This document shows positions 1-52,531 of a stretch of 52,531 nt of DNA, piece after piece. The DNA lies in NCBI GenBank assembly GCA_947476735.1, contig CANJRZ010000004.1, forward strand, positions 1 to 52,531, given 5' to 3'. The translations under genes were made by a program, and so were the position numbers. Position 1 is the first letter of the stretch. Each line of letters begins with the position of its first letter. Below the pieces are notes generated by a model. That model ran no database searches and was not told the origin of the DNA. It worked only from the letters and a program-made list of their open reading frames with translations. The stretch is from Sphingomonadaceae bacterium. GTDB taxonomy: Bacteria; Pseudomonadota; Alphaproteobacteria; Sphingomonadales; Sphingomonadaceae.

Positions 1-3
1 AAA

Positions 4-78
4 TGGCTCCCCGGGCCTGATTCGAACAGGCGACCATTCGATTAACAGTCGAACGCTCTACCGCTGAGCTACCGGGGA
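4..78 (-). tRNA. tRNA-Asn (anticodon GTT), CCA encoded
   Basis: Reverse complement TCCCCGGTAGCTCAGCGGTAGAGCGTTCGACTGTTAATCGAATGGTCGCCTGTTCGAATCAGGCCCGGGGAGCCA folds as a cloverleaf: acceptor TCCCCGG/CCGGGGA, anticodon loop CTGTTAA, T-loop GTTCGAATC, terminal CCA. Confidence 0.97.
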
Positions 79-156
79 TCATTTCGTCGCCCTTAGGCGA
101 GGCGCGCCTATAGCAGTGCCTTCTCCGGCCATGCAAGCCCTTAGATCGCCGACCTC

Positions 157-930
157 TCAGACCGCGAATTGCTCCATCGTTATCCGGTCATCCAGCGCAT
201 GTTCGGGGTCGAACAGCAGAGTGAGCGGGCTGGTTCGGTCGATGCCGATGCTGACCTCTGCGACATCGCGGACCTCGCGCTGGTCCGCCACAGCGCTGAC
301 CGGGCGCCGGATCGCATCAAGGACACGGAAAGAAATCGCATTCTTGTTGGGGAGGATTGCCCCGCGCCAGCGGCGCGGGCGGAAGGGGCTGATCGGTGTC
401 AGCGCCAGCAACGAGGATTCGAGCGGCAGGATCGGCCCCTGCGCCGAGAGGTTGTAGGCGGTCGATCCGGCCGGGCTCGACACCAGCACGCCGTCGCATA
501 CCAGCTCAGGGAGGACTACGCGGCCATCGACCAATATCTCGATCTTCGCGGTCTCGCGAGTCTCGCGGAGCAGCGACACCTCGTTGATTGCCGGCATCGT
601 CAGCCTCTGCCCGTCAACCGTCGTCGCGTTCATGCGCAGCGGCAGCACCGTGATCGCCTTGGCATGCTGCACACGGAGCTCCAGCAGATCGGGCTGCCAA
701 TTGTTCATCAGGAAGCCGACCGTGCCAAGGTTCATCCCGAACACCGGAAGGACGCGGTGCCGATCGAGCATCGCGTGCAGAGTGCGGAGCATGAAGCCGT
801 CGCCGCCCAGCGCAACGATCAGGTCGGCGCGTTCAATCGGGTGCCATTCGTAAAGCCTGCGGAGTTCGTTCACAGCCGACTGCGAAGCTTCGGTGGGGGA
901 CGCGACTAGCGCCATCCGCTGTTCGCTCAT
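157..930 (-). CDS. nadK: NAD kinase
   Basis: 257 aa ORF with the GGDG motif (LIVALGGDGFMLRTLH), NLGTVGFLMN and SPAGSTAYNLSAQGPI, typical of NAD kinase. Confidence 0.96.
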   Translation of the reverse strand: MSEQRMALVASPTEASQSAVNELRRLYEWHPIERADLIVALGGDGFMLRTLHAMLDRHRVLPVFGMNLGTVGFLMNNWQPDLLELRVQHAKAITVLPLRMNATTVDGQRLTMPAINEVSLLRETRETAKIEILVDGRVVLPELVCDGVLVSSPAGSTAYNLSAQGPILPLESSLLALTPISPFRPRRWRGAILPNKNAISFRVLDAIRRPVSAVADQREVRDVAEVSIGIDRTSPLTLLFDPEHALDDRITMEQFAV

Positions 931-1958
931 CCGCCGGTCACGCTCATATGGCGCGCGACGGCGGGCGCCGCTCCGGGTTGATCGATGCGGAAGCTATGGC
1001 GCTCGGGCTTCATGCGCATGGCCTTGTCGAGCAGCCGATCGAACTCTCCCGGTGGGCCTTCTCTCAGTGCCTTGCGCAGGTCGAGCCGGTCTTCATGGCC
1101 GAGACACATGTAAATCTGACCCGTAGCGGTCACCCGAACCCGGTTGCAGCCATCGCAAAAATTGTTGGTCAGCGGCGTGATCAGGCCGAGCCTCGAGCCG
1201 AGCTCCTTGACGTGCAGATACCGCGCCGGTCCGCCTGTCCGATAATCGGCAGGCGTGAGCGTGTAGCGCGCTTCCAGCGCGCGCCGCACGCCGTCGAGCG
1301 GCAGGTAGCGGTCGGTCCGGTCGTCCTCGATCTCGCCGAGCGGCATCGTCTCGATCAGGGTGAGGTCGTGGCCCTCGCTGGCGCACCAGCGCAGCATCGG
1401 TTCGATTTCATGCTCATTGAGATCCTTGAGTGCCACCATATTGATCTTGACGGCAAGCCCCGCTTCGCGCGCCGCGGCAATCCCGTCGAGCACTGTAGCG
1501 AGTTCGCCGCCGCGGGTGATGAAGCCGAAGCGATCGGGATCGAGGCTGTCGAGGCTGACATTGATCCTGCGGACTCCCGCTTCGGCCAGCGCCGCTGCGT
1601 GCTCGCGCAGCTGACTGCCGTTGGTCGTCATGGTGAGTTCGTCGAGCCCGTAACCGATCCGGCCGCCGAGCGTGCGAATCAATGTATCGATGCCCTTGCG
1701 TACCAGGGGCTCTCCGCCTGTCAGCCTGATTCGCCGGATACCACGAGCAATGAATGCGTCGGCGAGGCCGGTAAGCTCCTCGAGCGTCAAAATCTCGCGC
1801 TTGGGCAGGAACTGCATCCGCTCCGTCATGCAGTAGCGGCAACGGAAATCGCACCGGTCGGTTACCGACAAGCGCAGATAGGAAATGCGCCGACCAAAGC
1901 TGTCGGCCAGCCCGCCATCTTCCCTGTCCCGCTGCTTTTGTTCCGGCGTCATTGGCAT
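927..1958 (-). CDS. moaA: GTP 3',8-cyclase MoaA (molybdenum cofactor biosynthesis, radical SAM)
   Basis: 343 aa with CRYCMTE radical-SAM Cys motif, TGGEPLVRKG and C-terminal NNFCDGCNRVRVTATGQIYMCLG second cluster; 4-bp overlap with nadK. Confidence 0.97.
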   Translation of the reverse strand: MPMTPEQKQRDREDGGLADSFGRRISYLRLSVTDRCDFRCRYCMTERMQFLPKREILTLEELTGLADAFIARGIRRIRLTGGEPLVRKGIDTLIRTLGGRIGYGLDELTMTTNGSQLREHAAALAEAGVRRINVSLDSLDPDRFGFITRGGELATVLDGIAAAREAGLAVKINMVALKDLNEHEIEPMLRWCASEGHDLTLIETMPLGEIEDDRTDRYLPLDGVRRALEARYTLTPADYRTGGPARYLHVKELGSRLGLITPLTNNFCDGCNRVRVTATGQIYMCLGHEDRLDLRKALREGPPGEFDRLLDKAMRMKPERHSFRIDQPGAAPAVARHMSVTGG

Positions 1959-2108
1959 ATCCTAACAGGCTGTAACTGCGAAGCATAGCGACGCCAACTA
2001 TTGGGCCAACACGTCGGGCTTCATCATTGCTTTGCGATTGGCGCGAGCCAGACGATCGGGTATCAGGCGGGCTATGAGCGGGGTGTTTGGGTGAGCGGAG
2101 CGGTCGGA

Positions 2109-4175
2109 ATGGGCGCCGCAATGGCGAAATTGCCCGTTTTCCTGCTGTCCTTTCGCTATCGTAACGATCTTGCCAACATGGTCGAACGGGCTGGCTGGCA
2201 GGTTATAGCGGCGCGCCGATCGCAGGGGCTTGAACGGCGCTTCATCGCCTCGGGCGCCGCCATTGCCATCATCGATGCACGCCACGCCGCAGACGAAGCA
2301 CTCGCAGCCTGCGAGACGATCGGTTCGGCAATCAGCTTGTCGGGATCCGCCCTGATGGTGATCCTCGACAACAAGGATGATCTTGCCCGTTTCCATTCTG
2401 CCGGTGTCACCCATTATCTCGCTGCGCCGTTCGAAGAACTCGAGCTCAAGGCCGTGCTCGACTTCGCCGACCGCTTCGTCGAGCGAGTCGCGGGTGGGGA
2501 CCGGGCGGCTTTCGAACGGGCATCGCTGCGGCTGGCCGAATCGGAGGCCTGGATCTGGCAGCCGGGCGCGCGGTTGGTGACGATCAGCCCTGCGTTCGCC
2601 GAGCGCATCGGGGTCGACGGGGACAGCGTGTCGTTGGCGACACTGTTCCGCCTGATGGATCATTCCAGCCGGCGGCTGGCGCGCGAAGCGATCGACCGAT
2701 TGCTTGCCAGCGGACGCCCTACCGCGTTCGCTCATCGCAGCGTATTGCACGGCGATCGGCTCGCGCACCATATCTCGTTCGATGAACGCCGCGGCGCCGT
2801 TGTCGCCTGGGTCGAATCCACACGTTACGAACCCGAAGCCGAGGGAGACGACAATGACCGGCTCACTGGTCTGTCTTCACCGGATCTGATCAGGCGCTGG
2901 GTCGGGGAACGCCTCGCCGACGAGTCCGCGCTAGATCCGCGCTGCTCACTGCTGATGCTTGGAATCATGCGCTTCGGTCTGGTCAACGCAGCGTTCGGCC
3001 GAACCACTGGGGATGCCGTCTTGCAGGGAGTGGCGCGCCGGATCGAACGGGTGATCGACCGCCTAGGCCTCGGCAATGCGATGATCGCTCGTACTGCCGG
3101 CTCGGAATTCACAATCGCGCTCGGTCCACCCGTAACGGCGGACAGTGCTGACCTGATTGCCAACAGGCTCGTGGAAAGCGTGTCCTGGCCGTTCGTGTCT
3201 GGCGAATCGCTAATTCCGCTCTCCTGCCGGGTCGGCATCGCCGCGATCGATGCGGATGGGCGCCGTGACGCCGGCACGTTGTTCCAGCGGGCGGCGGCAG
3301 CGCTTGCGGCGGCCAAACATGGCGATGCCGGACTGGTCCGCGCGCTCGATGCCGACAGCGAGGCGGAGGCGCATCGGCGCAACCAGCTCGAGATTGACCT
3401 GCGCCGTGCGCTCGACAATGACCAGATCGATATACTCTTCCAGCCGCAGGTTGATATCAGCACCGGGCTCGTCATGGGCGTAGAGGCGCTCGCGCGCTGG
3501 CGCCATCCGCTACTCGGCGAATTGGGTGCCGTGCCGTTGTTCGCGACGGCAGCGCGTTCCGATTTCGTCGTTCAGCTGTCCACCCATGTCCAGCAGCGTG
3601 CCTTGAAGCTAGCCGCCGAATGGCCCGAATCGATGAGTAAGCTGCGCGTTTCAGTGAACGTTACCGCTGGCGATATCGCCCGGCCCAACTTTGTTGACGA
3701 TTTCCTCGACAGGGTCGACGAAGCAGGTTTCCCTCGCGACCGGCTGACAGTCGAGGTGACTGAGAGCGGATTGATCGCAGATCTGGCGGGCGCTGCCGGG
3801 CTGCTCGCGCAGCTTCGCAGCGCAGGCCTTCGTGTTGCCATCGACGATTTCGGTACCGGCTATTCGAGCCTCGCCTATCTGAAGGCGTTGCCGCTCGATT
3901 ATCTGAAGATCGACAAGACGCTTGCCGAGGACATCACCGGATCGACCCGCGACCGAATCGTGGTCCGCGGGGTGATCGATATGGCCCGCTCGCTGGGTCT
4001 GTCGGTCATTACCGAGGGCGTTGAGACCACCGCCCAGCTCTCGCTCCTCGCGCGCGAGGGCTGCAATTACTATCAGGGCTACCTCTGCTCGCCGCCCGTC
4101 GACAGCGCGACCCTCGAGGAGATGCTGCGCGAGAACAAGAAGCTGATGCGGCCGGCCGAAGAGCCTCTGATGTGA
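2109..4175 (+). CDS. GGDEF/EAL protein, likely c-di-GMP phosphodiesterase with degenerate GGDEF
   Basis: EAL domain with VEALARWRHP, NVTAGD, EVTESGL, DDFGTGYSSLAYLKALPLDYLKIDK; GGDEF site reads RTAGSEF. Start chosen at MGAAMAKLP; the ORF extends upstream to 2001. Confidence 0.88.
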   Translation: MGAAMAKLPVFLLSFRYRNDLANMVERAGWQVIAARRSQGLERRFIASGAAIAIIDARHAADEALAACETIGSAISLSGSALMVILDNKDDLARFHSAGVTHYLAAPFEELELKAVLDFADRFVERVAGGDRAAFERASLRLAESEAWIWQPGARLVTISPAFAERIGVDGDSVSLATLFRLMDHSSRRLAREAIDRLLASGRPTAFAHRSVLHGDRLAHHISFDERRGAVVAWVESTRYEPEAEGDDNDRLTGLSSPDLIRRWVGERLADESALDPRCSLLMLGIMRFGLVNAAFGRTTGDAVLQGVARRIERVIDRLGLGNAMIARTAGSEFTIALGPPVTADSADLIANRLVESVSWPFVSGESLIPLSCRVGIAAIDADGRRDAGTLFQRAAAALAAAKHGDAGLVRALDADSEAEAHRRNQLEIDLRRALDNDQIDILFQPQVDISTGLVMGVEALARWRHPLLGELGAVPLFATAARSDFVVQLSTHVQQRALKLAAEWPESMSKLRVSVNVTAGDIARPNFVDDFLDRVDEAGFPRDRLTVEVTESGLIADLAGAAGLLAQLRSAGLRVAIDDFGTGYSSLAYLKALPLDYLKIDKTLAEDITGSTRDRIVVRGVIDMARSLGLSVITEGVETTAQLSLLAREGCNYYQGYLCSPPVDSATLEEMLRENKKLMRPAEEPLM

Positions 4176-4240
4176 GATTCCTCCCCCTCAAAGGGAGGGG
4201 TAAGGAGTGGATTGGTGCACCCAGCGCTTCGCGTCGTCGA

Positions 4241-7200
4241 CTAGCTGAGTATCTTCGCCAATCCCCGCGATAGCTGCAACACACCGTTTAGTCGCGATTT
4301 CGGGTCGGGCCATGGCCGTGTGATCACGAGCTTGCTGTCGGGGCGCAACTTGGCACCAATCCGGTCGACATAGCTGAGCAGCCCGGTCAGGTCGGGGAAG
4401 CTGTCATTGTGGAAGGCGACAAGCGCGCCGCGCGGGCCTGCGTCGAGCTTGGCTACGAAGGCCTTGCGGCAGTTGAGCTTGGTTTCGATCACTGTCAGCA
4501 GGTTTTGGGTTGCATCGGGGAGCGGACCGAAGCGGTCGATCATCTCGGCGGCGAAGGCCTCGATCTCCTGCCGGTCCTCCACTTCGTTCATGCGGCGATA
4601 CAGGCCCATGCGCAGGTCGAGATCGGGGACATAATCGTCGGGAATCAGGATCGGCGCGTCGACATTGATCTGCGGCGAGAAGGTCTCGCGCTTTTCCTCC
4701 AGGCCACCCGCCTTGGCTTCGAGGATCGCCTCCTCGAGCATCGACTGGTAGAGTTCGAATCCGACCTCCTTGATGTGCCCCGACTGCTCGTCGCCGAGAA
4801 GGTTACCGGCGCCGCGGATGTCGAGATCGTGGCTCGCGATCTGAAAGCCCGCGCCCAGCGTGTCGATGTTCTGGAGGATGTGGAGTCGCTTTGCCGCGGT
4901 CTCGGTGAGGTTGCGTTTGCCGGTCGTCAGATAGGCATAGGCGCGCACTTTGGCTCGCCCGACCCGGCCACGCAGCTGGTATAGCTGAGCCAGGCCGAAT
5001 TTGTCGGCGCGATTGATGATCAGCGTGTTGGCCGATGGTATGTCGAGCCCGCTCTCGATGATCGTGGTCGAAACGAGGATGTCAAACTTCTTGTCGTAGA
5101 AGGCCGACATCCGTTCCTCGACCTCGCTCGGTGCCATCTGGCCGTGCGCTACGACGTAGGAGACTTCGGGCACCTCCTTGCGCAGATATTCCTCGATGTC
5201 GGGCAGGTCCTTGATCCGCGGCGTGACGAGGAAGCTCTGACCGCCGCGATAATGTTCCCGCAGCAGCGCCTCGCGGATCACCACCTCGTCCCAGGGTGCC
5301 ACATAAGTGCGCACCGCAAGCCGGTCGACCGGCGGGGTCTGGATCACGCTGAGCTCGCGCAGCCCCGACATCGCCATCTGCAATGTCCGCGGGATCGGTG
5401 TCGCGGTGAGCGTCAGCATGTGGACGTCGGTCTTGAGCGCCTTCAGCCTTTCCTTGTGAGTAACACCAAATCGTTGTTCCTCGTCGACGATGACAAGGCC
5501 GAGCCGCTTGAATTCGATAACCTTAGCAAGGAGGGCGTGGGTGCCGATGACGATGTCGACTGATCCGTCGGCTAGGCCTTCCTTGACCTTCTTTGCTTCG
5601 CCCGATCCGACCAGCCGCGACAGATGGCCGATGTTCACGGGGAAACCGTGGAAGCGATTGACGAAATTGGCGTAATGCTGGCGCGCGAGGAGCGTCGTTG
5701 GGCAGATCAGGGCGACCTGCTGCCCCGCCATCGCCGTGACGAAGGCGGCGCGAAGCGCGACTTCGGTTTTGCCGAAGCCGACATCGCCGCACACCAGACG
5801 GTCCATCGGCTTGCCAGCGCCCAGATCCTCGATCACGTCGGCGATCGCGCGGTCCTGATCCTCGGTCTCCTGATAGGGAAAGCGGTCGACGAACTCGTTG
5901 TAACCGCCCTCGGGCGCCACCACCTCGGCCGGGCGGAGGGCGCGCTCGGCGGCGGTCTTGATCAGTTCGCCGGCGATCTCGCGGATCCGTTCCTTCATCC
6001 GCGCCTTGCGGCTCTGCCAGGCGACGCCGCCCAGCTTGTCGAGCTGGGCGCCCTCGGTCTCCGAGCCGTAGCGGCTCAGAACGTCGATATTCTCTACCGG
6101 CACATAGAGCTTGTCGCCGCCGGCATAGGACAGTGCGACGCAATCATGCGGCGACTGGCCGACCGGGATCGAGGTCAGGCCCTCATAGCGGCCGATGCCG
6201 TGATCCATGTGGACGACGAGATCGCCGGGGCTGAGCGTGGCCAGCTCCGCCAGGAAGGCGTCGGCCGATTTCTTGCGCTTCTGCCTCCGGACGAGGCGGT
6301 CGCCGAGCATGTCCTGCTCGGTGAGGAGCGCGATGTCGCCGCTGGTGAAGCCATGACCCAGCGGCAGCACCGCGAGAGCGACCCTGCACATACCGCTGCC
6401 GAGCGACTTCGCCGGAGCGGCCTGTCCAAGCGCTTCCTGCCAGTTTGCGACCAGCGCCGTCTGCTCCAGTCCATGCTCGGCGAGCAACCCGGCGAGTCGC
6501 TCGCGCGATCCCACCGAATAGCTGGCGAGGACCACGCGCTTGCCGGTCTTGCCCAGCGCTTCGACATGCTCGACAACGGCGTCATAGAGGTTGACGCTCT
6601 GGCTGCGTTCGGGAGCGAAATCGCGCGCTGCGTCGACTCCGAGATCGATCACCCGCGCACTCTCGGGCTCGTCGAACGGCGTGACGAGATGAATCGGTCG
6701 GTCGGCGGCTACGCTCTCCCACTCGTCGGCAGACAGGTAAAGTTCATGTGGCTCTAGTGGCCGATAGCTGCCCGGATCGGCGCTGCGCGCTCGGACCCGG
6801 TTGGCGTGATAATCGGCGATCGCCTCGAATCGCGCTTCGCCGGCCTTGATTGAGCCTGCTTCGCGCAGAATCACATCGTCGGTCGACAGATGGTCGAAGA
6901 CCGTGGTCAGCCGTTCCTCGAACAAGGGCAGCCAATGGTCCATCCCGGCCAGCCGACGCCCGTCGGACACCGCCTGATAGATCGGATCGCCGGTCGCGGT
7001 CGCGCCGAAGCGCTCGCGATAGCGGCCCCGGAACCGCTTGATGCTGTCCTCATCGAGCAGCGCCTCGGAGGCGGGCAGCAAGGTGAATCCCTTCATCGTG
7101 CCGATCGTCCGCTGATCAGCGGCGTCGAACTGGCGGACACTTTCGATCTCGTCGCCGAAAAAGTCGAGGCGCAACGCGTGCGGCTCGCCCGCCGGGAATA

Positions 7201-7720
7201 GGTCGACCAGCCCGCCGCGGACCGCATATTCGCCGGGATCGGTGACAGTGTCTGTGCGGACATAGCCGTTGGCTTGAAGCAGCGCGGCGAGCCGGTCGCG
7301 ATCGATCCGTTCGCCCGGCGCGAGCTTTGCGACGAGCTGGCGAATCCTGAAGGGTGTCAGCACCCGCTGGGTGACCGCATTAATGGTGGTCAGCAGCAGC
7401 AGCGGCCCCTGCGGTTTCGTTTGTACCGCGTGGAGTGTCGCCAGCCGGTCGGATGTGGCGCGGAGCGCCGGGCTCGCCCTGTCATAGGGCAGGCAGTCCC
7501 ATGCCGGGAACTGCAATATGCCAAGTTCGGGAGCGAAAAAGGCTGCAGCATCGGCAACGGCCTGCATCGCCAGATCGTCGGCTGCGACGAAGACCAGCCG
7601 GCCATTCCGTGCCGCTGCGGCACGCGCCAGATCGGCGAGCAGCCAGGGCTGGAAGCCCGTCTGGGCTCGCGCCAAAGTCAGCGGCCCGGAGGCTTTGAGT
7701 ATGCGGTTCAGGTCAGTCAT
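4241..7720 (-). CDS. mfd: Transcription-repair coupling factor
   Basis: CarD-like region ([17 protein letters not shown]), helicase motifs ([37 protein letters not shown]), C-terminal TRCF domain. Start placed at MTDLNRIL because the first 21 residues of the longer ORF overlap an intergenic repeat. Confidence 0.97.
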
Positions 7721-7739
7721 TGGTCTCGTCATTTTTAAG

Positions 7740-7887
7740 ATCCTCCCTGCCCAAAGGGCGGGGAGGGGGACCATGCGCAGCATGGTGGAGGGGTAATATA
7801 CACATCGGACCGAGGTGGCTTACGATGGACGGATACCCCTCCACCGGCTTCGCCGGTCCCCCTCCCCATGCTTTGCATAGGGAGGAT
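7740..7887. repeat. Pair of inverted double-hairpin palindromic repeat units (family A)
   Basis: ATCCTCCCTGCCCAAAGGGCGGGGAGGGGGACCATGCGCAGCATGGTGGAGGGGT, then ACCCCTCCACCGGCTTCGCCGGTCCCCCTCCCCATGCTTTGCATAGGGAGGAT. Confidence 0.9.
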
Positions 7888-7897
7888 TTAGGTCAGC

Positions 7898-8179
7898 TCA
7901 CCGCGGGATTTCGACGTAATCGACCTGCTGCATCCGCTCCATCATAGGTCCCTGCCATTGGGGCGGTACGGGGATGGAGCCCATCACCCAGCCCAGAATA
8001 TCGGGATCCTCCTGGCTCAGCAGTCGCTCGAACCAGTCGAGCGCCGTTTCGTCCCAGCCCTGATGGAGGCGGTCGAAAAATCCGCCCATCATATAGTCGG
8101 CCTCGCGGGTCCCACGGTGCCAGGCACGGAAGCGGAGGCGCTTCAGGCGGTCGTCGCTGCTCATAAACTTCCAATGCAA
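7898..8179 (-). CDS. sdhE: FAD assembly factor SdhE (succinate dehydrogenase assembly factor 2 family)
   Basis: 93 aa with LKRLRFRAWHRGTREADYMMGGFF, containing the RGxxE flavinylation motif. Confidence 0.93.
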   Translation of the reverse strand: MHWKFMSSDDRLKRLRFRAWHRGTREADYMMGGFFDRLHQGWDETALDWFERLLSQEDPDILGWVMGSIPVPPQWQGPMMERMQQVDYVEIPR

Positions 8180-8235
8180 AATAGCCGGCGGGCGATTGGC
8201 AAGCCCGTCGGTGGAACGTTAAGAGGCATCTAGTC

Positions 8236-10296
8236 ATGCGCCCCGATATACTCAATCCGTTGTTCGCCGAAGTGGAGGCGCTGAAAGGTGTCGGGCCGAC
8301 GCTCGCCAGGCCGCTCAAGAAATTGCGGCTCGAGCGGGTGGTCGACATACTGTTCCATCTGCCGACGGGGACGATCGAACGAAAGCCGGTCGATACCGTC
8401 GAAATGGAGGATGGCGGGCGGATCGTCACGGTGCGGGTGGTACCGATCAGCTATCGCGCCTCGGGCGGGCGCGGGCCGTTCAGGGTCGGCGTTACCGATC
8501 AGGCGGGCAATGTGCTGAGCCTGGTTTATTTCGGCGGCAATCCGGGCTGGGCGAAGAAGCTTCTGCCGATCGGCGAGCCGCGTGTCATCTCTGGAAAGCT
8601 CGAAATATACGGGCAGGAGCTGCAGATGGTCCACCCAGATCATGTCCTCCCGCCCGCCGAAGCCGCGGACCTGCCGTCACGCGAGAGTGTTTATCCGCTT
8701 TCGGAGGGGCTGACGACGCGGCGGATGGGTCAGCTCGCCGAGCAGGCGATGCTGCGCGCTCCCGACCTAGCGGAGTGGATCGAACCCGGCCTGATGCAAG
8801 CGCGTGGCTGGCCGGGCTGGCAGGAGGCAATCCGGCGTGTCCATGCCGATCCCCAGGATGAGCTTGCCCGGGCACGCCTCGCTTATGATGAACTGTTTGC
8901 CAACCAGCTCGCCTTGATGCTGGTTCGCGCCTCGTCGCGGCGGCGCAAGGGCCTCCCGCTTGCCGGCGACGGACGTCTCCGCGATGCGCTCAAGCTGCCC
9001 TATGCCCCGACCGGCGCGCAGCGGCGCGCGGTCGCGGAGATCGAGGGGGACATCGCCCAGCCGGTACCGATGACGCGCCTGCTCCAGGGCGATGTGGGAT
9101 CGGGCAAGACGCTGGTCGCGACGATGGCGTTGCTCACGGCTGTCGAGGCGGGTGCGCAGGGCGCATTGCTGGTGCCGACGGAAATTCTGGCGCGCCAGCA
9201 TTTCGATACGCTGAGCCGGACGCTGGCGGGCATCCCGGTCAACGTCGCGATCCTCACCGGGCGCGAAAAGGGCAAGGCGCGCGAGGCGACGCTGATGGGG
9301 CTCGCCGACGGCTCGATCGACATCCTCGTCGGCACCCATGCGATCTTCCAGGAGAAAGTCGGCTACCGCAACCTTGCCCTCGCCGTGGTCGACGAACAGC
9401 ACCGTTTCGGTGTGGCCCAGCGCATGCTGCTCCAGAACAAGGCCGAGCGTCCGCCACACCTTCTGGTGATGACCGCGACCCCGATCCCGCGGACGCTGAC
9501 CCTCAGCCATTATGGCGAGATGGACGTCAGCCGGCTGGACGAGATGCCGCCCGGGCGGCAGCCGATCGAGACGCGGGTGATCGCGGGCGACCGGCTCGAT
9601 GAAGTCGCCCAGGCGCTCGGCCGCCATATGGCGAAGGGTGGCCAGGCCTATTGGGTCTGTCCGCTGGTCGAAGAGAGCGAGCAATCCGACCTCGCCGCCG
9701 CCGAGAGCCGCGCAGCAAGCCTGCGACAGCTGTTCGGCGAGCAGGTCGGGCTGGTCCATGGCCGCATGAAGGGGCCGGAAAAGGATGCGGTAATGGCCGA
9801 TTTCGCGGCGGCCCGTACCAGTGTCCTGGTTGCCACGACGGTGATCGAGGTCGGCGTCGACGTGCCCAACGCCACGTTGATGATCATTGAGGGGGCCGAT
9901 CGCTTCGGCCTCGCCCAGCTCCACCAGCTCCGCGGTCGGGTCGGGCGGGGGGATCAACATTCGGTGTGCCTGCTGCTGCGGGGCAAGGCGCTGTCCGAAA
10001 CCGCACGGGCCCGGCTGGCGCTGATGCGGGAGACCAATGACGGCTTTCGCATCGCCGAGGAGGATTTGCGACTGCGCGGCGCTGGCGAGATATTGGGAAC
10101 GCGGCAGTCGGGAGAGGCGGAGTTTCGACTGGCCGGACCGGAGAGGACGGCGGTTCTGATCGAAACCGCGACCCAGGATGCGCGGCTGCTGGTCGATCGC
10201 GACGGCGGGTTGGAAGGCGAGCGGGGCAAGGCAGCCCGGACGGCGCTCTACCTGTTCGAGCGCGATGCGGCGGTGGGGTTGTTGAGGGCGGGATGA
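8236..10296 (+). CDS. recG: ATP-dependent DNA helicase RecG
   Basis: 686 aa with wedge/OB region (LKGVGPTLARPLKKL) and SF2 helicase motifs ([49 protein letters not shown]). Confidence 0.97.
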   Translation: MRPDILNPLFAEVEALKGVGPTLARPLKKLRLERVVDILFHLPTGTIERKPVDTVEMEDGGRIVTVRVVPISYRASGGRGPFRVGVTDQAGNVLSLVYFGGNPGWAKKLLPIGEPRVISGKLEIYGQELQMVHPDHVLPPAEAADLPSRESVYPLSEGLTTRRMGQLAEQAMLRAPDLAEWIEPGLMQARGWPGWQEAIRRVHADPQDELARARLAYDELFANQLALMLVRASSRRRKGLPLAGDGRLRDALKLPYAPTGAQRRAVAEIEGDIAQPVPMTRLLQGDVGSGKTLVATMALLTAVEAGAQGALLVPTEILARQHFDTLSRTLAGIPVNVAILTGREKGKAREATLMGLADGSIDILVGTHAIFQEKVGYRNLALAVVDEQHRFGVAQRMLLQNKAERPPHLLVMTATPIPRTLTLSHYGEMDVSRLDEMPPGRQPIETRVIAGDRLDEVAQALGRHMAKGGQAYWVCPLVEESEQSDLAAAESRAASLRQLFGEQVGLVHGRMKGPEKDAVMADFAAARTSVLVATTVIEVGVDVPNATLMIIEGADRFGLAQLHQLRGRVGRGDQHSVCLLLRGKALSETARARLALMRETNDGFRIAEEDLRLRGAGEILGTRQSGEAEFRLAGPERTAVLIETATQDARLLVDRDGGLEGERGKAARTALYLFERDAAVGLLRAG

Positions 10297-10300
10297 GCAA

Positions 10301-10327
10301 GCGGCGCGGCCGGGGGAACCGCGCCGC
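10301..10327. terminator. Bidirectional hairpin between convergent recG and PilZ genes
   Basis: Perfect 9-bp stem GCGGCGCGG / CCGCGCCGC with 9-nt loop, in the gap between the two stop codons. Confidence 0.6.
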
Positions 10328-10334
10328 CGGCTCC

Positions 10335-10742
10335 TCACCCCATCGGCCAGCGCTGGCGCTTGGCTTTTGCGGCGTTCAGCATCGCGGTATAGGCATATTC
10401 GTCAATCGGCTTGATGAACTCGGCGCCTAGCCGGCCGCCGAGCGACCAGACGACCCGCGCCGAGACCTGGCCAAGTCGGGGCAGTGCGAGCCTCACAAGC
10501 GTCCCCTTTGGGGTCTCGCCATATTCGCGGACCATGAAGCCATGTTGTGAGATGTTCACCAACAGCACATCGCTGCTGCGCTGTTCGTGGGTAAACATGC
10601 GGGTTGGCAACGCCACGTCGTCGCGTCGCGAGCGGCGCTGTTCGACAAATCGGGCTTCGTTGTCGACAGTGACTTCGCTGTCGGTTTCGGCCGGTAAATT
10701 TTTCACTAGCTGGCGCATGGTGTCATGTCCTTGTTCCGACAT
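10335..10742 (-). CDS. PilZ domain protein
   Basis: RRSRRDDVALPTRM, then VNISQHGFMVRE: RxxxR and (D/N)xSxxG PilZ signature. Confidence 0.82.
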   Translation of the reverse strand: MSEQGHDTMRQLVKNLPAETDSEVTVDNEARFVEQRRSRRDDVALPTRMFTHEQRSSDVLLVNISQHGFMVREYGETPKGTLVRLALPRLGQVSARVVWSLGGRLGAEFIKPIDEYAYTAMLNAAKAKRQRWPMG

Positions 10743-10828
10743 GAGAATTGCCCAGCGGCATTGCCGACACCTTACTCATTGTGGTTAGCAATCGGTTAAG
10801 CGGCTTTTCACGGGCGCCACGCGATCGC

Positions 10829-12109
10829 TCAGCGCCGGAGGTCTGTGGGCTGGGTCGGCTGCGAGATGATCGCCTCCATCCGCTGCCAGCGCGCCGACGG
10901 CGCGACACCCGATCGTTCCAGATCGGCGGCGACCATGTCTTGTCCGAGGCCGTAGTTGATCACATAACTGCGATATTGCTCGGTGAAGCGTAACGTCTGT
11001 TCGGCGCGCTTGCGGCTGACGAGCTGGTATTTCTGGAGCAATTGCAGTGCCGTCTCGCGGTCGATGCGGCCGTCGAGATAGTCTGCCGAGATTGTCATCC
11101 GTGCTCCGGCCAGCTCGTGCAGCAGGTCGAGCAGTCGGCCATAGGGCGCCGCGCTGTCCGGATCGAGCCCAGCAAGCGGATAGAGTTTCGCTGCCTCAAA
11201 GGCGGTCCGCTGTGGTCCTGGAAAGGCGAGATCGATCCCGGCATTGGCCGAACCCTCGGCGATGAAGCTCTGCGGGCTGAACAACGGGTAAACCATATAT
11301 TCTGCCCAGCCCTTTGCCAGGGCGAGGTCGCGTTCGAGCAGCATGTTGAGGACATGGTGTCCGGGATAGCCCTCATGGCAGCCGAGATCGACCGCGCGAG
11401 CGACCCGCACCGGCAGATCGGTGTTGACCTGGATCAGGCTGTGCGCGTCGCCCTTGTACCAGTTGTATCCGGACCAGCTCTTGCCCTTGACCAGCTCGAG
11501 TTCGAACCGTTCCTGCTTCGGAAGAGCGATATGCGTGACGGTGCGGGCGCGGCATTCGGCGGTGGCGGCGCGCAGCACCGCTTCGAGCTTGTCGGTTGGG
11601 ATGATATAGCGGTCCTGGAAGGCGTCTACCCGCTGCCAGAGCGGGCCCGGGCCTGGCACCAGCGCTTCGATCTTCGCCAGCACCGGATCATAGGCGGATA
11701 GCGGCTTGAGCACAGGTCGCACCCCGAACAGACCGTCCGCCTCGTCGGCGAAACTGAACTTCGCGCCGGCGATCATCGCGAGGCGTGTCTCGGCGGCCTT
11801 GAGCTGGCCGGCGAGCATTGCCTTGCGGCGGTGGTCATCGGGGCTCAATTCCTGCGGCCGGACGGTGTTGAGCCGGGTCGCGAGAGCGCGTGCATCCTTG
11901 CGCAGCGTCGCCACGTCGCGGGGTTTGGCCTTGGCGGCGGCCTGCCATTCGGCCGGGCCGTAATAGGCGTCGACATATCCGTCCTCGCGTTCGCCGGCTT
12001 CGAGGGTGAGGTGGACATAGGCCTCGGCGATCGCATCGAGCGGCGAAGGCGGACGCTTTGCGCCGGTGGCGAGGATCAGGGCGGCGGCGAGGAGGAGGAT
12101 GCGGGTCAT
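10829..12109 (-). CDS. DUF885-family protein with signal peptide
   Basis: GCHEGYPGHHVLNMLLE motif and long helical sequence. Start placed at MTRILLLAAALILATGA; the upstream in-frame extension (MQTWTPAFAGVTG) is translated repeat DNA. Confidence 0.85.
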   Translation of the reverse strand: MTRILLLAAALILATGAKRPPSPLDAIAEAYVHLTLEAGEREDGYVDAYYGPAEWQAAAKAKPRDVATLRKDARALATRLNTVRPQELSPDDHRRKAMLAGQLKAAETRLAMIAGAKFSFADEADGLFGVRPVLKPLSAYDPVLAKIEALVPGPGPLWQRVDAFQDRYIIPTDKLEAVLRAATAECRARTVTHIALPKQERFELELVKGKSWSGYNWYKGDAHSLIQVNTDLPVRVARAVDLGCHEGYPGHHVLNMLLERDLALAKGWAEYMVYPLFSPQSFIAEGSANAGIDLAFPGPQRTAFEAAKLYPLAGLDPDSAAPYGRLLDLLHELAGARMTISADYLDGRIDRETALQLLQKYQLVSRKRAEQTLRFTEQYRSYVINYGLGQDMVAADLERSGVAPSARWQRMEAIISQPTQPTDLRR

Positions 12110-12135
12110 AGTTCGCAGCCTAGTATGAACCATAC

Positions 12136-12312
12136 CCGTCACTCCAGCGAAGGCTGGAGTCCATGTCTGCATTCTCATCAGATGCCATCTGGTTGGCGAG
12201 AGAGATGGATCCAGTGACGTTCAGATCAAGGTTGTCCATGCCCACGGCATGGATAAGGGGTTGCCGGGGGAATTCCCGACCTTGAGCTGATCTCACTCTT
12301 CGCTGGGATGAC
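12136..12312. repeat. Degenerate copies of a family C palindromic repeat (CGTCATTCC...GGAATCCATG type)
   Basis: CCGTCACTCCAGCGAAGGCTGGAGTCCATGTCTG, then ATGGATCCAGTGACG and CTTCGCTGGGATGACGGC. Confidence 0.7.
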
Positions 12313-12314
12313 GG

Positions 12315-13535
12315 CTAGTTGGTGAGCAGCCCGTGCTTCTTCTTGCCGAGGCTGATCTTGAGCGCGGTGGCGCCGACCTCGATCTGGCGATCGTCCTTCT
12401 CGGGCTCGCCATCGATACGAACGGCGCCTTCCGCCAGCTTGCGCTTCGCTTCGCCCTTCGACGCGGCAAAGCCCAGTCCGACCAGTGCGTCGATCAGCGA
12501 GATACTGCCGCCGGTCGCGAGGGTCGGCAGATCGCCACCCGCCTGGCCTTCCTCGAAGGTCCGCCGCGCCGTCTCCGCCGCCGCCGCCGCCGCGTCGGCA
12601 CCGCGGCACATCGCCGTGGCTTCGTTGGCGAGAACGATCTTGGCCTGATTAATTTCCTGACCCTCAAGCGCTTCGAGCCGCGCGACCTCGTCGAGCGGAA
12701 GATCGGTGAACAGTCTCAGGAAGCGCCCGACATCCTTGTCGTGGCTGTTCCGCCAGAACTGCCAATAATCATAAGCGGGCAGGCTCTCCTCGTTGAGCCA
12801 CACCGCGCCCGACATGGTCTTCCCCATCTTGCCGCCGTCGGCGGTGGTGATCAGCGGGGTGGTGACGCCATAGACCTCGACCCCGAGCATCCGCCGGCTC
12901 AGTTCGATGCCGTTGACGATGTTTCCCCATTGGTCCGATCCGCCCATTTGCAACCGGCAACCGCTGCGCTTCGCCAGCTCCATGAAGTCATAGGCCTGCA
13001 GGATCATATAATTGAATTCGAGAAAGCTCAGCGACTGCTCGCGATCGAGTCGCAGCTTTACCGAGTCGAAGCTCAGCATCCGGTTGACCGAGAAATGAAC
13101 ACCGACTTCGCGCAGAAACGGGATATATTCGAGCTTGTCGAGCCAGTCGGCATTGTCGACCATCACCGCGTCGGTCGGGCCATCGCCGAACGTCAGGAAC
13201 CTCTCGAACACGCGCTTGATCGACGCGACGTTGGTCGCAATCACCTCGTCGGTCATCAGCTTGCGCGCTTCGTCCTTGAAGCTCGGATCGCCGATCTTGC
13301 CGGTGCCGCCGCCCATCAGCACGATCGGCTTGTGCCCGGCCTGCTGCATCCGCCGGAGCAGCATGATCTGGACGAGGCTGCCGACATGGAGCGACGGCGC
13401 GGTCGGATCGAAACCGATATAGCCGGGCATCACCCCCGATGAAGCGAGCTTGTCCAGCCCCTCCGGATCGGTGATCTGGTGGATATAGCCTCGCGCGTTG
13501 AGCAGGCGCAGCAGTTCGGAACGATATTCGGTCAT
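12315..13535 (-). CDS. tyrS: Tyrosine--tRNA ligase
   Basis: 406 aa; [17 protein letters not shown] (HIGH-like), [22 protein letters not shown] (KMSKS-like), C-terminal S4-like domain. Confidence 0.97.
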
Positions 13536-13615
13536 GACGGGCGGGCCGTTAGCATGGCGGGTCCCGGCCTGTCATGCCCCTTGCGCGTCCGGCACATCGC
13601 CTTCAATCAGGCAGC

Positions 13616-14713
13616 ATGACCAAGATGCTAGCCGTAGGCCTGATGTCGGGTACTTCGCTCGACGGGATCGACGCCGCCCTGATCGAGACCGACGGCGCCG
13701 GCCATATCCGCCCGATCGCTTTCCGCTCCGATCCCTATAGTGCCCAGGCGCGCGACCAGATCCGCGAAGCGGCGGCGCTTGCGCTTAGTTTCGAGCGGCC
13801 CCGGGCCAGCCCGAAGATCGTCGAGGCGGAACGGATGCTTACCAACCGTCATGTCCTCGCGGTGCGCCAGTTGCTCTCGGTCGCAGGGATCATGCCCGAG
13901 CAAGTCGATGTTGTCGGCTTCCACGGGCAGACAATCGCACACCGCCCCGATCGCGGCTGGACCTGGCAGATCGGCGACGGCGCGGCGATGGCGCGGACGC
14001 TCGGCATCCGCGTGGTCAACGATCTCCGCTCGGCGGACGTCGCGGCCGGTGGGCAGGGCGCGCCCCTGCTCCCCGTCTATCACCGCGCCCTGACCGCCGG
14101 GATGGACGGACCGGTCGCCGTGCTCAACCTTGGCGGAGTCGCCAACATTACCTGGCTGGGGGCGGGTGAGCACGACCTGATCGCCTTCGACACCGGTCCC
14201 GCCAACGGGCTGATCGACGACTGGATGCTGGCGGAAACCGGCTCGCCTTTTGATGCAAACGGAGCGTTCGCGGCGCGCGGGACAGTCGACCGGACCGTGC
14301 TCGACACGATGCTAGACAATGGCTGGTTTGATTCCCTGCCGCCCAAGTCGCTCGACCGCGCCGATTTCACAATCGCAGCGGCGCGCGGCCTCTCGGCGGC
14401 GGATGGTGCCGCGACCCTGACGGCTTTCACCGCTGAGACGGTGGCGCTTGCGCTGCGCCATCTGCCCGAGTCACCACGGCGGCTGATCGTCGCGGGCGGC
14501 GGGCGGCATAATGCGACGCTGATGCGGATGATTTCAGACGCGACGAAGATCGCAGCCGAGCCGATCGAGGCGCTCGGTTGGGACGGAGATGCAACCGAGG
14601 CGGAGGGCTTCGCCTATATGGCGGTGCGGGTCCTGAAGAGCGAACCAATCAGCTTTCCAGGAACGACCGGGGCGCCGGGACCGATGACCGGTGGGGTTGT
14701 GCACAATCCCTAG
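13616..14713 (+). CDS. anmK: Anhydro-N-acetylmuramic acid kinase
   Basis: AVGLMSGTSLDGIDAALIETDG, VVGFHGQTIAHRPDRGWTWQIGDGAAMA, VLNLGGVANITWL, FDTGPANGLIDDW. Confidence 0.96.
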   Translation: MTKMLAVGLMSGTSLDGIDAALIETDGAGHIRPIAFRSDPYSAQARDQIREAAALALSFERPRASPKIVEAERMLTNRHVLAVRQLLSVAGIMPEQVDVVGFHGQTIAHRPDRGWTWQIGDGAAMARTLGIRVVNDLRSADVAAGGQGAPLLPVYHRALTAGMDGPVAVLNLGGVANITWLGAGEHDLIAFDTGPANGLIDDWMLAETGSPFDANGAFAARGTVDRTVLDTMLDNGWFDSLPPKSLDRADFTIAAARGLSAADGAATLTAFTAETVALALRHLPESPRRLIVAGGGRHNATLMRMISDATKIAAEPIEALGWDGDATEAEGFAYMAVRVLKSEPISFPGTTGAPGPMTGGVVHNP

Positions 14714-14730
14714 CCGTCGTGCCCTTTGTC

Positions 14731-14756
14731 CCTCTCCCGCTTGCGGGCGAAAGAGG
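14731..14756. terminator. Hairpin between convergent anmK and vWA genes
   Basis: CCTCT-CCCGC-TT-GCGGG-CGAA-AGAGG. Confidence 0.5.
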
Positions 14757-14765
14757 AAGAGAAGC

Positions 14766-15941
14766 CTATTTCTTCCGACCCAAAGTCCGCGTCGCATCTT
14801 CGAGCCCTGAGAGGGTTAGCGGGAACATGCGGTTGTCCATGATCTCGCGGATGATGCGGGTCGACTGGGTGTGCATCCAGTGCTGCTGCGGGGTCGGGTT
14901 GAGCCACACCGCCGAGGAATAGACATTGGTCAGCCGCTTGAGCCAGACTTCGCCCGCTTCTTCGTTGAAATGCTCGACTGATCCGCCCTGATGGACGATC
15001 TCATAGGGGCTCATCGCCGCGTCGCCGACCAGCACCAGTTTATAGTCATGGCCGAATTTATGGAGGATGTCCCAGGTCGGGGTCCGTTCCTGATAGCGGC
15101 GGCGATTGTCCTTCCACAGGCCTTCGTAGACGCAGTTGTGGAAGTAGAAGAATTCGAGATGTTTGAACTCGGCGGTCGCGGCCGAGAACAATTCCTCGCA
15201 CAGCTTGATATGTGGATCCATCGAGCCGCCGACGTCTAGGAACAGCAGGAGCTTGACCGCATTGCGCCGCTCGGGCCGCATCTGGATGTCGAGAAAGCCG
15301 CGCCTTGCGGTGCCGTCGATCGTGCCGTCGAGATCAAGCTCGTCGGCGGCGCCCTCACGCGCGAAACGGCGTAGCCGCCGGAGCGCGACCTTGATGTTGC
15401 GGGTACCGAGCTCGACGTCGTTGTCGAGATTCTTGAACTCTCGCTTGTCCCAGACCTTGATCGCGCGCTTGTGGGTGCTCTCGCCGCCGATCCGCACGCC
15501 TTCGGGATTATAGCCCGAATTGCCGAACGGCGAGGTGCCGCCGGTGCCGATCCACTTGTTGCCGCCCTGGTGCTTGCCCTGCTGCTCTTCGAGCCGCTTC
15601 TTCAGCGTCTCCATGATTTCTTCCCAGGAGCCGAGTGCCTCGATCTTCGCCATTTCCTCGGGGCTGAGGAATTTCTTGGCGATTGCTTTCAGCCATTCCT
15701 CGGGGATCTCTTGCCCTTCGGTCGGGGCGTCGAGCACGCCGCGAAACACCTTCGAGAAGACCCGGTCGAAGCGGTCGAGATGCGCCTCGTCCTTCACATA
15801 GGTGGCGCGGGCGAGATAATAGAATTCCTCCGGGCTCCAACCGATCACGTCGCGCTGCAAGGCCTCGAGCAGGGTGAGATGCTCTTTCAGGCTCGCGGCA
15901 ATGCCCGCGCTGCGGAGCTCGTCTAAAAAACCGAGGAACAT
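14766..15941 (-). CDS. vWA domain-containing protein (CoxE-like)
   Basis: LLLFLDVGGSMDPHIKLCEELF (degenerate MIDAS DxGxS), VGDAAMSPYEI; 391 aa. Confidence 0.85.
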   Translation of the reverse strand: MFLGFLDELRSAGIAASLKEHLTLLEALQRDVIGWSPEEFYYLARATYVKDEAHLDRFDRVFSKVFRGVLDAPTEGQEIPEEWLKAIAKKFLSPEEMAKIEALGSWEEIMETLKKRLEEQQGKHQGGNKWIGTGGTSPFGNSGYNPEGVRIGGESTHKRAIKVWDKREFKNLDNDVELGTRNIKVALRRLRRFAREGAADELDLDGTIDGTARRGFLDIQMRPERRNAVKLLLFLDVGGSMDPHIKLCEELFSAATAEFKHLEFFYFHNCVYEGLWKDNRRRYQERTPTWDILHKFGHDYKLVLVGDAAMSPYEIVHQGGSVEHFNEEAGEVWLKRLTNVYSSAVWLNPTPQQHWMHTQSTRIIREIMDNRMFPLTLSGLEDATRTLGRKK

Positions 15942-17221
15942 CAGTGGACCTTAGCGTCGTGGTGGCGAGTCCACCAGAGCGCGGCGAGGCTGAGAATCGC
16001 CGATCCGCTCAGATAATAGCCGACATAGCCCAGTCCGCCATGATCCGAGAGATATTGCGCCACCGCGGGAACCGGTGCGGCGCCGAGGATGCCGGCGATG
16101 TTGAAGGTCATCGACGCCCCGGTATAGCGCACCATCGGCGGGAAGAGCGACGGCAGAAAAGCGCCGAGCGGTCCGTAGACGAAACCCATCATGAACAACG
16201 ACAGGCACAGCCAGATTGCGATCACCCGCAATTCGCCGCTCAGGAACATCGGGCCCAGCAGGAAACCGGTGACGATCGTGCCGATGCAGCCAGCGATCAG
16301 CACATAGCGCGGGCTCTTCAGATCCGACCACCAGCCGGCCAGGATGATCCCTGCCGCCATGAACAGGATCGAGATGAGCTGGACGCCGAGGAATGTCTCC
16401 TTGGCGATGCCAAGCGTTTTGGTCCCGTAGCCGAGCGCGAAGGCGGTCGCGAGATAATAGGTGGCGAAACAGGCGACGGCGGCAAAGGTGCCTGCGATCG
16501 TCGGTACCAGATGGTCGCGGAACAGCGTGGCGATCGGCACCTTGGCAGGCTCATGCTCGGCCATCGCCGCCTGGAAAGCCGCAGTCTCGGTGAGCTTGAG
16601 ACGGACCCACAGGCCGACGCCGACCAGCACGGCCGAGCCGAGAAAGGGCAGCCGCCAGCCCCAGTCCATGAACTGCTGCTGGGTCATGGCGAGGCCAAGG
16701 ATCATGAACAGCCCATTGGCGGCAATGAAGCCCACCGGCGCGCCGAGCTGTGGGAACATGCCGTAACGGCCGCGCTTGCCGGGCGGCGCATTTTCAACCG
16801 CGAGCAGCGCGGCTCCGCCCCATTCGCCGCCGAGGCCGAAGCCCTGGCCGAATCGCAGCACCGCGAGCAGCAGCGCGCCGAGCCAGCCCGCCGCTTCATA
16901 AGAGGGCAGGAAGGCGATCAGCAGGGTCGACAGGCCCATCACCATCAGTGAGGCGACGAGAGTTGACTTGCGGCCGATGCGATCGCCGAAATGACCGAAC
17001 GCCCAGGCGCCGAGTGGACGTGACAGGAAAGCGAGACCAAGCAGCGTGTAGGACCAGATCAACTGGGTCTGGGGGGCGAAGCCGCCGAAGAAGAGCGGGC
17101 CGAACACGAGGCTCGCGGCGGTTGCGAAGATGTAGAAATCGTAAAACTCGACCGACGTGCCGGTGAGGCTCGCCAGCAAGATGCGGCGCGTCGATGGTTG
17201 TTCAATGTTCGCTTCGGCCAT
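15941..17221 (-). CDS. MFS transporter, metabolite:H+ symporter type
   Basis: TSVEFYDFYIFATAASLVFGPLFF, GHFGDRIGRKSTL, RFGQGFGLGGEWGGAALLAVE: signatures of the MHS family. Confidence 0.92.
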   Translation of the reverse strand: MAEANIEQPSTRRILLASLTGTSVEFYDFYIFATAASLVFGPLFFGGFAPQTQLIWSYTLLGLAFLSRPLGAWAFGHFGDRIGRKSTLVASLMVMGLSTLLIAFLPSYEAAGWLGALLLAVLRFGQGFGLGGEWGGAALLAVENAPPGKRGRYGMFPQLGAPVGFIAANGLFMILGLAMTQQQFMDWGWRLPFLGSAVLVGVGLWVRLKLTETAAFQAAMAEHEPAKVPIATLFRDHLVPTIAGTFAAVACFATYYLATAFALGYGTKTLGIAKETFLGVQLISILFMAAGIILAGWWSDLKSPRYVLIAGCIGTIVTGFLLGPMFLSGELRVIAIWLCLSLFMMGFVYGPLGAFLPSLFPPMVRYTGASMTFNIAGILGAAPVPAVAQYLSDHGGLGYVGYYLSGSAILSLAALWWTRHHDAKVH

Positions 17222-17274
17222 TTGCCCGTCCTCCCCGCCGCGCCGGATTGGCGCGGTGGGAGGTCGGGGTCAAG

Positions 17275-17317
17275 CGGTACGCAATGCGGTGATAGCCAGC
17301 GTACCGGTACGCAACGC
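17275..17317. promoter_or_regulatory. Candidate operator upstream of the MFS gene
   Basis: Perfect 14-bp palindrome GCGTACCGGTACGC (17299-17312); CGGTACGCAATGC (17275) is repeated directly as CGGTACGCAACGC (17305), 30 bp apart. Confidence 0.5.
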
Positions 17318-17361
17318 AACTCATACTGTCGTGGGACCGTCGGACGGGAAGGGGGAAGTCC

Positions 17362-17922
17362 TTAGCGGCAGCGTGCCTCGCCGCGATCGATCGAGCGCCC
17401 GATCAGGGCGCCGCCGCCGGCGCCGAGCAGGATGCCGAGCGACGACGACCGGCCGTTGCCAAGCGCGTTGCCGAGCATGCCGCCCGCCAGCGCGCCGATG
17501 ATCAGGCCGGTGGTGCCATCCGAACGACGGCAATAATAGCGGCCGTCATTGCCGCGATAGATGCGGTCATTGCGGGTCAGGCGGCGCTCGCCATAGCTGC
17601 GATCGTTGCGATAATAGCGCGCGGCGTCATAACGGTTGCCATAGCGGGGATCGGGGCGGTTCCAGTCGTACCGATTATAGCTGCGCCATTGCATCTGCTG
17701 ACTTTGCTGGCTTTGCCGATACGCAACGCGGTTGTCCTTGCGTTCCTCACGGGCATCGCGACGATCGTCGCGACGGTCTTCGCGGTCGGCGCGGCGGTCA
17801 TTGCGGTCATCGCGGCGGTCCTGGCGATCGCCGCGCTGGTTCTGTGCGGCTGCCGGTACGGATATCGTTAGGGCAGGCGCAACGGTGACGGCCAGAGCGG
17901 CCGCGATGATCAATCTGCGCAT
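17362..17922 (-). CDS. Secreted Asp/Arg-rich protein with C-terminal glycine zipper
   Basis: Signal peptide MRRLIIAAALAVTVAPALTISVPAAAQ; RGDRQDRRDDRNDRRADREDRRDDRRDAREERKD; then GTTGLIIGALAGGMLGNALGNGRSSSLGILLGAGGGALIGRSID. Confidence 0.82.
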   Translation of the reverse strand: MRRLIIAAALAVTVAPALTISVPAAAQNQRGDRQDRRDDRNDRRADREDRRDDRRDAREERKDNRVAYRQSQQSQQMQWRSYNRYDWNRPDPRYGNRYDAARYYRNDRSYGERRLTRNDRIYRGNDGRYYCRRSDGTTGLIIGALAGGMLGNALGNGRSSSLGILLGAGGGALIGRSIDRGEARCR

Positions 17923-18044
17923 TGAAAGTCTCCTGGGGTGGTTCAGGGGACGTAACAATCGCCGCGGCGCTTAAGTTGCATGAACCGAAAGCAACCGATT
18001 GTTCATCGGCCCGGCCCGCGCGACGGGGGTCGGGGAAGACGATC

Positions 18045-18473
18045 TTATTTGCAGCCCGCTGCCGCGCGCTTCTTCTCGATCTCGCGGCCGAGCAGCGCAC
18101 CGCCGCCGGCGCCGACCAGCGTGCCGAGCGTGCGCTTGTTGCCGCCGTCGATCACATTGCCGAGCAGGCCGCCCGCTACCGCGCCGAGGATCAGGCCGGT
18201 GGTGCCGCTGGTCTCCTTGCATTCGCGGCCGAGGTCGGTGCGTCGCGCGCCGCGGTCGCCTCCGGCCAGCCGGTCGTCGCCTTCGGCGCCCTTCGCCGTG
18301 CCGCTGTCGGCACTGGTTGTGGTGCCGTCGAGATTAGCGTCGTCAAGCCAGTCGGCCGGCAACGCGCGAACCGGCTGGGCCGCGGCGGGCTTTTGCGGCG
18401 GCGCAGGCGGCGCCAGTGCTGCGGCCGGGGCCGCCATCACGGTCAGACAGGCGGCAAACATCAAAATGCGCAT
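18045..18473 (-). CDS. Glycine zipper 2TM-type exported protein
   Basis: MRILMFAACLTVMAAPAAALA signal peptide; TTGLILGAVAGGLLGNVIDGGNKRTLGTLVGAGGGALLGREIEKKRAAAGCK. Confidence 0.82.
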   Translation of the reverse strand: MRILMFAACLTVMAAPAAALAPPAPPQKPAAAQPVRALPADWLDDANLDGTTTSADSGTAKGAEGDDRLAGGDRGARRTDLGRECKETSGTTGLILGAVAGGLLGNVIDGGNKRTLGTLVGAGGGALLGREIEKKRAAAGCK

Positions 18474-18636
18474 GAACACCTCCGCGAAATTGCGCGAATC
18501 ATCTTCGCGAACCTCTTCGTCGTCAAGGGTTACGCGCCATCGCGGTGCCGGGTTGCGATCGCCGGGGGCGGAACAATCAATCTGCCCGAACGTCTGTGTG
18601 CCAGGGGCAGCTTTCGCAGATCCCAGGAGACACATC

Positions 18637-19641
18637 ATGCGCACATATCTGATAGCGGCCAGCATCGCCGCTCTTGCCGTCGGCAGCGCGGCCCAGGCCG
18701 AAACCGTCTGCAAGCAGGACAATACCGGCCGTACCGTCGCCACCGTGTTCGGGGCCGGCATCGGCGCGATCCTCGGCAATGTCATCGACGGCGGGCATAA
18801 TCGCGCCGCAGGAACGATCCTCGGCGGCGTCGCAGGCGGCGTCGCGGGCAATCAGCTCGCCAAGGGCGACGCCAAATGCAACCAGGCCTATGGCTATTAT
18901 GACGAGGGCGGACGCTGGCATGCCAACCGTATCTCGGCCAGCGAGGCGCGCGGCTATTATGACCGCGACAACCGCTGGGTCGAGGGCCAGCCGCGCGGCT
19001 ATTATGACAGCAACAACCGCTGGGTCGCGTTCGACGGATCGTCCGAAGCCGGCTATTCCGATCGCGACGGTCGCTGGGTGCCGGTTGGCGTCAGCGGATA
19101 TTATGCCGCCAACGACATGTGGGTCGATGCATCCGCGCCCGGCTATTATGACTCGCGCGGTCAATGGGTCGCCGGCCCGGCCTCGGGCCGCTATGATGCC
19201 AATGGCCGCTGGATCGCCGAACGCGGCAGCGGAACGCCGCGCGGCAGCTGGACCGCCTACAGCCAGCCCGGCTATTATGACGGCAATGGCCGTTGGGTCC
19301 GTGGCGAGGTCACCGGCTATTATGACGGACGCGGCCGCTGGGTCAGCTCGGGCGGCGTCGGTCGTCAGGGCGGCGTCGCTCTTAACAGCCGTGACACCCG
19401 CGTGCGTGAAGAGCGGATCGCCGCCCGGATCGAGCGGATGCGCACCAACGGCCAGCTGAGCTCCTCCGAGGCGCGCCGCGCCCGCGCCGAGCTCGTCTCG
19501 ATCCGCCGTGACGAATCCCGGATGCGCTATTCGGGCGGTCGCTTCACCGCGAACGAGGAGAATGTCATCCACCAGCGTCTCGACAATCTCGGCGCCATGA
19601 TCCGCGCCGAGCGCGACGATTATGACGGGCGACCCGGCTGA
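18637..19641 (+). CDS. Exported glycine-zipper protein with about nine tandem GYYDxxGRWV repeats
   Basis: MRTYLIAASIAALAVGSAAQAETVCKQDN; zipper VFGAGIGAILGNVIDGGHNRAAGTILGGVAGGVAGNQLA; repeats GYYDEGGRWH, GYYDRDNRWV, GYYDSNNRWV, GYSDRDGRWV, GYYAANDMWV, GYYDSRGQWV, GRYDANGRWI, GYYDGNGRWV, GYYDGRGRWV; C-terminal basic helices. Confidence 0.88.
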   Translation: MRTYLIAASIAALAVGSAAQAETVCKQDNTGRTVATVFGAGIGAILGNVIDGGHNRAAGTILGGVAGGVAGNQLAKGDAKCNQAYGYYDEGGRWHANRISASEARGYYDRDNRWVEGQPRGYYDSNNRWVAFDGSSEAGYSDRDGRWVPVGVSGYYAANDMWVDASAPGYYDSRGQWVAGPASGRYDANGRWIAERGSGTPRGSWTAYSQPGYYDGNGRWVRGEVTGYYDGRGRWVSSGGVGRQGGVALNSRDTRVREERIAARIERMRTNGQLSSSEARRARAELVSIRRDESRMRYSGGRFTANEENVIHQRLDNLGAMIRAERDDYDGRPG

Positions 19642-19670
19642 GGCCTTCCCCGGCATTGCTCTGAAAACAG

Positions 19671-19700
19671 GGGCGGAGCTTCGCGGCTTCGCCCTTTTTT
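19671..19700 (+). terminator. Intrinsic terminator after the GYYD-repeat gene
   Basis: GGGCGGAGC-TTCGCG-GCTTCGCCC followed by TTTTTT. Confidence 0.8.
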
Positions 19701-19727
19701 CTGTTCCGCGGGAGCGGGTAAGCCAGG

Positions 19728-19843
19728 ATCCTCCCCGGCGAAGCCGGGGAGGGGGGCCATGCGCGGCATGGTGGAGGGGTGTCACGGTGCTGAAGTCGCA
19801 AGACCCCACCACCATCCTCCCCATCCTTCGGATAGGGAGGATC
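19728..19843. repeat. Pair of inverted family A units (second unit lacks the second hairpin)
   Basis: GATCCTCCCCGGCGAAGCCGGGGAGGGGGGCCATGCGCGGCATGGTGGAGGGGT ... ACCCCACCACCATCCTCCCCATCCTTCGGATAGGGAGGATC. Confidence 0.88.
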
Positions 19844-19852
19844 TGACAGGGG

Positions 19853-20356
19853 CTACGCCGTCGCGTGGGCGTCGACGATATGGTCGACGTCGCCGCCATG
19901 GGTGTCGTTGAACAGCCGGGTCAGCTTCGTCTCGGCGATCCGCCAGGCGCCGTCCTCGAAGCGGTATTTTTCCCAATAATGGCCGGCGGCTTCGATCAAC
20001 CGGGTCGTACGGTCGCCGGCGCGGATATAGTCGGCCATCGCGATCACGCCGTGCGCCTCGGTCTCGCTGTCGATCGTCACCTCATGGCAATGGCCGTGAT
20101 GGACCGAAGTGAAACCGCTCATGCTGTGGGTGATCCAGGCCATCACAGCGTCACGGCCGACCGTCACCGGGCCGACCGAGCCGATCGGTTCGCCGCCGAG
20201 CGGGGTGAACAGGAAACCTTCCGAGAAATCGAAGCGGATGTCTTTCGCGAACACCTGCTTCATGCCCTCGAAATCGCGGGTGTCCATGGTGCGGAAATAG
20301 CGGGCCTTGAGCTGCTTGATCTCTTCGATGGCGATCAGCCTTGCGAGTGCGTCCAT
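19853..20356 (-). CDS. SnoaL/NTF2-like protein (paralogue a)
   Basis: MDALARLIAIEEIKQLKARYFRTMDTRDFEGMKQVFAKD ... SVHHGHCHEVTIDSETEAHGVIAMADY ... GHYWEKYRFEDGAWRIAETKLTRLF. Confidence 0.87.
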   Translation of the reverse strand: MDALARLIAIEEIKQLKARYFRTMDTRDFEGMKQVFAKDIRFDFSEGFLFTPLGGEPIGSVGPVTVGRDAVMAWITHSMSGFTSVHHGHCHEVTIDSETEAHGVIAMADYIRAGDRTTRLIEAAGHYWEKYRFEDGAWRIAETKLTRLFNDTHGGDVDHIVDAHATA

Positions 20357-20383
20357 GGTCTCTCCTTTCTTTTCTTCTCCCCT

Positions 20384-20522
20384 CCCTGCCCAGGGAGGGG
20401 GAGGGGGAGGGGGTGGGTCGCGAGCGCAGCGAGCGCTTTCGGCTTTTCGTATGACTTCGTCAGAGGCATCGAGCCTCTGACTACGTTACCCACCCCCTGC
20501 CCCCTCCCTTGAAGGGAGGGAA
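20384..20522. repeat. Family B intergenic palindromic repeat
   Basis: CCCTCCCTGCCCAGGGAGGG...GGGTGGGTCGCGAGCGCAGCGAGCGC...CAGAGGCATCGAGCCTCTG...ACCCACCCCCTGCCCCCTCCCTTGAAGGGAGGG. Confidence 0.8.
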
Positions 20523-20545
20523 GAATGTGGCGAAGGGCGATATGC

Positions 20546-21013
20546 TCACTCGGTATCCGGCCCGGTGAACAACATGGTCAGCCTGGTCTCGGCGATCCGC
20601 CAGGCGTCATCCTCGAAGACGTAGCGCTCATGATAATGGCCGCGGGTGCGCAGCAGCTTCGTCGTCCGGTCGGGGCCGCGCGCCCAGCCTTCGAGCGCGA
20701 TCACGCCATGCGCCTCGGTGTCGCTGTCGATGGTGATTTCATGGCAATGGCCGTGATGGACGGCGGTGGTGTCGGCATAGGCCGCCGTCACCCAAGCCTT
20801 GATCGCCTCACGGCCGCGCGTCACCGGGCCGATCGGCCCCTCGGTCGGCTGGCCGAGCGGGGTGATCCGCATCCCCTCGCTGAAATCGAATATGCCGTCA
20901 CGGGCGAAGACCTGGGCAAATCCGTCCCAGTCGCGCAGGTCCATGGTGCGGAAATAGCGCGCCTTGAGCTGCTGGATCGCGTCGATGGCGACGAGGCGGT
21001 CAATCGGGGTCAT
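20546..21013 (-). CDS. SnoaL/NTF2-like protein (paralogue b)
   Basis: MTPIDRLVAIDAIQQLKARYFRTMDLRDWDGFAQVFARD ... AVHHGHCHEITIDSDTEAHGVIALEGW ... GHYHERYVFEDDAWRIAETRLTMLF. Confidence 0.87.
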   Translation of the reverse strand: MTPIDRLVAIDAIQQLKARYFRTMDLRDWDGFAQVFARDGIFDFSEGMRITPLGQPTEGPIGPVTRGREAIKAWVTAAYADTTAVHHGHCHEITIDSDTEAHGVIALEGWARGPDRTTKLLRTRGHYHERYVFEDDAWRIAETRLTMLFTGPDTE

Positions 21014-21030
21014 GGTCTCTCCTCCCTGAC

Positions 21031-21180
21031 TTTCTCTCCTCCCTTTTAGGGAGGGGTAGGGGTGGGTAGCGAGCGAAGCGCGCTCTCTTTCCCACCGTCC
21101 CGTAAAACTTCGCCAAGGGCATCGAGCCCTCGGCTTCGTCACCCACCCCTACACCCCTCCCAGCAAGGGAGGGGAGATTT
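21031..21180. repeat. Family B intergenic palindromic repeat, second copy
   Basis: CTCCCTTTTAGGGAGGGGTAGGGGTGGGTAGCGAGCGAAGCGCGCTC...AAGGGCATCGAGCCCTCGG...ACCCACCCCTACACCCCTCCC. Confidence 0.8.
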
Positions 21181-21211
21181 TAGGGGACAGGACGGAGATT
21201 ATTCCGCGATC

Positions 21212-22297
21212 TCACGGCAACAGGTGGTCGGCGCGGTAGCGGGCGAACCATTTGGCGAACATTTCGTCGGTGTACATCGTCTCGTGAAAGCCCGCCTGGC
21301 GCAGCGCGATTGTCGAGGTCAGGATCGGCGGGCCCGGTCGGTCGAGGAAGACGAAGTCGAGAAACTCCCACGACTGGCGCAGCATCTCGTCCATCGCCGG
21401 CGCGCGCAGGCCGTGCTTCGCGCGGATCGCGTCCCATTCGGCGGCGCGCGGCGGCATCGTCTGCCGGAAATGCTGCGGGCGATCCTCGCCGGGCTCGATA
21501 TCGAGCGCGCGGGCAATGTCGGGCCAGAGGTCGCGCAGCGCGAAAATCTCGCCATTTGTGATGTTGAACGCGCGGTTCGCCGCGGCCGGGCTCGTCCCCG
21601 CCCAGTCGATCGCGCGCGCCATCAGCTCAGTGTCAGTCGCCTCATACCACATTGATCCGGTGGCGGGAAAATGGAGCGGTTCGCCACGCGCCTTCTGCAG
21701 GGCGGCATAGACGCCGATCGCGCCGACCGGGTTGGCATGGCCGCCAATCGCCTCGCCGACCACCATCGACGGGCGGAAGATCGTCCAGCTCCAGCCGCAT
21801 TCGGTGCCGCGCGCGGCGAGATAATCCTGCTGCGGCCAGTAGAAATTGGGAAGGCTGCGGTCATCGTCGCGTATCTCGCGGCTGTCGGGGCGGATCGGCC
21901 GGACATGCGCGCCATAGGCCTTTGGCCCCTGCAATATGGTCACATGACTGAGCCCTGGCGAGGTGCGCGAGACGATGTCGACCATGTTGCGCAGCATCAG
22001 CCCGTTGCGATCGGCATGCTCCTGATCGAGCCAGCCGGCGACCAGATCGGGCTGGTCGTCGACCGCGGCGAAGACGATGCGCGTACAGTCGGTGATCCCG
22101 GCGAACGCCGCCTCGCAGGCCGCCCGATCAGCAAGGTCAACGGGGAGAAAGCGTGCCCCATAAAGATCGAACGGCGTGCGACGCGAGATTGCGGTGGTGC
22201 GATAACCGGCGCGAGCGAAATGCTCGACCGCCGCCCGCCCGACCAGCCCGGTCGCGCCGGTGATCAATATATGTTCGCGGCCCTTGTCGTCGGCCAT
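21212..22297 (-). CDS. SDR oxidoreductase, PRISE-like (progesterone 5-beta-reductase/iridoid synthase-like)
   Basis: N-terminal ILITGATGLVGRAAVEHFARAGYRTTAISRR (Rossmann); VTILQGPKAYGAHVRP, LPNFYWPQQDYLAARG, WTIFRPSMVVG. Confidence 0.8.
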   Translation of the reverse strand: MADDKGREHILITGATGLVGRAAVEHFARAGYRTTAISRRTPFDLYGARFLPVDLADRAACEAAFAGITDCTRIVFAAVDDQPDLVAGWLDQEHADRNGLMLRNMVDIVSRTSPGLSHVTILQGPKAYGAHVRPIRPDSREIRDDDRSLPNFYWPQQDYLAARGTECGWSWTIFRPSMVVGEAIGGHANPVGAIGVYAALQKARGEPLHFPATGSMWYEATDTELMARAIDWAGTSPAAANRAFNITNGEIFALRDLWPDIARALDIEPGEDRPQHFRQTMPPRAAEWDAIRAKHGLRAPAMDEMLRQSWEFLDFVFLDRPGPPILTSTIALRQAGFHETMYTDEMFAKWFARYRADHLLP

Positions 22298-22363
22298 CTG
22301 TCCTCTCCTGTCCAGATCCCGATCTGCATCGCACTCGGGCGCATACAGGTCGAGCGGTTCCTT

Positions 22364-22485
22364 TACCCCTCCACCGCTTCGCGGTCCCCCTCCCCACCCT
22401 TCGGGTAGGGAGGATCGGTCAAGGCCAGGCGATCCTCCCTATGCGGAGCATGGGGAGGGGGACCGCCGCAGGCGGTGGAGGGGTT
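22364..22485. repeat. Pair of family A units in the opposite (tail-to-tail) arrangement
   Basis: ACCCCTCCACCGCTTCGCGGTCCCCCTCCCCACCCTTCGGGTAGGGAGGATC ... GATCCTCCCTATGCGGAGCATGGGGAGGGGGACCGCCGCAGGCGGTGGAGGGGT. Confidence 0.9.
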
Positions 22486-22489
22486 TGTT

Positions 22490-22690
22490 GCCCGGTCCGG
22501 ACCAGCCGGAGTCTCGCCGGCGATCAGCACAGGTTCCGTCGCCTTGCCGTCGCCCATGTCACCTCTCCGGTTCAGGTGTCGACCTGCACAGCATTCGGCG
22601 GACGCGAATTCGACCGTCCGGAAACAGCGCGCCCTGAGCGGTCGGATATCCTCGATGGCGAGTGGGCGGTCGATGGGGGATATGCGTGCG
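22490..22690 (-). pseudogene. Decayed remnant of an NTF2-like/SDR gene pair
   Basis: Minus-strand SPIDRPLAIEDIRPLRARCFRTVEF matches the paralogue b N-terminus (TPIDRLVAIDAIQQLKARYFRTMDL). It is followed by DNA matching the SDR upstream region and by MGDGKATEPVLIAGETPAGP, which matches MADDKGREHILITGATGLVG; family A repeat DNA follows. Confidence 0.72.
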
Positions 22691-22738
22691 CTCCACTCTT
22701 TTTCGTCATCCCGGCCTCCGCCGGGATGACGGTGAGGT

Positions 22739-23260
22739 TCACACCGCCACATTCTCCGCCGGATCATCCACCCCGGCAGTATAGAAGCCGTCCGGATCGA
22801 CATCGTTGAACAGCCGGGTGAGCTTGGTATGCGCGATCCGCCAGGCGCCGTCCTCGAAGCGGTAGCGCTCCCAATAATGGCCGGCGGCGCTGAGCAGCGT
22901 CTTGGTGCGGCTGCCGTCGCGGATCAGGTCGTTCATCGCGATCACGCCATGCCCCTCGGTGTCGCTGTCGATCGTCACCTCATGGCAATGACCGTGATGG
23001 AGCGAGGTCTGCTTGACGAAGGCATCCTTGATCCAGGCAACGATATTCTCGCGGCCGGTGGTTACCGGCCCCTCGACGCCGATGGGCTTGCCGCCGAGCG
23101 GGGTGTGCTGGAAGCCCTCCGAGCAGTCGAATACGCCATCGCGGGTGAAGGTCTCCCCCACCTCCTGCCACTGTCTTGTATCCATGCATCGAAAATAGCG
23201 CGCCTTGAGTTGCTTGATCTCCTCGATGGCGATGAGGCGGGCTAGGGGATCCATGGGCAT
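22739..23260 (-). CDS. SnoaL/NTF2-like protein (paralogue c)
   Basis: DPLARLIAIEEIKQLKARYFRCMDTRQWQEVGETFTRDGVFDCSEG ... SLHHGHCHEVTIDSDTEGHGVIAMNDL ... GHYWERYRFEDGAWRIAHTKLTRLFND. Confidence 0.87.
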   Translation of the reverse strand: MPMDPLARLIAIEEIKQLKARYFRCMDTRQWQEVGETFTRDGVFDCSEGFQHTPLGGKPIGVEGPVTTGRENIVAWIKDAFVKQTSLHHGHCHEVTIDSDTEGHGVIAMNDLIRDGSRTKTLLSAAGHYWERYRFEDGAWRIAHTKLTRLFNDVDPDGFYTAGVDDPAENVAV

Positions 23261-23393
23261 CTCTCTCCTCCGGGATCGAATATTTCGATTCTATAGATGG
23301 ACCGAGGGTAAGAAAATGGCTGCCGAAATGCGAGGCACTTCGACAGCCATATTGGTCTTTTATTTCCTGTTTGGAAACGAGACGCCGAAGTAG

Positions 23394-24446
23394 CTACTCC
23401 GCCGCAACCCCCGCAGGCCCGAACAGATTGCCCTCCGCCATATCCTCGTTCGCCGCAGTGCCGCGCTTGGCGCCCATGCGCTTGTCGAACTGGTCCCAGA
23501 CGTCGTTCCACTGGCCCCGGGTCGCGGCCTTCGAATATTCGGTGGCGCGGGTCTCGAAGAAGTTGGCGTGCTCGACGCCGTTGAGCATCGGCGCCAGCCA
23601 GGGCAGCGGGTGATCGTCGATCATGTAGATCGGCTTGAGGCCGAGCTGGCCGAGCCGCCAGTCGGCGATGTAGCGGACATATTTCTTGATGTCCTTCGGC
23701 GTCATGCCGTTGACCGGGCCCATTTCGAACACCAGGTCGATGAAGGCGTCCTCGATCCGCACCGTCTTCTGGCACATGTCGAGAATGTCTTCCTTGACGT
23801 TGTTGGTCAGGCAGTTGCGCTCCTTGCAGAAGGCGTGGAACAGCCGGACGATTCCTTCGCAATGGAGCGTCTCGTCACGGACCGACCAGGTGACGATCTG
23901 GCCCATGCCCTTCATCTTGTTGAAGCGCGGGAAGTTCATCAGCATCGCGAAGCTGGCGAACAGCTGGAGCCCCTCGGTAAAGCCGCCGAACATCGCCAGC
24001 GTGCGCGCGATATCCTCGTCGCTGTCGACCCCGAAGGTCGCAAGATAATCATGCTTATCCTTCATTTCCTTATACTGCATGAAGGCGCTGTATTCGGTCT
24101 CGGGCATGCCGATCGTGTCGAGCAGATGACTATATGCCGCGATGTGGACCGTCTCCATGTTGCTGAACGCGGTCAGCATCATCTTGATCTCGGTCGGCTT
24201 GAACACCCGGCCATATTTGTCGTGGTAGCAATCCTGCACCTCGACATCGGCCTGGGTGAAGAAGCGGAAGATCTGGGTCAGCAGGTTGCGCTCATGATCG
24301 CTGAGCTTCTGCGCCCAGTCCCGGCAATCCTCGCCGAGCGGCACTTCCTCGGGCAGCCAGTGAAGCTGCTGCTGCCGCTTCCAATATTCGAAGGCCCAGG
24401 GATATTCGAACGGCTTGTAGGTGCGGCTGGCCTGGAGAAGCGGCAT
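23394..24446 (-). CDS. nrdB: Ribonucleoside-diphosphate reductase beta subunit (class I)
   Basis: YEWQ-like YWKRQQQLHWLPEEVPLGEDCRDW; di-iron/Tyr region QADVEVQDCYHDKY, EXXH-type NMETVHIAAYSHLLDTIG; VRDETLHCEGIVRLFH. Confidence 0.96.
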   Translation of the reverse strand: MPLLQASRTYKPFEYPWAFEYWKRQQQLHWLPEEVPLGEDCRDWAQKLSDHERNLLTQIFRFFTQADVEVQDCYHDKYGRVFKPTEIKMMLTAFSNMETVHIAAYSHLLDTIGMPETEYSAFMQYKEMKDKHDYLATFGVDSDEDIARTLAMFGGFTEGLQLFASFAMLMNFPRFNKMKGMGQIVTWSVRDETLHCEGIVRLFHAFCKERNCLTNNVKEDILDMCQKTVRIEDAFIDLVFEMGPVNGMTPKDIKKYVRYIADWRLGQLGLKPIYMIDDHPLPWLAPMLNGVEHANFFETRATEYSKAATRGQWNDVWDQFDKRMGAKRGTAANEDMAEGNLFGPAGVAAE

Positions 24447-24465
24447 CGAACGGACCTTTCGCTAA

Positions 24466-24690
24466 TCAGCTAAATATAACGATGATCGCGGCGAGCGCGA
24501 ACATCACGACGGCGCTCAGGCCCTGCCGGAACGCGAAACCCTTGAGCTCAGCCGGCGTGTCTTCGCCGATATCCTTGCCCTTCTTCGCCTTGCCGATCCG
24601 GATCAGCGCGACCAGCGCCAGACACAGACAGAGAAGGCCCACCAGCACAGAGGCGCCGGCGATGATCAGCGTGACCCAGGAGACTTGCAT
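24466..24690 (-). CDS. Small membrane protein
   Basis: 74 aa with two hydrophobic segments (TLIIAGASVLVGLLCLCLALVALI; GLSAVVMFALAAIIVIFS), between nrdA and nrdB on the same strand. Confidence 0.6.
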   Translation of the reverse strand: MQVSWVTLIIAGASVLVGLLCLCLALVALIRIGKAKKGKDIGEDTPAELKGFAFRQGLSAVVMFALAAIIVIFS

Positions 24691-24976
24691 CGATCAGCCT
24701 CGCCACATGCCCGCGGGAGCACTCACCATCACTCGCCCATCCCCCTTGCAGATCGGGATTTGAGCCCCGATTCACCCCGCTTCGGCGCGACCGATCGCCG
24801 GCCTCCGAAGCAGGTGCGCATTCTATGCCAGCGGCGACTCCACGCCAAATGATTTCGTGAGTTTTCCACCGGAAAAATTCGGGCGATTCCACAAGCTGTT
24901 GTGGGTCGAGGCGCAATGGGGGCACAAATTGTCGTCATCCCCGTCTCCGTCGGAATGATGCTCAAACGAACAGGCT

Positions 24977-25240
24977 TCATCCCATCTTCCCCGTCACCAT
25001 GGGTAGGACGATCGCGAGCACGCCGACCATGATCAGCCCCGCGCCGGTCAGGCGTATCCGACCTGCATCGGTCGGCGGATAGCCATGCGCCTCGTATGAT
25101 TGGCGTAATTCGGCCGATGTCGTTTCGATCTCGGTATCGAGCCGTGCCATCCGGCCCGCGCGCCGGAATTGCCAGGCGCCAAGCCCGAACATGATCAGCG
25201 AGAAGGAGAGAGCATGGAGCGACATTCTCTCACCCGTCAT
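24977..25240 (-). CDS. Small hypothetical membrane protein
   Basis: 87 aa; LSFSLIMFGLGAWQFRRAGRMARLDTEIETTSAELRQSYEAHGYPPTDAGRIRLTGAGLIMVGVLAIVLP. Start uncertain (family C repeat immediately upstream). Confidence 0.55.
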   Translation of the reverse strand: MTGERMSLHALSFSLIMFGLGAWQFRRAGRMARLDTEIETTSAELRQSYEAHGYPPTDAGRIRLTGAGLIMVGVLAIVLPMVTGKMG

Positions 25241-25332
25241 TCCTGCGAAGGCAGGAATCCATGTCTGTTTTCACGAACGATGCCCAACGAGGATGTGAGA
25301 GACATGGACCCCTGCCTTCGCAGGGGTGACGA
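25236..25332. repeat. Family C palindromic repeat, best-preserved pair
   Basis: CGTCATTCCTGCGAAGGCAGGAATCCATGTC ... GACATGGACCCCTGCCTTCGCAGGGGTGACG. Confidence 0.85.
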
Positions 25333-25444
25333 GAAAAGAACGGGTCGCGAATTTTCACAACGACCCTTCTTTCCATCTCCGTTCGCAGCTCACCGGAAGC
25401 CTGCTACTTGCAGGTGCGAATGCCCGGCATGCCAGTGAAACCCG

Positions 25445-27406
25445 TCACTGGCACGCCAGGCACTCGTCATAGTCCTTGGCGATCAGTTCGATCTGCTTGA
25501 GGTCCGGCGTGTTGTCGGCCTCGACCCCGCCCGCGAAGCCGGCGCGCTGGACCGACTTGGAGCGCAGATAATAGAGCGACTTGATGCCCAGTTCCCAGGC
25601 GCGGAAGTGGAGCATCAGCAGGTCCCACTTCTCAACATCGGCCGGGATGAACAGGTTGAGCGACTGCGCCTGGTCAATATAGGGCGTACGGTCGGCCGCG
25701 AGTTCGATCAGCCAGCGCTGGTCGATCTCGAAGCTGGTCTTGTACACGTCCTTTTCTTCCTGTGTCAGGAAGTCGAGATGCTGGACCGAGCCGCCCTGCT
25801 CGAGGATCGTGTTCCACACCATGTCGCTGTCCTTCGATTTCTCGGCGAGCAGCTTCTGGAGATAGGGATTCTTGATCGAGAAGCTGCCTGACAGCGTCTT
25901 GTGGGTGTAGATATTCGCCGGGATCGGCTCGATGCAGGCCGAGGTGCCGCCGCAGATGATTGAGATCGACGCGGTCGGCGCGATCGCCATCTTGCAGCTG
26001 AAGCGCTCCATCACGCCCTGATCGGCGGCATCCGGGCAGGGCCCGCGCTCGCTCGCCAGCAGCATCGAGGCTTCCTGTGCTCCAGCGGCGATATGCTTGA
26101 AGATCTTGAGGTTCCAGCTCTTCGCCATCGCTCCTTCGAACGGAATGCCGCGTGCCTGGAGGAAGGTGTGGAAGCCCATCACGCCGAGGCCGACCGAGCG
26201 CTCGCGGCTGGCGCTGTACTTGGCGCGCGCCATCTCGTCAGGCGCACGGTCGATATAGTCCTGCAGCACATTGTCGAGGAAACGCATCACATCCTCGATG
26301 AAGTGCTTGTCCTCGCACCACTCGTCCCAGGTCTCGAGGTTGAGCGAACTGAGGCAGCAGACCGCGGTGCGGTCCATGCCATGCTGGTCGCGGCCGGTCG
26401 GCAGGGTGATCTCCGAGCAGAGGTTCGAGGTGGAGACCTTGAGGCCGACGTCGCGATGATGCTTGGGCATCGTCCGGTTCACCGTGTCGTTGAACACGAT
26501 ATAGGGCTCGCCGGTCGCCAGCCGGGTTTCGACCAGTTTCTGGAACAGCGCGCGGGCGTCGATCGTCGACCGCTTCGAGCCGTCCTTCGGGCTGACCAGA
26601 TCCCATTCGCTTCCGTCGCGCACCGCTTCCATGAAGGCATCGGTCAGCAGCACGCCATGGTGGAGGTTGAGCGCCTTGCGGTTGAAGTCGCCCGATGGCT
26701 TGCGGATCTCGAGGAACTCCTCGATCTCGGGGTGCGAGACGTCGAGATAGACCGCCGCCGAGCCGCGCCGCAGCGAGCCCTGGCTGATCGCAAGGGTGAG
26801 CGAGTCCATCACCCGGACGAAGGGGATGATGCCTGAGGTCTTGCCGTTGAGGCCGACCGGCTCGCCGATGCCGCGCACCGAACCCCAATAGGTGCCGATG
26901 CCGCCGCCGCGTGCGGCTAGCCAGACATTCTCGTTCCAGGTGTTGACGATGCCCTCAAGGCTGTCGTCGACCGAGTTGAGATAGCAGCTGATCGGCAGGC
27001 CCCGGCCGGTACCGCCGTTCGAGAGAACAGGGGTCGAGGGCATGAACCAGAGCCTGGAGATATAGTCATAAATGCGCTGGGCGTGGGCCTGATCGTCGGC
27101 ATAGGCCGATGCGACGCGCACGAACAGGTCCTGATAGCTTTCGCCGGGCAGCAGGTAGCGGTCGGTCAGCGTGTCTTTGCCGAAGTCAGTCAGCAGCGCG
27201 TCGCGGCTGTGATCGACCTCGATCGCGAAGAGCTGGGCGTGGACGTCCATGCTGCCCGAAGACGGCTTATGCTCGGCCTTGACCGCCGCAGAGGCAGCCG
27301 CCGCCGTGGCGGTCGCGCTATTGGCGGCCCTGGCCTCCTTGGACGGGGAATCAAAAATCGTCGCCACGTCGCTCGCGCCCACTTCACTGCTGCCAGAAAG
27401 ATCCAT
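25445..27406 (-). CDS. nrdA: Ribonucleoside-diphosphate reductase alpha subunit (class I)
   Basis: RLWFMPSTPVLSNGGTGRGLPISCYLNSVDDS, SNLCSEITLPT, PTASISIICGGTSACIEPI, KSLYYLRS and C-terminal DECLACQ (CxxC). Start at MDLSGSS; ORF extends 3 codons upstream. Confidence 0.96.
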   Translation of the reverse strand: MDLSGSSEVGASDVATIFDSPSKEARAANSATATAAAASAAVKAEHKPSSGSMDVHAQLFAIEVDHSRDALLTDFGKDTLTDRYLLPGESYQDLFVRVASAYADDQAHAQRIYDYISRLWFMPSTPVLSNGGTGRGLPISCYLNSVDDSLEGIVNTWNENVWLAARGGGIGTYWGSVRGIGEPVGLNGKTSGIIPFVRVMDSLTLAISQGSLRRGSAAVYLDVSHPEIEEFLEIRKPSGDFNRKALNLHHGVLLTDAFMEAVRDGSEWDLVSPKDGSKRSTIDARALFQKLVETRLATGEPYIVFNDTVNRTMPKHHRDVGLKVSTSNLCSEITLPTGRDQHGMDRTAVCCLSSLNLETWDEWCEDKHFIEDVMRFLDNVLQDYIDRAPDEMARAKYSASRERSVGLGVMGFHTFLQARGIPFEGAMAKSWNLKIFKHIAAGAQEASMLLASERGPCPDAADQGVMERFSCKMAIAPTASISIICGGTSACIEPIPANIYTHKTLSGSFSIKNPYLQKLLAEKSKDSDMVWNTILEQGGSVQHLDFLTQEEKDVYKTSFEIDQRWLIELAADRTPYIDQAQSLNLFIPADVEKWDLLMLHFRAWELGIKSLYYLRSKSVQRAGFAGGVEADNTPDLKQIELIAKDYDECLACQ

Positions 27407-27624
27407 TACGCCCATCTCCTGCGCACTTTACCTGGAACCGGCCGACATGGCCATGTTCTCGATCCGTTCGACTCAGGGCGTTTGTTGAAGATAGTGTCTC
27501 GGCGGTCCGTTTCCAGCGCCGAATTGGCCTTATCCCCAGCTTTTCACGCCGCTGTGGACTATTCGCGCGGAGCAGAACCCCTGCACGTCAGCCACCACTG
27601 CTAGCGATACCCCTGTATGTCTTT

Positions 27625-27640
27625 ACACCACCTATTGTGC
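27625..27640. promoter_or_regulatory. Putative NrdR box upstream of nrdA
   Basis: ACACCACCTATTGTGC matches 12 of 16 positions of the NrdR consensus acaCwAtATaTwGtgt; a weaker candidate lies about 33 bp away. Confidence 0.5.
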
Positions 27641-27679
27641 CTCATCTGATTCCGAGCGCAAGAGTCAAAATGACAGTTC

Positions 27680-27815
27680 CGGGACTCGACTCGTCGCATC
27701 GATGAAACGAGTCCGGATTTGCTGGACGAAAAATTTTCGAGTCCCGACAAGGGCTTGGAGTCGGCCCCTGAAGGGCTGCGCAACAATCGAATCCGCAAGT
27801 GAAATTTGCGGTCGA
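27680..27815. other. Uncharacterised element with nested inverted repeats
   Basis: CGGGACTCG (27680) pairs with CGAGTCCCG (27738), enclosing ACTCGT/ACGAGT (27689/27707); second hairpin TCGA-AT-CCGCAA-gtgaaat-TTGCGG-TCGA (27787-27815). Confidence 0.45.
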
Positions 27816-28276
27816 AAATATTTTTCTGGGGATGAATCACTCCGCCGGCCAAGCGGCAGGAGACGAGTGGCTGCGGCGGTCGATCCGGGGTTGGAGCACG
27901 GTGCGGATCAGCTCCCTCCAGAAAGCGATCCGCACCGTACCTTCCCAAGCATTGCGCTCGGGCCTCGCCTCGCCGAACGGGGCGAGGGTAGTATTTGGGG
28001 GTGGTTGGGTAGACGGCCGGAGGGCCTCAAAGCCGCCTGTGAAAAACTTGCTCACCCCCAACCCTCCTCAAAGGAGGGATCCGGCGATATTCCGTGAGCC
28101 TGCCGGTGATCCGTCGCGCAGGACGGAAGCCTTGCCGGCGGAGAAACCTCCTGCTCAAAGGGTAGGACGGAGCCTTTCCTCACAAACCTTGGATTTTTCT
28201 GGCGACCCTTCATTTTCCCCGGCAGCGAAACGATCGGTGACGAGCGGGAGGTTGCCGGCGCGTGCGTCGACTCCGG

Positions 28277-30733
28277 CTAGAACGCGGTATCGACGCCAAC
28301 CCGGATCGTACGCGGGCGCATCGGCGTGATTTGCCCGCCGGCGCTGGCCGAGAAGGGCGTGCCGAGGGCGAAGCGATTGCCGATCGCGTCGGTCAGATTG
28401 GTGATCCCCAAAGTTACGCCGAGATTGGGCCGACCGATCCGGGCGGTGAGCGCGGTATCGAAATAATCGCCCTGCAAATCGCCGAGGATCGGACCGATAC
28501 CCAGCCGCGACTTGCCGACATAGCGGGCCCAGCCTCCTACCCTGAGCTCGAGCTCGTCGCCGATATCCATGCGGTAATCGGCGCCGAAGCGCGTTGTGAA
28601 GCGAGCGACGTTGGGAATGCGGCTCTGCCCCCCGGTGCGGGCGCCAGTGGCCGTGTTGACCGGCGGAGAGCCGAGCGTGCTGATCAGAGTGGCCGAGGGA
28701 TCGATCACCTTGCTGTCGTTGAAGGTTGTGGCGATGTCGAAGCTGAGGTCAGGTACCGGCTCGACGTGCAATTCGAAGCTCAACGTATAGATTCGTCCGT
28801 CGCCGATATTGTCGGTGCTCGGCAGGCCCGCGGCATCGATGAAATCGGCCTGGATATTAGCCCACTTGGTGTGGGACAGGCTGAGTGAGACATCGAACGG
28901 ATCGCGCCCGCGCTCGCCGTAACGCAATCCGCCTTCCATCGTCTTGACCCGGTCGTTCCGGAAACGGCGCACGAAGCCACTCTCGATGGCAAGTCCGCCA
29001 GGGCGGAAACCCTGCTGGTAGCGCGCATAGGCGATGAGGCCGTGGATCGGGGATACCGAAATCGATCCGGAAGGCAGCAGGCGCTTTTCCAGCCGGCCCT
29101 GCACGATCTCGGCGCGGGCCTGTGCGAGCAGCGCCGCGAGCCGCGGCGAAATATTGGCACCGATGGGCGTCGGGTCATCGGCTCCGCCGCTCAGGTTTGA
29201 CCAGGTGTGACGCGCCCCGCCGGTGACGATCACACCGCGGAACGGCTCCACGCTCGCTTCGGCATAGACGGTCGTCTCGTGGACCTGGTTGATGACGCCA
29301 GGCACGCTCGTTGTTATATTGGTTTGCGTGAATGAGCGATCGATATTGGTCCGGTTGCGGGTGTGGCTGGCGCCCAGCACCCAGCCGTAGCGGCGGTGCA
29401 TCGGCCGCCACAGCCGATTCTCCGTGACAAACATCCGGGTCAGGTTGCGCTGGACGAACTGGCGGTCGGGACCGTTTACCAGGCTGGCGTCATAACGCTC
29501 CCGGAGACGCTGACGAACGCCGCCAGTGGAGGACAGGAAGGAAACGCCGTCCCATTTCTTGGCGATCACCATCTCACCGAGCGTATAGTTCGATTCGAAG
29601 CCGCCATCGGTAAGGCTGGCGCGCTTCACACCGCCAAGACTGCGGTCGGCATATTGGCTGTCGTCACCCTCATTGGCTTGGTAGACGCTGCCCAGGTCGA
29701 GGATCCAGTCGTCGCCAAAGTCGACCCTGAGGGTCGAGCGGCCGCCGGCGATGGTGGTGCGATTTATGTCCTTTTTTCGCCGCAACACATCGTTGATGTA
29801 GCCCCCTTCACGGATGCCGTAGCCGACTACGCGCCACGCCACCCTGTCTTTCATGATCGGCAAGTTGATCATCCCGCTGGCATCACCCCCCGGATCGCCA
29901 TGCTGGGTCACCGAGAGGCCGGCCGTCAGCGCGGCTTCGGTCTTCCCGAGTTCAGGCGGATTGCGAACGATCCGGATCACGCCGCCCAGCGATCCTGCGC
30001 CGTAGAGCGTGCCCTGCGGGCCTTCGAGGATCTCGACCGAATGGATATCGTAGAGCCGGAGATCGGGATCGGGTGCGTTGTAGGTCAGGCGCATGTCGCC
30101 GAGATACTGGCCGACCGTGGCCTGGGTCGGCCCGGTGAAGCTGCTGTCGGCGATGCCGCGGATGAACAGCTTGTTGCGCCCGGCGCCGAGATGAGTGGAG
30201 GAGAGGCTGGCGACGCGCGAGAGAATCGAGTCCATGCCCTGCTCGCCGCCGAAGGTGAGATCGGAGCCGTCGAGCAGGCTAACCGAGCCGGCAAAATCCT
30301 TGAGCCGCGTTTCGCGCTTGGAGGCGGTGACGATGATCGGTTCATCCTCCACATCGTCAAGCATGTACGGCAAGGTCCGCTGAGCGCGCGCTGTTTTCCT
30401 GCGCGAATTCTCCGCGGCGACGACAATCCGGAAGCTGTTGGGAGCAACAGTCTCGATTCGGCCACGACTGTCCCGCAAAAGCCGGCGAAGTGCATCTTCG
30501 CTGCTCATACGGCCCTTCAGGGCGGGAACCTGCATGGCCCAGATGGATCCATCGGCCACGCTGACACTGGCGCCACTTTGCGTGGCGAGCACGGCGATGG
30601 CATCGCCCAGGGTTCCGGCCGGGAGGTCGAGCGGCGCCTTCTCTGCCGCTTGAACTGGTGCGGCTGCGAAAAGCAGCGCAAAGCTGGCAAAGGCGAGAAC
30701 GCGCTTCACTGTGCGGGGGGAGCGAGAACCCAT
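28277..30733 (-). CDS. TonB-dependent receptor with N-terminal STN (secretin/TonB short) domain
   Basis: Signal peptide; LDLPAGTLGDAIAVLATQSGASVSV (STN); plug YMLDDVEDEPIIVTASKRE...; IEILEGPQGTLYGAGSLGGVIRIV; C-terminal beta-barrel ending in F. Confidence 0.94.
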   Translation of the reverse strand: MGSRSPRTVKRVLAFASFALLFAAAPVQAAEKAPLDLPAGTLGDAIAVLATQSGASVSVADGSIWAMQVPALKGRMSSEDALRRLLRDSRGRIETVAPNSFRIVVAAENSRRKTARAQRTLPYMLDDVEDEPIIVTASKRETRLKDFAGSVSLLDGSDLTFGGEQGMDSILSRVASLSSTHLGAGRNKLFIRGIADSSFTGPTQATVGQYLGDMRLTYNAPDPDLRLYDIHSVEILEGPQGTLYGAGSLGGVIRIVRNPPELGKTEAALTAGLSVTQHGDPGGDASGMINLPIMKDRVAWRVVGYGIREGGYINDVLRRKKDINRTTIAGGRSTLRVDFGDDWILDLGSVYQANEGDDSQYADRSLGGVKRASLTDGGFESNYTLGEMVIAKKWDGVSFLSSTGGVRQRLRERYDASLVNGPDRQFVQRNLTRMFVTENRLWRPMHRRYGWVLGASHTRNRTNIDRSFTQTNITTSVPGVINQVHETTVYAEASVEPFRGVIVTGGARHTWSNLSGGADDPTPIGANISPRLAALLAQARAEIVQGRLEKRLLPSGSISVSPIHGLIAYARYQQGFRPGGLAIESGFVRRFRNDRVKTMEGGLRYGERGRDPFDVSLSLSHTKWANIQADFIDAAGLPSTDNIGDGRIYTLSFELHVEPVPDLSFDIATTFNDSKVIDPSATLISTLGSPPVNTATGARTGGQSRIPNVARFTTRFGADYRMDIGDELELRVGGWARYVGKSRLGIGPILGDLQGDYFDTALTARIGRPNLGVTLGITNLTDAIGNRFALGTPFSASAGGQITPMRPRTIRVGVDTAF

Positions 30734-31683
30734 TCTTGTCCGGTATTGCGAACATCGACTTCGAGCAAGGGTGCCAGGCGGACAATATCCTCGCCGTCGC
30801 TCAGGCTCAGCACGCCGCGGAAGCGTTTTTCCGCGACGCGCGGATCGACACGTACCGGCTGGCCCGACCAGCGGCTGAGATCTGCCGCGATCTCCGCCAT
30901 CGTCTGACCGTCATAGATCAGCCTGCCATCCTTCCAACCGGCGATCGACGCCGGGGACATGGCGCCCAGCGCAAGCAGCGCGTCGCCATCGATCGCGCGC
31001 AAGGTGCGGCCCGCATCGAGACGCACTGCGGAACTCTCGGGATTGTAGATAACGGCACCCTCGGCAACCTGAACCGCTGTGGTCTTTCCTTCGCGCACCA
31101 CATTGAAGCGGGTTCCGACATCCACCAGTGTCGCATCGCCAACCGCTACTTTGAATGGCGCATCGTCGTTATGGATGACATCGAACAGCGCCTCGCCGCG
31201 TTCCAGCACCGCATAGCGGGCGTCCTTGCGGTCGAGCGTGATCGCCGTGCCTCCGTTCATCGCGATCCGGCTTCCGTCCTCCAGCGTGACGGTCCGGCGG
31301 GCGCCGGGTGCTGTCTCGATCTGATAAAGCGCGGGTTGCCGGTCGATCACCGTCACGCCGACGATGGCCGCGACCGAGGCTGCAATCGCGCCGCCCAGCC
31401 ACCGCCGGCGCGTGATCGGCTGCTTCGGGGCCGGTGCGATGATCGGCCGCAGTGGCGGCGCGTTCGCCAGCAACCGGGCCATCTCTTCGTCGGCGAAAGC
31501 CAGCCGATGATAATCTTCAGCATGCGCAGGATCGGCAGCGAGCCAGGACTCGAACTCCGTCCAGCCGTCAAAGGCCGGATCGCGCAGGCGGATCACCCAA
31601 TCGAGTGCCGCGCTTTCCATATTGGTCCTGTCCTCAGCCATGAAAGTACTTCCCCACGAGCAGGACGGAGTCGATCGCATCAA
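30706..31683 (-). CDS. FecR-family anti-sigma regulator
   Basis: LDWVIRLRDPAFDGWTEFESWLAADPAHAEDYHRLA N-terminal; single TM; FecR core VTLEDGSRIAMNGGTAITLD. Start may instead be 31641. Confidence 0.93.
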   Translation of the reverse strand: MMRSTPSCSWGSTFMAEDRTNMESAALDWVIRLRDPAFDGWTEFESWLAADPAHAEDYHRLAFADEEMARLLANAPPLRPIIAPAPKQPITRRRWLGGAIAASVAAIVGVTVIDRQPALYQIETAPGARRTVTLEDGSRIAMNGGTAITLDRKDARYAVLERGEALFDVIHNDDAPFKVAVGDATLVDVGTRFNVVREGKTTAVQVAEGAVIYNPESSAVRLDAGRTLRAIDGDALLALGAMSPASIAGWKDGRLIYDGQTMAEIAADLSRWSGQPVRVDPRVAEKRFRGVLSLSDGEDIVRLAPLLEVDVRNTGQEWVLAPPAQ

Positions 31684-32192
31684 GCCTCATCGAACTTGCT
31701 CCTCAGTTCGATCATTGCACGATAGGCCCGTCTGAGATCACTTTCGACGGTGCTCAGGCTGACGCCGAATTCGGCTGCGATGTCACGTTGTCCGACCCCG
31801 TCGATGCGGTGTCGACGGAAGATGGCGGCGGTTCGTTCGCCGAGCGCGTCGAGCGCGGCCTGGGCTAGCCGGAGCTGTTCGCGGGCAATCAGCCGGCGTT
31901 CGCTGGATGGATCGTCAGACTGGCCCGGAATCGTGGTGGCCGCTTCCGTCCAGTCCTGGTCGCGCCTGACCGCCTGCTGTTGCGAGCGATAGCGATCGAG
32001 CATCAGGTTGTTCGCCGACCGATACAGATAGGACAAAGGTTGCGCGATCGGTCCGGTCGGCGCCGACGCGATCTTCAGCCACAACTCCTGCAGCAGGTCC
32101 TCGGCCGCATCACCGGCCCCGTGCGTGCGCAAGAAGGCGAGCAGCCGATCCCGGTTCGACAGGAAAACGGCCTCCAGGCCGGTGCTGCTCAT
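31680..32192 (-). CDS. ECF sigma factor, FecI-like
   Basis: GDAAEDLLQELWLKI (region 2), SYLYRSANNLMLDRYRS, VSLSTVESDLRRAYRAM (region 4); overlaps fecR by 4 bp. Confidence 0.94.
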   Translation of the reverse strand: MSSTGLEAVFLSNRDRLLAFLRTHGAGDAAEDLLQELWLKIASAPTGPIAQPLSYLYRSANNLMLDRYRSQQQAVRRDQDWTEAATTIPGQSDDPSSERRLIAREQLRLAQAALDALGERTAAIFRRHRIDGVGQRDIAAEFGVSLSTVESDLRRAYRAMIELRSKFDEA

Positions 32193-32223
32193 GACCCCGC
32201 TCGCATACCTTTTGTGCCACTTC

Positions 32224-33771
32224 TCAGGGCGTGCGCTCTACACGCCTCAACCCCGCGGCGCCAACCACTTCGTAGACCGCCGAGCGGCCGTTGGTCCAGA
32301 CGGGGTCGAGCCCGTAATGCCTTGGATCGGTCAGCCGATTTCCAATGATCCAGACATGGCTGAACGCCGTGCGTGGGAAGGTCGCGATTGCGTGGGGCAG
32401 GTTGCGTCCCTGGTCCTTGCAGCCGATCGGATAGACCAGCTGGCTCGGATCGGCCACGAAGGGGAACGCCCGGGCATGGCGGATGGTGAGATATTGCTGC
32501 CCGGGGATCGCCCATTGTTCGTTGACGAAAGCATCGCGCGCAATGATCGCATAGGCGGGCAGATGTTCAGGCCGAAGGTCCGACCAGGGTGTCAGGCAGG
32601 GCCGGTAGACAAGCGCCAGCACCGCCGCGCCACGCGGGATGTGGCTGACCGCTTTCAGTTCGCTGCGTTGTTCGGCGGTGACCAGCGCGAAGCTCAGCGT
32701 GGTCGCCGCGGTACGGATACCGAAGAAGAGCAGGCCGGCGAGCCCGAGGATATGAGCAAGCCGGCCGGGTGGGGGCGGGCGGATCGCGAGCAGGGCGAGG
32801 ATCCAGATCGCCGGCATCATCCGCATGTCGACATAGGAACCGCCGAGCAGCAGCCGTGGGAGGAGCAGGAAGCCGGCGACGCAGAACAAGGCCGGCCAGC
32901 CGAGCAGTCGGGCATAGCCGAGGCGCTGTTCCCGCATCCCGATATAAAGAATGAACAGCAACGCCGTCAGCGAGGTGAGATCGAACCATTGCCAGCGATC
33001 GCGCAATGACGAGATGGCCCAGAGCAGCTTCGCAGAGAAGTTGAACCAGTCGCCGGTCTCGTTTGCTCGGGCGGCCTCGGGACGATGCGCGATCATGATC
33101 AGGATCGGCAACGCGAGCGGCAGGCAGGCGGCAATGGCGCCGCCGATCGCAGCCGGCCAGCTGCGGCGTTCCTCGCGCAGCCGGGCAAGCTCGGCGCCAA
33201 ACGCCATCAGACCGAACAGCCCCCAGCCGGCACTGTGCGTCACCCACAGCGCCAGACCGATCGGTCCGAACAGCGCTGCGCGGAGGCCCGGCTGGGCCAT
33301 GCGCGCCAGCCGCAACCACAGAGCCAGCGCCGCTAAGCATAGTCCCTGCGCCAGCGCGAAATTGACGAAACCCATCTGGAAGGGCCAGGCGTAAACGAAG
33401 GGCAGCGCGAACAGTGCCGTCGGCGGCACGCGGCCATGGACTTCGTGCGCCAGCCAAAGCATGGCCGCCATGCTCAGCGGCACGATCAGGCTGACGACCA
33501 GCTTGGCGGCTGGAATGATCCCGATCAGATGGGCGAGCGGGATGGCGAGGATGTCGACGCCAAGATTACCGATCAGAGCCCAGCGGACATGATAATATTG
33601 GCGAAGCGGAGAGTCCGGTCCGGCGATCGCGATCTGCCAGCGCCCGGCATGGCCGGGGAGATCGGTGAGCGGCGGCAGCGGGGGCCAGAGCAGAGGGAGT
33701 ATCCCCGCCACAAGAATCGCGGCCAACGCGGATCGTCGCTGCCACCATGGTCCCCGCTCGTCAGCGGTCAT
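32224..33771 (-). CDS. Polytopic membrane protein, GT-C-like
   Basis: 515 aa with many TM segments; PPLTDLPGHAGRWQIAI near the N-terminus, long C-terminal soluble tail. Confidence 0.7.
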   Translation of the reverse strand: MTADERGPWWQRRSALAAILVAGILPLLWPPLPPLTDLPGHAGRWQIAIAGPDSPLRQYYHVRWALIGNLGVDILAIPLAHLIGIIPAAKLVVSLIVPLSMAAMLWLAHEVHGRVPPTALFALPFVYAWPFQMGFVNFALAQGLCLAALALWLRLARMAQPGLRAALFGPIGLALWVTHSAGWGLFGLMAFGAELARLREERRSWPAAIGGAIAACLPLALPILIMIAHRPEAARANETGDWFNFSAKLLWAISSLRDRWQWFDLTSLTALLFILYIGMREQRLGYARLLGWPALFCVAGFLLLPRLLLGGSYVDMRMMPAIWILALLAIRPPPPGRLAHILGLAGLLFFGIRTAATTLSFALVTAEQRSELKAVSHIPRGAAVLALVYRPCLTPWSDLRPEHLPAYAIIARDAFVNEQWAIPGQQYLTIRHARAFPFVADPSQLVYPIGCKDQGRNLPHAIATFPRTAFSHVWIIGNRLTDPRHYGLDPVWTNGRSAVYEVVGAAGLRRVERTP

Positions 33772-35129
33772 TGCGCGCGCTCATAAAGCTGCCAGTGCAT
33801 TCCCGACAACCCGTAGGCCTGGCCGGAACGGACGGCGCGGAAGGACGCGCCACAGCGTGTCTTGACCGTCGGAAAGGCAACCGTCCCGTTGTTCTCGGCG
33901 AACAGGTAGCGGGTGTTGGCGGCGCAGCCTTCGGCGATGTCGAGCTTGTAACCTCGTGACGCCGCGGCAGCTTCGAGTACTGCGCTGTCCTTCGGTTCGT
34001 CGGGCATCACGACGGCCGCTGGACTGCGCTCCTTCATCGCGGTGATCGTGGCTCCCGGCTGTCCGCGCAAATTGGCGATCATGCGGATGTCGACGGTGAG
34101 GCTGCCGGCGACGAGGGCGGCCAGAGGCAGCCACGCGGGTCGGCGCCGGCCCGCGAGCAGGTCGGCGAGCAGCAGCAGCAGCGCGGCCGCGCTCAGCAGA
34201 TAATAGCGCGGGATCGCAGCATTGTCGGGCTGGAGGATGGCGACGGTGAGCGGGAGGCCGACAATCGCGATGAAGTAGAACAGCGCCCGTCCGCGTATGG
34301 CCATCACCGCCGGTACCAGCAGGACCGGGAGAAGCCAGAAGCCGACCTTGAAGGGCCAGCCGATCGTGAAGGCGACCATATAGGTGAGGGCATCGATGTA
34401 GGGGCCCCATGCGAACCCGGTCCTGATCCCCATGCGGTAGCCGTCCGGCGCCGCCAAGGCCAGCAACAGCACTGCCGCCACCGCGGCGATCGGCCGGACC
34501 ATAAAACGCAGCGTCGCGATGGCGGCGGGACGGGGCCCCGATTGCCGCCACGACTGGATTGCCACCCAGCCGGTCAGCGCGGCGACACCAAACAGCATTG
34601 AGACGTGCGCAAGCATGCCGAGCAGCGCGGCCAGGCCGAGCCAGATGGCGCCGTGGCGGACCGCCACGCCGTTCAGTTCGCGGTCGACGATCCAGATCGA
34701 GGTCAGTAGCGCGAGCAGCATCGGCGCATAGCCGCGCGCTTCGGAGCCGTAGGTGACGAGAATCGGCGACACCGCGAACAGAATCGCGGTCACGATCGCC
34801 GGTCGGGTGCCGCGCCGTGCGCCGATCATGCCGGCGACGATGACCGCAGCGCTGCCGCTGACGATCGATAGTGCCCGGCCGAGGATAGGCGGTGACCCCC
34901 AGCCGACCAGTTGGAGCCAGAGCGTGTTGAGTAAATGATTATTGTCGTGATTGATCGCGAAGAACACGCGTCCCGGTGTCCCGGCCTCGCGTGCGAACCA
35001 GGCCGACCATGCCTCGTCGAGCCAGTAATCGCCTCGCGCAGCGGCAATGCGCAGTGCCAGGCCCAGGAGGGCGGCGGCCAGCAGCCATGCCAGTCGGAAT
35101 CGTCGAAATTTGTCGGGCAGTGCGCTCAT
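33768..35129 (-). CDS. Membrane glycosyltransferase, GT-C/GT39-like
   Basis: Polytopic; DYWLDEAWSAWFAREAG acidic motif after TM1 and NHDNNHLLNTLWLQLVG; 4-bp overlap with the preceding membrane gene. Confidence 0.77.
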   Translation of the reverse strand: MSALPDKFRRFRLAWLLAAALLGLALRIAAARGDYWLDEAWSAWFAREAGTPGRVFFAINHDNNHLLNTLWLQLVGWGSPPILGRALSIVSGSAAVIVAGMIGARRGTRPAIVTAILFAVSPILVTYGSEARGYAPMLLALLTSIWIVDRELNGVAVRHGAIWLGLAALLGMLAHVSMLFGVAALTGWVAIQSWRQSGPRPAAIATLRFMVRPIAAVAAVLLLALAAPDGYRMGIRTGFAWGPYIDALTYMVAFTIGWPFKVGFWLLPVLLVPAVMAIRGRALFYFIAIVGLPLTVAILQPDNAAIPRYYLLSAAALLLLLADLLAGRRRPAWLPLAALVAGSLTVDIRMIANLRGQPGATITAMKERSPAAVVMPDEPKDSAVLEAAAASRGYKLDIAEGCAANTRYLFAENNGTVAFPTVKTRCGASFRAVRSGQAYGLSGMHWQLYERAQ

Positions 35130-35292
35130 CGTCCGGTCTTCTATCGGGTCTGTGTGATTGTGCCAGCAGCACTGGCCATTTCGATCTGTCCCACAAGCGT
35201 GCTATGGGCAATTGTCGCGATCATTTTTCGGGGGAAAAGCCACGGACGCTGACAAAGATGAGTGGGGAATTGCGACCGTCCGATCCACGTCG

Positions 35293-36255
35293 ATGGCTGG
35301 GACGCCTGGGCTTATTTGGGGTTTCGACCTGGGGCCCGGACGTGCTTGCGCGACTCTGGACTGCGACGCTGAAAGCGATTCTTTCCGTTGGTTCCATCTC
35401 AGCCTGGCCCACCGGCGCACCCAGACCTGGATCGAAGGCCACGAAGAGCTTCCCGACGACGTCAAGGACATGATGCTGGCTCAGGACAGCCATCAGCGCG
35501 CGATGGTCGACGACGGGGTGATCGCCTGCGTCATTCATGATTTCGAACGCGACTTCGAACAGAGCGAAGATCCGCCGGTCGGTGTTCTGCGCTTCGCTCT
35601 TACCCCGACGATGATGATCACCGCGCGTCTGCACCCGATCCGATCGGCCGACCTGATCCGCGCCAAGCTCGCGCGCAGCCGCGGAATGGAAGACCCTGCG
35701 GAGGCGCTTGACCTGCTGATCGGGACGATCACGGAAGGTATCGCGACCAGGGTGCGCGAACAGGCTGTCGTCGTCCAGAATGCCGAGGACGCTTTTCTTG
35801 AGGGCCGCGATCCGCCGACCGCGCGCGGCATGATCGAGATCAGGCGACGCCATGCGCGTGTTCATCGTATGCTCGATGGCCTGCGCGCGGTATTCCGTCG
35901 TCTCGAAGGCGATGAGGATGTGCCCGAGAATATGGTTGCGACGATCGAGAAGGTGTCGCAGCGCATCCAGGCGCTCGGCGCGGACTCGCTCGGCGTTCAC
36001 CGCCAGATCCGTCAGCTGCGCGACGAAGTCGACATTCGAAACGACCAGCGCACCAACCAGAATCTCTATGTCCTCTCGATCATGACTACGCTGATGCTGC
36101 CGGCGACATTCGTCACCGGATTGTTCGGGATGAATACGGGCGGTTTCCCCTGGGTGGATTCGCCGCATGGCACTTTGTGGGCGACGCTGCTGGCGTTCGG
36201 GACCGCCGGAATCGCCTATCTGGTGCTGCGGCGAATGGGACTGACGCGGCGATAG
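35293..36255 (+). CDS. CorA/ZntB-family divalent cation transporter
   Basis: C-terminal LYVLSIMTTLMLPATFVTGLFGMNTGGFPW (GMN motif), two TM; N-terminal IWGFDLGPG. Start chosen at MAGTPGLIW. Confidence 0.9.
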   Translation: MAGTPGLIWGFDLGPGRACATLDCDAESDSFRWFHLSLAHRRTQTWIEGHEELPDDVKDMMLAQDSHQRAMVDDGVIACVIHDFERDFEQSEDPPVGVLRFALTPTMMITARLHPIRSADLIRAKLARSRGMEDPAEALDLLIGTITEGIATRVREQAVVVQNAEDAFLEGRDPPTARGMIEIRRRHARVHRMLDGLRAVFRRLEGDEDVPENMVATIEKVSQRIQALGADSLGVHRQIRQLRDEVDIRNDQRTNQNLYVLSIMTTLMLPATFVTGLFGMNTGGFPWVDSPHGTLWATLLAFGTAGIAYLVLRRMGLTRR

Positions 36256-36750
36256 ACGATTCCTGAGGTGCCCCTGCAATGTCGGGCGGCCAACATTGCT
36301 CGCCCTTGCCTCCTGGCCAGCGCTCTGAGCTGTCGCTGCTTCGAAGCTTCCCAACGACTAACGAGAGATCCGCATGGGGGCCCGCCAGGCATCCGCATGG
36401 CGGATCCGCTCCAGTTCGGGTCCCGAACGGGAATACTCCCCGACATCGTCCGCGTCGGATAACCCCGCCAATGTGCGACGCCCGCGCGGCCGTGCCAGCT
36501 CGTGCCGGAGGGGAAAAAGCTCGCTGAAACAGGTGCGCCGTTCGAACCGCTCGCGATCGATCTGCGCGGCTTCGAATGGCACCATCGCGAAAGTCCAGAT
36601 GTGGTGTGCGGGCAGTCTGGCCAGGGCCGGCTACAAAGGAGCGACAAGGGGGCTGCCCGATTCCCTCCAGAACGGACGAAATGCAGTGATTGTATCGTTT
36701 CGTCGACAAGCTTAACAGCGAGTAACCGGGCTATCGAAGAGGGGAGAATC

Positions 36751-37467
36751 ATGGACAGCCAAGTTCTGAGTTACGAGGCCGATGGCCTCCAGATGAAGAG
36801 TCACTTGTACGTCGACACGAGCGTATCGGGGCCGCGGCCCGGTGTGCTGGTTTTTCCTGAGGCGATGGGTCTCGGCGATCACGCCAAGGAGAAGGCTCAA
36901 CGCCTCGCCAAGGCGGGCTATGTGGCGCTCGCCTGCGATCTGCACGGCGAAGGCACGATCATGACCGATATGCCGGCAATGATGGCGCTGCTTGGCGAAC
37001 TCATGCAGGCCCCGTCGCGCATCGAGGCGCGGGCGAAGGCGGGTTTCGACGCGCTGCTCGGGACCGGTTTGGTGGACTCGACGAAGGTCGCGTCGATCGG
37101 TTTCTGCTTCGGCGGCACCATGTCGCTCGAGCTTGCGCGCGGCGGCAATGAAGTCGCAGGTGTCGTCGGTTTCCACAGTGGCCTCGGCACAGCGCGTCCC
37201 GATGCGGCCAAGAACATCAAGGGGAAGGTGCTGGTTCTGATCGGCGCCGACGATCCCGGTATCGGCCCCGATGCGCGCCAGGCATTCGAAACCGAGATGC
37301 GCGACGGCAAGGTCGACTGGCAGATGAAGCTCTATGGCGGAGTCGTCCATAGTTACACCAACCCTGATGCCGACAAGATGGGCATGCCCGATTTCGCGCG
37401 CTACGACAAAAGCGCCGATGACCGCAGCTGGGCAGAAATGCTGGCCTTTTTCAACGAGATATTCTGA
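36751..37467 (+). CDS. Dienelactone hydrolase family protein
   Basis: RPGVLVFPEAMGLGDHAKEKAQRLAKAGYVALACDLHGEG, IGFCFGGTMSLELA (Cys nucleophile), YGGVVHSYTNPDADK. Confidence 0.92.
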   Translation: MDSQVLSYEADGLQMKSHLYVDTSVSGPRPGVLVFPEAMGLGDHAKEKAQRLAKAGYVALACDLHGEGTIMTDMPAMMALLGELMQAPSRIEARAKAGFDALLGTGLVDSTKVASIGFCFGGTMSLELARGGNEVAGVVGFHSGLGTARPDAAKNIKGKVLVLIGADDPGIGPDARQAFETEMRDGKVDWQMKLYGGVVHSYTNPDADKMGMPDFARYDKSADDRSWAEMLAFFNEIF

Positions 37468-37472
37468 CATCC

Positions 37473-37646
37473 ATGGCGGAAACGGACAAAGGGAGCGCAG
37501 CGAGACTGCGGCGGGAGGCGAGCAAGGCTCGCCTCTTGGCCCACAACACCGAAGACACGGAGGAGCGCGAACGGCTCATCGCAATGGCGACGATGTTCGA
37601 GCGTGAGGCTTTGGCTATCGAGGAGGCGCTGCGCGGCGGGAATTGA
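37473..37646 (+). CDS. Small hypothetical protein, 57 aa
   Basis: Five bp after the DLH stop: MAETDKGSAARLRREASKARLLAHNTEDTEERERLIAMATMFEREALAIEEALRGGN, predicted helical. Not in the supplied ORF track (below its length cutoff). Confidence 0.5.
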   Translation: MAETDKGSAARLRREASKARLLAHNTEDTEERERLIAMATMFEREALAIEEALRGGN

Positions 37647-37709
37647 GGTTGACGTTGCCGATGTGCAGCGTCAGCGCGTCCGCTTCGTCGAGGTGACAAA
37701 GATCGGCAA

Positions 37710-40004
37710 TTGGCGCTAAAGGCGTCGCCGGGGGTTACGGGTGTTGGTAATGTTGCTGCGTTTGAGTGTGCTGTGGTGCTGATCCAGCGTCTTCGGTGGG
37801 GCAGCATCTTCACCGTGCGCGAAGAACGCGAGGCCTTTGCCTCGCAGATCATCGCCTGGTCCCTGCTGATCGTCCTGGTGATGGCCACTTTGCTGGCCGC
37901 CTTCATATGGGTAGCGGCCCGCAAGGCCGACGAGCTCGCGATTGACCGCCAGCAACATCTGATCGCAATCGTCCTCGAGCAGAACTTCCGCTCGGTCGCT
38001 CAGGATCAGGAATCATCCACTGTCTGGGACGACAGCGTCAAACAGATGCGTGCGCGCGCACGCGATCTTCAGTGGATGGATGATAATCTCGGCATCTGGT
38101 TTCACACCTATTTCGGCCATGACGAGATTCTTATCGTCGATGGTAACGACAATCCGATTTACGCGATGCGCGAAGGAAAGCGCATTCAGGTCGAGAGCTA
38201 TGCAAGGGGTTTCGGTACGGCGGCCACGCCATTGATCGCCGAGCTTCGCTCGAAGATGCGGCGCGGTGTGCCTGTTCGCAGAGCGAGTTCGATCCTGACG
38301 CCCGGCGCGATTGATCTCGGCATGGTTCACGGCCACCCGGCGATTGTCAGCGTCAAGCCGATTGTATCCGATTCCGGCGAGATCAGGCAGCGGCCAGGCG
38401 CCGAATATGTTCACGTCAGCATTCGCTATCTGGACGGGACTTTTGTGGCCGATCTGGCACGGCGCTATCAGCTCGCCGGCGGCCAGTTTTCTGCGACGCC
38501 GCCGGTTGAAAGCGACGCCAGCAGCGTGCCGTTGCGGACGCGTTCGGGGCGGACAATAGGCTATTTCAGCTGGGATCCGTTCCGGCCCGGCACGGCCATG
38601 CTTGGCCAGCTGGCACCTGCGCTGGTCGGTGCACTGCTGCTCGTTTTCGGCATCGTCGCCTGGCTCCTCTATCGGATCAGGCGGAGCACCATCCTGCTCG
38701 GTGACGCCCGGACCCAGGCACAGCACCTGGCCGATCATGATGCGCTGACCAGCCTCGCCAACCGGGCGCTGTTCGACAAGGAACTTAACCGCCGCCTGGC
38801 CGAGCCGAGCCCCAAACTGGCTCTGCTTTACGTCGATCTCGATCACTTCAAGAATGTGAACGACCATCTCGGCCATCCAACCGGCGACCTGCTGATCGTC
38901 GCCCTGTCGCGCATCCTGGCCGAACTCGCACCTGCGGACGTTGTGGCTCGCGTCGGCGGCGACGAATTCGCGATCATCCACATGGCAGCCGATGCCGTGG
39001 CCTCCGCAGAGAAGTTGTGCCGCAAAATCCATCGCGCGCTGGCACGGCCGATCGATCTTGGCCAGGGCGAGGTTCTGATCGGCGCCAGCATCGGCATCGC
39101 TATAGCTCCGACGGATGCGACCGATCCGGTCGATCTGGTCCGCAAGGCGGACATTGCGATGTACGATGCCAAGCTTTCCGGTCGCCGCCGGCACAGTTTC
39201 TACGCGGAACCAATGGGCAGGCGGATCCGCGAGCGAGGCGAGATCGAGACCGATCTGCGAGACGCGATGCGGACCGGCAAAGGGCTAAGCGTCGTCTATC
39301 AGCCCTACTTCGAGGCCCGCTCGGGCGCCATGGTTGGCGCCGAGGCACTGATCCGTTGGCACCACCCTACACGCGGAATCACCCTTCCGGAGCAGTTTAT
39401 CCCAATTGCTGAGGAATGCGGCCTGATCGAGACACTCAACGAATGGGTGCTTGAACAGGCTTGCGTGGCGGCGGCGCGCTGGCCGTCGGGGACCGTATCG
39501 GTCAATCTTTCGCCGGTACAACTTCGTAATCCGTCGCTGGCCGAGCGGGTGTTTGCGATCCTCAAGCGCATCCGTCTCAACCCCGACCGTCTGGTGCTGG
39601 AAATCCCGGAAGCCAGCTTTCTCCAGAGCAACCGGGCCGCACGCTCGAACCTCGGCTGGCTCAGCGACATCGGGGTGCAGATCGCGCTCGACGATTTCGG
39701 CACGGGTTATTCGTCGTTCAAGCAAATGGACGGCTTCGAAGTCGACCATATCAAGATCGATCAGAGCTTCATTGCGATGATCCAGTTCGGTCATGGCGGT
39801 AGTCCGGTGATCAAGGCGATCGTCGACCTCGCCCGCTCAAGCGGCCTTCAGACGACCGCCGAGGGCGTCGAGACCGAGCAGCAGCGCCTGTACCTTGCCA
39901 GCATTGGCTGCGACATGCTCCAGGGCTCCCTGCTATGCGGGCCACTGAGCGCGGCGGATATTTCAGCGCGGTTCCATGCCGGTTCGGATCCGCAGACGAG
40001 CTAG
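37710..40004 (+). CDS. CHASE4-GGDEF-EAL membrane protein (c-di-GMP turnover)
   Basis: TM helix, CHASE4-like sensor (VWDDSVKQM...WFHTYFGHDEILIVDGND), VARVGGDEFAII, GAEALIRWHHP, DDFGTGYSSFKQM. Start uncertain. Confidence 0.88.
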   Translation: MALKASPGVTGVGNVAAFECAVVLIQRLRWGSIFTVREEREAFASQIIAWSLLIVLVMATLLAAFIWVAARKADELAIDRQQHLIAIVLEQNFRSVAQDQESSTVWDDSVKQMRARARDLQWMDDNLGIWFHTYFGHDEILIVDGNDNPIYAMREGKRIQVESYARGFGTAATPLIAELRSKMRRGVPVRRASSILTPGAIDLGMVHGHPAIVSVKPIVSDSGEIRQRPGAEYVHVSIRYLDGTFVADLARRYQLAGGQFSATPPVESDASSVPLRTRSGRTIGYFSWDPFRPGTAMLGQLAPALVGALLLVFGIVAWLLYRIRRSTILLGDARTQAQHLADHDALTSLANRALFDKELNRRLAEPSPKLALLYVDLDHFKNVNDHLGHPTGDLLIVALSRILAELAPADVVARVGGDEFAIIHMAADAVASAEKLCRKIHRALARPIDLGQGEVLIGASIGIAIAPTDATDPVDLVRKADIAMYDAKLSGRRRHSFYAEPMGRRIRERGEIETDLRDAMRTGKGLSVVYQPYFEARSGAMVGAEALIRWHHPTRGITLPEQFIPIAEECGLIETLNEWVLEQACVAAARWPSGTVSVNLSPVQLRNPSLAERVFAILKRIRLNPDRLVLEIPEASFLQSNRAARSNLGWLSDIGVQIALDDFGTGYSSFKQMDGFEVDHIKIDQSFIAMIQFGHGGSPVIKAIVDLARSSGLQTTAEGVETEQQRLYLASIGCDMLQGSLLCGPLSAADISARFHAGSDPQTS

Positions 40005-40176
40005 CCCGTTCGCTTTCCCGGATCGGAAGATTGTGGCAGGGGCGCAACAGTCCTGTGCGATGCCGGATGTGGCCTATCAGAACAATACGCCCCTGCGAGC
40101 CGCTGGCTAAACTTCCGCAGCTTCAAGGTCCAAACAGGGCCATTTTTCTAGATAAACGCCATTTGGGGAGGGGTGT

Positions 40177-42417
40177 ATGAACAAGTTCGGATCTCGGTTG
40201 TTGCTGGCCACCAGCGCATTGGCGTTTTCCGTGGCCGCTCAGGCCCAGGATAAGCCGGCCGCCGCCGATGAATCGGTTGGCATCGAGGACATTGTCGTCA
40301 CGGCGCAGCGCCGTTCGGAAAATGTCATGTCGGTTCCGCTGGCGATCAGCGCGTCGACCGGTCCGATGCTCCAGGCTGCGGGCATCAAGGATCTGACGGC
40401 CATTCGCTTCGCTACGCCGGGCTTCATCGCGCAATCGGGCACCGGCTATACCCAGATTTACATCCGCGGCATCGGTAACGGCGTGTTTGTCGGCGCCGAT
40501 CCGTCGGTCGCCACCTTCGTCGACGATGTGCCGCACGTCTACGGCAGCCTTGTCGACGATCTCGTCAACGTCGAGCGCGTCGAAATCCTGAAGGGCGCGC
40601 AGGGCGGTCTCTATGGCCGCAACGCCAGCGGCGGCGTGGTCAACATCATCACCCGTCAGCCGTCGGACGAAATCCATGCGGAGGCCCGGTTCACCGCGGC
40701 GACGCGCAAGACCTACCAGGCTTCGGTCTATGTCAATATTCCGATGGGTGACCGTCTTGCGGCGAACTTCTCGGCAACCCGCAACTATCACGGCCCCTAC
40801 CGCAAGAATATTGCGTTCAGCAGGCCCTATAGCGGCTTCCCGGCTGCCGGCGCGGCCAACAATCTCGCAAATCCCGGCAAGGTCCAGAACCAGGACGTCT
40901 GGTCGGTCGACAGCAAGATTCGCGCGAACCTCACCGATGACGTGAAGGTCACGCTGGCGGGCGATTATACCAACAAGCATGACGCGGACGGCAATGGGTG
41001 GATCAACACCAATCCTGCGCTGACCTATGGCACCTACCGGTTCCTTGCCGGTCTGTTCGGCATCACGCCGCTCGCCCGGTGGGCGGATCTCACCGCCAAG
41101 CAGAACGTCTCCTATGGCGCGATCCCGAACAAATCCTGGACCAAGGATTTCGGTGGATCGGTGAAGATCGAGGGTTCGCTCGGCGGCGTCGATCTGACGT
41201 CGATCACCGCGATGCGGGCCAACCGGTCGCAGTTCCAGGGTGACATCGGCGCTTCACCGGTGCCGGTCGCAGGGTTCAGCACCAATTTCCGGCGTCACTT
41301 CTTCTACCAGGAGCTGCGCGCTCTTTCGACGGGGGATGGTCCCTTCCGGTGGGTGGCCGGTGCGACCTATTTCAAGGATCATGTCGACGCCTCGATCATC
41401 GGCATCACGCTGGGTTTCCCCGGCGCGGCGACCAAGTCGAAGATCAACACGAAGAATTATTCCTTCTATGTTCAGGGCGCCTACGACTTTACCGACAAGC
41501 TGACCCTCACAGGCTCGGTGCGTTATGCGCACGAGACCAAGACGGTCGACTTCCCGACGGTCGGGGCCTCCCTGGCGTCGAGCGACGAGACCAAGGTTCA
41601 TAAGTTCATCCCGGCCGCGACGCTCAGCTACAAGGTCGATGGCGGCACCGTCTATGTGCGCTATGCCAAGGGCTTCAAGACCGGCGGCCCGAACCCGCTG
41701 GTACGTCCTGACCGACTGAATGCGCTGCCTGCCGCCCAGCGGGTCGGCTTGCGGCTCAAGCCGGAGAATGTCGATACGTTCGAAGCGGGCTACAAGGCCG
41801 CACTGTTTGATCGCCGGGTCCAGTTCACCAGCGCGATCTTCTACAACAAGTACAAGGGCATTCACGTCACCACGTCGGGCACTGTCGGCAACACCGACAT
41901 TTCCAACGCGCTGATCAACCTGGGAACGGCGCGCAGCTATGGCGCCGAGGCCTCGATCAACTGGAAGCTATCTTCGGCGCTGACGCTGTCGGGGAATCTC
42001 GGTTATCTCAACGCGAAATATCAGAATGCCTTTTTCGCGGGCAATGCCCTGCTCAACGGGCGGAACGCCAGCGGCAATCGGATGATCCTGGCGCCGGAAT
42101 GGCAGGGTGGAGCCCAGATCGCCTATGATCAGCCGGTCAGCGATGACTGGCGGATCAAGTCGAACGTGGCGTTCGCCTATATCAGCCATCACGAGTTCAC
42201 TGCCCAGGAGGATCGCAACGCCGATCAGCCAGGCTATGCGAACGTGAATATACGTGTCGGCACCGTCACGACCGATGACCGGCTGGGCTTCTATATCTTT
42301 GCCAACAATGTGTTCGACAAGCGCTACTTCGTGTTCGGTTCGACGAGCGCGCTGAGCAGCTTCGAAGTGCCCGGTAATCCGCGGATCATCGGCGGTACGA
42401 TCGAGGCCAAATTCTAA
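40177..42417 (+). CDS. TonB-dependent receptor
   Basis: Signal peptide MNKFGSRLLLATSALAFSVAAQAQ; TonB box region IEDIVVTAQRR; VERVEILKGAQGGLYGRNASGGVVNIITRQP; barrel ending in GGTIEAKF. Confidence 0.95.
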   Translation: MNKFGSRLLLATSALAFSVAAQAQDKPAAADESVGIEDIVVTAQRRSENVMSVPLAISASTGPMLQAAGIKDLTAIRFATPGFIAQSGTGYTQIYIRGIGNGVFVGADPSVATFVDDVPHVYGSLVDDLVNVERVEILKGAQGGLYGRNASGGVVNIITRQPSDEIHAEARFTAATRKTYQASVYVNIPMGDRLAANFSATRNYHGPYRKNIAFSRPYSGFPAAGAANNLANPGKVQNQDVWSVDSKIRANLTDDVKVTLAGDYTNKHDADGNGWINTNPALTYGTYRFLAGLFGITPLARWADLTAKQNVSYGAIPNKSWTKDFGGSVKIEGSLGGVDLTSITAMRANRSQFQGDIGASPVPVAGFSTNFRRHFFYQELRALSTGDGPFRWVAGATYFKDHVDASIIGITLGFPGAATKSKINTKNYSFYVQGAYDFTDKLTLTGSVRYAHETKTVDFPTVGASLASSDETKVHKFIPAATLSYKVDGGTVYVRYAKGFKTGGPNPLVRPDRLNALPAAQRVGLRLKPENVDTFEAGYKAALFDRRVQFTSAIFYNKYKGIHVTTSGTVGNTDISNALINLGTARSYGAEASINWKLSSALTLSGNLGYLNAKYQNAFFAGNALLNGRNASGNRMILAPEWQGGAQIAYDQPVSDDWRIKSNVAFAYISHHEFTAQEDRNADQPGYANVNIRVGTVTTDDRLGFYIFANNVFDKRYFVFGSTSALSSFEVPGNPRIIGGTIEAKF

Positions 42418-42431
42418 GACACTATCGGGAC

Positions 42432-42453
42432 GGCGGCCGGAGACCCGGCCGCC
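42432..42453. terminator. Bidirectional hairpin between convergent TonB receptor and PLP enzyme genes
   Basis: Perfect 9-bp stem GGCGGCCGG-AGAC-CCGGCCGCC. Confidence 0.65.
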
Positions 42454-42456
42454 GCC

Positions 42457-43659
42457 CTATATCAATATCTCGGAAAACCCACCGCGCATGCAGTGGTTCG
42501 ACGCCATCGCCGAACCATAGCCGCCGGCGTTGACCAGCGCGATCCGGTCGCCTTCCTCAAGGGGCGGCATCAGATGGTCCTCGGCCCAGAGGTCGAGCGC
42601 CTCGTTGATATTGCCGGCGACACTGACCGGCTGCCATCGCGCCGGGTCAGTCTCGCGCGGCACGCAAGCGACCGGCTCGCAGGGCAGGTCGTAATGAGCG
42701 GGCTCAGGATGGATGTTGAAGCCGCCGTCAACCGCGACGAACAGCGTGTCGCGCTTGCGTTCGACTCCGACGACGCTCAGTAGGAGCAACCCGGCATCCT
42801 TGACCAGATAGTCGCCCGGCTCGGTGGCTATGGTCAGTCCGCGTCCGAGGAAATGGCGTGCGATGATTGCAGACCAGCGGTCGAGGTCGAGCGGCGCCTC
42901 GCCGGCGCGATGCGGCAGACCAAGGCCGCCGCCGAGATTGACGCTGCGCACGTCCGGCAGATCGGTCAGGAAAGAGGCGGCGGCGCCGACCGCCTTGTCC
43001 CAGGCATCGAGCTGTCGCGAGAGAAAGCCGCAGCCGACGTGGAAGTGAATCGTCGTAATGGTCAGCCCGAATTGTGCGGCAAGCGCGAGCGCTTCGATCC
43101 ATTGCTCGCGGTAGATGCCGAACTTGGTGGTACGTTCACCGGCATAGGTGAGCCTGGCATGGTCGCCATAGCCGACGCCGACCCCGGGATTGACGCGTAT
43201 GCCGATCGCGCGGCCCGGTGTCCGCTCGCCGATCCGACGGATCTGACTCAGCGAGTCGCAATTGATGTGAAGATCGGGCTGGGCGAGCAGCCGGTCGAGA
43301 TCGCGGTTGGAGACGCTTGTGCCGGTAAAACTGATATCGCGCGCAGCGAAGCCCGAGGTGAGTGCGAGGTCCATCTCGTCAGGCGAGCAGACATCGATGC
43401 CCATTGCACCGTCTTCCGCCATGAGATTGAGCAGCGGCCGGAAGCGGTTGCACTTCATCGCGTAATGGAGGTGGTGCGGGCAGCCCGAAGCGGCCAGCGC
43501 GGTTCGCAGCCGGGCGATATTGGCGCGAACGCGGTCTGCGCTGTAGAGGAAGAGCGGGCCGTCATGGTCCCGGGCAAGTCTGTCGACATCCTGGCCGGCG
43601 AAGGTCAGCCTGCCGTCTTCATATCGCAGGTCGTCGCGCGCCCACCACTCAGCAGCCAT
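42457..43659 (-). CDS. Fold-type III PLP-dependent enzyme (Orn/DAP decarboxylase-like)
   Basis: HYAMKCNRFRPLLN (PLP Lys), IHFHVGCGF, NLGGGLGLPH, EPGDYLVKDAGLLL, NAGGYGSAMASNHCMRG. Start MAAEWWARDD; the longer ORF start would run through the SET gene. Confidence 0.88.
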   Translation of the reverse strand: MAAEWWARDDLRYEDGRLTFAGQDVDRLARDHDGPLFLYSADRVRANIARLRTALAASGCPHHLHYAMKCNRFRPLLNLMAEDGAMGIDVCSPDEMDLALTSGFAARDISFTGTSVSNRDLDRLLAQPDLHINCDSLSQIRRIGERTPGRAIGIRVNPGVGVGYGDHARLTYAGERTTKFGIYREQWIEALALAAQFGLTITTIHFHVGCGFLSRQLDAWDKAVGAAASFLTDLPDVRSVNLGGGLGLPHRAGEAPLDLDRWSAIIARHFLGRGLTIATEPGDYLVKDAGLLLLSVVGVERKRDTLFVAVDGGFNIHPEPAHYDLPCEPVACVPRETDPARWQPVSVAGNINEALDLWAEDHLMPPLEEGDRIALVNAGGYGSAMASNHCMRGGFSEILI

Positions 43660-44128
43660 CGCGTGCCTGGTGCTCGCGTTCGGTGAGCCATGCCTGGCCT
43701 TCTTCGTTCGGCTGCTCGACACGCCCTGTAATCCATCCGCGGCAATTCCCTGCGCCGCAGGCGCAGGCGAACTGGCGGTGAAGCCGGTCCTCGGTCTCGG
43801 CATAGTCGACGGTAACGATGTCTCCGGGCGCGATGTCCCGGCGGGCGACCAATTCGAAATTTGCCATGTCGAGTGCCGAATTCGGGTCGCAGCCGTGGCT
43901 GAGATAACCGATGTAGCGCGTCCCGCTGATGTGTTGCCCGTCCCCGACCTGGAGGCTGTGCTGGCAGATATGATCGCTGACCACACCGGCGAAGCGATGT
44001 ACCACGCTCCCGGTCGTGAACGGCCGAAGCGCTCGCACGCCAAGGCCGCGGGACTCGTCAAGCCGGATGACTTCGAGCATCCCGTCTTCCTCCGGTCGTG
44101 CGCTTGCCCGGTCCGGCGCGGACGTCAT
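43649..44128 (-). CDS. SET domain protein (putative protein-lysine methyltransferase)
   Basis: RIGYLSHGCDPNSALDM (NHSCxPN-like), DIVTVDYAETED, post-SET CACGAGNCRGW; overlaps the PLP enzyme start by 11 bp. Confidence 0.82.
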   Translation of the reverse strand: MTSAPDRASARPEEDGMLEVIRLDESRGLGVRALRPFTTGSVVHRFAGVVSDHICQHSLQVGDGQHISGTRYIGYLSHGCDPNSALDMANFELVARRDIAPGDIVTVDYAETEDRLHRQFACACGAGNCRGWITGRVEQPNEEGQAWLTEREHQARDGC

Positions 44129-44171
44129 TCGCTTATACCCCGCATAATGACCGCGATTTATCCGCGATCGC

Positions 44172-44570
44172 TCAGAATGTCTTGCTGAATATCAGCCGAT
44201 TTTGGCCGTTTTCATATGTGTAGACGACCTCGTCCATCATCTCTCGGACGAGATGAATCCCGAGTCCTCCAATGCTCCGTTCGTCTATGTCGAGATCGGT
44301 ATCCGGAGCAGGTCGCGCAAGCGGATCGAAGGGTGGTCCGTCGTCGGCGATCGTCGCTCGAAACATCCCGTCGGCAATCGTTATCGCCAGATCGATCCTA
44401 CCCCCGCCATATTTGGCGATGTTGCTCAATATTTCATCGAAGGCGATCATCAGCCGGGCGATATCGCCGCCGGATACGCCCGCTTCCTCGAGCCAGGCCT
44501 GGATGGCATCGAGCAGACCCGGGAGCTGCTCAATCGCCGCCGGCAGGCTGCGCGTGAATTCAACCGACAT
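44172..44570 (-). CDS. RsbW-like anti-sigma/serine kinase (HATPase_c_2)
   Basis: N-box FDEILSNIAKYG, ADDGPPFDP (G1), IGGLGIHLVREMMDEVVYTYENGQNRLIF (G2). Start MSVEFTRS; ORF extends to 44588. Confidence 0.88.
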   Translation of the reverse strand: MSVEFTRSLPAAIEQLPGLLDAIQAWLEEAGVSGGDIARLMIAFDEILSNIAKYGGGRIDLAITIADGMFRATIADDGPPFDPLARPAPDTDLDIDERSIGGLGIHLVREMMDEVVYTYENGQNRLIFSKTF

Positions 44571-44700
44571 CGCGTCGGCGCCCTTCATCGCTCAGGACTA
44601 TCGTTCCGATCGGCGTGGCGATAATCATATGGATAATCGGTCCCCGCTCCTGATATGCAGCAAGCCGCGATTGCCCGCGCAACACAAGAGATTAGACGAT

Positions 44701-45033
44701 ATGAACATCAGCGAAAATAGCCGTGATGGTGCGCTTGTGATTGCCGCTGCGGGCCGGCTCGACAGCAGCACGGCTGCGGTGCTCGAAGCTGTCCTGCCTG
44801 CACGGGTCAAGGTGCAGAAGGCCGTTATCCTGTGCCTTGCCGAGGTGCCCTATGTCAGTTCGGCGGGCCTGCGCGTGCTGCTGATCGGGGCCAAGGCTGC
44901 AAAGGCGGCTGGCAACAGGCTGGTCATCACGGGACTTTCGCCCGCGGTGCGCGAAGTGTTCGACATCAGCGGATTCTCGAAGATCTTTTCGATCGAGGTC
45001 GATGTCGAGGCCGCGGTAGTGGCGATCGGGTAA
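44701..45033 (+). CDS. STAS domain anti-sigma factor antagonist
   Basis: MNISENSRDGALVIAAAGRLDSSTAAVLEAVL ... VILCLAEVPYVSSAGLRVLLIGAKAAKAAGNRLVITGL; phosphorylatable Ser in PYVSSAGLR. Confidence 0.9.
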   Translation: MNISENSRDGALVIAAAGRLDSSTAAVLEAVLPARVKVQKAVILCLAEVPYVSSAGLRVLLIGAKAAKAAGNRLVITGLSPAVREVFDISGFSKIFSIEVDVEAAVVAIG

Positions 45034-45035
45034 GG

Positions 45036-45311
45036 TTAGCGCCGTGTCAGGCCGTGGGTGAAGACCACCCGGCTGACCTGGTCCGCGATCACGCTGGGAT
45101 CTACCCCGTCGGTCTTCATTTCCCGGACATAGGAGGATAGCGGCTCAACGATCTCGTCCCGCTGAATCCCACCGAGATAAAGATTGAGCCGGCTGCGCCA
45201 TTTCTCCTTCAGTTCGGCGGTCCAGCCTTCGCCCTTTTCCTTGTCGGAGACCGGCGCGTCGAGCGCCGAAATCACCCTGCCGAGATCAGACTCAAGCTCG
45301 ATATTACCCAT
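45036..45311 (-). CDS. Hypothetical protein, 91 aa
   Basis: MGNIELESDLGRVISALDAPVSDKEKGEGWTAELKEKWRSRLNLYLGGIQRDEIVEPLSSYVREMKTDGVDPSVIADQVSRVVFTHGLTRR; non-GC-shadow composition. Confidence 0.65.
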   Translation of the reverse strand: MGNIELESDLGRVISALDAPVSDKEKGEGWTAELKEKWRSRLNLYLGGIQRDEIVEPLSSYVREMKTDGVDPSVIADQVSRVVFTHGLTRR

Positions 45312-45421
45312 GATGCATGCCCTCCCAACTTCAGACTGAAACCCAAATATCGGTAACGGTACAAAACGCTGCCGGAACTATACGCCAGCTTTGGTCCGGC
45401 GAACAGGATTCATGCCGCGAA

Positions 45422-45889
45422 TCATGTGCGCGACGTCTGGATTAGCTCGACCGTATAGCCGCTGAAATCCTTCACGAATGCGACATGCGGGCCGCCGGGG
45501 ATCAGCACGGTCGGCGGCGTCAGGACTTCCGCTCCCATCGCGGCGAGCTTCGCGACGGTGCCCACGACGTCCGGGGCGCCAATCGCGACATGGCCATAGC
45601 CGGTGCCGTGGGTGGGTTCGCTCTCGTCATCCCAAATGCGGACCAGTTCGATCACGCCGCCCTGGCTATAATCGCCGTAGCCGATGAACATCAGATCGGT
45701 GCGCCGGACCTCGACGGTGAAGCGGTCGAGCATCTTCATGCCGAGCCCGTCGATGTAGAAGCGGAGCGCCGGCTCCCAGTCGCTGACGCGGATCATGGTG
45801 TGTAGGACGCGCGGCGTGCTGTCCTCGCTACCCCAGACCCACAGCGCGGGGTTGAAATCGTCGGCCTTTGGTTCGTCTGTGCCCGGCAT
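45422..45889 (-). CDS. VOC (glyoxalase/bleomycin resistance) family protein
   Basis: VLHTMIRVSDWEPALRFYIDGLGMKMLDR ... GYGHVAIGAPDVVGTVAKL ... GGPHVAFVKDFSGYTVELIQ. Start MPGTDEPK. Confidence 0.88.
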   Translation of the reverse strand: MPGTDEPKADDFNPALWVWGSEDSTPRVLHTMIRVSDWEPALRFYIDGLGMKMLDRFTVEVRRTDLMFIGYGDYSQGGVIELVRIWDDESEPTHGTGYGHVAIGAPDVVGTVAKLAAMGAEVLTPPTVLIPGGPHVAFVKDFSGYTVELIQTSRT

Positions 45890-45903
45890 GTCCTGCTCCG
45901 TTG

Positions 45904-47112
45904 TTATCTCGTGACGGCTGCAACCCGTTCGCTGGCTGTCGCTATGATCCCGGCATCCGGGAAGAGAGCTGCCAAATCGGTGGTCAGCGTCTCCGGATCG
46001 AGGCCCGGGTTGCGCTCGACATAGTCGCGCATGGCCTGTGAATTCCCGTAGAGCCCCAAGGTGACCAAGCCGCCGGCCCCCGCATGGAGCCCGCTGACGT
46101 GAACGGTCTTCGCATTGAAAACCTGTTTGGCAGAGGCAACGCACTCTGTGAACTTGTCCGCCGGACTGGAAGATAAATAGCTGGCGAAAGCAACTGCCGA
46201 GGCAAACGCTGCAGCGGGATCTCCAGCCATCTCTCCCACAGCGAAAAGCAAGCCGTCGTCCTGGGCCTTGCAGACATAGAAGCTTCCTGCCGGCCCACTG
46301 GGAAGCAGACGGATCGCAAGCGCTACTCCCGCATGATCCATCGACAGGTCCGGAAAATGCCTCGCCCGCGCGGCGGCGATGCCGATTGCGGGATCGCCTT
46401 CGCCCCCCCGGCGGCCAAGCCGTCGCAGCTCGCTGGCGACGCTGGCGTCGATCAGGTGGACCGCGTCGGCAAGGTCGCGGACCTCGCGGATTCCGAGCGG
46501 CGCGTCCTGTTGGCGGTCGCCATGCGTCTCGATGATCGTCCGAGTGCGGCGTAATTCGCCGATCACACGGCGGGCGACGATCAGGCCGATCAGCATAGCA
46601 AGGACAGCCGCGCCGGCGACCAGCGCGAGCGACATGCGTTTGAGGTGGAAGAAGCGGCGGGCCAGCGGTTCGGCGTCGATATCGGCGACCACCATCGTGC
46701 CCCGACCGACCGGCGCCAGCGCGGTGATCAGATGACGGCCCTTCGCATCCTCCCAGGTGCCGAGAACATCGGCTTGGGCCGGGGCCCGCCCCTCTCGCAC
46801 CAGCGCAATCGGGCGGGAGAGCAGGTTCAGCGTCTGCCTGCCCGGGCCCGTCAAATAGAGCGCATCGAGCCCGGTGATCTCCCGGTTGACATTGTGGAGG
46901 GTCGCGAGGCGGCGGGGTTCGGCGAGGTCGGCGTAAGGGTTGGGAGAGGCCTTGGCGAACTCGGCGACGGTCACCGCAGCCGCCAGTGCTTCCTCGCGCA
47001 GGCCCGCCTCCATGTCGGCGGTGTCCTCGCGATAAAGCAGCACGCTATTGATCGCGGCGAGCAGCAGGAAGAGCGGAAGCGCCAGTAGCAGGATGATAGT
47101 CCGGACGCTCAT
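45904..47112 (-). CDS. Membrane sensor with degenerate SpoIIE/PP2C-like C-terminal domain (putative pseudophosphatase)
   Basis: N-terminal TM, extracytoplasmic sensor, second TM/HAMP-like region; C-terminal GPAGSFYVCKAQDDGLLFAVGEMAGDPAAAFASAVAFASYL aligns by eye with GGDLYNFAMIDENRLFFVIGDVSGKGVPAALFMAMA of the 51102 gene. Confidence 0.72.
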   Translation of the reverse strand: MSVRTIILLLALPLFLLLAAINSVLLYREDTADMEAGLREEALAAAVTVAEFAKASPNPYADLAEPRRLATLHNVNREITGLDALYLTGPGRQTLNLLSRPIALVREGRAPAQADVLGTWEDAKGRHLITALAPVGRGTMVVADIDAEPLARRFFHLKRMSLALVAGAAVLAMLIGLIVARRVIGELRRTRTIIETHGDRQQDAPLGIREVRDLADAVHLIDASVASELRRLGRRGGEGDPAIGIAAARARHFPDLSMDHAGVALAIRLLPSGPAGSFYVCKAQDDGLLFAVGEMAGDPAAAFASAVAFASYLSSSPADKFTECVASAKQVFNAKTVHVSGLHAGAGGLVTLGLYGNSQAMRDYVERNPGLDPETLTTDLAALFPDAGIIATASERVAAVTR

Positions 47113-47471
47113 GCCACCTCGCTATGCTGGAGCAGCGACACGACGAACTCGGGGAACTCGCGGACGATGGTGAAGACGTGAGGCTTGGCGACGACGAGCG
47201 CGGTGAAGCCGTCGGGGCCGGCGCGATAATCGCCGCGGGCGGAAAGGCCGAACAGCAGGCCGGGCGCGTCGAACACGGGTGAGGTCGGGGCACCCGTTGC
47301 ATCGACCAACTCGCCCTCGATACGTGCCAGCAGCGTCTCGGCAACCGCGCCGGCGGTCAACACGAGCTGCCCGGGCGGATAGTGGCGGACGGACGAACGC
47401 GCGAAGACCAGCGCAAGCGCCGAATCTGTAAGCCGTTCGAAGCCGGGCAGCCGGCGCAGCGTTCCGATCAT
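47109..47471 (-). CDS. Stand-alone cyclic-nucleotide-binding-like domain protein
   Basis: MIGTLRRLPGFERLTDSALALVFARSSVRHYPPGQLVLTAGAVAETLLARIEGELVD resembles the cNMP_binding N-half; 4-bp overlaps with both neighbours. Confidence 0.65.
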   Translation of the reverse strand: MIGTLRRLPGFERLTDSALALVFARSSVRHYPPGQLVLTAGAVAETLLARIEGELVDATGAPTSPVFDAPGLLFGLSARGDYRAGPDGFTALVVAKPHVFTIVREFPEFVVSLLQHSEVA

Positions 47472-48571
47472 GGCGCGGCACCGATCGTCACGGTGCGGCC
47501 GTCGGGTAGCTTAGCCGACGCGCTCTCGCCCTCGGCGAGAATGAGCAGTGGCCCTTTGTCGGTGAACATCGGATCGGCGGCAATCCGCTCGGCGAGAATC
47601 CCTGCGGCGGCGCGGCGGAGAAGCGCATCGGTTTCTGGGGCCTCGGGCCCGGTGAAGTCGAGATGTGGCGCGCTTGCGGCGATCTGTGCCAGCTCGGCAT
47701 CGAGCGCGGCGATGCCCGCCTGGCGCACCGCCGCCTGCGCCTCATCCCGCCGGATGGCGAGCCGGCCGGCCAGGGTCGAAGCGCTGAGGGCTAGCGCGCC
47801 CTGCAGGCTGGCGATGTCGCTCGGTGCGGGAAATGGGTCGAGCGGGCGATGATCGCCGCCGGCGATGCGGAGCGCCTCCTGGCGCAGCCGGTCGAGGGGT
47901 TCGGCGATCCGGCGAACGATGAGGAGCACCGCAAGCGTGCAGCCGAGCAGTGACAGCATGCCGATGACCACGCTGGTGAACAGCGCGTTCTGGGTGGCAG
48001 TCTGGATCAGCGATACGTTGACGTCGGCACCCGCGGTCGCGACGATCCGGCCGCTGGTGCTGCGCACCGGTGCGGAGGCGGTCTTCAGCAGGCCCCATTG
48101 CTGCTGATATTCGATCGGCGAAAGATGAACCCCGCCGTGCGCCTGGACGCGACGGATGCCGGCCAGCGTCTCATCAGGCAGGTCGTCCTCGGAACCGATC
48201 GGGGAGTGATCGTCACCGATCGTTGCATCGAGGACGTAGATGATGTCTTGCCCGCCGCCCAGTATCTGAGTGTAAAGATAGGTGATGTCGAGCTTTTCGC
48301 GGATCCGCCGCATCGGCTCGACGGCGCGCAGATATTCCGGGGTCCGTTCGGCCAATTCACTCTTCGGCTCGCTGCGGGCGATTGCGATCAGCTTGTCATG
48401 GTCGTCAGGATCGATCAGCGCACCGGTCAGCGCGCTGACCGTCGCCAGCTTGCGCGAGAAGCCGTCGAGGATGGTGGCGTAGAGCCGATTGTAGGTGATC
48501 ACACCGAGGCCGATCGCGACCACCGCGATCGCCGGCAGGAAGACCCGCAGCAGCAGCGTCTGGATGGGCAT
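47468..48571 (-). CDS. Membrane sensor protein with HAMP region
   Basis: TM1, extracytoplasmic domain (LDITYLYTQILGGGQDIIYVLDATIGDDHSPIGSEDDL), TM2 and HAMP (IVRRIAEPLDRLRQEALRIAGGDHRPL); no recognised output domain. Start could be 48586. Confidence 0.75.
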   Translation of the reverse strand: MPIQTLLLRVFLPAIAVVAIGLGVITYNRLYATILDGFSRKLATVSALTGALIDPDDHDKLIAIARSEPKSELAERTPEYLRAVEPMRRIREKLDITYLYTQILGGGQDIIYVLDATIGDDHSPIGSEDDLPDETLAGIRRVQAHGGVHLSPIEYQQQWGLLKTASAPVRSTSGRIVATAGADVNVSLIQTATQNALFTSVVIGMLSLLGCTLAVLLIVRRIAEPLDRLRQEALRIAGGDHRPLDPFPAPSDIASLQGALALSASTLAGRLAIRRDEAQAAVRQAGIAALDAELAQIAASAPHLDFTGPEAPETDALLRRAAAGILAERIAADPMFTDKGPLLILAEGESASAKLPDGRTVTIGAAP

Positions 48572-48575
48572 CGCG

Positions 48576-50993
48576 TCAGGCCGCATAGGCGCGATCGTCC
48601 TTGGCCTTGAGCAGGGAGAGCGCCAGATCCGAATAGCGACTGGCGAGATCGAGGATGTCCGCCTGCCGCAGCCACATGGGCGGCGCGCCGGGGACAGTGA
48701 CCGGCATCGCCGCACCCTCCGGCCGGGTCGGGGTGAGGCAGGTGGTGAGGCGGGTCTGGACCTCGATCGAGGCGGGCTCGAACTCGGGGATGGCGGCGAT
48801 CGCGTCGATCATGTCGACGACCGTGTATGGCCGGGCTCCGTCGAGACCGAGCAGCGACATGATCAGGCCGCGTTCACCGGTGCCCATGCCGGAGCGCATC
48901 GCGCCACGCAACCGCATGCCCAGCTCTTCCGCCGGTACGAGATCGCGCAACGACTGCGCAGCGCCATAGACTTCGAGCGGGTTGGGAAAGGCCAGGCGAG
49001 CTTCGAGCATCGCGAGCAGTTCGTTCCGATCGATCGTCCGAGCTGGCTGAGGCTCGATCAACCCCTGGAGCAGCTGGAAGGTCCGACGGTCGAGGCCATT
49101 TTCCATCGCTTCGATCGCATTGGCGCGAACCTTGGGGTTCTGCGAATGCAGCGAGACGATCAGCAAATCGAAGTCAGGCAGTCGTCCGCCGAGCGCCAGC
49201 AGCTCAATCAGAAAGTCGGTCGCCAGGCCGATCTGCTGACGCTGGAAGCGCGCCATCATCCGGGTGGCCGAGGTGGGCAGCGGAAGAGCCTCGAGCGTGG
49301 CGGCGAGGATGAAGCGCGGCGCCGCGCGCTCGAATTCGGCGTGGAGCAGCGCATCGAGTCGCGACAGAAACAGCGAATGCGACAGCTTGGCGAGACTGCG
49401 CGCCGCTATCGCGCGAGCGCGATAAAGCTGGCGGGGGTTGGTCAGCTCGGCCGAAAGCCGGGGGATCGCCGTCTGGCCCCAGTCGACCAGGATTTGCTCG
49501 AGATTGTGGCGTTCGATCGGGCTCAGCCAGGTCGCACTCATCAAAATGTCGGGCACGGCCTCGAGGTCGCGGTTGAAGCGGAGCAGCGCCGCCGCTTCTT
49601 CGCGCATCGCCCGATCGGGGGAGCGGAGGTTTTCGAGCAGGGCGTCTGTCGTAATCGCCGCCGTCGGATCGATCGGAGCGCTTCCGGCCATACTCGTGGC
49701 CCCGAAATCGAGCAGCATCGCCTGCATGTTACGCGCCATGGCGCGCGGATAGAGCTGGCATAGCGCGATCACGACGGCCATCAATACCACGCCAAGCACG
49801 ACGCCCAGTCCCGACAGGTCGCGCAGGTCGGTGCGGTCGGCCGCATAGAGCAGGAAGCCGCCGGAGACGAAGCTGGCCAGCGGTTCGGCGAGCCCCTCGA
49901 CGATGGTACGAACCGGCCGCTTGGTTGCCGACGGCACGGCGTTGAAAAGCAGATTCTGGTTGTTGTACTCGATCGATGTCAGGATGCCCTGATAAGCGAG
50001 GAAACAGGCCAGCGCGCCTTCGAACGAGCCGGTGACAAACAGGAATCCGAATGCCCCGAAATAGGCGATCGGCATGATCAGCGCGACATTGCGAACGCCG
50101 AACCGACCGACCAGGCGATTGAACAGGAACAGGCAAACGAAGACGTTGAACAGGTTGGCCGACGCGTAGAGCGTCCCCATCAGGCTTGTCAGCTGGGCTT
50201 CGCTGCGGCCCTGCTGAAAGACGCGCGAATATTGAAACTCGGCAAGGTTGGTCAGCAGCAGCGTGACGAAAAGGGTAAGGGTGAGGATGAACGTGTAACG
50301 CGACGTGCGGAATGTTTGCGCTACCTGGCGTGCCTGGCTGGCCACCCCCTCATCGCCGTCCTCGACCTCGCTGTCGGCGATCGCCTTCCAGCGGCGGCGC
50401 AGGAGCAGCGCGACCGGCAGAGTCATCAGTGCGATTCCTGCCCAGATCAGGAAGAAGTCGCGCAGCGTGAATATTTCGGCGAACAGGCTGACCAGCATGC
50501 CTCCGGTGCTGGTGCCCAGCGCGGCAGCGGCGGCGAGAAGCGGAAACAGCCGCTTGCCGTCCTGGATGGTGAAATAGGCGTCGGTGTAGTTCCAGAACAG
50601 CGAGTAGAGCGCGATGTACCACATCGCCAGATAGAGCTTCAGGCCGAAGTAGAGCGGCAGCTGCAGCTCGGCCGGCAGCTGCAGACCCAACAGCAGGAAG
50701 CCGGTCACGCCTCCGGCCACGAGCAGCGCGATCGTCGCGTCGACCACGCGATCGAACGAGAAGCGTACCATCAGATAGGAGAACAAACCCGTGTAGAGGA
50801 GCATCACGACCGGTGTCATCATGAAGACGAGCGCGAGCCGGTCGGCGCCGGCATGGGTGAGGAAGGCAGCGTCGCCCGCGCTGAAACCGATGCCGAGGCC
50901 CATTTGCAGCAGGAATCCGAACAGGCCGAACTGGGCAAGCTTGGGCCACTCGCCAGGCATGACGCGGAGCAGACGATCGATCACGCCCGGCAA
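48576..50993 (-). CDS. NTT (ATP/ADP translocase)-like membrane protein with C-terminal HEAT-like repeats
   Basis: About 12 TM N-terminal half (PKLAQFGLFGFLLQMGLGIGFSAGDAAFL ... YSLFWNYTDAYFTIQDGKRLFPLLAAAAALG) resembling NTT/MFS carriers; alpha-helical C-terminal half (RAIAARSLAKLSHSLFLSRLDALLHAEFE, NPKVRANAIEAMENGL). Confidence 0.75.
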   Translation of the reverse strand: MPGVIDRLLRVMPGEWPKLAQFGLFGFLLQMGLGIGFSAGDAAFLTHAGADRLALVFMMTPVVMLLYTGLFSYLMVRFSFDRVVDATIALLVAGGVTGFLLLGLQLPAELQLPLYFGLKLYLAMWYIALYSLFWNYTDAYFTIQDGKRLFPLLAAAAALGTSTGGMLVSLFAEIFTLRDFFLIWAGIALMTLPVALLLRRRWKAIADSEVEDGDEGVASQARQVAQTFRTSRYTFILTLTLFVTLLLTNLAEFQYSRVFQQGRSEAQLTSLMGTLYASANLFNVFVCLFLFNRLVGRFGVRNVALIMPIAYFGAFGFLFVTGSFEGALACFLAYQGILTSIEYNNQNLLFNAVPSATKRPVRTIVEGLAEPLASFVSGGFLLYAADRTDLRDLSGLGVVLGVVLMAVVIALCQLYPRAMARNMQAMLLDFGATSMAGSAPIDPTAAITTDALLENLRSPDRAMREEAAALLRFNRDLEAVPDILMSATWLSPIERHNLEQILVDWGQTAIPRLSAELTNPRQLYRARAIAARSLAKLSHSLFLSRLDALLHAEFERAAPRFILAATLEALPLPTSATRMMARFQRQQIGLATDFLIELLALGGRLPDFDLLIVSLHSQNPKVRANAIEAMENGLDRRTFQLLQGLIEPQPARTIDRNELLAMLEARLAFPNPLEVYGAAQSLRDLVPAEELGMRLRGAMRSGMGTGERGLIMSLLGLDGARPYTVVDMIDAIAAIPEFEPASIEVQTRLTTCLTPTRPEGAAMPVTVPGAPPMWLRQADILDLASRYSDLALSLLKAKDDRAYAA

Positions 50994-51101
50994 GTGCTAC
51001 GCCCCTTCGTTAGGACTACCGCTGGCGTCCCGCCGGTGCGATAGTCATGCCCGGGCGACAGCTTTGGAGCGATTTCAAGTGGATGCAAGGGGCAAGATCC
51101 G

Positions 51102-52531
51102 ATGAACGATCGGCACGGCCGCAGTCCCCGCCGTTTCGGCCTGCGGCCTCAACTGCTGCTGCTGCTGTTCATCCTCAATCTCGTCGCGGCGATCGCCTAT
51201 TCGACGATGCTCTACTCGGTCGACAAGCGCGAGATCATCGGCGGGATCGACGAGCGGCTGGCCACCGCCGCCCATGCGCTGCGCGAGATGATACCGGAGG
51301 GATACCATAGCCGGGTGCACGGTCCGACATCGATCCCGGCCGCCGAGTTCGACCGGATCCAGACGAAACTGTCGCGTTTCGCGGACCGCTCCGGCCTAAT
51401 CTACGTCTATTCCTACATGCGGTTCGGCCCGACCATCTACACGGTCGCGACCAGCGCAACCGACAGGGAACTGCGCAGCGGCAGACAGGTCCGTTTTTTC
51501 GCCCGCTACGATACCGCGCCGAAACTGCTCTACCGCAGCTTCGACGACGGCCAGATTCGCTATGACGAATATCAGGACAGTTTCGGCCGTTTCCGCTCAA
51601 TCTACTTGCCGGTTCGATCCGAGGACGGACGGATTTACGTGATCGGGGCCGACGTTGACCTGGCATCGCTCGACCGCCGGTTGCGTGAAGCGCTCACCAG
51701 CTCGATCCTGATCGGCATCGGCATGTTCATCCTGTCGATGATCGTCGGCTCGCTTCTGGTGAACCGCATCGTGGGTCCGCTCGTGCGGCTGACCGATTAT
51801 ACCCGTAACATCGAGGAACGCAGCTTTGAGTCGAACGAACAGGAACTGTCGGCGATGCAGAAGATAGGCGGCACCCGCCGCGACGAGGTCGGCAGCCTCG
51901 CCGAGGCGATGTCGGCGATGATCTCGCGGCTGCAGCGTTATCTGATCGAGATGGAGGCCGCGACCGCGGCGCGGGAGCGCGTGGAAGGCGAGCTGTCGGC
52001 GGCGCGCGACATCCAGATCGGCATGCTTCCGCGCAGCTTCCCCGCGTTCCCCGAACGCAGCGATATCGATGTCCACGCTCTGCTCGAGCCGGCCAAGGAA
52101 GTGGGTGGCGATCTCTATAATTTCGCGATGATCGACGAGAACCGGCTGTTCTTCGTCATCGGCGACGTCTCGGGCAAGGGCGTGCCGGCGGCCCTGTTCA
52201 TGGCGATGGCGACCACCCTGTTCAAGGCCGCGTCGATGACTGCGGTGAATGTCGCGGCGCTGATGGCGTGGGTCAATACCGAGCTGGTCCGCTACAATGT
52301 CGCCGACCTGTTCGTCACCGCCTTCTGCGGAATCATCGATCTGCGCGACGGCAGTGTCGAATATAGCGATGCCGGTCATGAGGCGCCCTTCCTGCTGCGC
52401 GCCGACGGCAGTGTATCGCGCCTCCCCAAGCCCGAAGGCATGGCGCTCGGCGTTTTCGACGATATCGATTTCGACATCGCCCGCCTCCGGCTCGAACCCG
52501 GCGACGCTTTGATCCTGTTCACAGATGGCGT
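51102..52531 (+). CDS. SpoIIE-family PP2C serine phosphatase with sensor and HAMP domains (runs off the window)
   Basis: Translated by hand from ATG at 51102 (absent from the ORF track because it has no stop in the window): two TM, HAMP, then KEVGGDLYNFAMIDENRLFFVIGDVSGKGVPAALFMAMATTLFKAA ... YSDAGHEAPFLL ... GDALILFTDG. Confidence 0.93.
   Translation, partial: MNDRHGRSPRRFGLRPQLLLLLFILNLVAAIAYSTMLYSVDKREIIGGIDERLATAAHALREMIPEGYHSRVHGPTSIPAAEFDRIQTKLSRFADRSGLIYVYSYMRFGPTIYTVATSATDRELRSGRQVRFFARYDTAPKLLYRSFDDGQIRYDEYQDSFGRFRSIYLPVRSEDGRIYVIGADVDLASLDRRLREALTSSILIGIGMFILSMIVGSLLVNRIVGPLVRLTDYTRNIEERSFESNEQELSAMQKIGGTRRDEVGSLAEAMSAMISRLQRYLIEMEAATAARERVEGELSAARDIQIGMLPRSFPAFPERSDIDVHALLEPAKEVGGDLYNFAMIDENRLFFVIGDVSGKGVPAALFMAMATTLFKAASMTAVNVAALMAWVNTELVRYNVADLFVTAFCGIIDLRDGSVEYSDAGHEAPFLLRADGSVSRLPKPEGMALGVFDDIDFDIARLRLEPGDALILFTDG

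Follow-up and report, generated by a model that had tools for sequence, protein, structure and literature searches.

Transporter-like NTT-HEAT genes with an adjacent cNBD, the BurB/BurI enzyme pair, and partner switches with no known sigma target are each already known. In the first, a transporter-like domain is joined to HEAT repeats and a cNBD-like gene lies nearby (PMC5381601); the text of that paper makes no mention of SpoIIE. In Burkholderia thailandensis, the SET-type methyltransferase BurB converts methionine to S-methylmethionine (PMC12542666), and the PLP decarboxylase BurI, with BurD and BurE, leads from S-methylmethionine onward to DMSP (PMC7496086). Because burD and burE mutants still make the product, at a reduced level (PMC7496086), housekeeping enzymes may replace BurD and BurE. 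BurB has been reported only from B. thailandensis according to a 2026 review (PMC13360808) and is placed only in some Burkholderia by the MmtN study (PMC9135737). In MmtN-initiated DMSP synthesis (PMC9135737), the methionine S-methyltransferase is a class I enzyme; in Rhizobium lusitanum its gene lies beside a decarboxylase gene, with no partner switch seen adjoining. Partner switching in which no sigma factor is known as the target has likewise been described (PMC8256260). SiaABCD and HptB/HsbD of Pseudomonas, SypE/SypA and Btr each combine a PP2C phosphatase, a kinase and a phosphorylated antagonist, and their outputs are c-di-GMP, biofilm or secretion.

The locus described here joins these elements in one unit of ten genes, a combination not found in the open-licence literature within a search of limited scope. 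Like Burkholderia, it has a SET-type methyltransferase and PLP decarboxylase pair, the former similar in sequence to BurB and the latter resembling the decarboxylase of a bur-like cluster. Unlike the bur pathway, it has no aminotransferase, dehydrogenase or NRPS-PKS genes, and it adds a partner switch and membrane sensors. Its decarboxylase is of the same clade as the one beside MmtN, but here the accompanying methyltransferase is of the SET type and a switch is present. Compared with the arrangement in PMC5381601, a HAMP sensor gene stands between NTT-HEAT and cNBD, and the unit adds the switch and enzymes. The switch has the same three components as SiaABCD and its counterparts, whereas the operon-mates are metabolic enzymes. 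Taken together, the locus looks like an undescribed bacterial way of controlling sulfonium compounds without a sigma factor.

The whole stretch of DNA analysed (the window; 52,531 nt) is contig C4 of its assembly, and it stops, at 52531, inside the SpoIIE gene. In relatives, the tenth member of the unit lies near SpoIIE and is a divergent gene for a class III cyclase-like protein; in this genome the cyclase gene is on contig C250, which is not joinable to SpoIIE. The sequence-only reading placed the left boundary at 44172, but the unit extends further left into SET and decarboxylase genes that are co-directional with the RsbW gene. The features are as follows.

42457..43659, minus strand: PLP decarboxylase of the BurI / S-methylmethionine-decarboxylase-like clade (Orn_Arg_deC_N, 2.7e-32; start codon inferred)
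43649..44128, minus strand: SET-domain methyltransferase, BurB-like (PDB 9l4t, BurB, 1.6e-35; SET PF00856, 5.8e-6)
44172..44588, minus strand: RsbW-like serine kinase (HATPase_c_2, 2.5e-23)
44701..45033, plus strand: STAS antagonist (PF01740, 1.2e-16; TIGR00377, 6.6e-19)
45036..45311, minus strand: 91-aa ORF, outside the unit (absent in 8 genus relatives)
45422..45889, minus strand: VOC/glyoxalase-like gene, outside the unit (Glyoxalase, 3.1e-14; absent in 8 genus relatives)
45904..47112, minus strand: membrane sensor with a degenerate PP2C (pseudo-phosphatase) domain (metal aspartates lost; kept in all loci)
47109..47471, minus strand: small cNBD-like protein (weak FtrB match; ortholog publicly annotated 'Crp/Fnr family')
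47468..48586, minus strand: HAMP sensor with two TM segments (HAMP E 0.0013, below cut-off; TM prediction; kept in all loci)
48576..50993, minus strand: NTT-like membrane domain fused to HEAT-like repeats (weak TLC and HEAT_2 matches)
51102..52531, plus strand: membrane SpoIIE/PP2C phosphatase with HAMP, cut by the contig end (SpoIIE, 5.7e-37; HAMP, 3.4e-6)

The RsbW, STAS, NTT-HEAT, HAMP, cNBD and two SpoIIE genes of the sequence-only reading were all recovered at their given positions by open reading frames, overlaps and domains. RsbW (minus) and STAS (plus) are indeed divergent, with starts 112 bp apart and Pfam matches for both. The proposed compact operon stands for HAMP/cNBD and cNBD/degenerate SpoIIE, which each share a 4-bp ATGA overlap, but not for the VOC gene, which relatives lack. 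NTT-HEAT and HAMP overlap by up to 11 bp, and SET and decarboxylase by 11 bp. The phosphatase at 51102, described as intact and divergent, has that strand and a PF07228 match of 5.7e-37 but is cut here by the contig end. Three neighbours were considered as members and set aside: the VOC gene (45422-45889) and the 91-aa ORF (45036-45311), with no counterpart in 8 genus relatives, and a TonB receptor gene (40177-42417), missing from that place in relatives. In most genus relatives a CHASE4-GGDEF-EAL gene adjoins the decarboxylase; here (37710-42417) the TonB receptor intervenes.

The unit would comprise a sensor half (cyclase-like protein, SpoIIE, NTT-HEAT, HAMP sensor, cNBD-like protein and pseudo-phosphatase sensor) and an output half (STAS, RsbW, SET and PLP decarboxylase). 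Among 13 same-genus genomes sampled, 9 have full-length or cut NTT-HEAT matches, and the nine window genes have identical order and orientation in 8/8 same-genus relatives compared. The arrangement is also kept beyond close relatives. When 84,980 species genomes were searched for two exact peptide patterns, which sets a lower bound, at least 36 loci came up, in Rhizorhabdus/Sphingomonas, Novosphingobium, Sphingopyxis, Phenylobacterium, a few Verrucomicrobiota and one Leptolyngbya. All ten genes occur in a single order at 30 alphaproteobacterial loci (Rhizorhabdus, Novosphingobium, Sphingopyxis, Sphingomonas and Phenylobacterium), the carriers being about thirty soil and water bacteria. Nine genes are found at two further loci, one in a Caulobacteraceae MAG and the other in the window, which is cut short by the end of its contig, and at the three remaining scanned loci the output half is absent from the available stretch. 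Apparent alternative gene orders were a product of sorting stop-to-stop frames rather than rearrangement. Verrucomicrobiota and cyanobacteria have looser versions of the unit. Its distribution is patchy, since a class-wide sample of 385 genomes held no strong NTT-HEAT match besides that of the genome studied here. In Sphingomonas paeninsulae the unit, plus a TorF porin gene, is on an 850-kb plasmid.

That the partner-switch genes and the NTT/HEAT operon belong together, as first suggested, is strongly supported by this 30-locus order and by a split case. In Phenylobacterium SCN 70-31, STAS-RsbW-SET-decarboxylase is missing beside the sensor half, and an intact four-gene block is present on another contig; both halves are kept, which amounts to co-occurrence without linkage. 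Additionally, pairwise divergences across the unit genes correlate (r 0.4-0.96), although shared descent by itself adds to this. The sequence-only reading went on to propose that the switch regulates NTT-HEAT as a nucleotide carrier. NTT-HEAT is always present in the unit, and its pairing with an adjacent cNBD gene is a known arrangement (PMC5381601). However, RsbW is co-directional with SET and decarboxylase rather than with NTT-HEAT and travels with them when the unit splits, and nucleotide transport is unsupported in this branch, where TLC scores below cut-off. Carrier regulation is thus quite improbable and is probably not the main point as an output, the constant operon-mates of RsbW being the BurB-type methyltransferase and the S-methylmethionine-decarboxylase-like enzyme. 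A putative place for the HEAT/carrier protein on the sensory side, the alternative offered in the same reading, fits the gene organisation better.

In the switch itself, kinase, STAS and PP2C phosphatase all have intact motifs. RsbW conserves DE..sN, DdG and GGLG; STAS conserves a YVSSAGLR phospho-acceptor site and its Ser; and the SpoIIE at 51102 is complete and conserved in relatives, with intact catalytic motifs. The genome also has a second STAS and RsbW-like pair, on another contig (L141:3039-3398; G000:C453:494-835). A classical Rsb switch would make RsbW the anti-sigma factor of a distant sigma factor, with SET and decarboxylase as members of the regulon that happen to lie in the operon. 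This agrees with the canonical motifs kept in RsbW and STAS, with best NCBIfam matches to anti-sigma families (far below cut-off), and with PMC4552016, where the primary sigma factor is the target of RsbW in Chlamydia. Against it, no sigma factor is constantly placed by any locus (an ECF-trained profile matched only five scanned loci), and the unit occurs on a plasmid and across orders with RsbW and the enzymes still together. A classical switch is rather unlikely here. The earlier statement that no sigma factor is visible here agrees with the vicinity, where none is conserved; the window's ECF sigma gene, at 31680-32192, is in a separate FecI/FecR-type cassette. This cassette (28277-32192) holds ECF sigma, FecR-like and TonB-receptor-like genes, and Sphingomonas paeninsulae has a comparable cassette close to its copy of the unit.

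On the sensor side, two TM-like segments occur in each of three proteins (HAMP protein, pseudo-phosphatase and SpoIIE), and the HAMP protein and SpoIIE are related at their N termini. The degeneracy noted for the 45904-47112 protein holds, as its PP2C metal aspartates are lost: by sequence reading, GGD is AGS and GDVSGKG is GEMAGDP. Its predicted model (pLDDT 89) gave only weak fold matches, including RsbX, the RssB PP2C domain and extracellular sensor domains. NTT-HEAT proteins are 67-69% identical within the genus. The NTT label is retained only as NTT-like: the Pfam TLC score (11.4 vs a cut-off of 21 bits) and the HEAT scores are under cut-off, a phycocyanobilin lyase (HEAT-like) match reaches 8e-5, and a comparison with PHROGs found nothing. 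The best reading is a conserved, NTT-like membrane component. A Chlamydia NTT-HEAT gene might adjoin an rsbV gene, a conjecture that was set aside; a paper search brought up no mention of the gene name tried.

The cyclase-like protein has no Pfam match, but its model (pLDDT 90.5) resembles adenylyl/guanylyl cyclases in Foldseek (from 5.4e-10), and D9 and D68 are invariant. It is thus predicted to fold as a class III cyclase, with putative activity. The cNBD-like protein likewise has no Pfam match; its cassette reads GLLFGL....Y.AGP.G, in which the canonical phosphate-binding Glu and Arg are absent, so cyclic-nucleotide signalling between the two proteins is only a guess. In Opitutaceae, NTT-HEAT, HAMP, cNBD and pseudo-phosphatase genes adjoin class III aminotransferase and NRPS genes (L055:16839-19262, L056:16862-22504). 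Opitutaceae genomes with the sensor half have no member of the decarboxylase clade, which leaves room for the sensor half to act on other outputs. In a cyanobacterial-phylum genome, a distant NTT-HEAT gene adjoins a SET-like gene (E 4e-11; L128:8691-10651).

The nature of the output is suggested by the two enzymes. Among solved SET proteins, the SET protein matches BurB (PDB 9l4t) at 1.6e-35 vs about 1e-7 for histone methyltransferases. BurB residues H72, H93 and Y124 are kept in 32/32 SET copies and R133 in 29; the SAM contacts R42 (12 copies) and H138 (14) are conserved in only part of them. The decarboxylase is 53-58% identical in most pairs to the enzyme of an Eleftheria terrae cluster, which is bur-like by content (SET, aminotransferase, dehydrogenase and PKS/NRPS genes), and about 48% identical to one adjoining an MmtN homologue in Rhizobium lusitanum (PDB 7VVV). 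Unit, bur-like and MmtN-linked decarboxylases form one clade apart from LysA-like enzymes (support 100/98), marked by the motif GN[IV]NEALD (GNINEALD in the window copy); LysA-like genes lie elsewhere in the genome. In loci without SET, the same decarboxylase mostly has an unrelated methyltransferase as its neighbour. A class I methyltransferase takes its place in Verrucomicrobiota and one cyanobacterial-phylum MAG, once fused to the decarboxylase, and another methyltransferase adjoins the decarboxylase in Leptolyngbya. In a PDB search, the verrucomicrobial methyltransferase was not MmtN-like. The strongest case for a methylation-decarboxylation pathway is that one clade of decarboxylases is found over and over beside methyltransferases that are unrelated to each other.

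Public annotation offers a different reading, 'SET domain-containing protein-lysine N-methyltransferase' and 'diaminopimelate decarboxylase', by which the SET protein would methylate protein lysines, the decarboxylase would be a polyamine/diaminopimelate enzyme and there would be no sulfonium link. This is improbable, given a SET protein far nearer BurB than histone methyltransferases, a decarboxylase clade that is separate from LysA-like enzymes and includes bur-like and MmtN-linked members, and the replacement of SET by class I methyltransferases elsewhere. From homology and context, we infer instead that SET and decarboxylase would convert methionine through S-methylmethionine to a sulfonium amine toward DMSP.

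There is about an even chance that membrane sensors of this conserved ten-gene unit control a methionine-derived sulfonium pathway through the partner switch. A signal would set SpoIIE activity; SpoIIE and RsbW would determine the phosphorylation state of STAS; and RsbW, free or STAS-bound, would set the output of the two enzymes. The BurB-type step would yield S-methylmethionine from methionine and the BurI-type step 3-dimethylsulfoniopropylamine from S-methylmethionine. The unit has no equivalent of BurD or BurE, and housekeeping enzymes could carry 3-dimethylsulfoniopropylamine on to DMSP. The direction of the switch, the target of RsbW and the role of NTT-HEAT in this scheme we only infer; control of the pathway by the switch, the most likely of the readings, is judged from gene organisation. 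A more specific version is possible but doubtful. In it, methionine S-methylation and S-methylmethionine decarboxylation would be direct targets of the switch, no sigma factor would take part, the system would have a divergent cyclase, a cNBD-like protein and an NTT-HEAT membrane component of its own, and the sulfonium amine may be a signal read by its own sensors. The observation behind the sequence-only reading is thus confirmed with a corrected extent, and its interpretation is partly supported.

The locus would be a partner switch whose probable metabolic output is encoded in its own operon, and NTT-HEAT proteins, so far uncharacterised, gain a context in which they can be tested. Furthermore, with BurB-like and decarboxylase pairs in some thirty alphaproteobacterial genomes, the number of possible S-methylmethionine or DMSP producers would grow.

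Related genes also occur in other settings. On Rhizobium bangladeshense plasmid p7, a BurB-like SET gene lies between asparagine-synthase-like and S-adenosylmethionine decarboxylase genes (L066:6958-8870), and Rhizobium lusitanum plasmid p_4 carries the decarboxylase, MmtN homologue and polyketide synthase genes together (L069:7911-17158).
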